Assembly: GCA_032622095.1 (NCBI GenBank)
Contig: CP136063.1
Coordinates: 88,763,980-88,827,979, forward strand
Direction of reading: 5' to 3'
From: Siphonodentalium dalli
Taxonomy: Eukaryota; Mollusca; Scaphopoda; Gadilida; Siphonodentaliidae
DNA length: 64,000 bases
In this document: positions 1 to 64,000 of the stretch, one piece after another
Layout: the number at the start of each line of letters is the position of its first letter
How positions within the stretch are numbered: position 1 is the stretch's first letter
Made by a program: the position numbers and the translations under genes
Notes under the pieces: generated by a model
Databases searched by the model: none
What the model saw: the letters and a program-made list of their open reading frames with translations, nothing else
What the model was told of the DNA's origin: nothing

Positions 1-189
1 TCGTGGATTGTACCCTTTGGAAATCTGCTGTGGTATATATGTCAGTCGCCGAATATTCACGCTTGGAATTTGTGCAGGAGTTTTACAGGGTTCTCGGCTT
101 TGGAATGAAAGTTAATTCGCAGTATACCAATGATCAAGGGCATCGTTATAGGGTGTGGAAAATTACGCCCGTGGTAATTACAACAAATG

Positions 190-470
190 CCATAACTATG
201 TTGAAAATTGGCGGTCGGAATCCAAATTCGAACTTGACCTGTATTTTGGGCTAATACACGCACGTATACCAAATGTCATTCGATTCAGTTCAGACTTACT
301 AATGTTATCATCCGAAAACGAAAATTGAGGGCCACGAGTCGGGTTAAAATTGGCGGGCGGAACCCGAATTCGAAATTGACCTGTATTTTGTGCTAGTAAA
401 CTCACATACTAAATTTGATTCCATTCAGTTGCAGGAAACTATCTAAACTTATTATCCGGAAACAAATAGT
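190..470 (+). repeat. Degenerate ~130-bp dispersed repeat, forward orientation
   Basis: Two degenerate units share the theme AAAATTGGCGG.CGGAA.CC, then TTGACCTGTATTTTG.GCTA, then ATTC.ATTCAGTT. The same family occurs inverted at about 1585-2225 and forward at about 34225-34480. No coding signal was seen. The following bases (about 500-540) hold a CGTCCCG-T-run-GGGC motif that recurs near 32770 and 51123. Confidence 0.6.
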
Positions 471-671
471 GAACGGATGTACGAACAGACGTCTCGACGG
501 ACGGACCAATAACATAATACGTCCCGTTTTTTTTAAAATGGGCATATATATAAAACGGTGCCTTCACTTAGTTTAAGCATTGCCCAGCAAATTATTTTCA
601 CGTTATTAAATTATTTTGTGTCCAAGCTGCTATAATGTATATATAATTATGATATTGCTAGTATAACTCAC

Positions 672-711
672 CTGCTAAGGCTATGAGCACGGCAATCAAG
701 TAGATCCTCAT
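672..711 (-). CDS. Leader exon 1 of a repeat-protein gene (left duplicate; rest outside window)
   Basis: This is the exact duplicate of the exon at 60314-60353. An ATG with A at -3 opens 13 codons of a hydrophobic signal peptide (MRIYLIAVLIALA) plus one base, followed at once by a GTGAGT donor (671-666). Transcription runs leftward, so its downstream exon would lie to the left of this window. If the flanking 59.6 kb is tandemly repeated or circular, that exon would be another copy of the 22-residue repeat exon, or the same one. The array at 8.5-12.1 kb cannot be its partner because it lies upstream of this leader. Confidence 0.65.
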
Positions 712-759
712 CTTTCTTGGTGAACAGTGTTTGTTGTTTGCTCCCTCCGCGTGTAGTAA

Positions 760-767
760 TATTTATA
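760..767 (-). promoter_or_regulatory. TATA box of the left leader exon
   Basis: TATAAATA on the minus strand begins 56 bases upstream of the ATG at 711. This predicts a 5' UTR of roughly 25 bases. It is identical to the copy at 60402-60409. Confidence 0.6.
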
Positions 768-1584
768 CAGGCAAATATACGGAAATAGCAAAGGGAATAA
801 CCACGGTTACTGCGCATCGCACCTGGCGGAAGGACGAACCCGACTGACACAGGAAACGAACGTGTTGTAATTATGAAAATTAATAACCATCTGTATTTTA
901 TGCAAGCATGTAAATTAAGATTTTTGTGTTGTGTGAAAATTCACTTGACGAGAGTTCAAATTCAACGATGAACTGTATCGGTAAAGACCGTGGCCAGGTA
1001 GACACATGTAATCTAATGTGGATCAACGGACACAAACGAAAACCGGAAGTATTATGGAGTCCGAGGCGAGGAATTCTTTTCTCAAAGTTTGCAGACACTT
1101 TCTGACACCATTTTTCTGCAAATAAACACATTTAGACACCACTTCGAAACATGTAAAGGTAAGTGAATATTTCGTCACTAATATTATCAGTTAGAAGCAG
1201 TTGGCATTACTTTATTACTCTATCTCGAGATATCGGCCGTTCGACGCAATTTCAAATTCTGTTCCGCAGATTGTCATTCTATTTCACATTCCATCCCATC
1301 CCGCAGATTGCAATGTCCCGTTGTTTTGGCAAATGGGTCACATGCTAGACACAACCTGACCATGGGGAAAATATCCAGGTTTTCTGGACCTGAATGATGC
1401 TGAATTGGATACCCCCAGTATATTTTGTAAAGAGGTGCATGTCCAATCTGTGTTAACATACACTCAAGAGACATACTGACATACTGAGTCAATTGCAATG
1501 TCATTTTTAAATGCCCGTTTTGAAGAAAAAAAACAGAACGTATTATGTTATTGGTTGTTACTTTCGTTGTAACTTCTGTTGTCC

Positions 1585-2225
1585 GTTCGCTTTTTTCTCC
1601 GTTTCCAGATGATAACTTTAGTTTGTCTAAACTTAATGGAAAGAAATTTGGTACGTGGATTTACTAGCACAAAATACAGGTCAATTTCAATTTCGGGTTT
1701 CGCCGGCCAATTTTCACCAGAGTTACGGCCCTTTTTGTTGGAATTTTTACTCAATTTTCGTTTCCGGATGATAACCTCGGTAAATCTGAACTGAATGGAT
1801 TGAAATAAGGTATTTGAGTTTACTAGCCCAAAATACAGGTCAAGTTCGAATTTGGGTTCCACCCGCTATTTTTTGCCGGAGTTATGGTCCTTGGTTTCCG
1901 GATACAAACTTTAGTTTTAGTTGCCTGTCTGTTTTCAAATTTTGTATGTAGATTATACAAATGACAATACAGGTTAAGTTCAAATTTGGATTTGGTCTGC
2001 CCATTTGTGCCGAAGTTTGTGGTCCTTGTCGACTTTGGCGATTATTTTGGTTTCAGGGTGATAACTTTAGTTTAGTTATCTGATTGTTTTCAAATTTGGT
2101 AAATGGATTATTCATATGAAAATATAGGTTAAGTTCGAATTTGGGTTCCGTCCACCTATTTTAACCGGAGTTATGGTCCTTGTTGACTTATAGTTTGACG
2201 ATTATTTTGGTTTCCGGGTGTCTGT
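1585..2225 (-). repeat. Degenerate ~130-150-bp dispersed repeat, inverted orientation
   Basis: About five degenerate units carry AAATACAGGTCAA, a GGTTCCG/CC motif, a CCGGAGTTATGGTCCTT block and TTTTCGTTTCCGGATGATAAC. They are the reverse-complement family of the units at 190-470. It may be the remains of a mobile element with arms around the leader exon. The small open frames here are incidental. Confidence 0.55.
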
Positions 2226-2230
2226 TCGTA

Positions 2231-2773
2231 CTAAAATCAGCTAACATATTGGGATAGCGAGATGCTAGTTTTAGTACGAGAACGCCCCGTTACCATTTGT
2301 ATGACATGGTTTACGCGTTAGCGACCAGCTCACATAAAACCACAATTAAATATAATCAAATATCACAATTGTGACAATAAATGGGTTTATTCCATAGAAG
2401 ACATGATATTTGTTCTGAAGACCACAACAGTTGTCAAGTTAAAGGGGTAATTTAATGAGACATTTACCGTAGTGTTGATATATTTATAAAAGTATGCGTA
2501 CTCAATTGACCTCACAAAGTGACATCGGCATATTCCGGTGAAAACATTCTAGCAATCTTAAGGTAAATATAACAAAAACCATGTGGTCGTAAATTGAATT
2601 AATTCTATAACTTATTACCTGGTAATTTGTAAATTTAAATTTGCATATATATTGCGAGACGTTCTGTGTAAGAACTAATAAGTAATATAGGACCACTTAC
2701 AAATACAAATGGCAATGGGCCTTCTCGTATTAAAACTAGCATTTCGCTATCCCAATATCTTTGCTGGTTTTAG
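2231..2773. mobile_element. MITE family D, copy 1
   Basis: The left end (CTAAAATCAGC) and right end (GCTGGTTTTAG) are inverted repeats, and similarity extends about 50 bases inward through ATTGGGATAGCGA. Flanking TA dinucleotides (2229-2230 and 2774-2775) fit a TA target duplication. There is no open frame of note, so it is non-autonomous. A diverged copy is at 6337-7169 and an exact duplicate is at 61873-62415. Confidence 0.7.
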
Positions 2774-2775
2774 TA

Positions 2776-3880
2776 TATACTAGCAGGGTTACCCGGCGTT
2801 GCTCAGGTTAATGCGATGAGAAACCCTCTGTATGCTGTGGATATTTGTTGGGGATAGAGAATGCTTTTGCTTAAAAGTGTTACACGTTTTCTCATAAATG
2901 GTATATTCAAATAGCATAATAAAACATGATTATTACGGTCATGGGATATAAGTAGTGGCTCACCTTGTCAATTGTCATTCTGTTTGTCGTGATTAATCTG
3001 TTCCAACAATAATGAAGTATGTATTTTTATACAACTGCGTATACATTATACGTTATAATATGATACATGAACATCACAAACACATTAGTTCGATAAAAGA
3101 TGATAATTGGGTTTTAAATATTAAGATGTATCAATCAATTTAGTGGGTTGAACTAAGTTCTCGAGGACACCTGGCTATCTACATGAAGATACAGATGTTT
3201 CAAAAAAATTCCAGGTGCTCCTCTGTTCATGGTGCTATATATGGCTAAATATTCTCTGTTTAAACGAAATGTTGATGCGCATAAATATTAGCTACATGTG
3301 CCAGACACAGAGCGAGATTTTGAGTTGTTTATGTCAGTCGAGGAATCTGTTATAAAACCCTTGTCAGATGTGCAGTATTGGAAGGATCCTGAAAAGTCTT
3401 ATGCTACTAACTGCATTTTCTTGTATATCAGAAGAAACTATATTTGACTGCACACTGTGACCACTATTTTTGAAGAGGCCTTCCATATCTCTTGACAAAT
3501 TGTAACTTTTTTGTGGAAACTGTGTTGAATGGAACAGACTCAATTTTATTATAATATATATGCAATCCTCTGACGGTTCGGGGTCTCTCAGTTTGCACGA
3601 ATATATGTATCTCTTCAATAGAATGATAAATATACGTTTAATGCTTCTTCTATGAATCTCTTTTTGCTAGATCATTTCGTGAATGCCCTGATTGCTATTC
3701 CCATATAAATATGACAGTTAAGAAGATATAATTGTTCAAGTGACTTAAGTGGGTCACCATATGTCGGGATTGTGAAATGTGAACGTCCAAAACTACTTAA
3801 AATGATATGGAGATGGCCTGGGTGACTGTATATAACTTGTATGTGGATAAAGGCGAATAGCAATCTTATCAATGAAAGTG
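2776..3880. other. Unassigned AT-rich sequence
   Basis: No gene, strong repeat or RNA is recognised. It starts with an ACTAGCAGGGTTACCCGGCG motif just outside MITE D1. The short open frames lack splice context or recognisable protein character. Confidence 0.4.
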
Positions 3881-3889
3881 CATATCCGC

Positions 3890-5945
3890 TCGCCATCCGC
3901 GACGCAAACGACACCAAATTTGATTTAATTCATGGTATATCATTAGAGAAAAACGTGTATGAATTCGGTGGAAATTGGTGCCAGCGTTTGCCTCTTTTGG
4001 CATATTTAAACCACTCCCATTAGACTCATGGATGCATGATATACTGGCGATGATTATATATATGTTTGGTGTAATCAGCAACTAAACAAATTCTGAGAAT
4101 AGTTATGACCCATATCTCTCACCCAACCGACACCAATTTGACGTCTTTATATCACACGATGATATTCCTCGTATCACAGAGAAGAATAATATATCAAATA
4201 GTTTATTAAATCAATTGTTGATGCAACGCTGACTCGAACAACGCCATATTGCGAAAGTGATTATGTATTTGTTTGGTGGAAATCGGCAACAAAACTATTT
4301 CACGATATATTTTTAATTTTGCCGACCTCCCCCCTTTCTTCCCCTGACACCAACAGCGTCATTTTATAAAATTTTTACCCTCACCGTTATCTTCCTTGTA
4401 AACAGTTACCCCTCTTAGAACGCCTTGGTGTCATCTCGATTGTACCGCGTAAAGTTATATATAGAACGCACACAGACAGACAGAAAGACAGACAGACAGC
4501 ATGATTTGATTTCTTGTATCATTTGAGAAGAACGTGTCTGAATTTTATGGTAATTAGTACTAAAAATATTTTATATCAGTCTTGGTGACCCTCCCGTCCC
4601 TATTTCAGTATCAAGTTGCCCACACTAAGACTCATTCGAGATTAGAGATGCATATATATGAAATTGGTGAAAATTGGCGAGTATACAAATTCGTATCAAA
4701 TTTAAGGTCCCCATATCTCTCACCCATAGGGCACACATTTGGTGTACCACAGAGAAGAATATGTATCAATCTGGTGGAAATCGGCACTAAACATATAGAT
4801 ATAATTTGTTGTGTCCCTCTTATCTCTATACACCACTGACTCGAATGGCCCAACTTATGACATCCTTAAACCACACGATTATACTCCTGATATCATGGAG
4901 ATGATTGTTTATAAGTTTGGTGATAATCGGCGACTAAACAATTTTTTTTATCAAATTTGATGCCAACCCACACCCCATCTCACAAACAAACAACACCACT
5001 ATGGCGTCTTTAAATCACACGATTAGATTCGTCGTATCTTGGATAAGAACGTGCAATTTGGTGGAAATTGGCGCAAAAAAATAGAGCATCAATTTTGGTG
5101 CCCCTGTCCCTTTCAATGCAACCCTGACTCGAATGAGGCCACATTTGACAGATATAAGCAACACCATTAGACTACCATAGGGATGATTTTGTATAAGTGT
5201 GGTGGCAATCGGCGACTAAACCAATTATTATCAAATTTTGTGCCCACCCCTCCCAATCTCTCAACCAAAAGACAACAATTTGGCGTTGTTAAAGCGTACA
5301 ATTTGATTCCTTGTATAATGAAGAAGAATATATATATCAATTTGGTGGTGATCGGCGCTAAAATTAGTTTTTCAATTTTGGTGCCCCTCTCCCCTTCCGT
5401 GAATCCCTGACTCGAACGACGCCACTTTTAAACAACACCGTTGGTTTTTTCATATCATGGGTTTGGCGTTGTTAAATCGCACAATTAGATTCCTTATATC
5501 ATGAAGAAGAATATATATCAATTTGGTGGAGATCGGCGCTAAAATTAGTTTTTCAATTTTGGTGCCCCTCTCCCCTTCCGTGCATCCCTGACTCGAACGA
5601 CGCCACTTTTAAACCACACCGTTGGTTTTTTCATATCATGGAGATGATTATATATAAGTTTGGTGGAAATCGGCGACAGAAACAAAATCTGCCCCTTCCC
5701 CTCCCGGACACCCCTGACGCAAACTGCGCGACTTTTGCCATATTTAAACCACACCGTTAGATTCCTCATATCATGGGGATCATTATATATAAGTTTAGTG
5801 ACCATCGGCGACAATTGTTTTTTCTGCCCCTCCCCCTTTTCTGCCCCTGACAACAACGACGTCACTTTAGAAAATTCTAACCCCGACCATTATCTTTCTC
5901 GTAAAAAGCTACTCCTAGTAGACCCCTTTGACATCATCTAGATGG
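3890..5945. repeat. Degenerate ~170-bp tandem satellite
   Basis: Roughly a dozen diverged units share the theme ATCA.GGAGA.GATTATATAT, AA.TTTGGTGGAAATCGGCG, then CCCCTCCC, then CTGA(C)ACGA.GCCAC, then TTAAACCACACCGTTAGATT. Two neighbouring units around 5280-5640 are nearly identical, which indicates recent local duplication. ACAG microsatellites sit at about 4469-4498 and end the array at about 5970-5998. The small open frames are repeat artefacts. Confidence 0.75.
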
Positions 5946-5969
5946 TCCCCTGTGAATTTCTATAGAACA

Positions 5970-5998
5970 CAGACAGACAGACAGACAGACAGACAGAT
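5970..5998. repeat. (ACAG)n microsatellite
   Basis: About seven tandem CAGA/ACAG units are read directly. A similar imperfect tract lies at about 4469-4498 inside the satellite. Confidence 0.85.
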
Positions 5999-6020
5999 AT
6001 TCGCAAATATAGATATAGAT

Positions 6021-6333
6021 GAGCAGACTTGGACTACACATCACGTTACGTTAATTATTTCGAGTGGGCGTTATTTTCTTGTCTTGGAGCTACTAATAAT
6101 GAGTTTTGATTGCATCTAGTGATATGGTATCCTGCAGTGTGGGATATGGAAAGTCCATGGCTGTGGATCAGACCCACTATTTATATGTGGGCCTGTAAGT
6201 TAACTGAGACTGGTGCATATCACGTGGTAAATTATGAATTTACAAAAATTTTGCCACTCCCTAGTGATGCTCTTGTTCAAACGTGTGGAGGCTTACCCTG
6301 AATTACATCACATCACATAGTCCAAGTCTGCTC
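6021..6333. mobile_element. MITE family E, copy 1
   Basis: It has terminal inverted repeats GAGCAGACTTGGACTA (6021-6036) and its exact complement (6318-6333). The interior has no credible coding. The first ~220 bases recur at 7173-7395, on the other side of MITE D2. Confidence 0.7.
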
Positions 6334-6336
6334 GTA

Positions 6337-7169
6337 CTAAACCAGCTAAGATGGGATGGCGAGACGCTAGTTTTAGTGCGAGATCGTCCCGTTACCATTT
6401 GTATGACATGGTTTACGCGTTAGTGACCTGCTCACATAAAACCACAATTAAATGTAATCAAATATCAAAATTGCGACAATAAACGGGTTTATTCCATAGA
6501 AGACATGATATTTGTTCTGAAAACCACATCAGTTGTCAATTAAAAGGGGTAATTTAATGTGAAATGAGACATTTACTGCAGTGTTGACATATTTTAAAAA
6601 GTATTCATGCTCAATTGACCCCACGAAGTGACATCGGTAAATAAACATAAACAAAACCACATGGTCGTAACTTGAATTAATTCTATCACTTCTACCTGGT
6701 AATTTGTAAATTTAAAATTGCATATATATCGCGAGACATTCCGTGTAAGAAATGTTTAACTAATAAGTAATAAAGGACCACTTACAATGAAAATAAACAC
6801 ATAATAGTGATGGAGTATATTAACAGGACACGATGTTTGATTAAGGGTACATTCAATTGTTATGGGCAAATTCGATTAACGGCACATAAGATGAATATAG
6901 CCGAGTACATTACAGAACACTTCGACTTTCAGCTATAAATGTAAACAAACCGATGTTAGTCCTAATAAACCTGAATATTCTATGTGTAATTTAACATGAA
7001 AGTTAGATTATTATACACCATTATGACCATAGGATATCAATCTTTCCGATATATATAGCATCAGGTATTGATTTTTTAGGTACAATCGAGTGAAATAGAC
7101 TAAAATTCCTGTAACTCATGTCATACTAAATCTAGCAACCTGCTATTCCAATATCTTAACTGGTTTTAG
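6337..7169. mobile_element. MITE family D, copy 2 (with extra internal sequence)
   Basis: The inverted ends CTAAACCAGC and GCTGGTTTTAG-like (ACTGGTTTTAG) are flanked by TA on both sides. The first ~450 bases are collinear with copy D1 (2231-2773). A stretch at about 6790-7090 has no counterpart in D1. It sits exactly between two family E sequences. Confidence 0.65.
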
Positions 7170-7172
7170 TAC

Positions 7173-7395
7173 GAGCAGACTTGGACTAAACATCACATTA
7201 CTTTAATTGTTTCGATTGGGCGCTATTTTCTTGTCTTGGAGCTACTAATAATGGGTTCTGATTGCCTCTACTGATATGGTATCCTGCAGTTTGTGATATG
7301 GAAAGTCTATGATAGGGGATCAGGTCCACTATTTATATGTGGGCCTGTAAGTTAACTGAGACTGGTGCATATCACGTGGTAAATTATGAATTTAG
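7173..7395. mobile_element. MITE family E, copy 2 (right end lost)
   Basis: It begins with GAGCAGACTTGGACTA and is collinear with 6021-6242, including the block around GGTATCCTGCAGT. Similarity ends near 7395, and no right inverted repeat was found. Confidence 0.6.
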
Positions 7396-8420
7396 TTTTT
7401 GTGGAAGTTAGGAAAATTTTCTGTTGCATCATGAGCATGCAAGTAATCCCTGGTTTATTTAAATTATTGTTTAGTGATTGTCTGTACATCACATCTAGAG
7501 AAGCCGCTACATTCGCTGTTGCCACATGTTAGAATATGACTATGTTACTATGGGTAGTTATGCCGATTCTTCACTCATAAAGTTATACAATTAACACATT
7601 CAACATAGAAAATGAATTTCCTCCTCATGATGTAAAGATATGTTGGTTACTGATTTTCAAGTTGAATGAAATGGAAATGGATCAATCGAAGGGAACCGTT
7701 ATCAATGACTAAATTATGTTCATTATTTTTTTTCTAATAAACCACTTCATCGAACTATAGAAAATAACAATCAATTTTCAGTTTATGATTTGCTGTTCCA
7801 AATCTTGACAATCTTGTTAAATACCATATTTACATAAAAGTATATCGGATAATTTGACACTGAAATTGACATCGATGTAACAGAAGTAAGCATAATTCCA
7901 GGCTTCAAAATGCAATGATGTTTTGAAAAAGTTAAGACATTTCATTATACCGCACTTAGGTCTTAACACTTTAAGAAATACTGGGATCAATGACTAAATT
8001 ACATGTATACACTGTTCTCTCTTCTTTCTCAGATTGAATGCTGTTGTTGAATAATACAATACTTTGATGAAGTAATAAAATCTCCTTTTTTTATTATACT
8101 GTTTTTAGTTTGTCAAAACTAATACATGCAATACCCGTTTTGGATCATGATATGGTAGTATATACTACCATGACATGTATCAGGTATGTATATATGGATT
8201 GCAGTTAAGAGAAGGGTGGGTGGGTGTGACGTATATACAGATGTGAATACAGGGACAGAGATTATATATAAGGGCAGCCAAGCACATTGCAAGCGAATGT
8301 ACCCCTGTGCCTTACATTGACCTGATGTGCTATGCACTTATTAACTGGGCCGCCAGGGGGCATTAGCCTATACATCTGTATAGTGAATGATAATGTCATA
8401 GTACAATATATAGTAGGCAA
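7396..8420. other. Unassigned AT-rich spacer
   Basis: No gene or clear repeat family was seen. It leads into the 3' side of the pseudogene array. Confidence 0.4.
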
Positions 8421-8421
8421 A

Positions 8422-8427
8422 TTTATT
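8422..8427 (-). terminator. AATAAA polyadenylation signal of the array-1 relic
   Basis: AATAAA on the minus strand lies about 86 bases past the in-frame stop of the array at 8513-8515. This is a normal position for a poly(A) signal and suggests that the locus was once a transcription unit. Confidence 0.4.
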
Positions 8428-8512
8428 GACTCATCATTGATATCTATCATAGAAAAATTTGCCATTATGGCATAGATGTATATCCGGAGCAGGCATCTGT
8501 TAATTTGCTGCA

Positions 8513-11500
8513 CTAGTCACCTCCCTTCTTCTTGCCTAGATCATCATGACTGGATCCCTTCTTGCTTCGGACACCAAGTTCCAAATCACCTCCTTTCTTC
8601 TTGCCTAGATCACCATGACCGGATCCCTTCTTGCTTCTGACTTCACGTTCCAAGTCACCTCCCTTCTTCTTGCCTAGATCATCATGGCCGGATCCCTTCT
8701 TGCTTCTCACATCACGTTCCAAGTCACCTCCCTTCTTCTTTCCAAGAACATCATGACCGGATCCCTTCTTGCTTCTCACTTCACGTTCCAAGTCACCTCC
8801 CTTCTTCTTGCCTAGATCATCATGACCGGATCCCTTCTTGCTTCTCACTTCACGTTCCAGGTCACCTCCCTTCTTCTTGCCTAGATCATCATGGCCGGAT
8901 CCTGTCTTGCTTCGGACACCACGTTCCAAGTCACCTCCCTTCTTATTGCCTAGATCACCATGACCGGATCCCTTCTTGGTTCTGACTTCACGTTCCAAGT
9001 CACCTCCCTTCTTCTTGCCTAGATCATCATGACCGGATCCCTTCTTGCTTCTCACATCACGTTCCAAGTCACCTCCCTTCTTCTTTCCAAGATCATCATG
9101 ACCGGATCCCTTCTTGCTTCTCACTTCACGTTCCAAGTCACCTCCCTTCTTCTTGCCTAGATCATCATGACCGGATCCCTTCTTGCTTCTGACCTCACGT
9201 TCCAAGTCACCTCCCTTCTTCTTGCCTAGAACATCGTGACCGGATCCCTTCTTGCTTCTGACTTCACGTTCCAAGTCACCTCCCTTCTTCTAGCCTAGAT
9301 CATCATGACCGGATCCCTTCTTGCTTCTGACTTCACGTTCCAAGTCACCTCCCTTCTTTTTGCCTAGATCATCATGACCGGATCCCTTCTTGCCTCGGAC
9401 CTCACGTTCCAATTCACCTCCCTTCTTCTTGCCTAGATCATCATGACCGGATCCCTTCTTGCTTCTGACTTCACGTTCCAAGTCACCTCCCTTCTTCTTG
9501 CCTAGATCATCATGACCGGATCCCTTCTTGCCTCGGACCTCACGTTCCAAGTCACCTCCCTTCTTCTTGCCTAGATCATCATGACCGGATCCCTTCTTGC
9601 CTCGTACCTCACGTTCCAAGTAACCTCCCTTCTTTTTTCCTAGATCATCATGACCGTATCCCTTCTTGCTTCGGACCTCACGTTCCAAGTCACCTTCCTT
9701 CTTTTGCCTAGATCATCATGACCGGATCCCTTCTTGCCTCGGACCTCTCGTTCCAAGTCACCTCCCTTCTTGTTGCCTAGATCATCATGACCGTATCCCT
9801 TCTTGCTTCGAACCTCACGTTCCAAGTCACCTCCCTTCTTCTTTCCTAGATCATCATGACCGGATCCCTTCTTGCCTCGGAACTCACGTTCCAAGTCACC
9901 TCCCTTCTTCTTGCCTAGATCATCATGACCAGATCCCTTCTCGCTTCTGTCTTCACGTTCCAAGTCACCTCCCTTCTTCTTTCCTAGATCATCATGACCG
10001 GATCCCTTCTTGCCTCGGACCACACGTTCCAAGTCACCTCCCTTCTTCTTGCCTAGATCATCATGACCGGATCCCTTCTTGCTTCTGATTTCACGTTCCA
10101 AGTCACCTCCCTTCTTCTTACCTAGATCATCATGGCTGGATCCCTTCTTGCCTCGGACCTCACGTTCAAAGTCACCTCCCTTCTTTCCTAGATCATCATG
10201 ACCGTCTACCTTCTTGCTTCGGACCTCACGTTCCAAGTCACCTCCCTTCTTTTTGCCTAGATCATCATGACCGTATCCCTTCTTGCTTCGGACCTCACGT
10301 TCCAAGTCACCTCCCTTCTTTTTGCCTTGATCATCATGACCGGATCCCTTCTTGCTTCTGACTTCACGTTCCAAGTCACTTCCCTTCTTCTTGCCTTGAT
10401 CATCGTGACCGGACCCCTTCTTGCCTCGGACCTCACGTTCCAAATCACCTCCCTTCTTTCCTAGATGATCATGACCGTATCCCTTCTTGCTTCGGACCTC
10501 ACGTTCCAAGTCACCTCCCTTCTTTTTGCCAAGATCATCATGACCGTATCCTTCTTGCTTCGGACCTCACGTTCCAAGTCACCTCCCTTCTTTTTGCCTA
10601 GATCATCATGACCGGATCCCTTCTTGCCTCGGACCTCACGTTCCAAGTCACCTCCCTTCTTTTTGCCTATATCATCATGACCGTATCCCTTCTTGCTTCG
10701 GACCTCACGTTCCAAGTCACCTCCCTTCTTCTTTCCTAGATCATCATGACCGGATCCCTTCTTGCCTCGGACCTCACGTTCCAAGTCACCTCCCTTCTTC
10801 TTGCCTAGATCATCATGACCGGATCCCTTCTTGCTTCTGTCTTCACGTTCCAAGTCACCTCCCTTCTTCTTTCCTAGATCATCATGACCGGATCCCTTCT
10901 TGCCTCGGACCTCACGTTCCAAATCACCTCCCTTCTTATTGCCTAGATCATCATGACCGGATCCCTTCTTGCTTCTGATTTCACGTCCCAAGTCACCTCC
11001 CTTCTTCTTACCTAGATCATCATGACCGGATCCCTTCTTGCTTCGGACCTCACGTTCCAAGTCACCTCCCTTCTCTTTGCCTAGATCATCATGACCGTAT
11101 CCCTTCTTGCTTCGGAACTCACGTTCCAAGTCACCTCCCTTCTTTTTGCCTAGATCATCATGACCGGATCCCTTCTTGCCTCGGACCTCACGTTCCAATC
11201 ACCTCCCTTCTTCTTTCCTAGATCATCATGACCGTATCCCTTCTTGCTTCGGACCTCACGTTCCAAGTCACCTCCCTTCTTTCCTAGATCATCATGACCG
11301 TATCCCTTCTTGCTTCGGACCTCACGTTCCAAGTCACCTCCCTTCTTCTTGCCTAGATCATCATGACCGGATCCCTCCTTGCCTCGGACCTCACGTTCCA
11401 AGTCACCTCCCTTCTTCTTGCCTAGATCATCATGACCGGATCCCTTCTTGCTTCTGTCTTCACGTTCCAAGTCACCTCCCTTCTTCTTTCCTAGATCACC

Positions 11501-12081
11501 ATGACCGGATCCCTTCTTGCCTCGGACCTCACGTTCCAAGTCACCTCCCTTCTTCTTCCCTATATCATCATGACCGGATCCCTTCTTGCTTCTGATTTCA
11601 CGTTCCAAGTCATCTCCCTTCTTCTTACCTAGATCATCATGACCGGATCCCTTCTTGCCTCGGACCTCACGTTCCAAGTCACCTCCCTTCTTCTTTCCTA
11701 GATCATCATGACCGTATCCCTTCTTGCTTCGGACCTCACGTTCCAAGTCACCTCCCTTCTTTTTGCCTAGATCATCATGACCGTATCCCTTCTTGCTTCG
11801 GACCTCACGTTCCATGTCACCTCCCTTCTTTCTGCCTAGATCATCATGACCGGATCCTTTCTTGCTTCTGACTTCACGTTCCAAGTCACCTTCCTTCTTC
11901 TTGCCTAGATCATCATGACCGGATCCCTTCTTGCTTCTGACTTCACGTTCCAAGTCACCTCCCTTCTTCTTGCCTAGATCATCATGACCGGATCCCTTCT
12001 TGCTTCTTAAGTCACGTTCCAAGTCACTGTGTCCCCCCTTCTTGCTCAGGTCTCCTTTTAGTGGGTTTCCCGAAGCGCAAA
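8513..12081 (-). pseudogene. Decayed paralogue of the secreted repeat-protein gene (about 50 x 23-residue repeats)
   Basis: On the minus strand, about 50 units of 69 bp encode DLEREVRSKK followed by GSGHDDLGKKKGG. The lead-in (CASGNPLKGDLSKK) parallels that of the intact gene (CASGTPLRGDLSKK). Several lesions are visible. The splice acceptor position (12083-12082) reads AC instead of AG, a TAG lies at 9290-9292, and single-base deletions near 9700, 10547 and 11197 shift the frame. A few units lack a codon. Unit differences are often synonymous in this frame (AGA/CGA, GAA/GAG, CTA GGC/CTT GGA), which supports this reading frame as the ancestral coding frame. No leader exon is found upstream: homology with the intact gene's intron ends near 15110, short of the leader. 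The single-base deletions could be sequencing errors; the acceptor and stop changes are substitutions. Confidence 0.75.
8520..12015. repeat. 69-bp coding minisatellite (array 1)
   Basis: About 50 tandem 69-bp units, each with a GGATCC-type core, are read directly. Units differ at several positions, such as TCC/TAC and AGC/GGC on the minus strand, and the variants recur in patches. That pattern fits past unequal exchange. The array is more diverged than array 2. Confidence 0.95.
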
Positions 12082-13344
12082 GTGCAAAGAACGTTATCAG
12101 TGTATTGTTTCTTGTTTTGCTTCTTGCAAGCGACAGATTTAGACTGTCGACCGTCGAATTTAATTTTTGTTTAGTTCGTCGTCTGTTCGTTCATGTGTGT
12201 CTTTCTAAGATTGTCACTTGTTAGTGTACCATATATACTGTTTTCATATTTCCATTGACTCCGGGGTCACTTACATGTACATGTAACGTGTACTAGCCCG
12301 GCACCAGAGCGATTGTCCTTCTATCGTTTCTATGCGCAGTGTAGGGATTGTGCGTATTATGTATCCTTGGTAACTATGAAATACTTAGACACATAGATGG
12401 GTACACGTGTATTGCAAGCTTTTACCTCATCCGCATGACATGTCACATGGATGAGGCTATTTAGGTCGTAATACATGTTGACGACGTACACATAAAATGC
12501 GTTTTGTCCGGGAGCTGAACGGGTACCCGTGCATTCCCTCTGGATTTAACTTCACCCCACTCATTTTGTTTCGTATTATGTCCTTCAACTTTTAAAGAAT
12601 GTCAACACACACAAAAAATGCTATTCTTGGAGTCCTAGCCCTTTCCAAACACTCAAAAAATCGATTTTAAAGAACGCGATATAAAATTTCACAAAAAAAA
12701 AATCGCAATTAGGATTCTAGTCATAATTTAACAAGAAATGAGCAGAACTGTATACTGTAAGCGTAGCATACCATTACCCATGAATATTCCAACTCATTGG
12801 AACGAAAAGTGGTACTTTGGCTCAAAATGGCCGCCAAACTATGGAACATGGTAGATATTGCCCCAACGTTCCCTGCAATCGCTTACACGTGGGGTTGATG
12901 AGTACAATTGGCCATTCTGCCTTTTATACATTGAATACTAGCATGTCTGATGCACCTTGGTTAATTGTCACAATTGTCACCAGAAACATTGGATTTTTCT
13001 CTCACAAACGTGACATAAATATCGGCAAAAATTAACTTTTCAAGTTTGGACCATTTGTTCAAGTAAATGCATCTATCGTTGGTATGAAAGGTGTGTATTG
13101 TTTGATCTATCTTAAATGTGTCACACTACGGTGTTTATAGACCAAATTATTCAAGATTACTTCCAAAATGGCAATCAAATTTGGTAAAAAGTTGATTTTT
13201 TTTTACATATATCCCGAACATTATTATCTGCTGTCCCTAAAAGGTAGCAAATTGTGACTCACTTGGTTATTATATAAGTTAGTTAGTCAACTGACCACTA
13301 AATGTTCTATTCTGGTTGTGCCAGACAAATTCATTTTAAAGTTG

Positions 13345-13895
13345 CAGTATAGATTTTTGCCGAGAACCTCTTTTGGGATTTTGGCCATATCTTAATGGAA
13401 ATGGACAGAACTTTGAAACGGAATTGAGATTAACCATCACCTGTGGCTATCCTGGCACCGTTGGGATAAAAATTTATCAAGTTGGTACAGGGTGGAGGTT
13501 AAGGTGGCACCCAGGGAGTTATTGTATGGTCATAAATGATGCGAATAGGTATAAAATGAGTGTATATATGGTGATGAGTGAGGTGTCCACGGAGAGATGT
13601 ATAGGTATACAAGGAGTGGCTGTATGATCTAGGGATCTGCGAATCGGGAATTTTGCATCGAATCGAATCTCGATATCGAATATCCATCCTGATATCGACA
13701 TCGAATCTAATTTCGAATCGAATCAGCTAGTGGTTGCCATTGTTTTCCAGTGTACAACCACACAGCCAGTCGATGTATATATATTCACATGATCATACTA
13801 TGATCATGTGAATATATATACGTCGAGTGGCTGTATGGTTGTATGGTTATGTGTACCGAGTATGGGTGTACCCGGGTAGCTGTATGGGTACTGAT
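13345..13895. other. Segment present only in the 12-15 kb copy, with a long hairpin
   Basis: The partner (near 56095) passes straight from AAAGTTGCAATAT to GGATATAACGAG, while this copy has about 550 extra bases there. The segment includes ATCGAAT-rich simple sequence (about 13650-13730) and a near-perfect inverted repeat at about 13776-13823 centred on CATACTATG. It is either an insertion here or a deletion in the partner. Confidence 0.6.
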
Positions 13896-14670
13896 GTGGT
13901 GTATGGATATAACGAGAGTAGCTACATGGTCATATGTGTGTTGTTCTTGTATATATAGAGTGACCGTGTGGTGATGGGTGAGATGTACAGGTGTACATTG
14001 GGTGGTTGTACTGGCACTGATGGGTGTATATGTATACATGTGTTGTCCGTATGATCATGGGTGGGGTGTATGTATAAATCGGGAGTTGTTGTATGGCTAT
14101 ATCATATGTAATGTGTATATATGTACATGGACTGACTGCTCGGTCAACATTGAAGTGTATATGCATACATGGAGTATGCTGGGTGGTCATTGGCGAGCGT
14201 GTGGGTATATAGGGAGTGCCCTTGTGGTAATGGGTGTGGTGTATATTTATATATGTCGTGGATGTATTACCATTGGTGGGTATACTGTATAGGTATACAT
14301 GCAGGGAGTAGCTGTATGCTCATGGATGGCGTGTATGAGTATACAGTGAGTTGCTGAATTGTCATGTGTATATGCATGTATGGAAGATATGAGTGGCCAT
14401 GTGTGCGGCGTATAATCTATTGGTATATCTGGAAGGGGTGTATGGCCATCGGTGAGGCGTGTATGTATACCTGGACTGACTATGTGGTCATGGGTGGGGC
14501 GTATATGTATATATCTAGTGGCCAAATGACAATGAGTGTGGCGAATAGGTATACAGGGAGTGACTGTATGGCCAATGGTGAGGTGAATGTGTGCGCAAAG
14601 AGTGACTGTATGATTAGGAATATGGTGAATAGGTATACAGGGAGTGACTATATGGTCATGTGTCAGGTGT
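13896..14670. repeat. Degenerate ~55-65-bp satellite (TATGTATAC...GGAGTGACTGTATGG)
   Basis: Diverged units share GTATA.GTATACA.GGAGTGACTGTATGGTCATGGGTG. The array recurs in the duplicated copy at about 56100-56745 and 57547-57650. The open frames on both strands here, rich in Tyr/Thr/His or Met/Gly/Tyr, are repeat artefacts. Confidence 0.75.
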
Positions 14671-14684
14671 AGGAGTAGACCATA

Positions 14685-15110
14685 TATGGAATTCATTAAT
14701 ATTCATGAAATCCATATACGGAATGCACCTCCAGAACTTTGACATGTAGCACTTAAAACGCGGAACTGGGTCTGGATGGATCCAATATGGCCGCGACGTG
14801 GTGTCTATGCTTATTTTACATGTAGACCATGCATGCATGTTGGACTAATTTAGAGCTGGCAGCGATAATGAACGTGTTATGTGGTATTACATTTTCACGT
14901 TAATTAAAAAAAGAAACAAGAGAGCGAATTTCCCATTTAAGACAACGCAGTATACGTTTTCCAAACAATCGCGCATTATTCCGTTTCCGATTCAGGATCT
15001 TAAGTGAATTGGCGAGATCACTGAGTCGCTATACCATATTGAATCCATCCAACCCATTCCGTGGTTTAAGTGCTACCTGTAGGTCAAAGTTCTGAATTAG
15101 CATTCCACAT
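14685..15110. repeat. Imperfect long inverted repeat (possible MITE)
   Basis: A left arm (about 14725-14805: CCAGAACTTTGAC, GCACTTAAAACGCGGAA, GGATGGATCCAATATGG) is the imperfect reverse complement of a right arm (about 15020-15105). In the duplicated copy the same arms (about 57690-57780 and 59030-59130) enclose a foldback element. Confidence 0.55.
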
Positions 15111-15321
15111 GGCTTATCTACAGAAACAATAAAATACCAACAAAGGCCCGCCGTGCATGTGGGTCCTGCTGAGGTAGGGACAAATGATCTGATTATGTTA
15201 ACAAAATGTACCGTTTGTTTAAGTTGTCATTTCCATAGCCTTTTTTGTCTAATCTGAACGGATGGAAGATAAAAATCATTATATTTATAAAACATTCAAA
15301 AACATATTGTATTATATTTAA
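15111..15321. other. Unassigned sequence
   Basis: Past the end of the 12-15 kb homology, nothing is recognisable up to MITE A1. Confidence 0.3.
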
Positions 15322-15801
15322 AGGTACTCAATCCGTAAAGAGGGTCCCCATCTCAACAGATTCCAACAACAACAATCCGATCAGAGGGTCCTATATTACT
15401 ATTTCTTTGGCTTTGGGGGTAACAAATATTTGATTCGAGTCGAGGAACCCATCAAACAAAGCTCAGAGTTATTAGATATTGATTTTTGAAATTTGTTATG
15501 TTCTCGAGATGAGTACTAATAATTGCCGTCAATTTCGTATCCTGCTCGAGATTTTTACACCAAAACTCTATTCAAACAGACAAGGATTGATAACTCTAAC
15601 ATCAAGTGGTAATAAAAACGCAATTTTGACTGAGATCTGGGCCAGAAAGTATTCCCGATAATGAAAAATAATAGATTTCTAAAATTGATATCTAACAAAT
15701 CTGAGCTTTGATGGGTGACTTCCTCGACTCGAATCAAATATTTTTGACCCCCGAAGCCATTGAAATAGTAATTGAGAGGAGTTTTATCGGATTGAGTACC
15801 T
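15322..15801. mobile_element. MITE family A, copy 1 (480 bp)
   Basis: The ends AGGTACTCAATCCG and CGGATTGAGTACCT are inverted repeats flanked on both sides by TTAA, which also fits a TA target. The interior (TTTGGGGGTAACAAATATTTG, then GATTCGAGTCGAGGAACCCA) is shared with copies near 25540, 36142 and 41114. It is non-coding. Confidence 0.8.
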
Positions 15802-15805
15802 TTAA

Positions 15806-16572
15806 ATAATGACCAATTTTGTTGTTGAAAACCGACCATAATCATAATGGCAATTTCTGTCATTTTGCAAACACCTGAGTTTTGCCATAATTAAAATATT
15901 GTATGATTTATATGTTCATGAATTTTTTTTGCAGACATTAACTTTTTCTCAAATCGCTCTTTTTGGCCAAACACCACGAAAATGAAAAAATTAGAAATAA
16001 TAATGATACAGTTTCTTAAGGGTCAGACGCACGTTTGGCCAAAATTTTCTGGTATTTCTAAATGGATTTTCTCAAAATCTGTCAGGAATTTATTTGTGAA
16101 ATTTGGTTCAAACGATTATTGTGATACAATATTTAAGAACCATCGAACAATTTGTTATTATAAACTCATTCACTTAACTTTTATGGCATGGAAAATATTT
16201 AAAATTTCACCGTTTTCAGGCACCAAGAATGTCTGCAAATTAGATTTGTTTCAAAAGTGCAGTCCATATATCCATGATATCATATCCGAAGATCATGAGA
16301 GGAGACTTCATTTTTCTTGATTCATGAAATTTTATGATTATTTTCAAGTAGAAAGACAACTACCCACAAATAATTTTCAATATTTGAGAATTTTCATGTC
16401 ATTCATGTTGTTCAATGAAAAATTGGGCCGAGATGAGTTCTGGGTCATGGCTTCATAGCCACGTTAAAGCTGACCACCATTTCTTAACACTGAGGCCTAA
16501 TTTCCGGTTGATTGCCCCCTGCTTGAGTGGACCACACTACGCATCAACATTTGTTTTCTTTGGGCTGGAATA
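15806..16572. other. Unassigned AT-rich sequence
   Basis: The small plus-strand frame at 15982-16320 has no recognisable domain and no splice context, and AT-rich composition explains it. A loosely related stretch near 35830-36000 (TCAGGCGCATGTTTTGCCAAAAT) suggests a degenerate dispersed repeat. Confidence 0.35.
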
Positions 16573-16764
16573 GTTGTGACTGCTTTATTCTTCATTACAA
16601 TATATGGGGGTATGACACTATATTATGTAATTAAAAATCTAACTTCACATAATGATACAAATGAAGCCTCCTCTCATGGAGCCAAGACAATAAGCTGTTT
16701 GGTGATTGGAGTGTTGTGTGAAATTATTAATTATTCTATCAGTTCTTGGTACCGTATACAGAAT
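16573..16764 (+). CDS. Candidate internal exon of a membrane protein (unrecognised)
   Basis: A pyrimidine-rich acceptor ending TGGAATAG precedes an open frame that ends at a possible GTAAGG donor after CAGAAT. The translation holds two hydrophobic stretches (ALFFITIYGGMTLYYVI and ISCLVIGVLCEIINYSI) separated by a polar loop with an N-glycosylation-type NLTS, then SSWYRIQN. The arrangement loosely recalls an anoctamin-type membrane segment, but I do not recognise it firmly. No neighbouring exons were found within several kilobases, so it could be an orphan exon, a pseudogene fragment or chance. Confidence 0.25.
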
Positions 16765-16902
16765 GTAAGGAAACCTTAAATTTTGAATTTAAAACTTTGC
16801 TGGTTACAAATCATTCTGCATTATTCTGAGAAACTGAACTGTCATTCATTTGGAAATTGTCTTGATAAAATCAGAATGAACTGTAACCGACAGAAGTCTT
16901 AA

Positions 16903-17350
16903 AGGCCCACTTAATTTTCGAACCCCCAAATCACATTATATAAAACATATTCCTTATTATATACCATTTAAAAGAGGAAGCTCCAAAATAATGTATTATC
17001 ATCTTATCCGGTGTAATAAACTGTGAACATGTTGTTTGTGTTGAGGAAACGACGTGTTTTTGTGCTTAAGTTTCAACTGGTTTGTACTACAAAGTCTATA
17101 GTTTTCAATGGAAGGGGAATAACTATATCTTAGTTTGAATTCTGTTGCATTCTGGGAGCGATACGGGGGAAATGTTTCTATGATTTCAGCTATTTGCTAT
17201 TACTCTATGGGCATCTTCTGAGACACAGACGCTCCAAATGCTGATGAATTATAGTATTTTAATCATATTTTATGTCATAGATTATTATTATAACCGTATA
17301 TCAAGGCACTATACAAAAAATAATCGGTGACTCGAAAATTAAATGGGCCT
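16903..17350. mobile_element. MITE family B, copy 1 (TTAA-flanked)
   Basis: The ends AGGCCCACTTAATTTTCGA and TCGAAAATTAAATGGGCCT are inverted, with TTAA on both sides. The interior (AAGAGGAAGCTCCAAAA, CAATGGAAGGGGAATAACT) is shared with copies at 27081-27531 (inverted), about 31979-32319 and 36886-37065. TTAA targets and lack of coding suit a piggyBac-type MITE. Confidence 0.8.
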
Positions 17351-17389
17351 TTAAATAAAAAACATTATTTAATACATTCTGTGCATATA

Positions 17390-17620
17390 TGGCAGTGGTC
17401 GACCAGCGTAGTAAGGGGACTGAACTTTGTGAGACCAGCCTAGCGAGGGACTGAACTACGTGAGACCATCGTGACAGGGGACTGAACTTTGTTAGACCAT
17501 CGTAGCGAGGGAGTGAACTATATGAGACCAGTGTAGCAGGGACTGAACTATGTGAGACCAGCGTAGCGAGGGACTGAACTACGAGAGACCATCGTGACAG
17601 GGGACTGAACTATGTGGAAT
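17390..17620. repeat. ~31-37-bp tandem repeat (GACCAGCGTAGCGAGGGGAC)
   Basis: About seven diverged units carry the theme GACCAGCGTAGCGAGGGGAC then TGAACTATGTGA. Three more units lie at about 18056-18150 and two at about 32363-32430, in each case next to the same downstream block. Confidence 0.8.
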
Positions 17621-17624
17621 CACT

Positions 17625-17960
17625 AAAATAAATGGTTTCCCACAGACGACAGTATTAACGTCTCAGCCAAATAGCTTGCAGGCCACTCCAGTGATGTTTA
17701 CTAGATTGACACCAGTTGATCACGAAAATGCAAGGAAAATCTAAGATAATGTGTTTACTTTTTAAAATAAATTCCCAAGTATGCGACAGGGCTATCCCAC
17801 AGTCAAATTTTACCTGGAAAAACCCAGAACTACACCAGCTAGTTAAATAATTTTCCCACTCACATTAATTCATTCCCCCATTGATTCACCAGTTTAAATT
17901 ATTCATATATGATGTACACATCAAATAAACAAGATTTCATCCTTTAATAGCGTGTATCAG
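17625..17960 (+). pseudogene. Decayed copy of the candidate terminal exon and 3' flank (see 50775-50992)
   Basis: The acceptor-like GGTTTCCCACAG and the following block (GACACCAGTTGATCACGAAA, then CGACAGGGCTATCCCA, then CAGCTAGTTAAATAA) match 50760-51090 and 32435-32740. An early TAG and indels break the reading frame that stays open at 50.8 kb. Confidence 0.5.
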
Positions 17961-18149
17961 GTTTCATATGAAGGCTATTTGTTCAGTTACCTTCACCTTC
18001 CACTGTGCACTCGCTCCCCGACTCTGGAACACATTTAGCTACCTGATTCCATGTCAGACCAGCAAAGCAGGGGACTGAACTCTGCCAGACCAGCATAGAA
18101 GGGGACCTAACTCTGTCAGATCAGCGTAGCGAGGGGACTGAACTCTCGT

Positions 18150-19540
18150 TGACTATCACCGTTAAGCCTAGTTGGCAAATCATCGCTACACCACCATTCA
18201 TGTTTACCTCCATCGGATGCTTATTCTGAGGAATTTTGGGCTAAAATTTCTGGGGGCGGGTTGGTGTGATATTTGGTTTCAAGTACATTCAATCGTAAAT
18301 AGCGATAATGTATTTTTCCGTGCAAAATAATGGATGTTTTGTCAACAGTGCCGGTATTTTCGTCATGGGTGACCATTTTCTGACACACCTATACAGCATT
18401 AAATATCGTTTTCTCTGCCGTTCCACCATTCACTGCGTGATGGACAATAATCACATTACTGGGCAAACATAAAACAGATAATACACACCTGTCCATTTGT
18501 CCGGAATCGTTGGTTCAGTGCTGAGTTCTAAATTCATGTCTCCAAAAATGACTCAAAAACTCGGAGTGCCTGTTGTTTCGAAATTACTGTCCGCACGGGG
18601 TATACGGCTTACTCGTAGATGGACATGTACATGTATGTCATTTTCACCCGCTCCGGTGACATCTGAGTTGGCTATCACGGCAACAGAGCCGTTTAAGCAG
18701 CGAATAATATAACATGTTATGTTGTGATCACTGCCGTTAGCATATTTGGCAAGTCATTCCTGGCTGAGGCGGACTGGCCGATCGGGAGACCGGGAAAAAT
18801 GTGGTTGGGCCGCAAATGTCATTACATGAATTTGTCAGCATCATATAACACCACGTAAAGTGCCCGTTAATCTCGAGATTTTAACAGTTACTCCCAGCTG
18901 TAAATCCCAAAAAAATTCTCACTCCCCCAATTGAAATTTCGAACACAATAAGAACGCTTTGCAGTGTAGGCCAGATTTGCGATTTTCTTGTGTAGTTTTC
19001 AAAATGTTCTCACCCCGTGCCGAACAACCATGGGCAGTCTGGTGTGTCCTGGTATCTTGTCCATAGCTGTTTGCATTTGTCTGGAGTTAGATCGCTTGCC
19101 TAGATGTTAGAATTTATGCAATTTTCAGGTAAAAATATCTGAATGGTCTCATACCGGGAATATATAGAAACATGGTTTATGATTATATAGGATACTAGGC
19201 CAGAGCACTGAGATGCAAAGGGTGTGCAAATGGAATTATGCAAGAACATTTGGTCTGATTCTGATTCGGGGGTGGAATTTCCCAAGGTGGACACACTGTT
19301 CCTGAACAGATTCTGATTCAAGGGGGTGCAAATGGGCTGGTATGATACAAATTGCCCGGGCCAGTTTTTTTACCCAGTCCACCTCTGATTCCTGGTGCTA
19401 TACACACTCTGGTTCTGTCCACAGTGCCGATTTTGCGACACAAAGTGATATTTTGAGCCCCGTGCACGACTTCATATACAGCATAATTTTACTTTTACAA
19501 AAATTGGAAGGGACTTTATGGCCCTGCTTTATATGCGCAT
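18150..19540. other. Unassigned sequence
   Basis: No gene or clear repeat was seen. Short open frames on both strands lack splice sites or recognisable domains. A GATTCTGATTC motif recurs around 19257-19320. Confidence 0.35.
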
Positions 19541-20040
19541 ATGTACGAAAATCTTAACCGTTCTCTAAAATCCTCCACAGGCCATGTTCACCCCTCTATG
19601 ATGTTTTCTATTCGGGCGGAGCACACATTCATGGCTAGCTTCAAATTGGTCGAAATACGAACCGTTCACGGAAATTGTCCATATGGTCCACCGAGGTTGG
19701 GGTTGCTGTTACGGTGAAATCCGAACCGTTCTCCAAAATAGTCCATATGACGTGTTTACTCCCTCCCCCTCCAGATGGAGGTATGTCTAGGCGGTTTTCG
19801 GAGCGCACGGCCATGTATTCAAACTGGTCGATATTCCAAACGTTATCTGAAATGGTCCATACTTACGTAATTTTGATACCTCGGGAGTTGACACCCAGCT
19901 AAGGTAGAGCTCAGATGTGCCGTGCTTCCGTTTGGGTTATTTTGGGGCGAAACATCCAACACAGAGCCAAATTCAGTAAATCTGAACCGTTCTCGCAAAT
20001 GGTACATATGCCATTTACTTTCACCCCTTGTGATACCCAC
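19540..20040. repeat. Degenerate ~140-bp tandem repeat
   Basis: About four units carry GAACCGTTCTC.AAAAT.GTCCATATG, a CACCCCT-type block and GCGGAGC.CA..CATG. They are read directly but are strongly diverged. Nothing coding was seen. Confidence 0.55.
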
Positions 20041-20800
20041 TCACAGTTTACACACTATGTAATCAAGTAACGGCAGGGAGGCAATTATACGTCGGCGCGG
20101 ATCGATTGACCAACGGCGGTGATCGAGTTACAACAACGTTTAACGGCAAACAATGGTGGCGATTGTTACTATTTTTAGAATAATCGAGGCGAGGAGTTTA
20201 GTGACACGTTATTTTAAGGTGTGTATTTATCTCTCGCTTTTGTTTATATACATTTATTAACGCCCCAATTTATACAGATTACATCCGCTATATATACGCA
20301 GCTTTAAACCACGTACCAACTGTAGTCAAAATGTTTTGCGGAAAAAACCTACTCCATGCGAATGTCAGTTTCCAGCTTGAAATTGTCAATATTTCTACGA
20401 CTTTCGACAGTACAACAGCCATGTTGTTTAATTTAGTGTACGTGTATTCATGGGTTACGCGAAGCACATATCACACATGTTAGTGTTCAGTCCGTCTCGG
20501 ACATGCTTACCACACAATAAAAACAAAGGTTTGAATCATTCTTGGATTTTATTTTAGAACTGTCAATTATTTTGTTTAGTGCATAATTCCATTACTTACT
20601 ATACAAATCTTCCCACGGAGATTAAGATCCCAAAACACATTCATAATGGAATATACCGTAGGTCTATACGCCAAATATATTATATGATATTATTCAGTCT
20701 GGAGTAAACTACATGTACCCACATATTTAAACAAAAACAGTATCAGTATGAATATGAGTGTATGTTTACATAGACTGGGTATTAGTATGCACCGTACCGA
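20041..20800. other. Unassigned sequence
   Basis: No gene, RNA or strong repeat was recognised. Confidence 0.3.
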
Positions 20801-20804
20801 GTTC

Positions 20805-22260
20805 TGTGGGTATATATTTTGTCGCGATGTCTCCGACGTCCGTCCATACAAATATTTTGCATTATAACCCAAGCATCAGTTGTCGGATTTTGATGTCCTT
20901 TGTTATGGTGATATAGACCAACAGCATGGGAGAACAGACATCTACATATTGTGGGTTTCGTCCACGCATACCTATCATAGTTATGGTCGTTATTGGACTT
21001 AGAAAACAACATACAATGAACGTTTTGCATTATAACTCATCAGTTGTCGGAGTTTTGATGTCATTTTGAAAAACCAGCATGGGGGATATCTACATATCTC
21101 TGGTTTTATCCACACTTATCTCTGGTTTTATCCACACTTTCATACTAGAGTTCTGGCCCTTGTATGACTTACACAAATAAAACGCCACTGTCTGGCGCAC
21201 AGTCTGGGGCATATGCCCATATTTCCCCAGATGGAACAACTAATGCAATAATTTTAATAGATTGTAATAGATTGGTACGCGAAATAATGGGTTAACCCAG
21301 GGGGGGCCTGGAAAAAAAATTGCACATATAGGGCCCAAAAAGTTTTTTTCCGACCCCGAGGGACCCACCACCCCATTTGTGCAAATTTTTTCCTCCAAAA
21401 TTTGGGGACCCACCCGCCTTTCTCATGTTTTTATCAAAATTTCAGAGTTTTTTTTAGCCGTTCTTCAATAACTGTGTTAACTGCCATTCAATCCCATTCC
21501 ACTATCCTTTTTTGGTGCAAACTCTTGCTGTGTACCATTAAGACTCAAGCGATAACATGCTTAATTGGTAAACACAGATCAGAAAAACGAAAAATAAACT
21601 GTATTTCCAGGTGTTTCCTGGTGTAACAACAATAATAAAGCATTCTTTAGGTACACTATATGTCACAAATCGCCCTAGACCCCATTATAGCCTTAATATA
21701 TCGAGTGTGTTGTGTCTGACAGAGAACACTGGCCAGTGTAAATAGTGTCAAACAGGTCAGGGGTTCCATAATTATTTGTGCATGACCAAAGAACTCTTTA
21801 GTCTTATCCACCGGGGTGCCGGTGGGGAGGGGAATTGTTTTTGGTTAGGTATACACATACATATATGGTTTTATTATACCCCCGATATTAGTTGGCGGGT
21901 ACATAGTTGACGTCTCGAGCCGTCCGTGCGTCCGTACTCAAGAGTCGGTTGTCATATTTTGATGCTCTATGGCACGGTGACGGACCAGAAATGGGGTACA
22001 AATATGCATAATATCACGGGTTGTGAGCACCAATGCCTACCAGAGTTATGGGCCCTGTTCGACTTTATGAAATTCAGTCCGTACAAAGTTTTTGCAATAT
22101 AAGTTGAAGTGTCGATTGTCGAATTTTGATGTGGTTTGGTATGGTGATAGACCAGAATGATAGGGAAGGATGTATGCACATATTACTGCATATCACAGGT
22201 TTCGCCTGTCAATGCATACCAGAGTTACCGGTCTTGTTCCATCCGTAAACACATTTTGCA
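20805..22260. repeat. Diverged ~170-200-bp repeat units, interrupted
   Basis: Units at about 20810, 20995, 21900 and 22080 share CCGTCCATACAAA.ATTTTGCAT, ATCAGTTGTCGGATTTTGATG, TATGGTGATA.ACCAG and a GTTTCG/TCCACGCATACC block. The intervening piece (21300-21890) includes a poly-G/poly-T stretch like those near 23110, 30590 and 31750. Confidence 0.55.
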
Positions 22261-23865
22261 TTATTATAACTCAACCATTTGTATGTACATTTGTTCACTA
22301 GAGTCTGCAGTATAGTCTCAGTCAGATTGTATTATTGATTTTACTTTTAGTTTGAACTTTGAAGACATTGAAGAATGTCATTTCTCAATGCATCTGAATG
22401 CATCACATTATTTCAGTTCATCTATTTGTAAGCGATAACAGTATACAATTAGTATTTTAGTTTAGTCTTGTTGAGCAGTAAAGCTCCAAGATGAAGTTCG
22501 GAAATTCAATGAGAATAGCGTTACCTTCAGTTGGGATTGTCTGAGCAGTAAACAGTAACGGTCATTTATCATAACCAATTCAGTTTTATTTGGATAAATG
22601 TTGCAAATTAACATTACTTGGCAATACTTGCAATCATTCAAGATGAGAAATAACCAGAAGGAATGAATTTGATTACATGCCAGAACAAGACAGTATTTCA
22701 GACATTAGAAATTTATGAGATACCCTTTTCAATTTCATGTTATGCAACAGTCAGGTTAATGATATCTAGTCATCATTGAGTATTCACCATGTAGTATCCA
22801 ATTTGTGATACAGTTTTTTTATTTTTTTACTTTTATTCAGGTAATACAACTGGGTAATATATTAATTTTGTTACTATTAAAATATTTCTTTCATTGATCA
22901 TAAGTTTCCTGAACGGTATTACGGTGGTCCACTGTGAAGTGGGCCGGGATCCTGTGAAATCCAGAATGTTGCTAAATCTGAGGCTAAAGAGTCACTATAG
23001 CTGCCTATATAGCCCTATACCAACAAACATGGTACTAACATGCTTACAAACAACATTACATGGTCAGTACTTGTAAATTGTTTGAAAAAAACCATTTTGG
23101 AAAAGATTTACAAGCACAATTTGTTCGGCCTCTGGACCACCAACCCACCCGGCCCTATATACGGAATTTTTTTTTGCAGACCCCCCCCCCCCCCTGGTTA
23201 ACAGGAAATAAATTGAAGCGATTTTTGTGTCAAAAGACGCTGCAGAGTCCTCACTGTAACATATATAAAATCCGCAAAAATCCGCTTTGGGGAAACTTTG
23301 TTATTCAAGATGGCGGATCAGTTCTCGAAATAAGTCATTATACAATACGAAAAAACGGCTTCTTTACCAATTTATTCCGGGTCTAACTGCCATACTTTAG
23401 GTTACAGTGAAGTAATTCGATTGGTAGCTCCCTCCAACGGATTTTGGATGCAGGAGAGAATTAAAAAAAAATTGGGCTCTGGTTGGTTAATAGTAGTTTC
23501 GATATTTAAACATATTAAAATACATGCAATCACTCCTCTTCAAGTTGTAATTTCAGACTCCAAACAAAACATTGCACATTGCAAAGCACGTGGTTCCTAG
23601 ATTGAATTTTTTTGGTGTGAGGTAAAAAATGTCAATATTTTGTTCATGCAATTCTGACTCTAGATTATAAATTCCAAATTTAAAGGTATATTTCATGCTA
23701 GACTATATGATTTTTTCATGCACAAACTTTGCGCAGATGCCAATCCTGGTGATCATGTACTCATTTATCACAATTCGTGGATAGTCAGGGCTGCAGGCCA
23801 TTATATGTTAACACTGAGGCCTATGGGAAATAATTACTTCACTGTAACCTATAGAGGGCATGTAT
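22261..23865. other. Unassigned sequence with a G/C homopolymer patch
   Basis: No gene was recognised. About 23160-23200 has a T-run, GCAGA and a long C-run, resembling the poly-T/GCA/CCACC patches near 21340 and 30620. The open frame at 23060-23386 is built on these low-complexity runs. Confidence 0.3.
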
Positions 23866-23869
23866 ATAT

Positions 23870-24890
23870 TCGGCCATAAAACATGGCCGCTGGCAGCCAT
23901 CTTGGTATGACTAAATCCTTTGACACAGGCTACAGGTCGTATCTTTAGTCTGATCATCATGAAATAAATTGTCATGGATGTTAATATTGACATGTAGATG
24001 GGAACAAGTCATTGTGGGGTCAATCGGCAATAAAACATGGCCGCTGGCAGTCATCTTGGATTTTACTCTTTGCATGACTAAATCTTTTGGCATGAGCTAC
24101 AGGTCGTACCTTTGGTCGGATCATCATGAAATTTGGCATGGATGTTAATATTGACATGTAGATGGGAACGAGTCATATTGGGGGTCATTCTGCCATAAAA
24201 CATGGGCTACCGGTCTACCTTTGGTCGGATCATTATGAAATTTGTCATGGCTCTTGACATTGACATGTAGATGGGAACGAGTAATTTTGCCATCATTCGG
24301 TCAAACAAAATGGCCGCCAGCAGCCATCTTGGATTTCAAAATTCAATCCATTAGCACGGTCTACATGCCGGAGATTTTGTCAGATAATCATGCATTTTGT
24401 CGTGGATGTTAATATTGACATACACATGGGAACGAGACATTTTAAAGTCATTCGGCCATAAAACATGGCCGCCAGCAGCCATTTTGGATTTTACTCTTTG
24501 CATGACTAAATCCTTTGCCACGGGCTACATGTCGTACCTTAGCTTTGGTCGGATCATTATGACATGTGTCATGGCTGTTGACATTGACATGTAGATGGGA
24601 AACGAGTCATTTTGGGGTCATTCGGCAAAAAAACGAGGCCGCCAGTGGCCATCTTGAATTTCAAAATTCAGTCCATTAGCACGGGCTACAGGCCGAACTG
24701 TTCGCCTCATCATCATGAAATTTCTAAGGATGTTAATATTGACATATAGATAGGAACGAGTCATTTTTGGGTCATACGGCCATAAAACGTGGCCGCTGGC
24801 AGCCATCTTGGATTTTACTCATTGCATGACTAAATCCTTTGGCACGGGCTACAAGTCGTAGCTTTGGTCCGATCATTATGAATTGACAAT
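23870..24890. repeat. ~160-bp tandem satellite (ATGGCCGC...AGCCATCTTGG)
   Basis: Six or seven units share CATAAAACATGGCCGC.GGCA, GCCATCTTGGATTTTACTC, GGCACGGGCTACAGGTCGTA, TTGGTCGGATCATCATGAAA and TGTTAATATTGACATGTAGA. Units near 24200 and 24640 carry deletions or variant segments. The small open frames are artefacts. Confidence 0.85.
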
Positions 24891-25068
24891 TCACATTCAG
24901 AACACTCAAATATTAAAGTGACGTTCCATTTCGATCCATTGGAAATTATAATTAAACTTCCGCCGATATGTATATACATGTACGTAATGTACCTACCACT
25001 TTATTCATGAAAAAACATTTAAACGTGTACTGGTGGTAGCGTGATTGCAGACATCGAGTACCTTGGGC

Positions 25069-25198
25069 CTGGTTGAATTAACTGTGGTATGATGGATCAC
25101 ATCCATCCTCAAGCTACTTATGCCATTTAATGGCATTTTGTTCTGACGTGCAGGGGTAGAAAGGCTTGAGACCCCACCACAGTTTAATTCACACCAGG
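25069..25198. mobile_element. Small palindromic MITE-like element
   Basis: CTGGTTGAATTAACTGTGG at the left is the imperfect inverse of CCACAGTTTAATTCACACCA at the right, giving a ~130-bp fold-back unit with no coding. Confidence 0.5.
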
Positions 25199-25538
25199 TT
25201 CTCAGCTGTTATTGTCTGATGTTTGGACTGAACATAATCGGGATAATGCTGTTACCGGTATATACATGTACATCAAAGAAACCATTATCAGCAAGACATG
25301 TTTATCTATTTAAAGTTTGCGCCGTTGAGGCCTTTATTTTGTTTTTAAAGATTTGTCCGCTTTCAGTTGATTTCAGTTTTTTTCTCTTTCTCGGTTTCAC
25401 TTCATAATCTTGGAAATTAATGTTTGGGGAAAACTTCCGAGAATTTAGTTCGTGATTTCATTTTCCTTATGTGTTCAAATTGTCTGGTGTTTGAACTTAT
25501 CTTATTGCCATATGATGCTAGAAATGATGGCGGTATGT

Positions 25539-26048
25539 TAGAGATGCATTATCCGAATTAACGCTCCTAAATTACTAATTCTTTGGCTTCGGGGGTAAAC
25601 AAAATTTGATTCGAGTCGAGGAACCCACCCATCAAAGCTCAGAGTGATCAGATATCGATTTTTGAAGATTGTTATTTCAATTGTTTGTGGCCCAGAAACA
25701 CGCCATCAAATGGATATTGATTTTGAAGTTTGTTATTTCTCGAGATGTGCAATTATATGTGGCCCAGAAACAGACAGTCTCGGACAAAATTGCGGATGAA
25801 GATGGATAATTCTAAAATCAAGTGGTAATACGGCCCAAATGTCGTGATGCTAAAGTGATAATACGGCCATATTTTGTTTAACAAAATGTTGATAAATAAC
25901 AAGTTTTGGGAAATATGATACCATAGTTGACAGTGGTTAGCATTGTTGTGTTGCAATAAACGATTGTGATAACTAACGCGTATTTTGAAAAATGTTGTTG
26001 TTGTTGTATCTTGATGATATGGGGACTGTCTGATCGGATTGAGTACCT
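25539..26048. mobile_element. MITE family A, copy 2
   Basis: The interior (GAATTAACGCTCCTAAATTA, TTGGCTTCGGGGGTAAACAA, GTCGAGGAACCCACCCATCA) and right end (GGATTGAGTACCT then TTAA) match the family. The left end has diverged (GAGATGCATTATCCG). It shows that the 41114-43137 element is this MITE plus about 1.6 kb of extra interior. Confidence 0.75.
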
Positions 26049-26052
26049 TTAA

Positions 26053-27080
26053 GATGTGTCCAGTCATACATAAACAGGCTCAGATGACAGATCTCATAAT
26101 TTCAACATGTTTCTTTTTAATACGGGTTCAGTTTGACTGTTATATTTGGTATAGCTTATTGTTCTGGTAGCTCTCTTTTGTAGAAGTAAAGCCTTGTTAG
26201 ATGATACTGAGTGACACCAAATTCTACTTCCTTCCATAGACAAGACGTCTAATATAGGTGACACTCCACAATTTCTGCGGGGATTGGTGCAGAGATAAGG
26301 GGGCATCAATTCATTGAAAAATAACTGAAATGTGAACCCACAACAATATACAGTGTATATATGTCTGTGTTGAGCACATACTAGACTTTAAGATTTTGAC
26401 ACAGAATTATCATTTTAATGGGGGTATCAAGAGTTATGCCCCTTGATTGTGTGCCTCAAAAATGAAATTTTGATGCAAAAATGGCCAAAATAAGCGATTT
26501 TCAGGCCCGTGGGACACAAAACAAGATTGTTCGGAGCATAGACGCCAATGTTGTCTGGAAGAACACTGTTTCCTCACAATAATATCAAAAAAGTTCAAAC
26601 TTCTCACCACTGTGATTTCCAAAAAAATATTGTTTATGCAGATGACAAATTTTAGGTGCTAAAAAGTCACGCTGGTCTCGATCTGGATCGATACTAATTG
26701 ATACTGGTGGGGTCAAGGTCACCTGAAACAATATTTTTCAAAACTCAAAGACATCCTCTAAAAATCCACAAATTCATAACTAACGTTCTCTCAATAAACA
26801 TGCCACACCCATGGTGTCAGAAAACACTGGTAATCTGTTCTAAGAAATTAATGACGTTTAATTAGGAATTTTTTTATTACTTGGTTTACGGATTTCTTTG
26901 GCTCAAAGGTAGGGGAGGTGGGAGGGGAAAAAATAAAAATTAAATTTGTATAATTAATTTTTTTTTTTAAATTAGGGTCGTGAAATTAGGGTCGTGAAAA
27001 ATAAAATATTTGCTGTATAATAATCTCCTCATCTAAAACAAGCACGAGCAAATATATTTTTGATTTGGATGTTTCTTTAA
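26053..27080. other. Unassigned AT-rich sequence
   Basis: No credible coding, RNA or repeat was identified. T- and A-rich low-complexity tracts lie at about 26925-27005. Confidence 0.3.
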
Positions 27081-27531
27081 AGGTCGGTTTAATTTTCGAG
27101 TCACCGATTATTTTTTATAGTGCCTTGATAAACGGTTTTAATAACAATCTATGCCATAAAATATGATTAAAATACTATAATTCATCACCATTTGAAACGT
27201 CTGTGTCTCAGAACATGCCCATAGGGAAATAGAAAACAGCTGAAATCATAAAAAGATATCCCCCGTTTTGACTCCCAGAATGCAACAGAATTCAAACTAA
27301 AAATGTATTTTCAATGGAAGGGGAATAACTCTATCTTTAAAATATAGAGTTATTCCCTCCATTGAAAATAACAAAACCAGATGAAACTTAAGCACAAAAA
27401 CAACATGTTCACAGTTTATTACACCGGATAAGTTGATAATACAATGTTCTGGTGCTTCATCTTTCAAATGGTATATAATATTGCATATATTTTATATATG
27501 TGATCTGGGGGTTCGAAAATTAAGTGGGCCT
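27081..27531. mobile_element. MITE family B, copy 2 (inverted)
   Basis: It is the reverse orientation of 16903-17350, with TTAA at both edges (27077-27080 and 27532-27535). An added ~60-bp hairpin (about 27309-27369, arms CAATGGAAGGGGAATAACTC and its complement) distinguishes it from copy 1. Confidence 0.8.
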
Positions 27532-27535
27532 TTAA

Positions 27536-28665
27536 AGCATGATATGGATAGATGAAAAATAACACCAATATCAGTGTCCGCCATGTTGGCGTTCAATACC
27601 ATAAACATTCACCGGGAGGCTTCGCTGTTAATTGGATGTTGTTACATATTTTACGTAAACTCATACTTTTTTCTATTTTGTTTATTATGTCTGGATTAAT
27701 TTTCCCATTGGTGGAAATAAAAAAACCGAAAACTAAAATTAAATTTTTATTGACAAACAGCTTTATATGTACGATCACATCACATGACATATTGGTGCGA
27801 GATTTGAACATCGTACGATCCGACAGCACGCCGTTAATCAAACAAGCCACTAGCTGTTGTGAGAACTCGATAATCCACGGGTGGGTTTCGAACTCATCTT
27901 TAATATTAGAAATGCTACAATTTAAGTCAGTAAAGTGTCATGACATTCTATTAAGTAACTGGAAAATAGGGAGACTATCTATCCGACAAGGGTCAACCTG
28001 GGTAACTATATCACACCAAACTATGGCAACAATGACCCTTCATCTACATTGTATAAAATTAAAATGCCTTATTATATGATAGGCCTTTATTATCAAAGGC
28101 CGATGCCCAAACCCATATATGACAAGACACGTGGCCATCGCCAAAGTGTTCGCGCGCAAGACATATCATTTGTGATCATTCGTTCGTCTTCTGATCGCCA
28201 CTGACTGTCTTACATCCACAATTGTTGGTCATTATAAATAAATATTAGCCCTAGAATAATTTCTAGTAGAAAAAGTTTGGAAGCAACATATTCGACTGCC
28301 ATCCCATTCTCCCTTTTTGCACTCGAAATTTCATCAAAACAGATCCAATTTGGACATAAACACGTTTGTATACAAAGCTATCTAAATATAAAGATAAAAA
28401 ACATACGTACCATACACCACTAAGTCTTGACATGTTTTTCCCGAATAACAACTTTTATCAGCTGAATATAATCAACAAACACGACAAAATTTGGACGACA
28501 CAACGACATTAACACCCGCAGGTCAGAGATTATCGCAATGCGATAGGGGAATACCGTATACGTAACTTAACTATCACGATATTATAACGTACTCAATGTG
28601 AACAACTCATCGTCAAATTCATGCATAAGAAATTTTAAACATATCATATTCGACTTGTTTTATTT
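27536..28665. other. Unassigned sequence; one 175-codon open frame of doubtful meaning
   Basis: The plus-strand frame at 27552-28079 encodes a mixed protein with one hydrophobic run (LFSILFIMSGLIFPLV). It has no recognised domain, splice context or conservation evidence, and I do not call it a gene. Confidence 0.3.
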
Positions 28666-28667
28666 TA

Positions 28668-29820
28668 TGTTCATGAAAAGGAATAAAAATAGGCTGATAA
28701 AAATACATATAAAACGACACATAGATTCAAATTAGCCATTTTCCCGTGAAACTTAGGCAATGCGAGCGAGGTACGAAAATTCATGATATCTGAGTACGAA
28801 CGTCGAAGTGTAAATTTTATTGGGAAAGCTGAACATTACTGAATTCGAGTAGTTTCTAAAGACTGGTTTAGAAGTTATCTAACGGGTAGTAAAACAATAT
28901 GTTGACTGTCAAGGACATACTTCCGCATTAGAAAGGATAACGCGTGGCGTGCCCCAGGGATCAGTTCTCATGTTCACGAAAAGGAATAATAAATAGGGTG
29001 ATACATATACATATAAAACGACACATAGATTCAAATTAGCCATTTTCCCGTGAAACTTATAGGCAATGCAAGCGAGGTACGAAAATTGATGATATCTGAG
29101 TACGAACGTCAAGGACATACTTCCGCATTAAAAAGGATAACGTGTGACGTGCCACAGGGGTCAGTTCTCGGTCCAACAATTTTTCTCCTCTATGTAAACG
29201 ATAGGCCCCAATGTACAGAAATGAATTTGCTTTCATTTGTTGATGATACCACCCTATATTCCACTGGCTGCGAAAAAAAAAATTTAAAAACGCACGTTCC
29301 AACAAATTCCTAGGTATTATCATGGATGAAAACTTAACGTTTAAAACCCACATATCAATGATACAATGGAATCTGAACAACACCCTCTACTGCTTGAACA
29401 AAGTTATCACGAAAAATTCTATGCCACACCTTAGTCCATAGCCATCTTCTTTACTGTCTCCCAGTATGGGGGAATTCATGTCATGCTAGTGTGCTGTCAA
29501 CCTTACAAAAAGGGCAATTCGTATTCTATGCAACTCTAAATATAATAGCCACACAGAACCCCTTTTCCAACAAGAGAATATTCTAATGTTCAAAAATATC
29601 TGCACCATGCACGCAGCTCTTTGTGTAACTGGACTAAAAGAAATCTCCCAAAATCATTTGAATTTTTTTTCACTTACTCCCTCGGTGTAAATACAAGACA
29701 GGCGAATAAACTAAGAAGCAAAACACCGAAAACATGTTTCTCAGAAAATCTACCAACACATACTTTTCCCAATGTGTGGAATTCGATTAACTCCAAATAA
29801 AAAAATTGTAAGTTTAATTA
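28668..29820 (+). pseudogene. Non-LTR retrotransposon reverse-transcriptase remnant with internal duplication
   Basis: A plus-strand frame at 29050-29313 contains a degenerate RT core: VPQGSVLGP, then FLLYVND, then FVDDT in place of the catalytic FADDT. Downstream out-of-frame pieces read LGIIMDENLTFKTHIS and NLNNTLYCLNKVI, which is typical of the post-RT region. About 250 bp is duplicated in tandem (around 28680-28965 and 28985-29170), so the VPQGS block occurs twice. Frameshifts and stops throughout make it non-functional. Its sequence differs from the element at 46.7-50.4 kb. Confidence 0.75.
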
Positions 29821-31975
29821 TGTATTCAAAAAAATATTATCTATTGAACTAATAGGTAAATATTCGGCTACATGTAAAAATCAAATCATGCTATATTTGT
29901 GATAGATAATCGTCATATCACTTGCCTCAAGCAACTTACAACTTAGCGTTATCACCTGAACATCCGCCCTTCCAGACAGCCCTGTCCCATACACGGCGGC
30001 GTCCGTGAATTTTCAAATTTAAATGTTATATAAGGTAAGGCAAAATTATGTACGGCATTATGTTGTCATAAAAATCTAATTGATTACCTGGTTTCCGCCG
30101 TCCACACTGTTTAATTCAAAAACTACATTATATAGGGCCGTCGCGACCTCACAATATTAATCCGATTTAGTTTTTCTAACTTGTCCATCAAACGAAAAAT
30201 TATATAAGATATATACTCGTAAGTTCACAATTTACACCATTTTCAATTAAAATATCAATATAGTATATTTAACATTAACACCAACCAGCAAACCTGAAAC
30301 TACATACGTCATCATATTTTCTAATTGTATTATTTATTGAGGGGCTGCAGGAAGACGACCAGTAGGTCATGCTGCTCCTGTACAATACTATTAATTCATA
30401 TATCAATGCTTTGTTATTTATTCTTATTTATTGTGCAAATAAACATCTACATCTACATCTACAAGTGTTCCATTAAAGTAATAATAATAATCGCTAACCG
30501 AAAGAGTTATCGATCATCACGCCATCGTGCCAATGTCGTTGTGTCGTCCAAATTTTGTCGTGTTTTGTTGTATTATATTCACAGAGGGGGGGGGGGGGTA
30601 ATAACAAATTTGCAGGAAGGTATGGCTTTTTTTTTTGCATCTGGCATTTTCGGGGACCCACCACCCCCAAACCTGCAAAGAAAATATTTTTTTATTCCAC
30701 TTTTTCGACACCCCCCCCCCCAAATTTCACTAATTTTGGTCCAAAACTGCAAGAAATCCTGCAATATATAGTATCGCCTGTTTCAACAACTGACTTCGTA
30801 TTCCATTTGAGATGGGTTGAAAGAATCGCTGAAGTATAATGTGGATATGTGTGTAGGGACGTATATCTATAGAGGGTTTCCGTTGACGGATGATGTCCAT
30901 GTGGGATTTACAACTGCACACACCCCCCCTTGAACAAACCAATATTTTGACCAAAAGTAGGAAGAAATGCAAATGTTGGTCTAAAACAACAAAATCCACA
31001 TACATTACTGGTTGGAAATTCAGATTACCACCAGAACAATATCAACCCATTGTTGGTGTAATATTGACTTGTATTGTGTTAGATATGAAATTTCGAACTG
31101 GTGAACACTTTCTCATTATATAGGAGATCTTTATGAATGAGAACAGCAATGTGGCTACATGTCGTTGGGTGCCTCATCCCACCGACTCTGCGGTGATACA
31201 TGTCAACAGTTGGAAATGTCATAATGTTATGAATTGCCAATATGGACTATAGGCTGTTTACCGGACGCATTTCACTTGAACCAGCACGACTAATACTGTT
31301 CTGATTGAGCTCAATCAACGCCATAAAAACCGCCGTGTTCCCACGGGCTTAATCTTTGCAGCAAAAAAATATCAGGGTACAATTGTACCTGATATTTTCT
31401 TGCAGATATTTTCTTGCAGGTACATGTGGACGCGCCAATATGTGTGGTGAGAGTAACAGATCATCTGAGTTAATAGACACGCAAATAATTATCTGATTAG
31501 GTTGATGCACTGATGACAGTTATTTTCTAACCATTGATAGTCACATTAATGTTTGAGACAGTTGCTCGATCAGTTTCCACGCACACAAGGATCTAGGCTT
31601 AAAGGACTTCGTTTCATCAGGAGAAATTTATTTATTTCAGTTTTACATTTCTCGAAGCTTCTTTCTGAAGGGTGTCGGGAAGGAGGTTTTTCACCACACT
31701 GTCCCATACGCAACATGCCGTAGCTTAATGTCTTCTCCACTAAGCCCATATGAGGTCCCGGTAAAAAAAATTGTTTTGCAGTTATAATGTTTTAAACTGT
31801 TACGAATGTCAAATATGTACACACAAGGTCTTTACTAAAAAAAAACTGCAAGAGGTTCTAAAAAAAAAAAAATTCCTTTCGGGCCAGCCAGCCACCCCGG
31901 CATACCTTCCTGCAAATGTTGTATTCCCCTCCCCCTGATTTGGTGCATAAAGTTTATGAAATTAACTTGTGTAAT
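29821..31975. other. Unassigned sequence with low-complexity patches
   Basis: It includes a CATCTA hexamer run (about 30445-30462), G-run/T-run/C-run patches (about 30587-30722) with GGGGACCCACCACCCCC, and a similar patch near 31750-31935. The open frames at 30325-30839 rest on these runs. An inverted pair CAGGTACAA-type/TACCTGATATTTTC occurs at about 31372-31425. Confidence 0.35.
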
Positions 31976-31978
31976 CTC

Positions 31979-32319
31979 TATATATACCATTTGAAAGAGG
32001 AAGCTCCAAAACATTGTATTATCAACGTATCCGTGTAATAAACTGTCAAATGTTGTTTGTGTTGAGGTACTGACGTGTATTTGAGCTTAAGTTTCATATG
32101 GTTTGTACTGCAAAGTCTATAATTTTCAATGGAAGGGGAATAACTCTATATCTTAGTTTGAATTCTTTGCATTTGGGAGCGAGACGGGGAAATGTTTCTA
32201 TGTTTTCAGCTGTTTTCTATTACTTTATGGCCACCTTCTGAGACACACACGCTCCAAATTATTATAACCGTATATAAAGGCACTATAAAAAATTGGTGAA
32301 TCGAAAATTAAATGGGCCT
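31979..32319. mobile_element. MITE family B, copy 3 (left end missing)
   Basis: It is collinear with 16970-17350 (CATTTGAAAGAGGAAGCTCC, then TCGAAAATTAAATGGGCCT and TTAA). The shared sequence continues for about 90 bp past the MITE in both copies, so the two loci were duplicated together. Confidence 0.7.
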
Positions 32320-32850
32320 TTAAATAAAAAAGTTTTATTTAATACATTCTGTGCATATATGGCAGTGGTCGTCCAGCGTAGCGATGGGACTGAACTATGT
32401 CAGACCAACATGACAGGGGACTAAACTATGTGGAATCACTTAACTAAATGGTTTCCTGACACTGACTTGAAGCCTCCAGGCCACTCCAGTGATGCTTACT
32501 CAGCTAGATTGAACCAGTTGATCAAGAAAATGCAAGAAAAATCATAGGTCATGCGTTTACTTTTAAAAATAAATCCAAAAGGCTACCCCACAGCCAAATT
32601 TTATCTGGACAAACCCAGAAATATAGCAGCTAGTTAAATAATATTCCCACTCACAAAAATCCATTCCCCCATTAATTCACCAGTTTAAATTATTTAGATA
32701 TGATGAACAAATCAATTAAATAAGATTTCACCTTTAATAACACATCATAACATAACATAACATGACATAACACGTCCCGATTTTTAAACCGGGCGTTCAA
32801 AACGTGCTCTCATTTGTATTGTTATGCATATATACTTATACATAATTTTC
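32320..32850 (+). repeat. Copy of the 3' flank of the repeat-protein array (no array attached)
   Basis: Bases 32435-32848 are collinear with 50755-51193, including a damaged version of the candidate terminal exon, CATAACATAACATGACATAA, CACGTCCCGATTTTTAAACC and TATGCATATATACTTATACA. Homology stops where array 2 begins. The upstream part (32320-32430) matches 17350-17420 instead. Confidence 0.75.
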
Positions 32851-33113
32851 ATATTCAGAACCACCGGGCCGCCCGACCTATTTGTCTTGTGATGTTCTCA
32901 GTGGCCAGTTAAAGCTGTTAATTAATTTTTTAAAACACAATAAATTGGGGTGCGAATTTTCCTGGCATTCATCAATATCACAGACAATTAGGTGTTGTAA
33001 TTTTCAGGTTCAGATCTAAATAAATTCGCATACTGGGCTGAACCATCCTTTTCATCCCATGCATGGATAGTGGCCAGAAGACTACTGATCCATTTAGAAT
33101 ATGCTACCATTTA

Positions 33114-33303
33114 CAGTAATGCCCTAATTAATCGACTCCGTAACCACAGCAGAATTATTGGTAACTTTCAGGATTTAGTCGGAAATGTGGCTTGTTGCCA
33201 TTCACCAGAAAGCTCTCCGAGAGCTTTCCAATGAATGACAACAAACCATATTTCCGACTAAATCCTGCTGTGGTTATGGAGTCCATTAATTAGGGCATTA
33301 CTG
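33114..33303. mobile_element. Palindromic MITE family C, copy 1
   Basis: CAGTAATGCCCTAATTAATC at the left and its complement at the right are flanked by TA. Both arms include ACCACAGCAG and GGATTTAGTCGGAAAT, so the whole element folds on itself. TA targets suit a Tc1/mariner-type MITE. Confidence 0.8.
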
Positions 33304-33305
33304 TA

Positions 33306-34220
33306 GTAGTCTGTGATGGAAAAGTTCAGAAAAATCAAGCCCCATGGGATTTTGCAAATTGAATTACGCAAACTTAGTTTGTGTCGTTCAAGGGGTTTGG
33401 GGGGGGGCTTCAGTTGGAAGTACCAAGGTATCGACCCTCCCCACCAAACCATCTAGCCACGTTCTATGTGCCAAATATCCCAGACTCAACCATTAGGTGC
33501 CCCTCGCTTAGTTTTTGCTTTGGGTATATTTATTCTATCCGAGAATACTCTACACCCACAGCAAAATATGGACATATATATATGTACTCTTAAAAAAAAT
33601 GTTCTGTGGCGATCACACATTAAAATTGTGTAGCCAAGTAAATATAAGGTGATAATTGTGTTGTAGAAATGATACGGACAACCGATCATCAAAAAACGAA
33701 ATTATCTCAATGACTTTACTGTACAACCCTTCCATGAATGGAGCTTCTTGAAATTTTACAAAAAAACCCTGTGCCAATGCATTATCTTATATATGCAAGT
33801 ATCCCATAGGGAGCAATGACAAACATTTTCCAGACTTGTTTTTGATAATGGCAAAAATTCAAATGAAGCGACATTTAGAAGAAAGTTAGAAAATCAATTT
33901 GGATAATTTACTCACTCCATGTACTGGATTTACCACATACATGTATGTTCAAAATGTTAACCCAATCGGGCACATATCGTAGGAGATACAGGGTATTATT
34001 ACTTTTATATGAGATGTACTAATGGTTATATGGACTTTTATATTATTGGCAAATTTATTCATCATTTGTTTCTCGAGCCCCTTTGAGCATTGACTGAAAT
34101 CTAGAAGGGGCTAATTAGTAATATGTGCCATGTGGATACATTTTGAATGGCTGACCACATAAACTCACTGTGCAATGTTATGTGATAGTTGAAATTTTTT
34201 TCAAAAGTGTTGCTCAAGTT
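33306..34220. other. Unassigned sequence
   Basis: No gene or strong repeat was identified, and the short open frames are unsupported. Confidence 0.3.
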
Positions 34221-34224
34221 ATCT

Positions 34225-34480
34225 CAGGCGATTTAGACTAGGTCGTGGCAATTCCAACAAATGGCATATCTCTGGTGAAAATTGGTGGTCAAAACCCAAA
34301 TATTTAAACTTGACTTGTATTTTTGGGCTAGAGAGATGAAAATTTATTGCGAATTTGAACAAAAAGGGACTTACCTGCGTTAAAATTTGTGGATACAACC
34401 CACATACCAAATTTCAGTCCCTTCAGTTGAGACTATCTAATGTTATCAACCAAAAGCGAACATATGGACGGATGAACCAA
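34225..34480 (+). repeat. Degenerate ~130-bp dispersed repeat (same family as 190-470)
   Basis: It shares GGTGAAAATTGG.GG, AACTTGACTTGTATTTTTGG, CCAAATTTCAGTCCCTTCAG and a terminal GGACGGATGAACCAA with the family at the window ends. Confidence 0.5.
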
Positions 34481-36137
34481 CATTTGGTATTTATGGGTTA
34501 ATTTAACTGAGCTAATTCCACATGGTAGTACCACACCCACCATTCGATGTGCTGCCTCTCTGGCTGACAAGACCAGTCTCTGGCATACAAGGCCACCTCT
34601 ATGGCCAGAACTGTTTGTTTCATAAGGCTGCGGGCATTTAAATCAATAAAAACAGAATGGACAGGTACTGGTACTAGTATGTGTCAAATTTAACACAATC
34701 ACCCCAGGGCATATATTTCATCTGATTTTGTGAGAATCTATACATACTTTTTCATGAGAATCCAGGGTAATTTGCGAGAATATTTACGAGAATCTAGAAT
34801 TGGATTCTCGCCGAAATATAAGACCTGCACCCTTTATACTGTGATTATAGCCTGGCCACACATGGTGGTATGCTCCTAACAACAGATAGCAATACAACTC
34901 AGAAAAATAGGCTTCAAAAAGCGAGTGGGTATGACTTTTGTACACCTGCCAAATTGAATGTCAGATGTCTTTCAAGCCACTGACATATTCAAAGACACGG
35001 ACAATCGTAGCTGCACTGTTGATGCAATTGCAATGTTGCAGTGACCAACCTCATACATATACATTTATGCTGAATAAACAATGTACATATATTAACTGAA
35101 TTACTAGGTGTTTAGTTAACATGAAAATAAAGATACCCTGATATGGTATTTGTGAACTAAATACTTTGCGATTGAACATGGCATACTAGTAGGTCAAATG
35201 TGGATGAGTTTAAAAATTTCTAGATTGAATTTACCGTTATTGCAGTCACAAAAAATGTATTTGGCGTTTATTTACTGGGTTATCGCAGTTAAAAATCATT
35301 ACCGTGGTAAGGCTACCGATGGACACCACATGTCAGTCGCTATTATTCGACGTAATACCACTTGATTGTGGTTTACTGGTGGTATGAACGGTAATAACCG
35401 GCCTACATCCACGTTAAAGGGGTCAATTATTTTGCGCATACATGTAGCTGTATATATTCGAATTGAGATTTGATTCGCGAACCTCATCCCCAATTGAATT
35501 CAAAATTTGATTTGACTGTAAACTCAGATTCGCAGGGCCCTAGTAGAGCTAAGCTTAAAAATAAAAAAACCATGACGGTCTGGACAAAATACCATAATTA
35601 CCCCATAGTTGCCAAATGTTAACATGGATGAACAAATGGACTGACAGACAAATAACATAATACAACTGAAGCAAACTGGGCCACGGCATACTGTTGCTGT
35701 AGCAGATTGCCGAAGCCAAACAATCTGAATTAAGAGGGCTGCAACTGGCATATAACAAATTTGGTTAACAATTTTATCGGGTGTGAACAAGCAATGGGTT
35801 AACCAAAAACACACCATGTGACCCAATTATGGGTCAGGCGCATGTTTTGCCAAAATTATATTTCAAAATGGAATTTCTCAAAATCTATCTGGAAGTTATT
35901 TTTTTTAATTTGGTACAAGCGACTATTGTCACACAATATATGTACGAACTTCCAACTAGTTTGAAATTATAATCAAATTTACTATACTTTTATGGCATGA
36001 AATACATGTAAAAATTTCTAAGTCGAAAAATTGACATAACTCTGTCAAATATCATTGGACCCTGACCAAATTCGACTTGGCCTGAAACACAGCTCTATTC
36101 ATCGGTTTGCGTATCCTTCCCCCACATAGAATGTAAG
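34481..36137. other. Unassigned sequence
   Basis: No supported gene was found. The minus frame at 35524-35826 lacks splice context and recognisable domains. Confidence 0.3.
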
Positions 36138-36141
36138 TTAA

Positions 36142-36415
36142 AGGTACTCCATACAATCAAATACCATTTCTTGGCTTCGGGGGTAAAAATACTTTAATCC
36201 AGTCTTGGAACACACCCATCAAAGCTCCGATTGAACAGATATCAATTTTTGAAGTTTGTTATTTCTCGAGAGGTGTAATAATGTGTCCCAGACACACGTC
36301 ATCATACGGATGGTCTTGGACAAAATTGTGGATGTAGATGGATAACTCTAAATCAAGTGGTAATGCGGTTAAATGTCATGATACTTTAGTGATACATGTA
36401 GGCCATATTGGGGAC
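36142..36415. mobile_element. MITE family A, copy 3 (truncated)
   Basis: It begins with AGGTACTCCATACAATC after TTAA and continues with the family interior (TTGGCTTCGGGGGTAAAAAT, GAACACACCCATCAAAGCTC). No right inverted repeat is present. Confidence 0.7.
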
Positions 36416-36417
36416 AT

Positions 36418-36565
36418 TCTTTATTCCAAGGTTTGCTATTCTGAAAGTTCACTATTTCAAAGGTTCTCTAGCTATTATGAATGTTCGCTATTCCAAAGGT
36501 TCACTATTCTGAAGGTTCACTGTTCCGAAGATTCGCTATTCCGAAGGTTTTTGTTATTTTAAAAG
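36418..36565. repeat. ~16-18-bp tandem repeat (TTCGCTATTCCGAAGG)
   Basis: About eight diverged units vary between TTCACTATTCTGAAGG and TTCGCTATTCCGAAGG. They start where MITE A3 loses homology, so the array probably replaced its right end. Confidence 0.8.
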
Positions 36566-36885
36566 TTAATTCTATATTCTAAACTAGTATTGAGAGGATT
36601 CTTTATCACAAAGTCCTTTTATGAAGGAAATAACTTAATACATTAAAACAAAAAATTTGATTTTTATTGGTTTTCGCAATTACATTATGATGTTATTTCT
36701 CAATAGATATTCACGTCACGCAGCCCATAAATTACTGTTTCCATGCAATTTAATGTCATTATGGGTTATAACAGTTGTGATATATAATGAATACTGGAGT
36801 GCCATAACATCCTGATTAGCAGAATATACCGGTAGCTGGATAGACTGGTATGAGATGAACAGCAATTGTGACATTGTGACTTTAA

Positions 36886-37065
36886 AGGCCCATCTAATTT
36901 TGGAGCCACTAATTATTTGTTTTTTTTTATAGAGCCTTCATATACGGTTAATAACAATCTATGCCATAACATATGATTAAAACACTATAATATCACCATT
37001 TGAAAAAATCTATGTCTCAGAAGATGCCAACAGAGAAATAGAAAACAACTGAAATCATAGATAGG
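36886..37065. mobile_element. MITE family B, copy 4 (truncated, inverted)
   Basis: TTAA then AGGCCCATCTAATTTTGGAG begins a stretch that follows the B2 orientation (TAACAATCTATGCCATAA, GAAATAGAAAACAACTGAAA). It is lost near 37065. Confidence 0.65.
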
Positions 37066-37438
37066 TGGTATTTTACCTCCAAAAAAATTATAGTGATGGT
37101 GCCTTATAATAGTGATGGCATGGGGTGATAGTCTGAGGGTACAATTTAGATAATCTCATGCAACAGAATCTTCGTATTCTTAGTACCATAAAATAGAACC
37201 AGATATAAGTATACAGTGTGTTAAATGCACCATAACCCTGAATATTATATACATACTACTATCATTACTATATGGAATGGTAGTGATGAATCGATTCGAG
37301 GTAGGCCCATTACCAGTTATGACTACTAAGTAATATGTGACAACACAATATTCGAAGACAATGAATGCAATTATAATTTATGTCGCAACAAGTGAAAAGA
37401 AAAAGATGTATTTGTAGGTCTGAAATGGTTAGGGCCTA
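37066..37438. other. Unassigned AT-rich sequence
   Basis: Nothing was recognised between MITE B4 and MITE C2. Confidence 0.3.
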
Positions 37439-37655
37439 CAGTACTTAATGCCCTAATTAATCGACTCCATAACCACAGCAGAATTATGGGTAACTTTTCA
37501 GGATTTGGTCGGAAATATGGCTTGCGGCCATTCATCGGAAAGCTCTCGGCGAAAGCTTTCCGATGAATGGCAGCAAGCCATATTTCCGATTAAATCCTGA
37601 AAAGTTACCCACAATTCTGCTGTGATTATGGAGTCGATTAATTAGGGCATTACTG
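37439..37655. mobile_element. Palindromic MITE family C, copy 2
   Basis: Inverted arms (ATTAATCGACTCCATAACCA; TTACCCACAATTCTGCTGTG) span the whole element around the centre GCTCTCGGCGAAAGCTTTCC. TA flanks both sides. The palindrome is nearly perfect over roughly 200 bp. Confidence 0.8.
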
Positions 37656-37789
37656 TACGGTACGTACGGGATATTCATGACCGGTTATATGGGAGGCCAA
37701 ATTCACATTTATTATTAATTGCGCTAAGTTTAGTCGGTGCGACTCTCGATAGCATTACTGGTACCTTATGTTTTAGTTGGGCCGATTGC

Positions 37790-38010
37790 TGAAGCGCAAT
37801 TTAATTGCGCTGAAGTGCAATCCAATTGCACTGAAGCACAATCCAATTGCGCTGAAGTGCAATTCAATTGAGCTTCAGCGCAATCCAGCTTGATTCATGT
37901 CAATTGCGCTTTAGCGCAATTTTTTTACAAGCTTACACCCCTGAATAGATAGGTTATTCCATTATCAATTCATATGGGATAACCACCAATTGCGCTTCAG
38001 CGCAATTATT
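37790..38010. repeat. Self-complementary AATTGCGCTGAAGCGCAATT repeats
   Basis: Six or more copies of a ~21-bp unit (TGAAGCGCAATTTAATTGCGC and variants) each form a short palindrome. An ATT microsatellite follows at about 38007-38023. Confidence 0.8.
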
Positions 38011-38229
38011 ATTATTATTATTATTAAAGTTAGGTTGAATAGGTGCATGGAGAAAATTAACTGGTATCGCATCGCAATTTGCTACCCAAATTTAGATAAT
38101 AGATATGCAATTTGGTATGATTTTTATATGATTTCAGAACAATGCTATCTAATTATGTTATTATGAGGTTATTTGCTATTATCAAAATTTCAAATGTAAT
38201 ATTTGCTCCCTGAATAGGTGGGTTATTCC

Positions 38230-38870
38230 ATTATCATAAATTCACCACATAATAGCATTCCCTTCAGGGCGACTCACAAAACATTTCCTTCTGGTTTAGT
38301 CAGTGCGACTCTCGATATAGCATTACCTTATGTATTATTCGGGGCGAAACCAGTACCTTCTGTTTTAGTCGGGGCTTCTCATGATAGCATTAATTTTTAT
38401 AATCTGTATGAATCGGGCCGACTCAGTATGGCATTGCCTTCTGTATTAATCAGGAGGACTCACAATAGCATATTTCCTTCTGTTTTAGTCTGTGCTACTC
38501 GTGATAGCATTACATTCTCTATTAATCGTGAAGACTCGCAATAGAATTTAATAGCTTCTGTTTTAGTCAGGGCTACTCATAATAGCATTATCTTCTGTTT
38601 TAGTTGGGCCGACTCGCGATAGCATTATCTTCTGTATTATATGGGGTGATTCACTTTTGGATTATCTTCTTTATTTGTTTGTGCTACTGTCGATGGGATT
38701 GATTAGTCATGGCGACTTGCAATAGCATTATGTTCTGTTTTAATCAGGGCCCCTCGCGATAGCATTACCTTCTGTATTAGTCGGGTGACTTGCGATACCA
38801 ATTCAGGGGGAGGGGGTGATTACTTCGTATTAGTCGGGGTGACTTGCAATACCTGTACCTTCTCGTGTAC
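38230..38870. repeat. ~40-45-bp degenerate tandem repeat (CCTTCTGTTTTAGTCGGGGC)
   Basis: More than a dozen diverged units carry GCATTACCTTCTGTTTTAGT then CGGGGCGACTCGCGATA. The plus frame at 38218-38544 is a product of the repeat. Confidence 0.8.
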
Positions 38871-39530
38871 TTCTGTTTTGTCCTGGACGGAAATTGCATT
38901 GGCTATTAAGCACCTGAGCGCTGACACTGTATATTCAATATTGCCATTATTATTTCCCCGACGCAAATCTGAATACGCTGGTCGTGATGCTCATCTGTTA
39001 TATTTGAACAGTTTTTATATGTGGTTGTTTGGGTAGCCTTTATTGTCGCGTTGAGCGACTTCTTTTTGCAAGAATACCGGCACTATAAATCGAAATTATT
39101 TTTCTGTGTGGGTGCTGCGTTTCCCGGCGATAAAAATAATATCTGGAAAAAACAGTTGTTTTAAAAACCGGAATATGGCGGAAGGTAAAAGATATTTTTT
39201 GATCGGGGGTTAATGTCGTGGCATTGTCTGAAAATCTTATCAAATGAATTTTGTTGCGTAAAACTTGTGTTTATCAGCCATAGGTGTAGTAATTTTCTTC
39301 ATTCCTCACAGTGGATCGTGAGACTAATAACAGGCAGTGTTGTACGATGTAGGTTTTGGAAATTCCGGTAATGCTGTCAGATGTCAGCATTGTGCTTGTT
39401 GTCATGTCGAAATAATTGACAGATTTTTTCAGTTCTGTTCACACAAAAATTACAGAAGATAGCACTGATAATACAGACGTACCAAACAAGATTTTTTCCA
39501 TGTAAATCGGATGATATTGGGTGCGCAAAA
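38871..39530. other. Unassigned sequence
   Basis: No supported gene was found. The plus frame ending at 39036 has no recognisable domain. Confidence 0.3.
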
Positions 39531-39533
39531 AAT

Positions 39534-39721
39534 AGTACTCTTGGGTACCAAATAAACGTGCTGGCACGCTTATTAATTTTGGAAGAATATGCTGGCCATC
39601 ACTATTATTTCGTCATGATATATATAAAAGGGAAAATCCCAGCACTATTAATAATTTTAGGGGTAAATGTAAACCAGCACGTTTATTCAGCCATCACGTT
39701 TATCTGGCACCTGAGGGTACT
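39534..39721. mobile_element. Small MITE-like element (188 bp)
   Basis: AGTACTCTTGGGTACC, then AATAAACGTGCTGG, at the left is the imperfect complement of the right end (CCATCACGTTTATCTGGCAC, then CTGAGGGTACT). It is non-coding. Confidence 0.55.
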
Positions 39722-41045
39722 GATCGAATTTAAATATGAGTAAGGTATAGAGAATTCTATATAGTTTTAGAGGATATGTAATGAGTCAGAAATTTATACA
39801 AAATCTACTAACCGAGTGCTTTATCAAAAGTCGAATAAAATTTAGTGGACAAGGTCAATAATTTCATATAGAGATCCTTTTGATCACATAATCACATTTT
39901 AGCAAGGAAATAACAATGTGGAAACAACTTTAGTGGAAGAATCAGGCCCGACGAGATCATGCAGTTTGTTCAGACGATTGTGATGTCGTTGTACATTATG
40001 ATATCGATATCATTGCAATGAAGCAGGCCATAAATATATTAGTCATGCAACTTCTGTTTTTATCACTTACATGTACCGTAGAGCAATTACTACCACCACA
40101 CATGATCGAATGTATGATCTGGTTGTTTATTATCTCATGAATGTAGTGGGTTATTATTAACCAAGCCTGAGTATAATTTGTCTGGCATTTTCAGAATGAG
40201 ATTCTCATAGGGTGAATTTAGTAATGATTCTTTTAAGACTGTTATACATGTAAATGTTTTCTACAGTCAATGCAATGGTTGTATTGTGTATACGCTTTAT
40301 TAAAGCGTGCATATTGCGCTTTGATATAACATATTTTTTATTTTGGCAATCGATTTGATTGCGAGTAACGATTAATATTCTATGGGCTATTATCGACCAT
40401 TGGCAGCCGATTCCAATTATCGGAACATGGCTTAATTGACAGATTGAGAATGTTGTGCAATTTTTGACCACACGACTCACAAACGGTACCCCATATGTTT
40501 AAAGTCGAAAAAGGGGGATAACTCCACCAAAAAAGTCTGACAAGACGCCATAATCGCAGGTGCTCAGGTTCCCATGGTGGTTGATGTCTCTGCCAAGTTT
40601 CACGGAAATTGATAAAAACAAAACGACTGTCTGAGAAAAACTCCGGACAAATTTGTGTCCACACACGAACGATGGACGAGCCGATTACACTATACCACTC
40701 CAACATTGTTGCAGGGGGTATAATGAGCACAATGTATTGAATACCATTAGTATCACAGTTCTCAGCAATGTTATGGTTATAATATTTGTGAGTTCATTAG
40801 AATGAACATAGCGATTAATTTCAGTGTTATGAATAGCCAAATATATACAAACAATATAAAATTAGGAATGTACGATGGTCCGCCGGTGGTTCCTAAATAA
40901 AGGAATCGAATCGGAAATTAAAAGTTTCATCAAACTACCAGATAGTGGTTTATAACAATTACAATGGACTATAGTTTTGTGTATAATGCAAAGTAAATCG
41001 TGCATATAAAAAAATTGCATGCAACGTCTCGGTCAGGGCATGATA
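39722..41045. other. Unassigned sequence
   Basis: No gene or strong repeat was recognised. The minus-strand frame at 40380-40730 lacks domain or splice support. Confidence 0.3.
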
Positions 41046-41440
41046 ATTGATATTTCAACTTAGATTCAACGTACAGCATGTATCAACATTCAGTGTTAGG
41101 TTCCCCACATTAAAGGTACTCAATCCGAATTAACGCTCACGAATTACAATATCATTGGCTTCGGGGGTACAAAATATTTAACTTGAGTCGAGGAACCCAC
41201 CCATCAAGGTACAGTAGGAGTAATCAGATATCGATATTTTAAATCTAGTATTTTAATGGGGTACTGTTTTGTGATTGCGTCCCTTTATCGACATCGGCCA
41301 CCAGGTGGCTAGATCCGCCATGTCCATTTCCGGTTAGAAGTAAGCAAGCTTATTTTCGCTAGTCATCTGTCAGTCTCATTCTGTCTATTGACTTGTTCGG
41401 ATCGTTATTCTTTTAATTCTTCATCACCCAACTAATAACA

Positions 41441-41653
41441 ATGCCGTCACAATGTTGTGCAATGTATTGTAACAATCGGGGGGACACGTATTCCCGAAAG
41501 GTGACGACGAAGCGGCAAAAGAGTTACGAAAAAAATGGACAGTAGCCATTCGACGAAGCGATGGCCGAAATGGAGAGTGGAAACCCAGTAGTTTTAGTGT
41601 CGTTTGTGCAGCACACTTCACCGAGGATGACTACATGAGCAAACATGATCCTT
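41441..41653 (+). pseudogene. THAP zinc-finger exon of a transposase (frameshifted)
   Basis: The ATG at 41441 opens MPSQCCAMYCNNRG, which gives the first cysteine pair of a THAP C2CH finger. After a frameshift near 41500 the reading continues with a KKW tryptophan, PSSFSVVCAAHFTEDDY (the C-x2-H half) and ends at a GTAAGT donor at about 41655. THAP fingers bind transposon ends or promoters in a sequence-specific way. The domain occurs at the N-terminus of several DDE_Tnp_4-type and P-type transposases. The frameshift makes this copy inactive. Confidence 0.7.
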
Positions 41654-42199
41654 GTAAGTAATATATACCGTAATATATACACTGTTATTATGGGTTCACT
41701 ATTTTCCATTATTTTAAATAACAATCAAGGATTGACGATCAGCTAGGGAATAAAAACATTCCTTCAACATTTCATTCACCCAACATTTCACAAAGTTCGT
41801 TTCATATATCATCTCATTGAGCTTGTTTGCCAACAAAAGGTATCTACAAGTCAACTTTTATAAGATGACTTACCCAAAAGAGCAAATAAATATAAAACTT
41901 GTCATATTGTCGTAATGTTCAACACATAAAAGTTACATGCAGTTAATTTCCAGAAAATAAGTTTATATTTCAGTAAAATTAAAGTACTGTTTTCACTCTA
42001 TTGAAGGGGGTGCTAATTTATTTGTTTAAATTGAAATACTCTTTTGGTGTTGCCTGAACTAACAACTTCAAGTGTCTATTTGCAGCTAATGACAATTAAA
42101 TGTCAAAATAAAATTTAAGAATAACAAACAAGTGAGTTAAAATAAAACATGTATATATGCCAAATAATTCCTTAGTACTAGTACACCGTTTCTTTTAAT

Positions 42200-42616
42200 T
42201 TGCATTCGCTTGTGAGATTTTATGCACCTGTTGATTTCAGGAGAAAATTTCCAACAACTAAAACAATAATCGACGGAACGGAAATTCCCATAAAACGACC
42301 TTCTAATCCCATATCACAACGGGCAACTTGGTCCACCTATAAGAACAGAAACACCCTTAAAGTGATTGTTGGGTGCACACCAGGAGGTTTAGTGAATCTT
42401 GTGTCAGACAGTTATGGGGGTTCTACCAGTGACCGACAGTTAGTAGAAAGGTCAACATTGGGCACTCTCTGTGAACCTGGGGATTCCATAATGGCTGACA
42501 AAGGATTCGACATCCAGGACATGTTCCAGGACATGTACTCAGCAGTCCTTTCTTGCGTCGCGAACGAGTGCGACATGCTAATCCTAATCGCGCTTTTTGT
42601 TTATACTTGTAATTAA
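42200..42616 (+). pseudogene. DDE_Tnp_4 (HARBI1-like) transposase fragment
   Basis: A probable acceptor (GATTTCAG at 42240) opens a frame with the family hallmarks. These are IDGTEIPIKRPSN (first catalytic Asp), a TWSTYKNRNTLKVIVG stretch, SDSYGGSTSDRQL (second Asp) and MADKGFDIQDMF. The sequence then turns into unrelated residues and stops about 35 codons later, so the C-terminal third of the catalytic domain is missing. The catalytic N-terminal part expected between THAP and this exon is also absent. Such enzymes cut and paste DNA elements in the nucleus; this fragment cannot. Confidence 0.85.
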
Positions 42617-43740
42617 AATAACGCCTCGATTGTACGTGCTTCATAACCCTAAATTAATTAATTACGGAATATAAAATCCCGGATCAATTAAAAGAGCTAA
42701 CACCACAAAAACTGGTGTAGTTTTCGCACCTTCTTCTGTGACAGATCACACAATTTAACGTGGCTTCTAAGCCGAAACATAAACAACCGGAAGTACCTTG
42801 GACGGATATGCACGAATAATCTCCCCGGAATGCAACACCTCATTACAAGTGGCCCAGTAAACTGTCGGCGAGAAGAACTTATCTGACAAGATAGCGGATG
42901 AAGATCGATAACTCTCAAATCGAGTGACTTTTTGTGTCAGATATTTGACAACCAATAAAATTTTGTTGAAAAAAACTTTGATAAATAACAGGTTTTGGGC
43001 AATTTTATAGTTGACTGTGGTTCTAAATCATTGTTTTGGGCAATTAATCTTTTCTGATCACTGAAATGGCATTTAAAAAAATGGTGTTGTTGTTGGAATC
43101 TGATGATATGGGGACCGTCGAATCGGATTGAGTACCTTTAATTCAACATTAGATAACATCTCGATATTCAACATAAGGTTTCCAACTTTATTTCAACATT
43201 GATTCATTGTTGAACGATTGTCCAAATTTAAACTGTTAGATTTCTAACATTATTTCATTGTTGATCGAACATCACAAAACTTGACAAAAGTGAACTTTAG
43301 CTTTCAAACGTAATCCCAATGTCGATTCAACGCTAAATTAATGTCCAGATATTAAACATTAGGCGGTCAGCGTTATTTCAACGCTGAGCGAACATAAAAC
43401 AAAATCAACATTAGGATTCCAATGCTATTTCAAAATCGAGTGATCGTCCCAATATTGAACATTAGTTTTCCAAAATTATCCCATTTTCAATTCAATGTTG
43501 TTGATCATATCGAGCGAACATAACAAAAAAAAATACTTTTTTTATTCCAATATTATTTTAACGTTGAGCGAATGTCAAAAAATTCAACGTTAGCTTCCCA
43601 ATATTATTCCAATGTTCAAAGTTAGTTTTTCAATGTTGTCTCAAATGTATATTCTAATATTTCTATGTTCACTTCAACGAGCAAACTGGACCAATCGCCA
43701 ACGTTATTTCAAATTCAACGTTGAAAAAACATTTGAGACA

Positions 43741-44540
43741 ACCGTTTACTTTAGTCTTTACATTGGATCAACATAGGGATGCTATCTGGCCTGGTGAGGC
43801 CATTTGGCATGATTTTGGGAAACATTGGGACATAAATAGTATACAGACTGGAATCAGTAGGCCCATACTGGCTATAGCTGAGTTCACCTATTGTCGCGGA
43901 TTTTTTATACAACAAGTGGAATTATGTTTATATGATTACAGTAGGCTACAATGTGAACACAGAACATATATATATACGTCAATATAGAAACAAAAGCGAC
44001 ATGAGCGCAAATATTACCTCTCCTTGTCACAGATTCAAATTTCAAAAATAAACTATTCTGAATTGGGAATTTGGTGACGTCTAAATGTCGTATCAATAAT
44101 TGGTAAATTCGTTACCGGATGTCCTGCATGTACCTAAGATTATAAATAACCATGACTTGTCACACAGAAGCAGGGAATATATACAACATACATTTTACGC
44201 CTTTCAAATTTTAGTCTAGCTGGATTGACAGAAACAGTTGTGCCTTTTCTCGACTCGACTGGGAAGCCGCCATTTGAATAGGTTGTCACGTGCAGTTATA
44301 GAACCAATCACGAATAGACATCGCTTAACTATCCTCGTTCCATCGTGTAACTACTTGTCAAGTAGCAAAAATAGCATATTTAAGTAGCTTATAATGCTAT
44401 AAAAGTCGTTGGAATATTCTAACCACCCAAATTTAGCTACTCGAGATTTAGTGTGTGCATGTATAACGATGTTAACATAGAGCAACAGGCAATACCGACT
44501 GCCACATTTCGGGTTTAGCACAGAGTGGCAGTCGGATATC
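43741..44540. other. Unassigned sequence
   Basis: No gene was recognised. A CACGTG box occurs near 44287. Confidence 0.3.
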
Positions 44541-44545
44541 AACAA

Positions 44546-44788
44546 TCAACATCCACCACCACCGCCGCCTCCACCGCCACCACCACCGCCACCACCACCG
44601 AATCCGCCACCACGATACCCGCCACCGCCATATCCACCAACAGCACGCCCACCGCCACTACCACCTTTGCAGCCACATGCACTAAATACCGCCTTTGTCA
44701 CAAATCCTAGTATAATCAGAACAATACCGGTACCAATGAAGACAAGAAACCCATAGTCAGAAATGGTAACGCCACCAAGATTATAGTA
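44546..44788 (-). CDS. Candidate last exon of a glycine-rich, possibly membrane-anchored protein
   Basis: On the minus strand an 80-codon frame reads a hydrophobic segment (DYGFLVFIGTGIVLIILGF), then TKAVFSACGCKGGSGGGRAV, then Gly/Tyr/Arg repeats and a run of glycines ending in Cys-stop (TGA at 44548-44546). There is no ATG in the frame. An in-frame TAA lies just upstream (44791-44789), so the start must come from a splice. The best acceptor is ATACTAG at 44707, which would remove most of the hydrophobic part. The glycine run is a (CCACCG)n-type microsatellite on the plus strand, so chance cannot be excluded. No other exons were found. Confidence 0.3.
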   Translation of the reverse strand, partial: YYNLGGVTISDYGFLVFIGTGIVLIILGFVTKAVFSACGCKGGSGGGRAVGGYGGGGYRGGGFGGGGGGGGGGGGGGGGC

Positions 44789-44791
44789 TTA

Positions 44792-45700
44792 CATATAAAT
44801 AGAAGTTATAAAAAATACATAAGATATTTTGATAACAATTGCGTTTAAACAAGTAATCCTTCAAATTATTACTAACAAAGCAAGTAAATGACTGTGGGGT
44901 CACTCAACAGATTATAAAGACTTGGACTTAGTATACTGTAAATACTGGGACTGTATATTTTTAAATTTTAGTCTAAAATTTAAATGAAATTATTAAAAGA
45001 TAAAATTTAGCAAGTAGTAAAAGTTAATTTTCTCATTGAATTTTTTTTTTGGGTTAAATAAAGGAATAATTTAAAGGTAAAATTTGGTTTAAAAAAAAAT
45101 GATTGACCGTAGCTCTTCCAATAATTGCGCGACTGACCTGGTCAATTGTTCTTAAGAAGTTGTTTTGAGAATTACTATGGAGGGAAATAGTTATGGCTGT
45201 GGCGTCGCAAGTAATTGACTTGGTGACGTGATGTTAACAAATCTGAACTCCAGTAAACCAAGGACGCTCCATACCAAATATAAGGTAAATAAATAATTCT
45301 TTAGAAGTTGTTTTAATATTTACTATGGAGGGAAAGAATTGTGGTGCTGGCTTCGCAACTATTTGACCCCATTGTAACAAATATAAATATTAGTCACTCA
45401 GGCAATCATGTATCTATTCTGTATATTAAGTTATTGGGTCTTACGTGTCTTGAGATGTCTAAATATGTTTTGATGGACAGATCGCGCAAGCGCAAGGGAC
45501 CCCCGCCAATCTTATCTGTTGTGATTCCAATTGTTGACTTATTAAATATGCACATATACTTAAGAAACAGTCGCGCGCGAAGCGCGCTCCCGTAGGTCGG
45601 TTTTTGGATCCCAGTTAATGAAAATATCATTGAAATAATCGGTTTCCCCCCAATAAACATCCATATATTCAATATATATGTTTTGGAGCAGAATTAGGTA
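44792..45700. other. Unassigned sequence with a diverged ~150-bp tandem duplication
   Basis: About 45110-45260 and 45280-45380 share TTCTTTAGAAGTTGTTTT-, TTACTATGGAGGGAAA- and TCGCAA.TAATTGAC-like blocks. A CGCGCGAAGCGCGC dyad is at about 45573. No supported gene was found. Confidence 0.35.
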
Positions 45701-45761
45701 GACCATATTGAACGCCATAATTCTGCTGTGGTTAAGTGGTCAATTACTTTGGACATTACTG

Positions 45762-46111
45762 TATGTAGATGGAGTTATCATTAGACCTCACATCCTTATA
45801 TGGGATACAGTAATGCCCAAAGTAATTGACCACTTAACCACGGCAGAATTATGGGTAATTTTTCAGGATTTAAAATCCGGAAAAATTACCCACAATTCTG
45901 CTGTGGTTAAGTGGTCAATTACTTTGGACATTACTGTATGTGGATGGAGTTATCATTAGACCTCACATCCTTATATGGGCTACAGTAATGCCTAAAGTAA
46001 TTGACCAATTAACCACAGCAGAATTATGGGTAATTTTTCAGGATTTAAAATCTTGAAAAATTACCCATAATTCTGCTGTGGTTAAGTGATCAATTACTTT
46101 GGACATTACTG
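45762..46111. repeat. Tandem 175-bp duplication of palindromic MITE family C
   Basis: Two MITEs (45808-45936 and 45983-46111, each 129 bp, TA-flanked, ends CAGTAATGCC and its near-complement) are separated by a 46-bp spacer that also precedes the first. A half-element ends at 45761. MITE plus spacer has therefore been duplicated as a 175-bp unit. Each copy is a near-perfect palindrome around TTTAAAATC. Confidence 0.85.
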
Positions 46112-46662
46112 TATGTAGATGGAGTTAAACCTCACATCAGTTTGTTGGGGATTTGGACCTTGACTTGGGACCTTTGGTTTTTAACGCAACAAATGCGAGT
46201 ACACCTTATACACAAATTTCTGATGTAGCCAGAGTTTTTCTTGGATAATATGAGTTTGAAGCCTGCTTACATTTCAATATGTTGTCAGTTTTGTATTGTC
46301 TGCAGCAGAACTCGGCGCGTTGAAGCAAAAGTTATAAGAGATAAAATGTGTACGTAACGAGACTATAATACAAATGAAAAAATAAATTGAGGGAGGGGTG
46401 GGCATTACAGGGAACTAAGGGTTGAACCGATATAAATTTGTAGAGCGATAACGACCAATGTTGACATATTATGCATCTCAACTCTACTGTTGCAACAAGG
46501 TTATAAAATACTGACACATAGATAACCTCTCCGTATATTGGTGTTCTTTTTCAGAATGACATCACATTTCTATCTCAAGTTTTATTACTTTCCGTATAGA
46601 TATAACAGTTGAACGCATATCAAATTGGCCGAAAACCGGGTTCTAAAACCGGATGAAATAGA
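46112..46662. other. Unassigned sequence upstream of the retrotransposon
   Basis: It may include the 5' UTR of the non-LTR element, but its 5' boundary cannot be placed. No first open frame with a nucleic-acid-binding domain was seen. Confidence 0.35.
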
Positions 46663-48609
46663 ATGTACGCAATGCCTGTTCTAATTCTTGCGTTGCTAAT
46701 TGATTTATGCCTCCATCATATATATTGTTATTGCCTGATAGCCCAACCCTCCCCAATAAAACACTATACGATCACATACCACCTCTTGCCCACCGGTTTG
46801 CCTATAACTGGGATCGGCCCTTTGTGGCCGAATCCTATTGTAATGATTAATATTATGACTTATCGGGCAAGAGTTGGTGTGTTCTATACGCGTGCAGTAA
46901 GTACAAAGGGAAAGAAACTAAATATGTTGTGTTCACTTAGCCTTCTGTCATTCCTTGCACTACGTTCCATTGGTATAACGGAAAACTTGACTTTCCTCAT
47001 TGTTCTGAAGTATTATATGCTGAATAACGATAGTATTCTTCCCAAATATATTTTTGATAGGAATAATTTCAGAGTCACTGCAAACTTTAGCAAACTTTCC
47101 TTCAATGTTGCAATAAACACAATATCTGGATCATCACTAGTAACTTTATCACACTTATGTCGTGCAATTTATGAAATAATGAAAAGTTTATTAATGAAAT
47201 CTGGGAGCGTTCACCCAAATCCTGGACCAAACGCACATACCCTATCGATTATGTGCCTCAATGTACAACGCCTATTGCCAAAGATTGATACCATTATTGC
47301 CGAATGTCAAAATTATGATATACTTGCATTTACTGAGACCAGGCTATCAGATTCAACCTCGGACGAGGAGTTGACTATACCGGGATTCAACAGCCCTGAA
47401 CGACTTAATCGTCCTACTCTCGGTGGAGGTATTGCGATTTATGTCCGCAACTCACTTCATTTCAAAAGGCGAAAAGATATCGAAATACTCGGCCTTGAAC
47501 ACATGTGGTTAGAAATCTTCACGCATACGAACAGTTTCCTTTTTGGAACCTTCTATAGACCTCCGAATTCACCCGTAGAACTCTGGGATAAAATATACAC
47601 TTCACTTGATGGAGCGATGGACACAAAAGAATCCAGAAATCACACAATTGTTACCGGAGATTTCAATTGTAACCAACTGTGCACTGAACCAAAACAAACA
47701 AGATATATATGTGGGAAGTTTGGTATGAAACAGCTTATAGAACAACCTACCTACTTCACTGAAAATTCCCGATCACTCTTAGACCTGTTTTTTTCAAATA
47801 AACCGGATTTTGTACAGTCGTGTGAAATTTTAGATCCTTTGATTGCAGAATTGGTTCGATATCACTGCCCAATCGTACTTACTTTAAATATTTCTAAAGG
47901 GACATCGAACCGATTCATCAAAAGAAGAATATGGAAATACAACGAGGCAAATTTCAGTGCAATGAATGAAGAATTGCAAACGTGGGGCTCCGAGAATCCG
48001 TTGAAACATGTGAATTATACAGAACTTGCGACGGTGATAACTAACAAAATAAATGAAGTCGCGATAAAACACATTCCAAACAAATTTGTTACAATTAGAA
48101 CAGATGAACCCGAATGGATGTCAGGCCACATTCGTCTCCTTATGAGGCAACGCAAACGATTATATGTCAAAGCAAAAAAGAATACGACATTAAATGCATG
48201 GGCTAAATATAAAACCAAGCGAAATGAAGTAATATCATCTATCAGAACTGCCAAGCGACTGGAAATGGAAAAAAAACAAAAACTCCTCGGCAGTTCTTTT
48301 ACTGATTCCTCAGTGTGGTGGAAAACTCTTAATAGACTCATGGCCCCAGACCAAAAACCTATTCCGTCACTTTGCGAGGACAACAACGTATACACAGATA
48401 ACAATTCTAAATCGGAAATATTAAATAATTATTTTTGCTCTACATCGTCCCTGCCCGAATCTGACAAAAAAGAACTACCGCTATTATCTAGATCTAAAAA
48501 TTGTACATTGAAACTTATTAAGATTACACACAAAGATGTATTGGAATCCCTGACAAGTGTTAAAGTAGCAAAGGCCAGTGGCGATACGGTATCAGCCCAA
48601 AAATTCTAA
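46663..48609 (+). CDS. Retrotransposon endonuclease-containing frame (first part of the broken polyprotein)
   Basis: This 648-codon frame begins with about 185 residues of partly hydrophobic sequence without a known domain. An NPGP motif (residues 186-189, in SGSVHPNPGP) follows, where related elements carry 2A-like ribosome-skipping sequences. An AP-endonuclease-like domain runs from about residue 194 with TETRLS, GGGIAIYVRN, FGTFYRPPNS, TGDFNCN and LLDLFFSN. The usual final SDH motif reads RYH, so activity is doubtful. The first RT block starts (KVAKASGD), but a frameshift ends the frame near 48590. The start codon is uncertain, since the element's true N-terminus is unknown. Confidence 0.75.
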   Translation: MYAMPVLILALLIDLCLHHIYCYCLIAQPSPIKHYTITYHLLPTGLPITGIGPLWPNPIVMINIMTYRARVGVFYTRAVSTKGKKLNMLCSLSLLSFLALRSIGITENLTFLIVLKYYMLNNDSILPKYIFDRNNFRVTANFSKLSFNVAINTISGSSLVTLSHLCRAIYEIMKSLLMKSGSVHPNPGPNAHTLSIMCLNVQRLLPKIDTIIAECQNYDILAFTETRLSDSTSDEELTIPGFNSPERLNRPTLGGGIAIYVRNSLHFKRRKDIEILGLEHMWLEIFTHTNSFLFGTFYRPPNSPVELWDKIYTSLDGAMDTKESRNHTIVTGDFNCNQLCTEPKQTRYICGKFGMKQLIEQPTYFTENSRSLLDLFFSNKPDFVQSCEILDPLIAELVRYHCPIVLTLNISKGTSNRFIKRRIWKYNEANFSAMNEELQTWGSENPLKHVNYTELATVITNKINEVAIKHIPNKFVTIRTDEPEWMSGHIRLLMRQRKRLYVKAKKNTTLNAWAKYKTKRNEVISSIRTAKRLEMEKKQKLLGSSFTDSSVWWKTLNRLMAPDQKPIPSLCEDNNVYTDNNSKSEILNNYFCSTSSLPESDKKELPLLSRSKNCTLKLIKITHKDVLESLTSVKVAKASGDTVSAQKF

Positions 48610-48611
48610 AG

Positions 48612-50385
48612 AATTGCGCAACGGCCCTAGCAAGTCCTATGTGCTATATATTTAACGAATTGTTAAAACATTCCTATTTCCCTGATGAGTGGAAGAGAGC
48701 AAACGTTTGTCCCATCTTTAAAAAAGGAGATCCAAGTATGCCATCGAATTATCGTCCGATTTCATTGCTAAGTTGCCTCTCAAAAATATTTGAGAAATGT
48801 ATCTTTCGATATTTATCAAAATACTTATACGAAAATAAGCTCCTAACAGATTTACAATCGGGTTTCACTCCAAATGACAGTACTGTATTCCAACTAACAG
48901 ACATATATAATTATCTTATTTCATCTTTAGACGAAGGAAAAGAAATAAGGTGTCTTTTCTGTGACATCAGCAAAGCTTTTGATAAAGTTTGGCATAAGGG
49001 ATTATTGTCCAAATTAAGTAACCTAGGTGTGTGTAAAAACACATACGACATTTTGAAAAATTATTTGGAAAATCGACAACAAAGAGTCATTTTGGAAACT
49101 ACCCAGTCGTCTTGGAAATCTGTAGAATCTGGTGTCCCCACAAGGGTCAATACTGGGTCCCCTACTATTCTTGATATACATCAATGATATAGCAGACGAT
49201 ATAACAAGTAATATCCGACTTTTTGCAGACGATACCTCCATTTATCTAGCAGTAGAAGATCCCATAATGGCTGCTGACGTCCTAAACAAAGATATATCGA
49301 AAATACATGATTGGTCTAACAAATGGCTTGTTAAATTTAACCCATCCAAAACTGAATCCCTCTTAGTTAGCAGGAAAGAAATTAAACCTAGCCACCCCCA
49401 TCTCAAAATGGCAAATCAGCCAATATGCGAAGTAGCGACACATAAACACCTAGGTCTAACCTTTAGTTCCGATGGTAAATGGAAATACCATATCGCAGAT
49501 ATTGAAAAACGAGCTTATAGTAGGCTGTCCCTGCTGAGGAGGCATAAATTTAACCTTGACAGGAGGTCACTAGAAAGAATATATTTATCATTTATTCGTC
49601 CTGTCCTGGAGTATGCCTCCTCAGTTTGGGACAACTGCAGCAACGAAGAAGCTAATGAATTAGAAGAAATCCAATACGAAGCCGCAAGAATCGTAACTAG
49701 CGCGACAAGAAGCTGTAGTAAAGCGGGCTTGCTCCACGAAACTGGGTGGGAGACACTTACGAATAGACGCCGAAAAACCAAGCTAACTCAATTTTTCAAA
49801 ATGGTGAAAAAGTCAACACCCGCCTACCTATACATATATGTTCCCCCTATATCAGGGAGTCTAACAAATTACGACTTCAGACCTAAAGACATGAAACCGG
49901 TTTTTTGTAATACTGAATCATATAAAAAATCCTTTTTACCTGCAGCTGTGAGTCTATGGAATGATCTACCACCGGAGGCTAAAAATTGTGAAACCATATC
50001 GGACTTCAAATCTTTTCTTAATACTGACCTCGTCGTGAGCCCCCGTTACATGGAATTTGCTTACACAAGACGAAGTCAAATTTTTCATTGTCGACTACGA
50101 CTAGGGTGTAGCAATCTGAACTACGACTTATATCTCAATCATTTGCAAGACAATCAATATTGTATATGTGGCGAAATTGAAACAGTATCACACTTCTTGC
50201 ACTATTGCCCAGTCTTTGAAGCCGAGAGAGATATATGTCTCAGCAACCTTAATAATTTGGAAACAAAAACACTCTTAGAAGGTTCAAAATCACTTCCCTT
50301 GTCCAAAAACATTGAGATATTCGCTAACATTCAGAAATATATAGAACTAACTGGCAGATTCAAGCCATATTATGCACAGACCTGA
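48612..50385 (+). pseudogene. Retrotransposon reverse transcriptase and C-terminal zinc-knuckle region (frameshifted)
   Basis: The frame resumes with ISPKILKNCATAL and carries YRPISLLSCLSKIFEKC, SGFTPNDSTVFQL and DISKAFDKVWH (the first catalytic Asp). One extra C in a CCCC run near 49137 then shifts the frame inside the GVPQGS motif. The next frame (49132-50385) carries GSILGPLLFLIYINDI, FADDTSIY (the catalytic Asp pair) and the thumb region. A C-terminal block follows with FHCRLRLGCSNLN, CICGE and HFLHYCP, a zinc-knuckle arrangement common in this group. The enzyme would reverse-transcribe the element RNA at a nicked target. Few lesions suggest a fairly young copy. Confidence 0.85.
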
Positions 50386-50388
50386 TGT

Positions 50389-50772
50389 ATACGACCTTAG
50401 GCTACGTATGGAACAAATTAAAAACGCATTAAAATCAAAATTAAACTAATTGTAACATCAATCCCAAAAGTACCCTGCCAAAACCTGCTACGATTGAGGG
50501 GGGGGGGGCTATCAGGCACATTATAATTAACAATAACAGTAAGTAATTTCTTGAGCTGTATACATTCATATACATCGAAATGTACATTCTAGTTTTGTCT
50601 GTATGAAACGGTCACCATTCATTATTTCATACGTGTAGGAGATGGCTTAAGATAAGCATTATGCTTACTGCCAAATCCCATTATAACCATCAATATCTCT
50701 CATCATCATACCGTGAATTTTGTACATTATATTGGTTAAAATAAAATATGTTTAAACTAAATGGTTTCCCAC
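50389..50772. other. Spacer between the retrotransposon and the candidate terminal exon
   Basis: It holds the probable 3' UTR of the retrotransposon. The rest is AT-rich and unassigned. Confidence 0.35.
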
Positions 50773-50774
50773 AG

Positions 50775-50992
50775 ACGACAGTGTTAACGTTTCAGCCAAA
50801 TTCACTGACTTGAAGCCTGCAGGCCACTACAGTGATGTTTACCCAGCTAGATTGACACCAGTTGATCACGAAAATGCAAGAAAAATCATAGGTCATGCGT
50901 TTACTTTTAAAAATAAATCCACAAGTGTGCGACAGGGCTATCCCATTGCCAAATTGTATCTGGACAAACCCAGAAATATAGCAGCTAGTTAA
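50775..50992 (+). CDS. Candidate terminal exon of an unrecognised gene
   Basis: A good acceptor (GGTTTCCCACAG at 50774) opens a frame that stays open for 72 codons to TAA at 50990-50992. It reads DSVNVSAKFTDLKPAGHYSD, then LTPVDHENARKIIGHAF, then KSTSVRQGYPIAKLYL and a C-terminal KPRNIAAS. The composition looks like a real soluble protein and the charged residues are well mixed. Two other copies (17.6 and 32.4 kb) share the acceptor and most of the sequence but are broken by stops and indels. I do not recognise the family and found no upstream exon. It converges on the repeat-protein gene, 205 bases from that gene's stop. Confidence 0.35.
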
Positions 50993-51087
50993 ATAATATT
51001 CCCACTCACAAAAATCCATTCCCCCAATAATTCACCAGTTTAAATTATTTAGAGATGATGAACAAATCAAATAAATAATATTTCACC

Positions 51088-51093
51088 TTTAAT
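51088..51093 (-). terminator. ATTAAA polyadenylation signal of the repeat-protein gene
   Basis: ATTAAA on the minus strand lies about 104 bases past the stop codon at 51197-51199. This is the common variant of AATAAA; no AATAAA was seen nearer on this strand. Confidence 0.35.
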
Positions 51094-51196
51094 AACACAT
51101 CATAACATAACATGACATAACACGTCCCGATTTTTAAACCGGACGTTCAAAACGTGCTCTCATTTGTATTGCTATGCATATATACTTATACATGTA

Positions 51197-54100
51197 CTAC
51201 ATGCGTGAACGTTCCAAGTCGCTGTGTTTTCCGCTGTGGTCATCGTGACCGGATCCCTTCTTGCTTCGGACCTCACGTTCCAAGTCGCTGTGTTTTCCGC
51301 TGTGGTCACCGTGACCGGATCCCTTCTTGCTTCGGACCTCACGTTCCAAGTCGCTGTGTTTTCCGCTGTGGTCATCGTGACCGGATCCCTTCTTGCTTCG
51401 GACCTCACGTTCCAAGTCGCTGTGTTTTCCGCTGTGGTCACCGTGACCGGATCCCTTCTTGCTTCGGACCTCACGTTCCAAGTCGCTGTGTTTTCCGCTG
51501 TGGTCATCGTGACCGGATCCCTTCTTGCTTCGGACCTCACGTTCCAAGTCGCTGTGTTTTCCGCTGTGGTCATCGTGACCGGATCCCTTCTTGCTTCGGA
51601 CCTCACGTTCCAAGTCGCTGTGTTTTCCGCTGTGGTCATCGTGACCGGATCCCTTCTTGCTTCGGACCTCACGTTCCAAGTCGCTGTGTTTTCCGCTGTG
51701 GTCATCGTGACCGGATCCCTTCTTGCTTCGGACCTCACGTTCCAAGTCGCTGTGTTTTCCGCTGTGGTCATCGTGACCGGATCCCTTCTTGCTTCGGACC
51801 TCACGTTCCAAGTCGCTGTGTTTTCCGCTGTGGTCATCGTGACCGGATCCCTTCTTGCTTCGGACCTCACGTTCCAAGTCGCTGTGTTTTCCGCTGTGGT
51901 CATCGTGACCGGATCCCTTCTTGCTTCGGACCTCACGTTCCAAGTCGCTGTGTTTTCCGCTGTGGTCATCGTGACCGGATCCCTTCTTGCTTCGGACCTC
52001 ACGTTCCAAGTCGCTGTGTTTTCCGCGGTGGTCATCGTGACCGGATCCCTTCTTGCTTCGGACCTCACGTTCCAAGTCGCTGTGTTTTCCGCCGTGGTCA
52101 TCGTGACCGGATCCCTTCTTGCTTCGGACCTCACGTTCCAAGTCGCTGTGTTTTCCGCTGTGGTCATCGTGACCGGATCCCTTCTTGCTTCGGACCTCAC
52201 GTTCCAAGTCGCTGTGTTTTCCGCGGTGGTCATCGTGACCGGATCCCTTCTTGCTTCGGACCTCACGTTCCAAGTCGCTGTGTTTTCCGCCGTGGTCATC
52301 GTGACCGGATCCCTTCTTGCTTCGGACCTCACGTTCCAAGTCGCTGTGTTTTCCGCTGTGGTCATCGTGACCGGATCCCTTCTTGCTTCGGACCTCACGT
52401 TCCAAGTCGCTGTGTTTTCCGCTGTGGTCATCGTGACCGGATCCCTTCTTGCTTCGGACCTCACGTTCCAAGTCGCTGTGTTTTCCGCTGTGGTCATCGT
52501 TACCGGATCCCTTCTTGCTTCGGACCTCACGTTCCAAGTCGCTGTGTTTTCCGCTGTGGTCATCGTGACCGGATCCCTTCTTGCTTCGGACCTCACGTTC
52601 CAAGTCGCTGTGTTTTCCGCTGTGGTCATCGTGACCGGATCCCTTCTTGCTTCGGACCTCACGTTCCAAGTCGCTGTGTTTTCCGCTGTGGTCATCGTGA
52701 CCGGATCCCTTCTTGCTTCGGACCTCACGTTCCAAGTCGCTGTGTTTTCCGCTGTGGTCATCGTGGCCGGATCCCTTCTTGCTTCGGACCTCACGTTCCA
52801 AGTCGCTGTGTTTTCCGCTGTGGTCATCGTGGCCGGATCCCTTCTTGCTTCGGACCTCACGTTCCAAGTCGCTGTGTTTTCCGCTGTGGTCATCGTGGCC
52901 GGATCCCTTCTTGCTTCGGACCTCACGTTCCAAGTCGCTGTGTTTTCCGCTGTGGTCATCGTGACCGGATCCCTTCTTGCTTCGGACCTCACGTTCCAAG
53001 TCGCTGTGTTTTCCGCTGTGGTCATCGTGACCGGATACCTTCTTGCTTCGGACCTCACGTTCCAAGTCGCTGTGTTTTCCGCTGTGGTCATCGTGACCGG
53101 ATCCCTTCTTGCTTCGGACCTCACGTTCCAGGTCGCTGTGTTTTCCGCTGTGGTCATCGTGGCCGGATCCCTTCTTGCTTCGGACCTCACGTTCCAAGTC
53201 GCTGTGTTTTCCGCTGTGGTCATCGTGGCCGGATCCCTTCTTGCTTCGGACCTCACGTTCCAAGTCGCTGTGTTTTCCGCTGTGGTCATCGTGGCCGGAT
53301 CCCTTCTTGCTTCGGACCTCACGTTCCAAGTCGCTGTGTTTTCCGCTGTGGTCATCGTGACCGGATCCCTTCTTGCTTCGGACCTCACGTTCCAAGTCGT
53401 TGTGTTTTCCGCTGTGGTCATCGTGACCGGATCCCTTCTTGCTTCGGACCTCACGTTCCAAGTCGCTGTGTTTTCCGCTGTGGTCATCGTGACCGGATCC
53501 CTTCTTGCTTCGGACCTCACGTTCCAGGTCGCTGTGTTTTCCGCTGTGGTCATCGTGACCGGATCCCTTCTTGCTTCGGACCTCACGTTCCAGGTCGCTG
53601 TGTTTTCCGCTGTGGTCATCGTGATCGGATCCCTTCTTGCTTCGGACCTCACGTTCCAAATCGCTGTGTTTTCCGCTGTGGTCATCGTGACCGGATCCCT
53701 TCTTGCTTCGGACCTCACGTTCCAAGTCGCTGTGTTTTCCGCTGTGGTCATCGTGACCGGATCCCTTCTTGCTTCGGACCTCACGTTCCAAGTCGCTGTG
53801 TTTTCCGCTGTGGTCATCGTGACCGGATCCCTTCTTGCTTCGGACCTCACGTTCCAAGTCGCTGTGTTTTCCGCTGTGGTCATCGTGACCGGATCCCTTC
53901 TTGCTTCGGACCTCACGTTCCAAGTCGCTGTGTTTTCCGCTGTGGTCATCGTGACCGGATCCCTTCTTGCTTCGGACCTCACGTTCCAAGTCGCTGTGTT
54001 TTCCGCTGTGGTCATCGTGACCGGATCCCTTCTTGCTTCGGACCTCACGTTCCAAGTCGCTGTGTTTTCCGCTGTGGTCCTCGTGACCGGATCCCTTCTT

Positions 54101-54579
54101 GCTTCGGACCTCACGTTCCAAGTCGCTGTGTTTTCCGCTGTGGTCATCGTGACCGGATCCCTTCTTGCTTCGGACCTCACGTTCCAAGTCGCTGTGTTTT
54201 CCGCTGTGGTCATCGTGGCCGGATCCCTTCTTGCTTCGGACCTCACGTTCCAAGTCGCTGTGTTTTCCGCTGTGGTCATCGTGACCGGATCCCTTCTTGC
54301 TTCGGACCTCACGTTCCAAGTCGCTGTGTTTTCCGCTGTGGTCATCGTGACCGGATCCCTTCTTGCTTCGGACCTCACGTTCCAAGTCGCTGTGTTTTCC
54401 GCTGTGGTCATCGTGACCGGATCCCTTCTTGCTTCGGACCTCACGTTCCAAGTCGCTGTGTTTTCCGCTGTGGTCATCGTGACCGGATCCCTTCTTGCTT
54501 CTTACGTCACGTTCCAAGTCAATGTGTCCCCCATTCTTCTTGCTCAGGTCTCCTCTTAGCGGGGTTCCCGAAGCGCAAA
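51197..54579 (-). CDS. Exon 2 of a secreted 22-residue-repeat protein gene (about 50 repeats)
   Basis: This exon starts after a strong acceptor (TTCTTTGCAG, AG at 54581-54580) in phase 1. It joins the leader exon at 60314-60353 to give the signal peptide MRIYLIAVLIALAVCASG, with cleavage likely after VCA or ASG. The mature start contains PLRGDLSKK. About 50 copies of DLEREVRSKK plus GSGHDDHSGKHS follow, ending DLERSRM-stop. The predicted precursor is about 1,140 residues. Each repeat balances acidic and basic residues and adds three histidines, so the protein should be soluble, disordered and possibly metal- or mineral-binding. KK occurs once per repeat and could be a prohormone-type cleavage site. 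No known family is recognised. Other frames are also open because the 66-bp unit is a multiple of three. This frame is chosen for its leader, its splice sites and its match to the pseudogene at 8513-12081. Confidence 0.75.
51205..54505. repeat. 66-bp coding minisatellite (array 2), highly homogenised
   Basis: About 50 tandem 66-bp units differ at very few positions. Variants come in duplicated blocks: CGCGGTGG then CGCCGTGG occurs at about 52023/52089 and again at about 52221/52287. Three successive GTGGCCGG units occur at about 52760-52892 and again 396 bp (six units) later. This is direct evidence of unequal exchange or slippage in multi-unit steps. Confidence 0.97.
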
Positions 54580-56099
54580 CTGCAAAGAACATTATCAGTG
54601 TAGTGTTTCTTGTTTTGCTTCTTAAAGCAACATACTTTGACTGCCGAATTAATTTTGTTTAGTTCGTCGTCTGTTCGTTCATGTGTGTCTTTCTAAGATT
54701 GTCACTTGTTAGTGTACCAAAAATACTGTTTTCATATTTCCATCGACGCCGGGGTTAGTTACAAGTAAAAGGTAACGTGTACTAGCCCGGCATCAGAGCT
54801 ATTGTTCTTCTATCGTTTCTATACGCAGTGTAGGGATTGTGCGTATTATGTATCCTTGGTAACTGTGAAATACGTAGACACGTAGATGTGTGCACATATA
54901 TTACAAGCTTTTGCCTCATCCACATGACATGTCACGTGGATTAGGCTATATAGGTCCAAACAAATTTTGACGACGAAACATTTAAAGCGCTTTTGTCCGG
55001 GAATTGATAGTGTTCCCCGACAGGCCCTCGGGATTTAATTTCATCCCACTCATTTTGTTTCGTATTATGTCCTTCAACTTTTAAGCAATGTCAACTCAAA
55101 AAAAGTGGCAAAGAAAAAGATGGCGTCCACCATGGCCGCCGTTTTCAGATAGGCACTCAGTCAGTTTGATGCAAATTGTTTAGCTAAGTCATAATGCCAC
55201 CTTTATAAGGCGAAAGAGGAACTCCCCATCCAATATGGCCACCCGAAGTGGATAATAGGACGTTTTTTCACTAATATCTTCTAGAGCAGTTTCTGAAGTT
55301 TGGAACTGGTTGAGAATTATTGTGACTTTATTTTGTATTTTGTATGTTGACTGATCATTGGAGCAAAGATGTACGCAATTATTTGGGTACTAGCCCTTTC
55401 GATCTCTCAAAAAATCGATTTTACAGAACGCTATACAAAATTTCACCAAAAAAATTGCAATTAGGATTCTATAGTCATATTTTAACAAGGAATGAGCAGA
55501 AATGTGTAATGTAAGTTAGGCATACCATTACCCATGAATATATATTCCAACTCATTGGAACCAAAAGTGTTACTTTGGCTCAAAATGGCCGCCAAAACAT
55601 GGAACATGGTAGACATTGCCCCAACGTGCCCTGCAATCGCTTACAAGTGGGGGTTGGTGTCTAAAATTGGCTATTCTGCCTTTCATACATTGAATACTAA
55701 CATGTCTGATGCACCTTGGTTAATTGTCACAAATGTCAGCAGAAACGTTGGATTTTTCTCTCACAAACGTGACATAATTAACGGCAAAAATTCACTTTTC
55801 AAGTTTGGACCATTTGTTCAAGTAAAATGTAACTATCGTTGGTATGAAAGGTGCTTATTGTTTTGATATATCTTATATGTGTCATACTACGGTGCTTGTA
55901 GACCAAATTAGTCAAGATGACTTCCAAAATGTCAACCAAATTTGGTAGAAAGTTTATTTTTATTTTTATATATATCCCGAACTTTATTATCTGCTGTTCC
56001 TAAAAGGTGGTAATTTGTGACTCACTTGGTTATTAAATATGTTAGTTAGTCAACTGACAACTAAATGTTCTATTCTGGTTGTCATTTAAAAGTTGCAAT

Positions 56100-57660
56100 A
56101 TGGATATAACGAGAGTAGCTACATAGTCATATATATGTTGTTCTTGTATATATGGAGTGACCGTGTGTTGATGGGTGAGATGAACAAGTGTACCTTGGTG
56201 GTTGTACTGGAACAGATGGGTGTATATGTATACATGTGTTGTCCCTATGATCATGGGTGGGGTGTATGTATAAATAGGGAGTTGTTGTATGGCTAAATCA
56301 TATGTAATGTGTATATGTGTACATGGAATGACTGTACGGCCAATATTGAGGTATATATGTATACATGGAGTATAATGGATGGTCATTGGGATAGCGTGTG
56401 GCTATATAGGGAGTGCCCTTGCGGTAATGGGTGTGGTGTATATTTATATATGTCGTGGGTGTATTGTCATTGGTGGGTGTATAGGTATACAGGGAGTAGC
56501 TGTATGTTCATGGATGGCGTGTATGAGTATATAGCGAGTTGCTGAATTGTGAGGTGTATATGCACGTATGGAATATATGAGTGCTCATGTGTGCGGTGTA
56601 TTGGTATATCTGGAAGGACTGTATGGCCATTGGTGATGCGTATATGTATACCTGGAGTGACTGTGGTCATGGGTGGGGTGCATATGTATATATCGAGTGG
56701 CCAAATGACCATGGGTGTGGCGAATAGGTATACAGGGAGTGACTGTACACTGTTATAAATATCACTAAAGTTTACAGAAGCTTCTGGTGTAAAATGGGAT
56801 CTTTACATCTCCGGAGACCAGCGGCTAATATTGCCAGCAGAAGCTGCTGTAAAATAAGTGCCATGATATCAAATTGTCAGACCCGAAGACTGGAATCGCC
56901 ATTTTGTATCCACAGAGTTTGTGCAAACAACAGTCAGATAAATATTCGTCGACAAGACACAACAGGTAAGTGCACCATATATACATATATACACCGATAA
57001 CCGCGGGCGATTACATTTAAATGTGATTAATACTGTTTTAGTTAGTTTGTGCTGGCATGGCAGCATTGTGAATTTGTGTTTAAAATCCCCGAATGGTATT
57101 GAGCAGCTAGATAACCTGTGTGTGGCGAATTTACCTGACAAGAGTTGGGAAATTAGTGATACACGGCTATATTATTCAAACACCTTCAAAGATTAAATAT
57201 TTCATTATCACAGTACTTCAGTTATGTTGTAACATGTTACAACATAACTGAAATACTGTGATAATGAAATATTATAATATATTATTACTGTTATAAATAT
57301 CCGTAAAATGATACGGCAGAAAGTACTGGCAATTATGGGAATAACAGTTTCTGCAGTAATTTTGACAGTCTTCCGTAAATATATAATTAACGGAAAAATC
57401 GTAAAAAATACAGAGATCAGTAATTTTTTACGGTTTTTCCGTTAATTATATATTTACGGAAGACCGTAAAAATTACAGCAGATTCTGTTGGTCCCATAAT
57501 TGCCAGTACTTTCTGCCGTAACATTTTACGGATATTTATAACAGTGTATGGTTAATGGTGAGGTGAATGTGTGTACAAGGAGTGACTGCATGATCATGCG
57601 AATGTGGTGCATAGGTAAACAGGGAGTGATTGTATGGTCATGTGCCAGGTGTATGAGTAG
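56100..57660. repeat. Degenerate ~55-65-bp satellite, split by an insertion
   Basis: It is the same TATGTATAC/GGAGTGACTG satellite as 13896-14670, here interrupted by the element at 56748-57546. Open frames within it are artefacts. Confidence 0.7.
56748..57546. mobile_element. 799-bp TA-flanked inverted-repeat element
   Basis: The ends CACTGTTATAAATAT and its complement are inverted, with TA on each side. The duplicated locus near 14566 has the uninterrupted sequence GAGTGACTGTATGG with a single TA, so this is a proven filled/empty pair. Inside lie a ~70-bp hairpin (about 57190-57275, centre CATGTTACAACATG-like) and a ~260-bp palindrome (57289-57546) built on ACGGAAAAACCG-type arms. It is non-coding, and TA targets fit a Tc1/mariner-type MITE. 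Confidence 0.9.
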
Positions 57661-57893
57661 ACCATATATGGAATTCATGAATATTCATGAATTCCATATA
57701 CGGAGTGCACCTCCAGAACTTTTACCCGCGGCACTTAAAACGCGGAACGATGGATCCACTATGGCCGCGACGTAGTAGACCATGCCTGCATGTGAGGATA
57801 ATTTAGAGCTGGCAGCGATAATGAACTTGCTATGTAGTATTACATATGTTTCATGTTTAATAATAATAATAAAGAAACAAGAGAGCGAAGTTC

Positions 57894-58948
57894 TACGGTG
57901 GCTGGATGAGGACATGGGAAATTTTATTTTTATCTCGTTTAAACGAGATAACTATCTCGTTTAAACGAGATAGCAGATGGGAAATTTTATTTTTATCTCG
58001 TTTAAACGAGATAACTTATCTCGTTTAAACGAGATCAGAGATGGGAAATTTTATTTTTATCTCGTTTAAACGAGATAACTTATCTCGTTTAAACGCGATA
58101 GCAGATGGGAAATTTTATTTTTATCTCGTTTAAACGAGATAACTTATCTCGTTTAAACGAGATAGTTATAATACAACAGTTACTAGTGGCCAGTCCAGAC
58201 GGTTGCACCGGGAATGGATATGGAACAACTTGTACCCACCCACCACCCCATCCCGCCACCCATAGTATCTTATGCGCCGCAGGCGCTCGTATATAGGTGG
58301 TATACCGAAACACCACCCCATCCCATCACCCATAGTATATTGTGCGCCGCAGGCGCTTGTATATAGGTAGTTACACACCCACCACCCCATCCCGCCACCC
58401 ATAGTATCTTATGCCCGCATGCGCTCGTATATAGGTAGCTACCCACCCACCACACCATCCCATCACTATGGGTGACGTGATGGGTTGGTGGGTGGGTACA
58501 ACCTATATACGAGCGCCTGCGGCGCATTGGATACTATGGGTGATGGGATGGGGTGGTGGGTGGGTAACTATGCTTATATACGAGCGCCTGCGGCGCACAA
58601 TATACTATGGGTGAAGGGTGGGTAACTACCTATATACGAGCGCCTGCGGCGCATAAGATACTATGCGTGGCTGGATGTGGTGGTGGGTGGGTAACTACCC
58701 ATATACGAGCGACTGCGGCGCACAATATACTATGGGTGATGGGGTGGGGTGGGGTGGTGTTTGGGTACCACCTATATACGAGGGCAACCGTCTGGACTGG
58801 CCACTAGTAACTGTTGTATTATAACTATATATCTCGTTTAAACGAGATAAAAATAAAATTTCCCATCTGCTATCTCGTTTAAACGAGATAGTTATCTCGT
58901 TTAAACTAGATAAAAATAAAATTTCCCATATCCTCATCCAGCCACGTA
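57894..58948. mobile_element. 1,055-bp foldback element with repeat-filled arms
   Basis: The ends TACGGTGGCTGGATGAGGA and its near-complement are flanked by a 6-bp direct repeat AAGTTC (57888-57893 and 58949-58954). The empty site in the duplicated copy reads GAGCG-AATTTC-CCATTT near 14920. The outer arms are ~62-bp units carrying the palindrome ATCTCGTTTAAACGAGAT, four on the left and about 1.5 on the right. A ~42-bp single-copy arm pair (about 58165-58206 and 58784-58826) follows. The core is ~65-bp units with GCGCCTGCGGCGC in opposite orientations. No transposase is encoded. Confidence 0.85.
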
Positions 58949-59110
58949 AAGTTCCCATTTAAGACAACACAATATACGTTTTCCAAACAATCGCGCATTA
59001 TTCCGTTTCTGAATCAGGAACTTATGTGAATAAGCGAGATCACTTAGTCGCTACCATATATGGTATCCATCCAACCCATTTCGCGGTTTAAGTGCTACAG
59101 GTCAAAGTTC

Positions 59111-59642
59111 TGGATTAGCATTCCATATATGGAGTTTCGAATATTCGTGAATGTGCGGAACGGGGCTGGATAGATTCAATATGGTAGCGACTCAGTTGTC
59201 TCGCTTATACAGATTGCGTAATGGCTGCTCTCGTCCGAAGATTGTGTTCGAAGTGGGGATATTTTATAACTAGAACAGACCTCAATGCATCTTTCTGGAA
59301 CTTATAATGTTTGTGGAAAGGTATTTCATGTATTTATCCACCTATTTCGATGCCGGAAAAAAACAAAAGACATGTGCCTCCAAGGGACGGTCACCAAATG
59401 TGTTTATCTGGCCAGGTTTGTCAGCAACTGTTGCTATCTTGGACATCTTGTCCGTGTCGGTAGTTCCACAGGTCCCTGGCACAATATGTCTTTGGGTGGT
59501 GGGAGTCTATTGTGCCAAGGACCTGTGACTGTGCGTGCCGATAATGCATGCGTCTTACTAAAAGACATGAGGCCGGATTTAGGGACTAATTGTGTGATAA
59601 ATGCATTTAGGTCACACTTGCCAGAATCAAGATTAGAATTAG
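59111..59642. other. Intron segment between the homologous block and the terminal repeat
   Basis: It contains a third partial copy of the GCGGAACGGGGCTGGATAGA inverted-repeat arm (about 59155-59200). A 203-codon plus-strand frame (59285-59896) crosses into the terminal repeat without a recognisable domain. Nothing here is called a gene. Confidence 0.35.
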
Positions 59643-60313
59643 TCGTGGATTGTACCCTTTGGAAATCTGCTGTGGTATATATGTCAGTCGCCGAATATTC
59701 ACGCTTGGAATTTGTGCAGGAGTTTTACAGGGTTCTCGGCTTTGGAATGAAAGTTAATTCGCAGTATACCAATGATCAAGGGCATCGTTATAGGGTGTGG
59801 AAAATTACGCCCGTGGTAATTACAACAAATGCCATAACTATGTTGAAAATTGGCGGTCGGAATCCAAATTCGAACTTGACCTGTATTTTGGGCTAATACA
59901 CGCACGTATACCAAATGTCATTCGATTCAGTTCAGACTTACTAATGTTATCATCCGAAAACGAAAATTGAGGGCCACGAGTCGGGTTAAAATTGGCGGGC
60001 GGAACCCGAATTCGAAATTGACCTGTATTTTGTGCTAGTAAACTCACATACTAAATTTGATTCCATTCAGTTGCAGGAAACTATCTAAACTTATTATCCG
60101 GAAACAAATAGTGAACGGATGTACGAACAGACGTCTCGACGGACGGACCAATAACATAATACGTCCCGTTTTTTTTAAAATGGGCATATATATAAAACGG
60201 TGCCTTCACTTAGTTTAAGCATTGCCCAGCAAATTATTTTCACGTTATTAAATTATTTTGTGTCCAAGCTGCTATAATGTATATATAATTATGATATTGC
60301 TAGTATAACTCAC

Positions 60314-60353
60314 CTGCTAAGGCTATGAGCACGGCAATCAAGTAGATCCTCAT
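60314..60353 (-). CDS. Exon 1 (signal-peptide leader) of the secreted repeat-protein gene
   Basis: The ATG at 60353 (A at -3) opens MRIYLIAVLIALA plus the first base of a valine codon, and the exon ends at 60314 before GTGAGT. A positively charged second residue and an unbroken hydrophobic core are classic for secretion. The phase-1 junction matches the exon 2 acceptor and completes VCASG, the expected signal-peptidase region. The same lead-in residues (CASG-P-L-GDLSKK) are kept in the dead paralogue. I inferred the join from splice consensus, phase and sense of the product; there is no transcript evidence here. An identical exon lies at 672-711. Confidence 0.7.
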
Positions 60354-60401
60354 CTTTCTTGGTGAACAGTGTTTGTTGTTTGCTCCCTCCGCGTGTAGTA
60401 A

Positions 60402-60409
60402 TATTTATA
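60402..60409 (-). promoter_or_regulatory. TATA box of the secreted repeat-protein gene
   Basis: TATAAATA on the minus strand begins 56 bases upstream of the start codon, implying a start site near 60378 and a 5' UTR of about 25 bases. A strong TATA box with a short leader is common for abundantly expressed, tissue-restricted secreted products. Confidence 0.6.
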
Positions 60410-61872
60410 CAGGCAAATATACGGAAATAGCAAAGGGAATAACCACGGTTACTGCGCATCGCACCTGGCGGAAGGACGAACCCGACTGACACAGGAAACG
60501 AACGTGTTGTAATTATGAAAATTAATAACCATCTGTATTTTATGCAAGCATGTAAATTAAGATTTTTGTGTTGTGTGAAAATTCACTTGACGAGAGTTCA
60601 AATTCAACGATGAACTGTATCGGTAAAGACCGTGGCCAGGTAGACACATGTAATCTAATGTGGATCAACGGACACAAACGAAAACCGGAAGTATTATGGA
60701 GTCCGAGGCGAGGAATTCTTTTCTCAAAGTTTGCAGACACTTTCTGACACCATTTTTCTGCAAATAAACACATTTAGACACCACTTCGAAACATGTAAAG
60801 GTAAGTGAATATTTCGTCACTAATATTATCAGTTAGAAGCAGTTGGCATTACTTTATTACTCTATCTCGAGATATCGGCCGTTCGACGCAATTTCAAATT
60901 CTGTTCCGCAGATTGTCATTCTATTTCACATTCCATCCCATCCCGCAGATTGCAATGTCCCGTTGTTTTGGCAAATGGGTCACATGCTAGACACAACCTG
61001 ACCATGGGGAAAATATCCAGGTTTTCTGGACCTGAATGATGCTGAATTGGATACCCCCAGTATATTTTGTAAAGAGGTGCATGTCCAATCTGTGTTAACA
61101 TACACTCAAGAGACATACTGACATACTGAGTCAATTGCAATGTCATTTTTAAATGCCCGTTTTGAAGAAAAAAAACAGAACGTATTATGTTATTGGTTGT
61201 TACTTTCGTTGTAACTTCTGTTGTCCGTTCGCTTTTTTCTCCGTTTCCAGATGATAACTTTAGTTTGTCTAAACTTAATGGAAAGAAATTTGGTACGTGG
61301 ATTTACTAGCACAAAATACAGGTCAATTTCAATTTCGGGTTTCGCCGGCCAATTTTCACCAGAGTTACGGCCCTTTTTGTTGGAATTTTTACTCAATTTT
61401 CGTTTCCGGATGATAACCTCGGTAAATCTGAACTGAATGGATTGAAATAAGGTATTTGAGTTTACTAGCCCAAAATACAGGTCAAGTTCGAATTTGGGTT
61501 CCACCCGCTATTTTTTGCCGGAGTTATGGTCCTTGGTTTCCGGATACAAACTTTAGTTTTAGTTGCCTGTCTGTTTTCAAATTTTGTATGTAGATTATAC
61601 AAATGACAATACAGGTTAAGTTCAAATTTGGATTTGGTCTGCCCATTTGTGCCGAAGTTTGTGGTCCTTGTCGACTTTGGCGATTATTTTGGTTTCAGGG
61701 TGATAACTTTAGTTTAGTTATCTGATTGTTTTCAAATTTGGTAAATGGATTATTCATATGAAAATATAGGTTAAGTTCGAATTTGGGTTCCGTCCACCTA
61801 TTTTAACCGGAGTTATGGTCCTTGTTGACTTATAGTTTGACGATTATTTTGGTTTCCGGGTGTCTGTTCGTA

Positions 61873-62415
61873 CTAAAATCAGCTAACATATTGGGATAGC
61901 GAGATGCTAGTTTTAGTACGAGAACGCCCCGTTACCATTTGTATGACATGGTTTACGCGTTAGCGACCAGCTCACATAAAACCACAATTAAATATAATCA
62001 AATATCACAATTGTGACAATAAATGGGTTTATTCCATAGAAGACATGATATTTGTTCTGAAGACCACAACAGTTGTCAAGTTAAAGGGGTAATTTAATGA
62101 GACATTTACCGTAGTGTTGATATATTTATAAAAGTATGCGTACTCAATTGACCTCACAAAGTGACATCGGCATATTCCGGTGAAAACATTCTAGCAATCT
62201 TAAGGTAAATATAACAAAAACCATGTGGTCGTAAATTGAATTAATTCTATAACTTATTACCTGGTAATTTGTAAATTTAAATTTGCATATATATTGCGAG
62301 ACGTTCTGTGTAAGAACTAATAAGTAATATAGGACCACTTACAAATACAAATGGCAATGGGCCTTCTCGTATTAAAACTAGCATTTCGCTATCCCAATAT
62401 CTTTGCTGGTTTTAG
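61873..62415. mobile_element. MITE family D, copy in the right terminal repeat
   Basis: It is the exact duplicate of 2231-2773, including the TA flanks. Confidence 0.7.
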
Positions 62416-64000
62416 TATATACTAGCAGGGTTACCCGGCGTTGCTCAGGTTAATGCGATGAGAAACCCTCTGTATGCTGTGGATATTTGTTGGGGATAGA
62501 GAATGCTTTTGCTTAAAAGTGTTACACGTTTTCTCATAAATGGTATATTCAAATAGCATAATAAAACATGATTATTACGGTCATGGGATATAAGTAGTGG
62601 CTCACCTTGTCAATTGTCATTCTGTTTGTCGTGATTAATCTGTTCCAACAATAATGAAGTATGTATTTTTATACAACTGCGTATACATTATACGTTATAA
62701 TATGATACATGAACATCACAAACACATTAGTTCGATAAAAGATGATAATTGGGTTTTAAATATTAAGATGTATCAATCAATTTAGTGGGTTGAACTAAGT
62801 TCTCGAGGACACCTGGCTATCTACATGAAGATACAGATGTTTCAAAAAAATTCCAGGTGCTCCTCTGTTCATGGTGCTATATATGGCTAAATATTCTCTG
62901 TTTAAACGAAATGTTGATGCGCATAAATATTAGCTACATGTGCCAGACACAGAGCGAGATTTTGAGTTGTTTATGTCAGTCGAGGAATCTGTTATAAAAC
63001 CCTTGTCAGATGTGCAGTATTGGAAGGATCCTGAAAAGTCTTATGCTACTAACTGCATTTTCTTGTATATCAGAAGAAACTATATTTGACTGCACACTGT
63101 GACCACTATTTTTGAAGAGGCCTTCCATATCTCTTGACAAATTGTAACTTTTTTGTGGAAACTGTGTTGAATGGAACAGACTCAATTTTATTATAATATA
63201 TATGCAATCCTCTGACGGTTCGGGGTCTCTCAGTTTGCACGAATATATGTATCTCTTCAATAGAATGATAAATATACGTTTAATGCTTCTTCTATGAATC
63301 TCTTTTTGCTAGATCATTTCGTGAATGCCCTGATTGCTATTCCCATATAAATATGACAGTTAAGAAGATATAATTGTTCAAGTGACTTAAGTGGGTCACC
63401 ATATGTCGGGATTGTGAAATGTGAACGTCCAAAACTACTTAAAATGATATGGAGATGGCCTGGGTGACTGTATATAACTTGTATGTGGATAAAGGCGAAT
63501 AGCAATCTTATCAATGAAAGTGCATATCCGCTCGCCATCCGCGACGCAAACGACACCAAATTTGATTTAATTCATGGTATATCATTAGAGAAAAACGTGT
63601 ATGAATTCGGTGGAAATTGGTGCCAGCGTTTGCCTCTTTTGGCATATTTAAACCACTCCCATTAGACTCATGGATGCATGATATACTGGCGATGATTATA
63701 TATATGTTTGGTGTAATCAGCAACTAAACAAATTCTGAGAATAGTTATGACCCATATCTCTCACCCAACCGACACCAATTTGACGTCTTTATATCACACG
63801 ATGATATTCCTCGTATCACAGAGAAGAATAATATATCAAATAGTTTATTAAATCAATTGTTGATGCAACGCTGACTCGAACAACGCCATATTGCGAAAGT
63901 GATTATGTATTTGTTTGGTGGAAATCGGCAACAAAACTATTTCACGATATATTTTTAATTTTGCCGACCTCCCCCCTTTCTTCCCCTGACACCAACAGCG

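Follow-up and report, generated by a model that had tools for sequence, protein, structure and literature searches.

A family of two-exon genes for putatively secreted tandem-repeat proteins in Siphonodentalium dalli

Long tandem arrays with open reading frames raise the question of whether they belong to genes and, if so, what their products might do. The window analysed here, a stretch of 64,000 nucleotides of the Siphonodentalium dalli genome, carries on its minus strand a whole unit of this kind, a two-exon gene for a secreted-type protein with a joined frame of 1,140 aa, composed of the following features.

60402..60409 (60409-60402), minus strand: TATA box TATAAATA, preceding the ATG by 56 nt
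60353, minus strand: ATG, start of coding in exon 1
60314..60353, minus strand: coding part of exon 1, 40 nt, MRIYLIAVLIALA plus the first base of a Val codon (phase 1), start of the signal peptide
60308..60313, minus strand: splice donor GTGAGT
54580..60313, minus strand: phase-1 intron of about 5.7 kb, with palindromic repeats inside
54580..54589, minus strand: splice acceptor TTCTTTGCAG
51197..54579, minus strand: coding part of exon 2, 3,383 nt with the TAG included, starting VCASGTPLRGDLSKKNGGHIDLERDVRSKK, then about 50 units of 22 residues and DLERSRM
51209..54527, minus strand: 66-bp tandem array, consensus DLEREVRSKKGSGHDDHSGKHS, 50.3 copies, 98% matches
51088..51093, minus strand: ATTAAA as poly(A) signal, 103 nt past the stop, within a dispersed repeat

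All elements listed in the initial annotation, from the TATA box through the signal exon, GTGAGT, phase-1 intron, acceptor and repeat exon to the ATTAAA, were recovered in the sequence, and its estimate of about 50 units of 22 residues agrees with 51 unit anchors in frame, every spacing being 66 nt. The joined product begins with the predicted secretion signal MRIYLIAVLIALAVCASG, with a mean Kyte-Doolittle hydropathy of 3.07 across residues 3-15, as expected of an N-terminal signal; the call was made from hydropathy, the -3/-1 rule used for judging signal peptides, and inspection by eye. The remainder is a low-complexity repeat domain, in which each 22-residue unit consists of a short charged stretch, DLEREVRSKK, possibly helical, followed by a Gly/Ser/His/Asp stretch, GSGHDDHSGKHS. 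Basic and acidic residues are nearly balanced (K+R versus D+E, 257/252), His accounts for 13% of the protein, and Cys and aromatic residues are absent. The calculated charge is +18 at pH 7 and +131 at pH 5.5. Structure prediction for a 126-residue stretch without alignment gave a mean pLDDT of 54 and a pTM of 0.13, with a few short helices, a model too poor to serve in a fold search.

We did not accept the open frame as proof of a gene, since over this array three further frames likewise stay open for more than 1,100 codons. It is the family to which the gene belongs that argues for a window frame that is more than chance, through its exon-1 copies, their pairing with arrays, an excess of silent variants and the avoidance of stops. 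Exon 1 occurs in 21 copies over five chromosomes, and a diverged query recovers the same 21. All 21 carry the GTGAGT donor, 20 are in frame, and each of these 20 is followed downstream by a repeat exon on the same strand, across introns of about 3.8-40.7 kb; exon 1 of the window shares 37-39 of its 40 nt with four copies from other subfamilies. In 18 of the 21 copies a TATA element precedes the ATG by 55-56 nt, the exact TATAAATA not being found by script in three type B copies (L005-L007). At 20 of the 21 listed exon-2 starts, TTTGCAG precedes TTTGCGCTT, the exception being a broken copy in the window, with TTTGCAC; a CAG acceptor is also present in L036 and L037, outside the search range of that script. 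Among the 18 open copies, 12 have ATTAAA or AATAAA at a distance of 85-109 nt from the stop and 5 more have ATTAAA at 342-394 nt, with no poly(A) signal found within 400 nt in L039. Other type A copies have ATTAAA 103-109 nt after the stop, which supports the window ATTAAA as the signal of this gene, yet the motif lies inside a dispersed repeat that starts at about 51096. Paralogues elsewhere in the genome thus back the structure of the gene, its strand and frame, and its secretion signal, as originally proposed, and comparison of the copies delineates a conserved promoter and signal-peptide exon, a phase-1 intron and a single long in-frame repeat exon. A translation start at MFFAVCASG, just before the window acceptor, is disfavoured, its ATG being absent from C6 copies and type B.

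Could the array nevertheless be a non-coding satellite, or its open frame an accident? The several open frames would fit such a reading, but exon 1 and the splice sites are conserved and paired with the array, and the proposed frame shows both silent excess and stop avoidance, which makes this explanation highly improbable. Arrays with exon 1 are open to within one unit of the end in 18 of 20 cases, against none of the 8 without it (p 1.4e-5, overstated because the copies are related). This read-through count replaced a count of frameshifts by unit spacing (1/20 versus 8/8), which was dropped because the 3' ends of L041, L042 and L043 each show one spacing not divisible by 3. Pooled distinct variants of the exon-1-bearing arrays comprise 110 silent, 200 replacement and 1 stop, versus 75.9, 223.2 and 12.0 expected (silent excess, p 1e-5; stop shortage, p 8e-5). 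Silent excess in the proposed frame is present in all five pools and significant alone in the C4 long unit (p 0.0015) and the 30-residue subfamily (p 0.007), whereas the type A pool of the window gene is not significant alone (21 silent versus 16.6, p 0.14). Ser is preserved where the subfamilies differ in its codon (AGC/TCC). One frame on the opposite strand, whose third codon positions coincide with those of the proposed frame, is somewhat silent-enriched too (102 versus 86.0, summed). The broken set, consisting of the 8 arrays without exon 1 and L028, also has a silent excess (107 versus 74.9 expected), and the excess therefore marks past coding and not by itself present function. The two sets are told apart by their stops alone (1 versus 12.0 expected in the exon-1-bearing arrays, 9 versus 12.3 in the broken set).

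The initial annotation treated the locus as a single gene. The gene itself stands, but it does not stand alone: it is one of roughly 20 such genes in the genome, which are probably working members, and the window holds a broken paralogue and part of the next repeat of a tandem segment.

8513-12190, minus strand: broken paralogue, type B, with the 23-residue unit DLEREVRSKKGSGHDDLGKKKGG; its mapped part spans 8513..12081
1..4358: copy of 59643-64000, 4358/4358 identical, tandem segment of 59,642 bp
about 638-838, in the 1..4358 copy: exon 1 belonging to the adjoining gene of the family

The broken paralogue has lost the acceptor AG, has three unit spacings that are not multiples of 3 and contains stops, and the genome-wide exon-1 search found no exon 1 for it. 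The identity of the neighbouring 59.6-kb segment at the window ends, together with 3948/3951 matching bases around the broken paralogue, might mean that, although the family is real, its copy in the window does not function or is a duplicate made by the assembly. We regard this as quite unlikely: the arrays of the otherwise near-identical segments are 73 units apart (51 versus 124), the two broken paralogues differ at 3 bases, one of them at the splice acceptor, and the window copy retains every signal looked for. Unit length differs among subfamilies (22, 23, 24, 25 and 30 residues), and copy number differs by dozens of units between almost identical gene copies. The family arrays expand and shrink fast by duplication and deletion of units, with the units being homogenised, and copy number within the family suggests an effect on dosage.

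The roles raised at the outset (matrix, adhesive, mineral-binding or peptide precursor) can be ranked by these data and are not settled by them. We consider it probable that the gene encodes a secreted, bulk-made, charge-balanced, histidine-rich matrix protein of a lineage-restricted family, both secretion and a material role being read from the predicted protein. Gland or epithelial cells would produce the protein in bulk and pass it into the secretory pathway, and outside the cell it would act as a repetitive, disordered, charge-balanced material, in which a possibly helical charged stretch alternates with a flexible Gly/Ser/His/Asp stretch in every unit. Its near-neutral charge at pH 7 and strongly positive charge at pH 5.5 lead us to propose that it may be stored in soluble form in acidic granules and, on release, may gel, coacervate or bind metal or polyanions. 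K+R and D+E balance exactly in L039 (459/459). Two observations count against the matrix reading, namely that type B proteins lack charge balance (575 against 410) and that the arginine at position 7 of the unit is under stronger constraint than would be predicted for a pure bulk polymer.

The main rival is a peptide precursor, in which an R-S-K-K cut in each unit would free a ~20-residue His/Asp-containing peptide in as many as about 125 copies. Multi-copy neuropeptide and peptide precursors have a signal peptide, tandem peptide units and basic residues in each unit. The window family shares the signal peptide, the tandem units and the basic residues with them, but has far more copies, a Lys-Lys site and a unit that depends on the subfamily. 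Arg 7 is kept in 1218/1218 units and KK in 1203/1218, providing a dibasic site per unit. Arg 7 has 6 silent variants and no replacements where 7.3 would be expected (p 7e-4, uncorrected for the 16 sites), compared with 4 replacements versus 7.7 expected in the broken set. Pooled, R4, R7, K9 and K10 have 18 replacements versus 36.4 expected, and the acids D1, E3, E5, D15 and D16 have 55 versus 52, a grouping chosen after the data were seen. Type B also bears G-K-K-K, resembling an amidation plus dibasic site. Nevertheless, P1 would be Lys whereas furin prefers Arg, neither K9 nor K10 alone is significantly constrained, G-K-K-K is missing from type A, the would-be peptide differs among the subfamilies, and the basic cluster might as well bind a polyanion, so we consider the precursor rather unlikely. 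Its fuller version, in which about 20 genes would each encode 46-127 tandem His/Asp peptides released at R-x-K-K with the invariant Arg, and array length would set the dose, is somewhat less likely again. An organic hard-part matrix (shell, tooth, jaw or spicule) that binds metal or mineral is a special case of the matrix reading and compatible with it, and we put it forward as a tentative option on the doubtful side. It is favoured by the 13-20% His of types A, C4 and 30-residue (about 20% in the last), by Asp adjoining His, by HDDHH-type clusters in the C4 and 30-residue subfamilies, and by the frequency of secreted repetitive low-complexity proteins in shell matrices (PMC4897951). Against it, type B has only 4.4% His, and the window protein shows weak clustering, no stretch of 20 residues having more than 3 His.

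The closest known systems resemble the family in part. Hard-part secretome proteins, from shells among others, with repetitive low-complexity domains (RLCD; KRMP, shematrins and others; PMC4897951, PMC4944945) have in common with it a signal peptide, lineage restriction, modular repeats, multigene organisation and fast repeat turnover; most of their reported repeats are of about 10 residues, whereas the family has units of 22-30 residues and is a His/Asp/Lys/Arg polyampholyte without a Pfam match. The nereid jaw proteins Nvjp-1 and Nai11527 are likewise secreted, His- and Gly-rich and form a paralogous family, but the relevant passages of PMC13120676 describe no strict 22-30-residue unit, and the likeness is one of descriptions, not sequences. 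Measured against a His-rich jaw threshold of 8 or more His per 20 residues, or else 10 consecutive His, the window protein falls short, and L041 alone among 10 family proteins reaches it (8 in 20). Silk-like structural proteins under the SilkSlider definition are also secreted, repetitive and, like the family, probably disordered; they are identified by 80 residues in which Gly reaches 25% or more (PMC4944945). The best 80 residues of the window protein have 18% Gly, and among 10 family proteins two of type B (26-29%) and four 30-residue ones (30-31%) exceed this value, while four of types A/C4 do not. Squid beak histidine-rich proteins (PMC6884462) resemble the family in being disordered and His-rich, with phase separation possible, but the window protein lacks aromatics and is highly charged, the comparison being by description only.

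The repeat had been called undescribed and without known family, which holds within Pfam, PDB sequences and PMC full text. Stretches of one protein each of types A, B, C4 and 30-residue gave nothing above the Pfam gathering cut-off, the two matches below it being Filament (E 0.09) and HK97-gp10_like (E 0.0054). Molluscan haemocyanin and annelid linker families were likewise without a match in the genome, but they also drew a blank in control genomes, which leaves this result without bearing on the phylum. No match to the repeat protein was found among PDB sequences, nor were sequence strings of the repeat found in PMC full text, and literature searches by theme yielded comparators only. A family with no recognised relative would join the secreted repeat proteins that animals use as materials. 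The strict repeat should be easily made and tested as a material or metal binder. Finally, the family brings its own controls, since intact genes occur beside broken ones and some neighbours are near-identical except mainly in array length, which makes it a good place to measure the expansion, contraction and frame keeping of coding repeats.

The minus-strand two-exon gene was described accurately in the initial annotation: promoter, ATG, exon 1, GTGAGT donor, phase-1 intron, acceptor, repeat exon and TAG were all found, as follows.

60409-60402, minus: promoter element TATAAATA
60353, minus: ATG, followed by a 40-nt coding exon and the GTGAGT donor
minus: phase-1 intron of 5.7 kb, ending in the acceptor TTCTTTGCAG
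minus, TAG end at 51197: repeat exon

The joined product has 1,140 residues and consists of MRIYLIAVLIALA-VCASG-TPLRGDLSKKNGGHI, about 50 units DLEREVRSKKGSGHDDHSGKHS and DLERSRM. The array holds 51 unit anchors, spaced 66 nt apart throughout. Three further frames of the array are likewise free of stops over more than 1,100 codons each; an open frame is thus weak evidence here, and independent support was therefore sought. The intron carries the palindrome TATCTCGTTTAAACGAGATA in arrays at 57914-58165 and 58871-58912, which belong to a larger inverted repeat (about 58038-58932). Elsewhere in the window, three overlapping open frames on the plus strand (46657-50385) contain FADD, which we take to be a reverse-transcriptase-like motif, and are probably a decayed non-LTR retrotransposon; a 31-bp tandem repeat of about 7 copies (17401-17616) shows no link to the gene.

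The gene belongs to a family dispersed over the genome (2.23 Gb, 9 contigs, the window lying in contig C3). A 201-nt query comprising promoter and exon 1 gave 21 matches, on C2, C3, C4, C5 and C6, and a diverged exon-1 region used as a second query recovered the identical 21 loci and none besides; these numbers are lower bounds, since only the best candidates were scored, and the family may be larger. The GTGAGT donor is present in all 21 copies, TATAAATA lies 55-56 nt upstream of the ATG in 18, and MRIYLI(A/V)VL(I/L)ALA is in frame in 20. The copy at C4:89.48 Mb (L011) has a 2-nt insertion and is a lone exon 1, with no exon-2 match nearby among the matches listed. An exon-2 start was found in at least 23 places among the matches listed for a query spanning the acceptor, and lies downstream on the same strand for 20/20 in-frame exon-1 copies, at about 3.8-40.7 kb (median 8.3 kb), pairs being assigned by nearness. 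Exon 1 is missing for three exon-2 starts: L038, the window copy at 12 kb and the duplicate of that copy, L032. In five more arrays (L040, L047-L050), no acceptor could be recognised within the sequence retrieved. The comparison therefore covers 28 arrays, of which L048 and L049, 15 kb apart, may be a single broken locus. Their units share the core DLER(E/D)VR(S/Y)KKGS, the remainder of the unit being variable.

Repeat units of the family and their locations
Type A: 22-residue unit; C3, C6
Type B: 23-residue unit; C3
C4 subfamily: 22- and 25-residue units mixed; C4
30-residue subfamily: unit with HDDHHGGHKGSGHGGHS; C5, C2
25-residue unit; C2:119.8 Mb
22-residue unit; C2:136.2 Mb
24-residue unit; C5:40.5 Mb, C3:180 Mb

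Across the 20 in-frame copies, only 4 of the 40 exon-1 columns vary, and two of the four changes are silent. Between the window gene and four copies from other subfamilies, 37-39 of 40 nt are kept. In three of these four pairings, exon 1 is better kept than every other neighbouring 20-nt block pair; in the pairing with C4, one upstream block pair beats it by one base. The first 20 intron bases match the window at 9-10 positions in C4 and 30-residue copies and at 18 in the type B copy.

Of the 20 arrays that have an exon 1, 18 are open from the acceptor to within one unit of the array end (products of 1,140 to 2,812 residues); in the other two, the frame is interrupted after 5 of 45 units (L028) and 36 of 84 units (L045). 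The open arrays L041-L043 each have, at their extreme end, a single spacing indivisible by 3 and one post-stop unit. None of the eight arrays without exon 1 is open, a difference whose p of 1.4e-5 overstates the case, as the copies are related; the sequence of L047-L050 is partial. One of these, a frameshifted paralogue absent from the initial annotation, lies in the window itself.

8513-12081, minus: broken type B array with changed acceptor AG, three 68-nt spacings and stops

The broken locus as a whole spans 8513-12190, and no exon 1 was found for it. Its duplicate L032 shares the spacings and the stop and retains the acceptor AG. Among other type B copies, L026 has an open frame of 1,937 residues and L030 one of 1,728.

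Codon-level variation favors the proposed frame. A distinct unit variant entered the count of a pool a single time, and expected values were derived from the observed transition/transversion rates. The five pools, all drawn from arrays with exon 1, were type A (8 arrays), type B (L026, L030), C4 short unit, C4 long unit and 30-residue (7 arrays including L045, with L041-L045 represented by the first-retrieved sequence). Together, these gave 110 silent, 200 replacement and 1 stop variants versus 75.9, 223.2 and 12.0 expected, with replacement-to-silent ratios of 0.36-0.77 across pools; taken singly, two of the five pools reach significance for the silent excess, and type A (p 0.14), type B (0.051) and C4 short unit (0.15) do not. 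The other same-strand frames have 68 silent variants versus 74.5 expected (stops 10 versus 7.9) and 66 versus 83.9 (stops 18 versus 13.7). Opposite-strand frames have 73 versus 91.1, 102 versus 86.0 and 66 versus 82.0, the second possibly because its third codon positions coincide with those of the proposed frame. The broken set (the eight arrays without exon 1 plus L028) has an equal silent excess (107/192/9 silent/replacement/stop versus 74.9/220.9/12.3), which counts against the coding reading; we take it as variation accumulated while these arrays were still coding. What separates the two sets is stops, 9 versus 12.3 expected in the broken and 1 versus 12.0 in the exon-1-bearing arrays.

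As for poly(A) signals, ATTAAA lies 108-109 nt past the stop in type A L025 and L033 and C4 copies L036 and L037, 103-108 nt in the remaining six type A copies, including the window gene, and 342-394 nt in 30-residue copies L041-L044 and L046, and AATAAA lies at 85 nt in type B L026 and L030. In L039, none was found within 400 nt of the stop. The window-gene ATTAAA is inside a dispersed repeat beginning about 100 nt past the stop (50980-51096; 883 first-look genome candidates, the best 40 of which were scored).

Window 1-4358 and 59643-64000 are identical at 4358/4358 bases and mark the two ends of a tandem segment of 59,642 bp, either a true recent duplication or an assembly duplicate; at the same shift, 3948/3951 bases match around the broken paralogue. 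Because these near-identical segments hold 51 unit anchors in the window array versus 124 in the neighbouring array L031, which by variant order has an extra repeated 24-unit block and 49 more units, array length evolves at a much higher rate than single bases, provided that the assembly neither collapsed nor duplicated sequence.

Among 1,218 units from 18 open arrays (L041-L043 by their first-retrieved part; L045 and L028 excluded), Arg 7 is present in all, Arg 4 in 1,216 and KK in 1,203. Variants at Arg 7 comprise 6 silent and no replacement changes (7.3 replacements expected); for R4, R7, K9 and K10 together, replacements number 18 versus 36.4, and for acidic residues 55 versus 52, the groups being post hoc. 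Such constraint would suit an R-x-K-K processing site, as expected of a peptide precursor cut at R-S-K-K, but a polyanion-binding basic cluster would account for it equally; since the pattern fits either, we retain the precursor as an unlikely alternative to a matrix protein.

The mature window protein contains 257 K+R, 252 D+E and 150 His, with no Cys or aromatic residues; its charge was calculated as +18 at pH 7 and +131 at pH 5.5. Structure prediction gave a model of too little confidence to bear on function. L039 is likewise balanced (459 K+R versus 459 D+E), C4 copy L036 is slightly acidic (275 versus 323), and type B is the exception, being net basic with 4.4% His. Four family proteins scanned had no Pfam family above cut-off, and eleven repeat strings do not occur in the full-text literature searched. 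Against PDB sequences, a comparison covering type A and 30-residue stretches, the type A stretch had no match at E up to 1; the single match of the 30-residue stretch (E 0.85) we read as chance. The window protein is below the glycine criterion for SilkSlider silk-like proteins and below the His-rich-region criterion for Nvjp-1-like proteins, as given in PMC13120676, whereas some paralogues pass each; for this reason, we file the family outside any named one, among secreted repetitive low-complexity proteins of the kind described in PMC4897951 and PMC4944945. The multiplicity of copies, the TATA promoter, the variable unit length and the weak constraint seen at most positions would suit a bulk secreted material, in which the protein may be kept soluble in storage at granule pH and, outside the cell, would undergo gelation, coacervation or metal binding.
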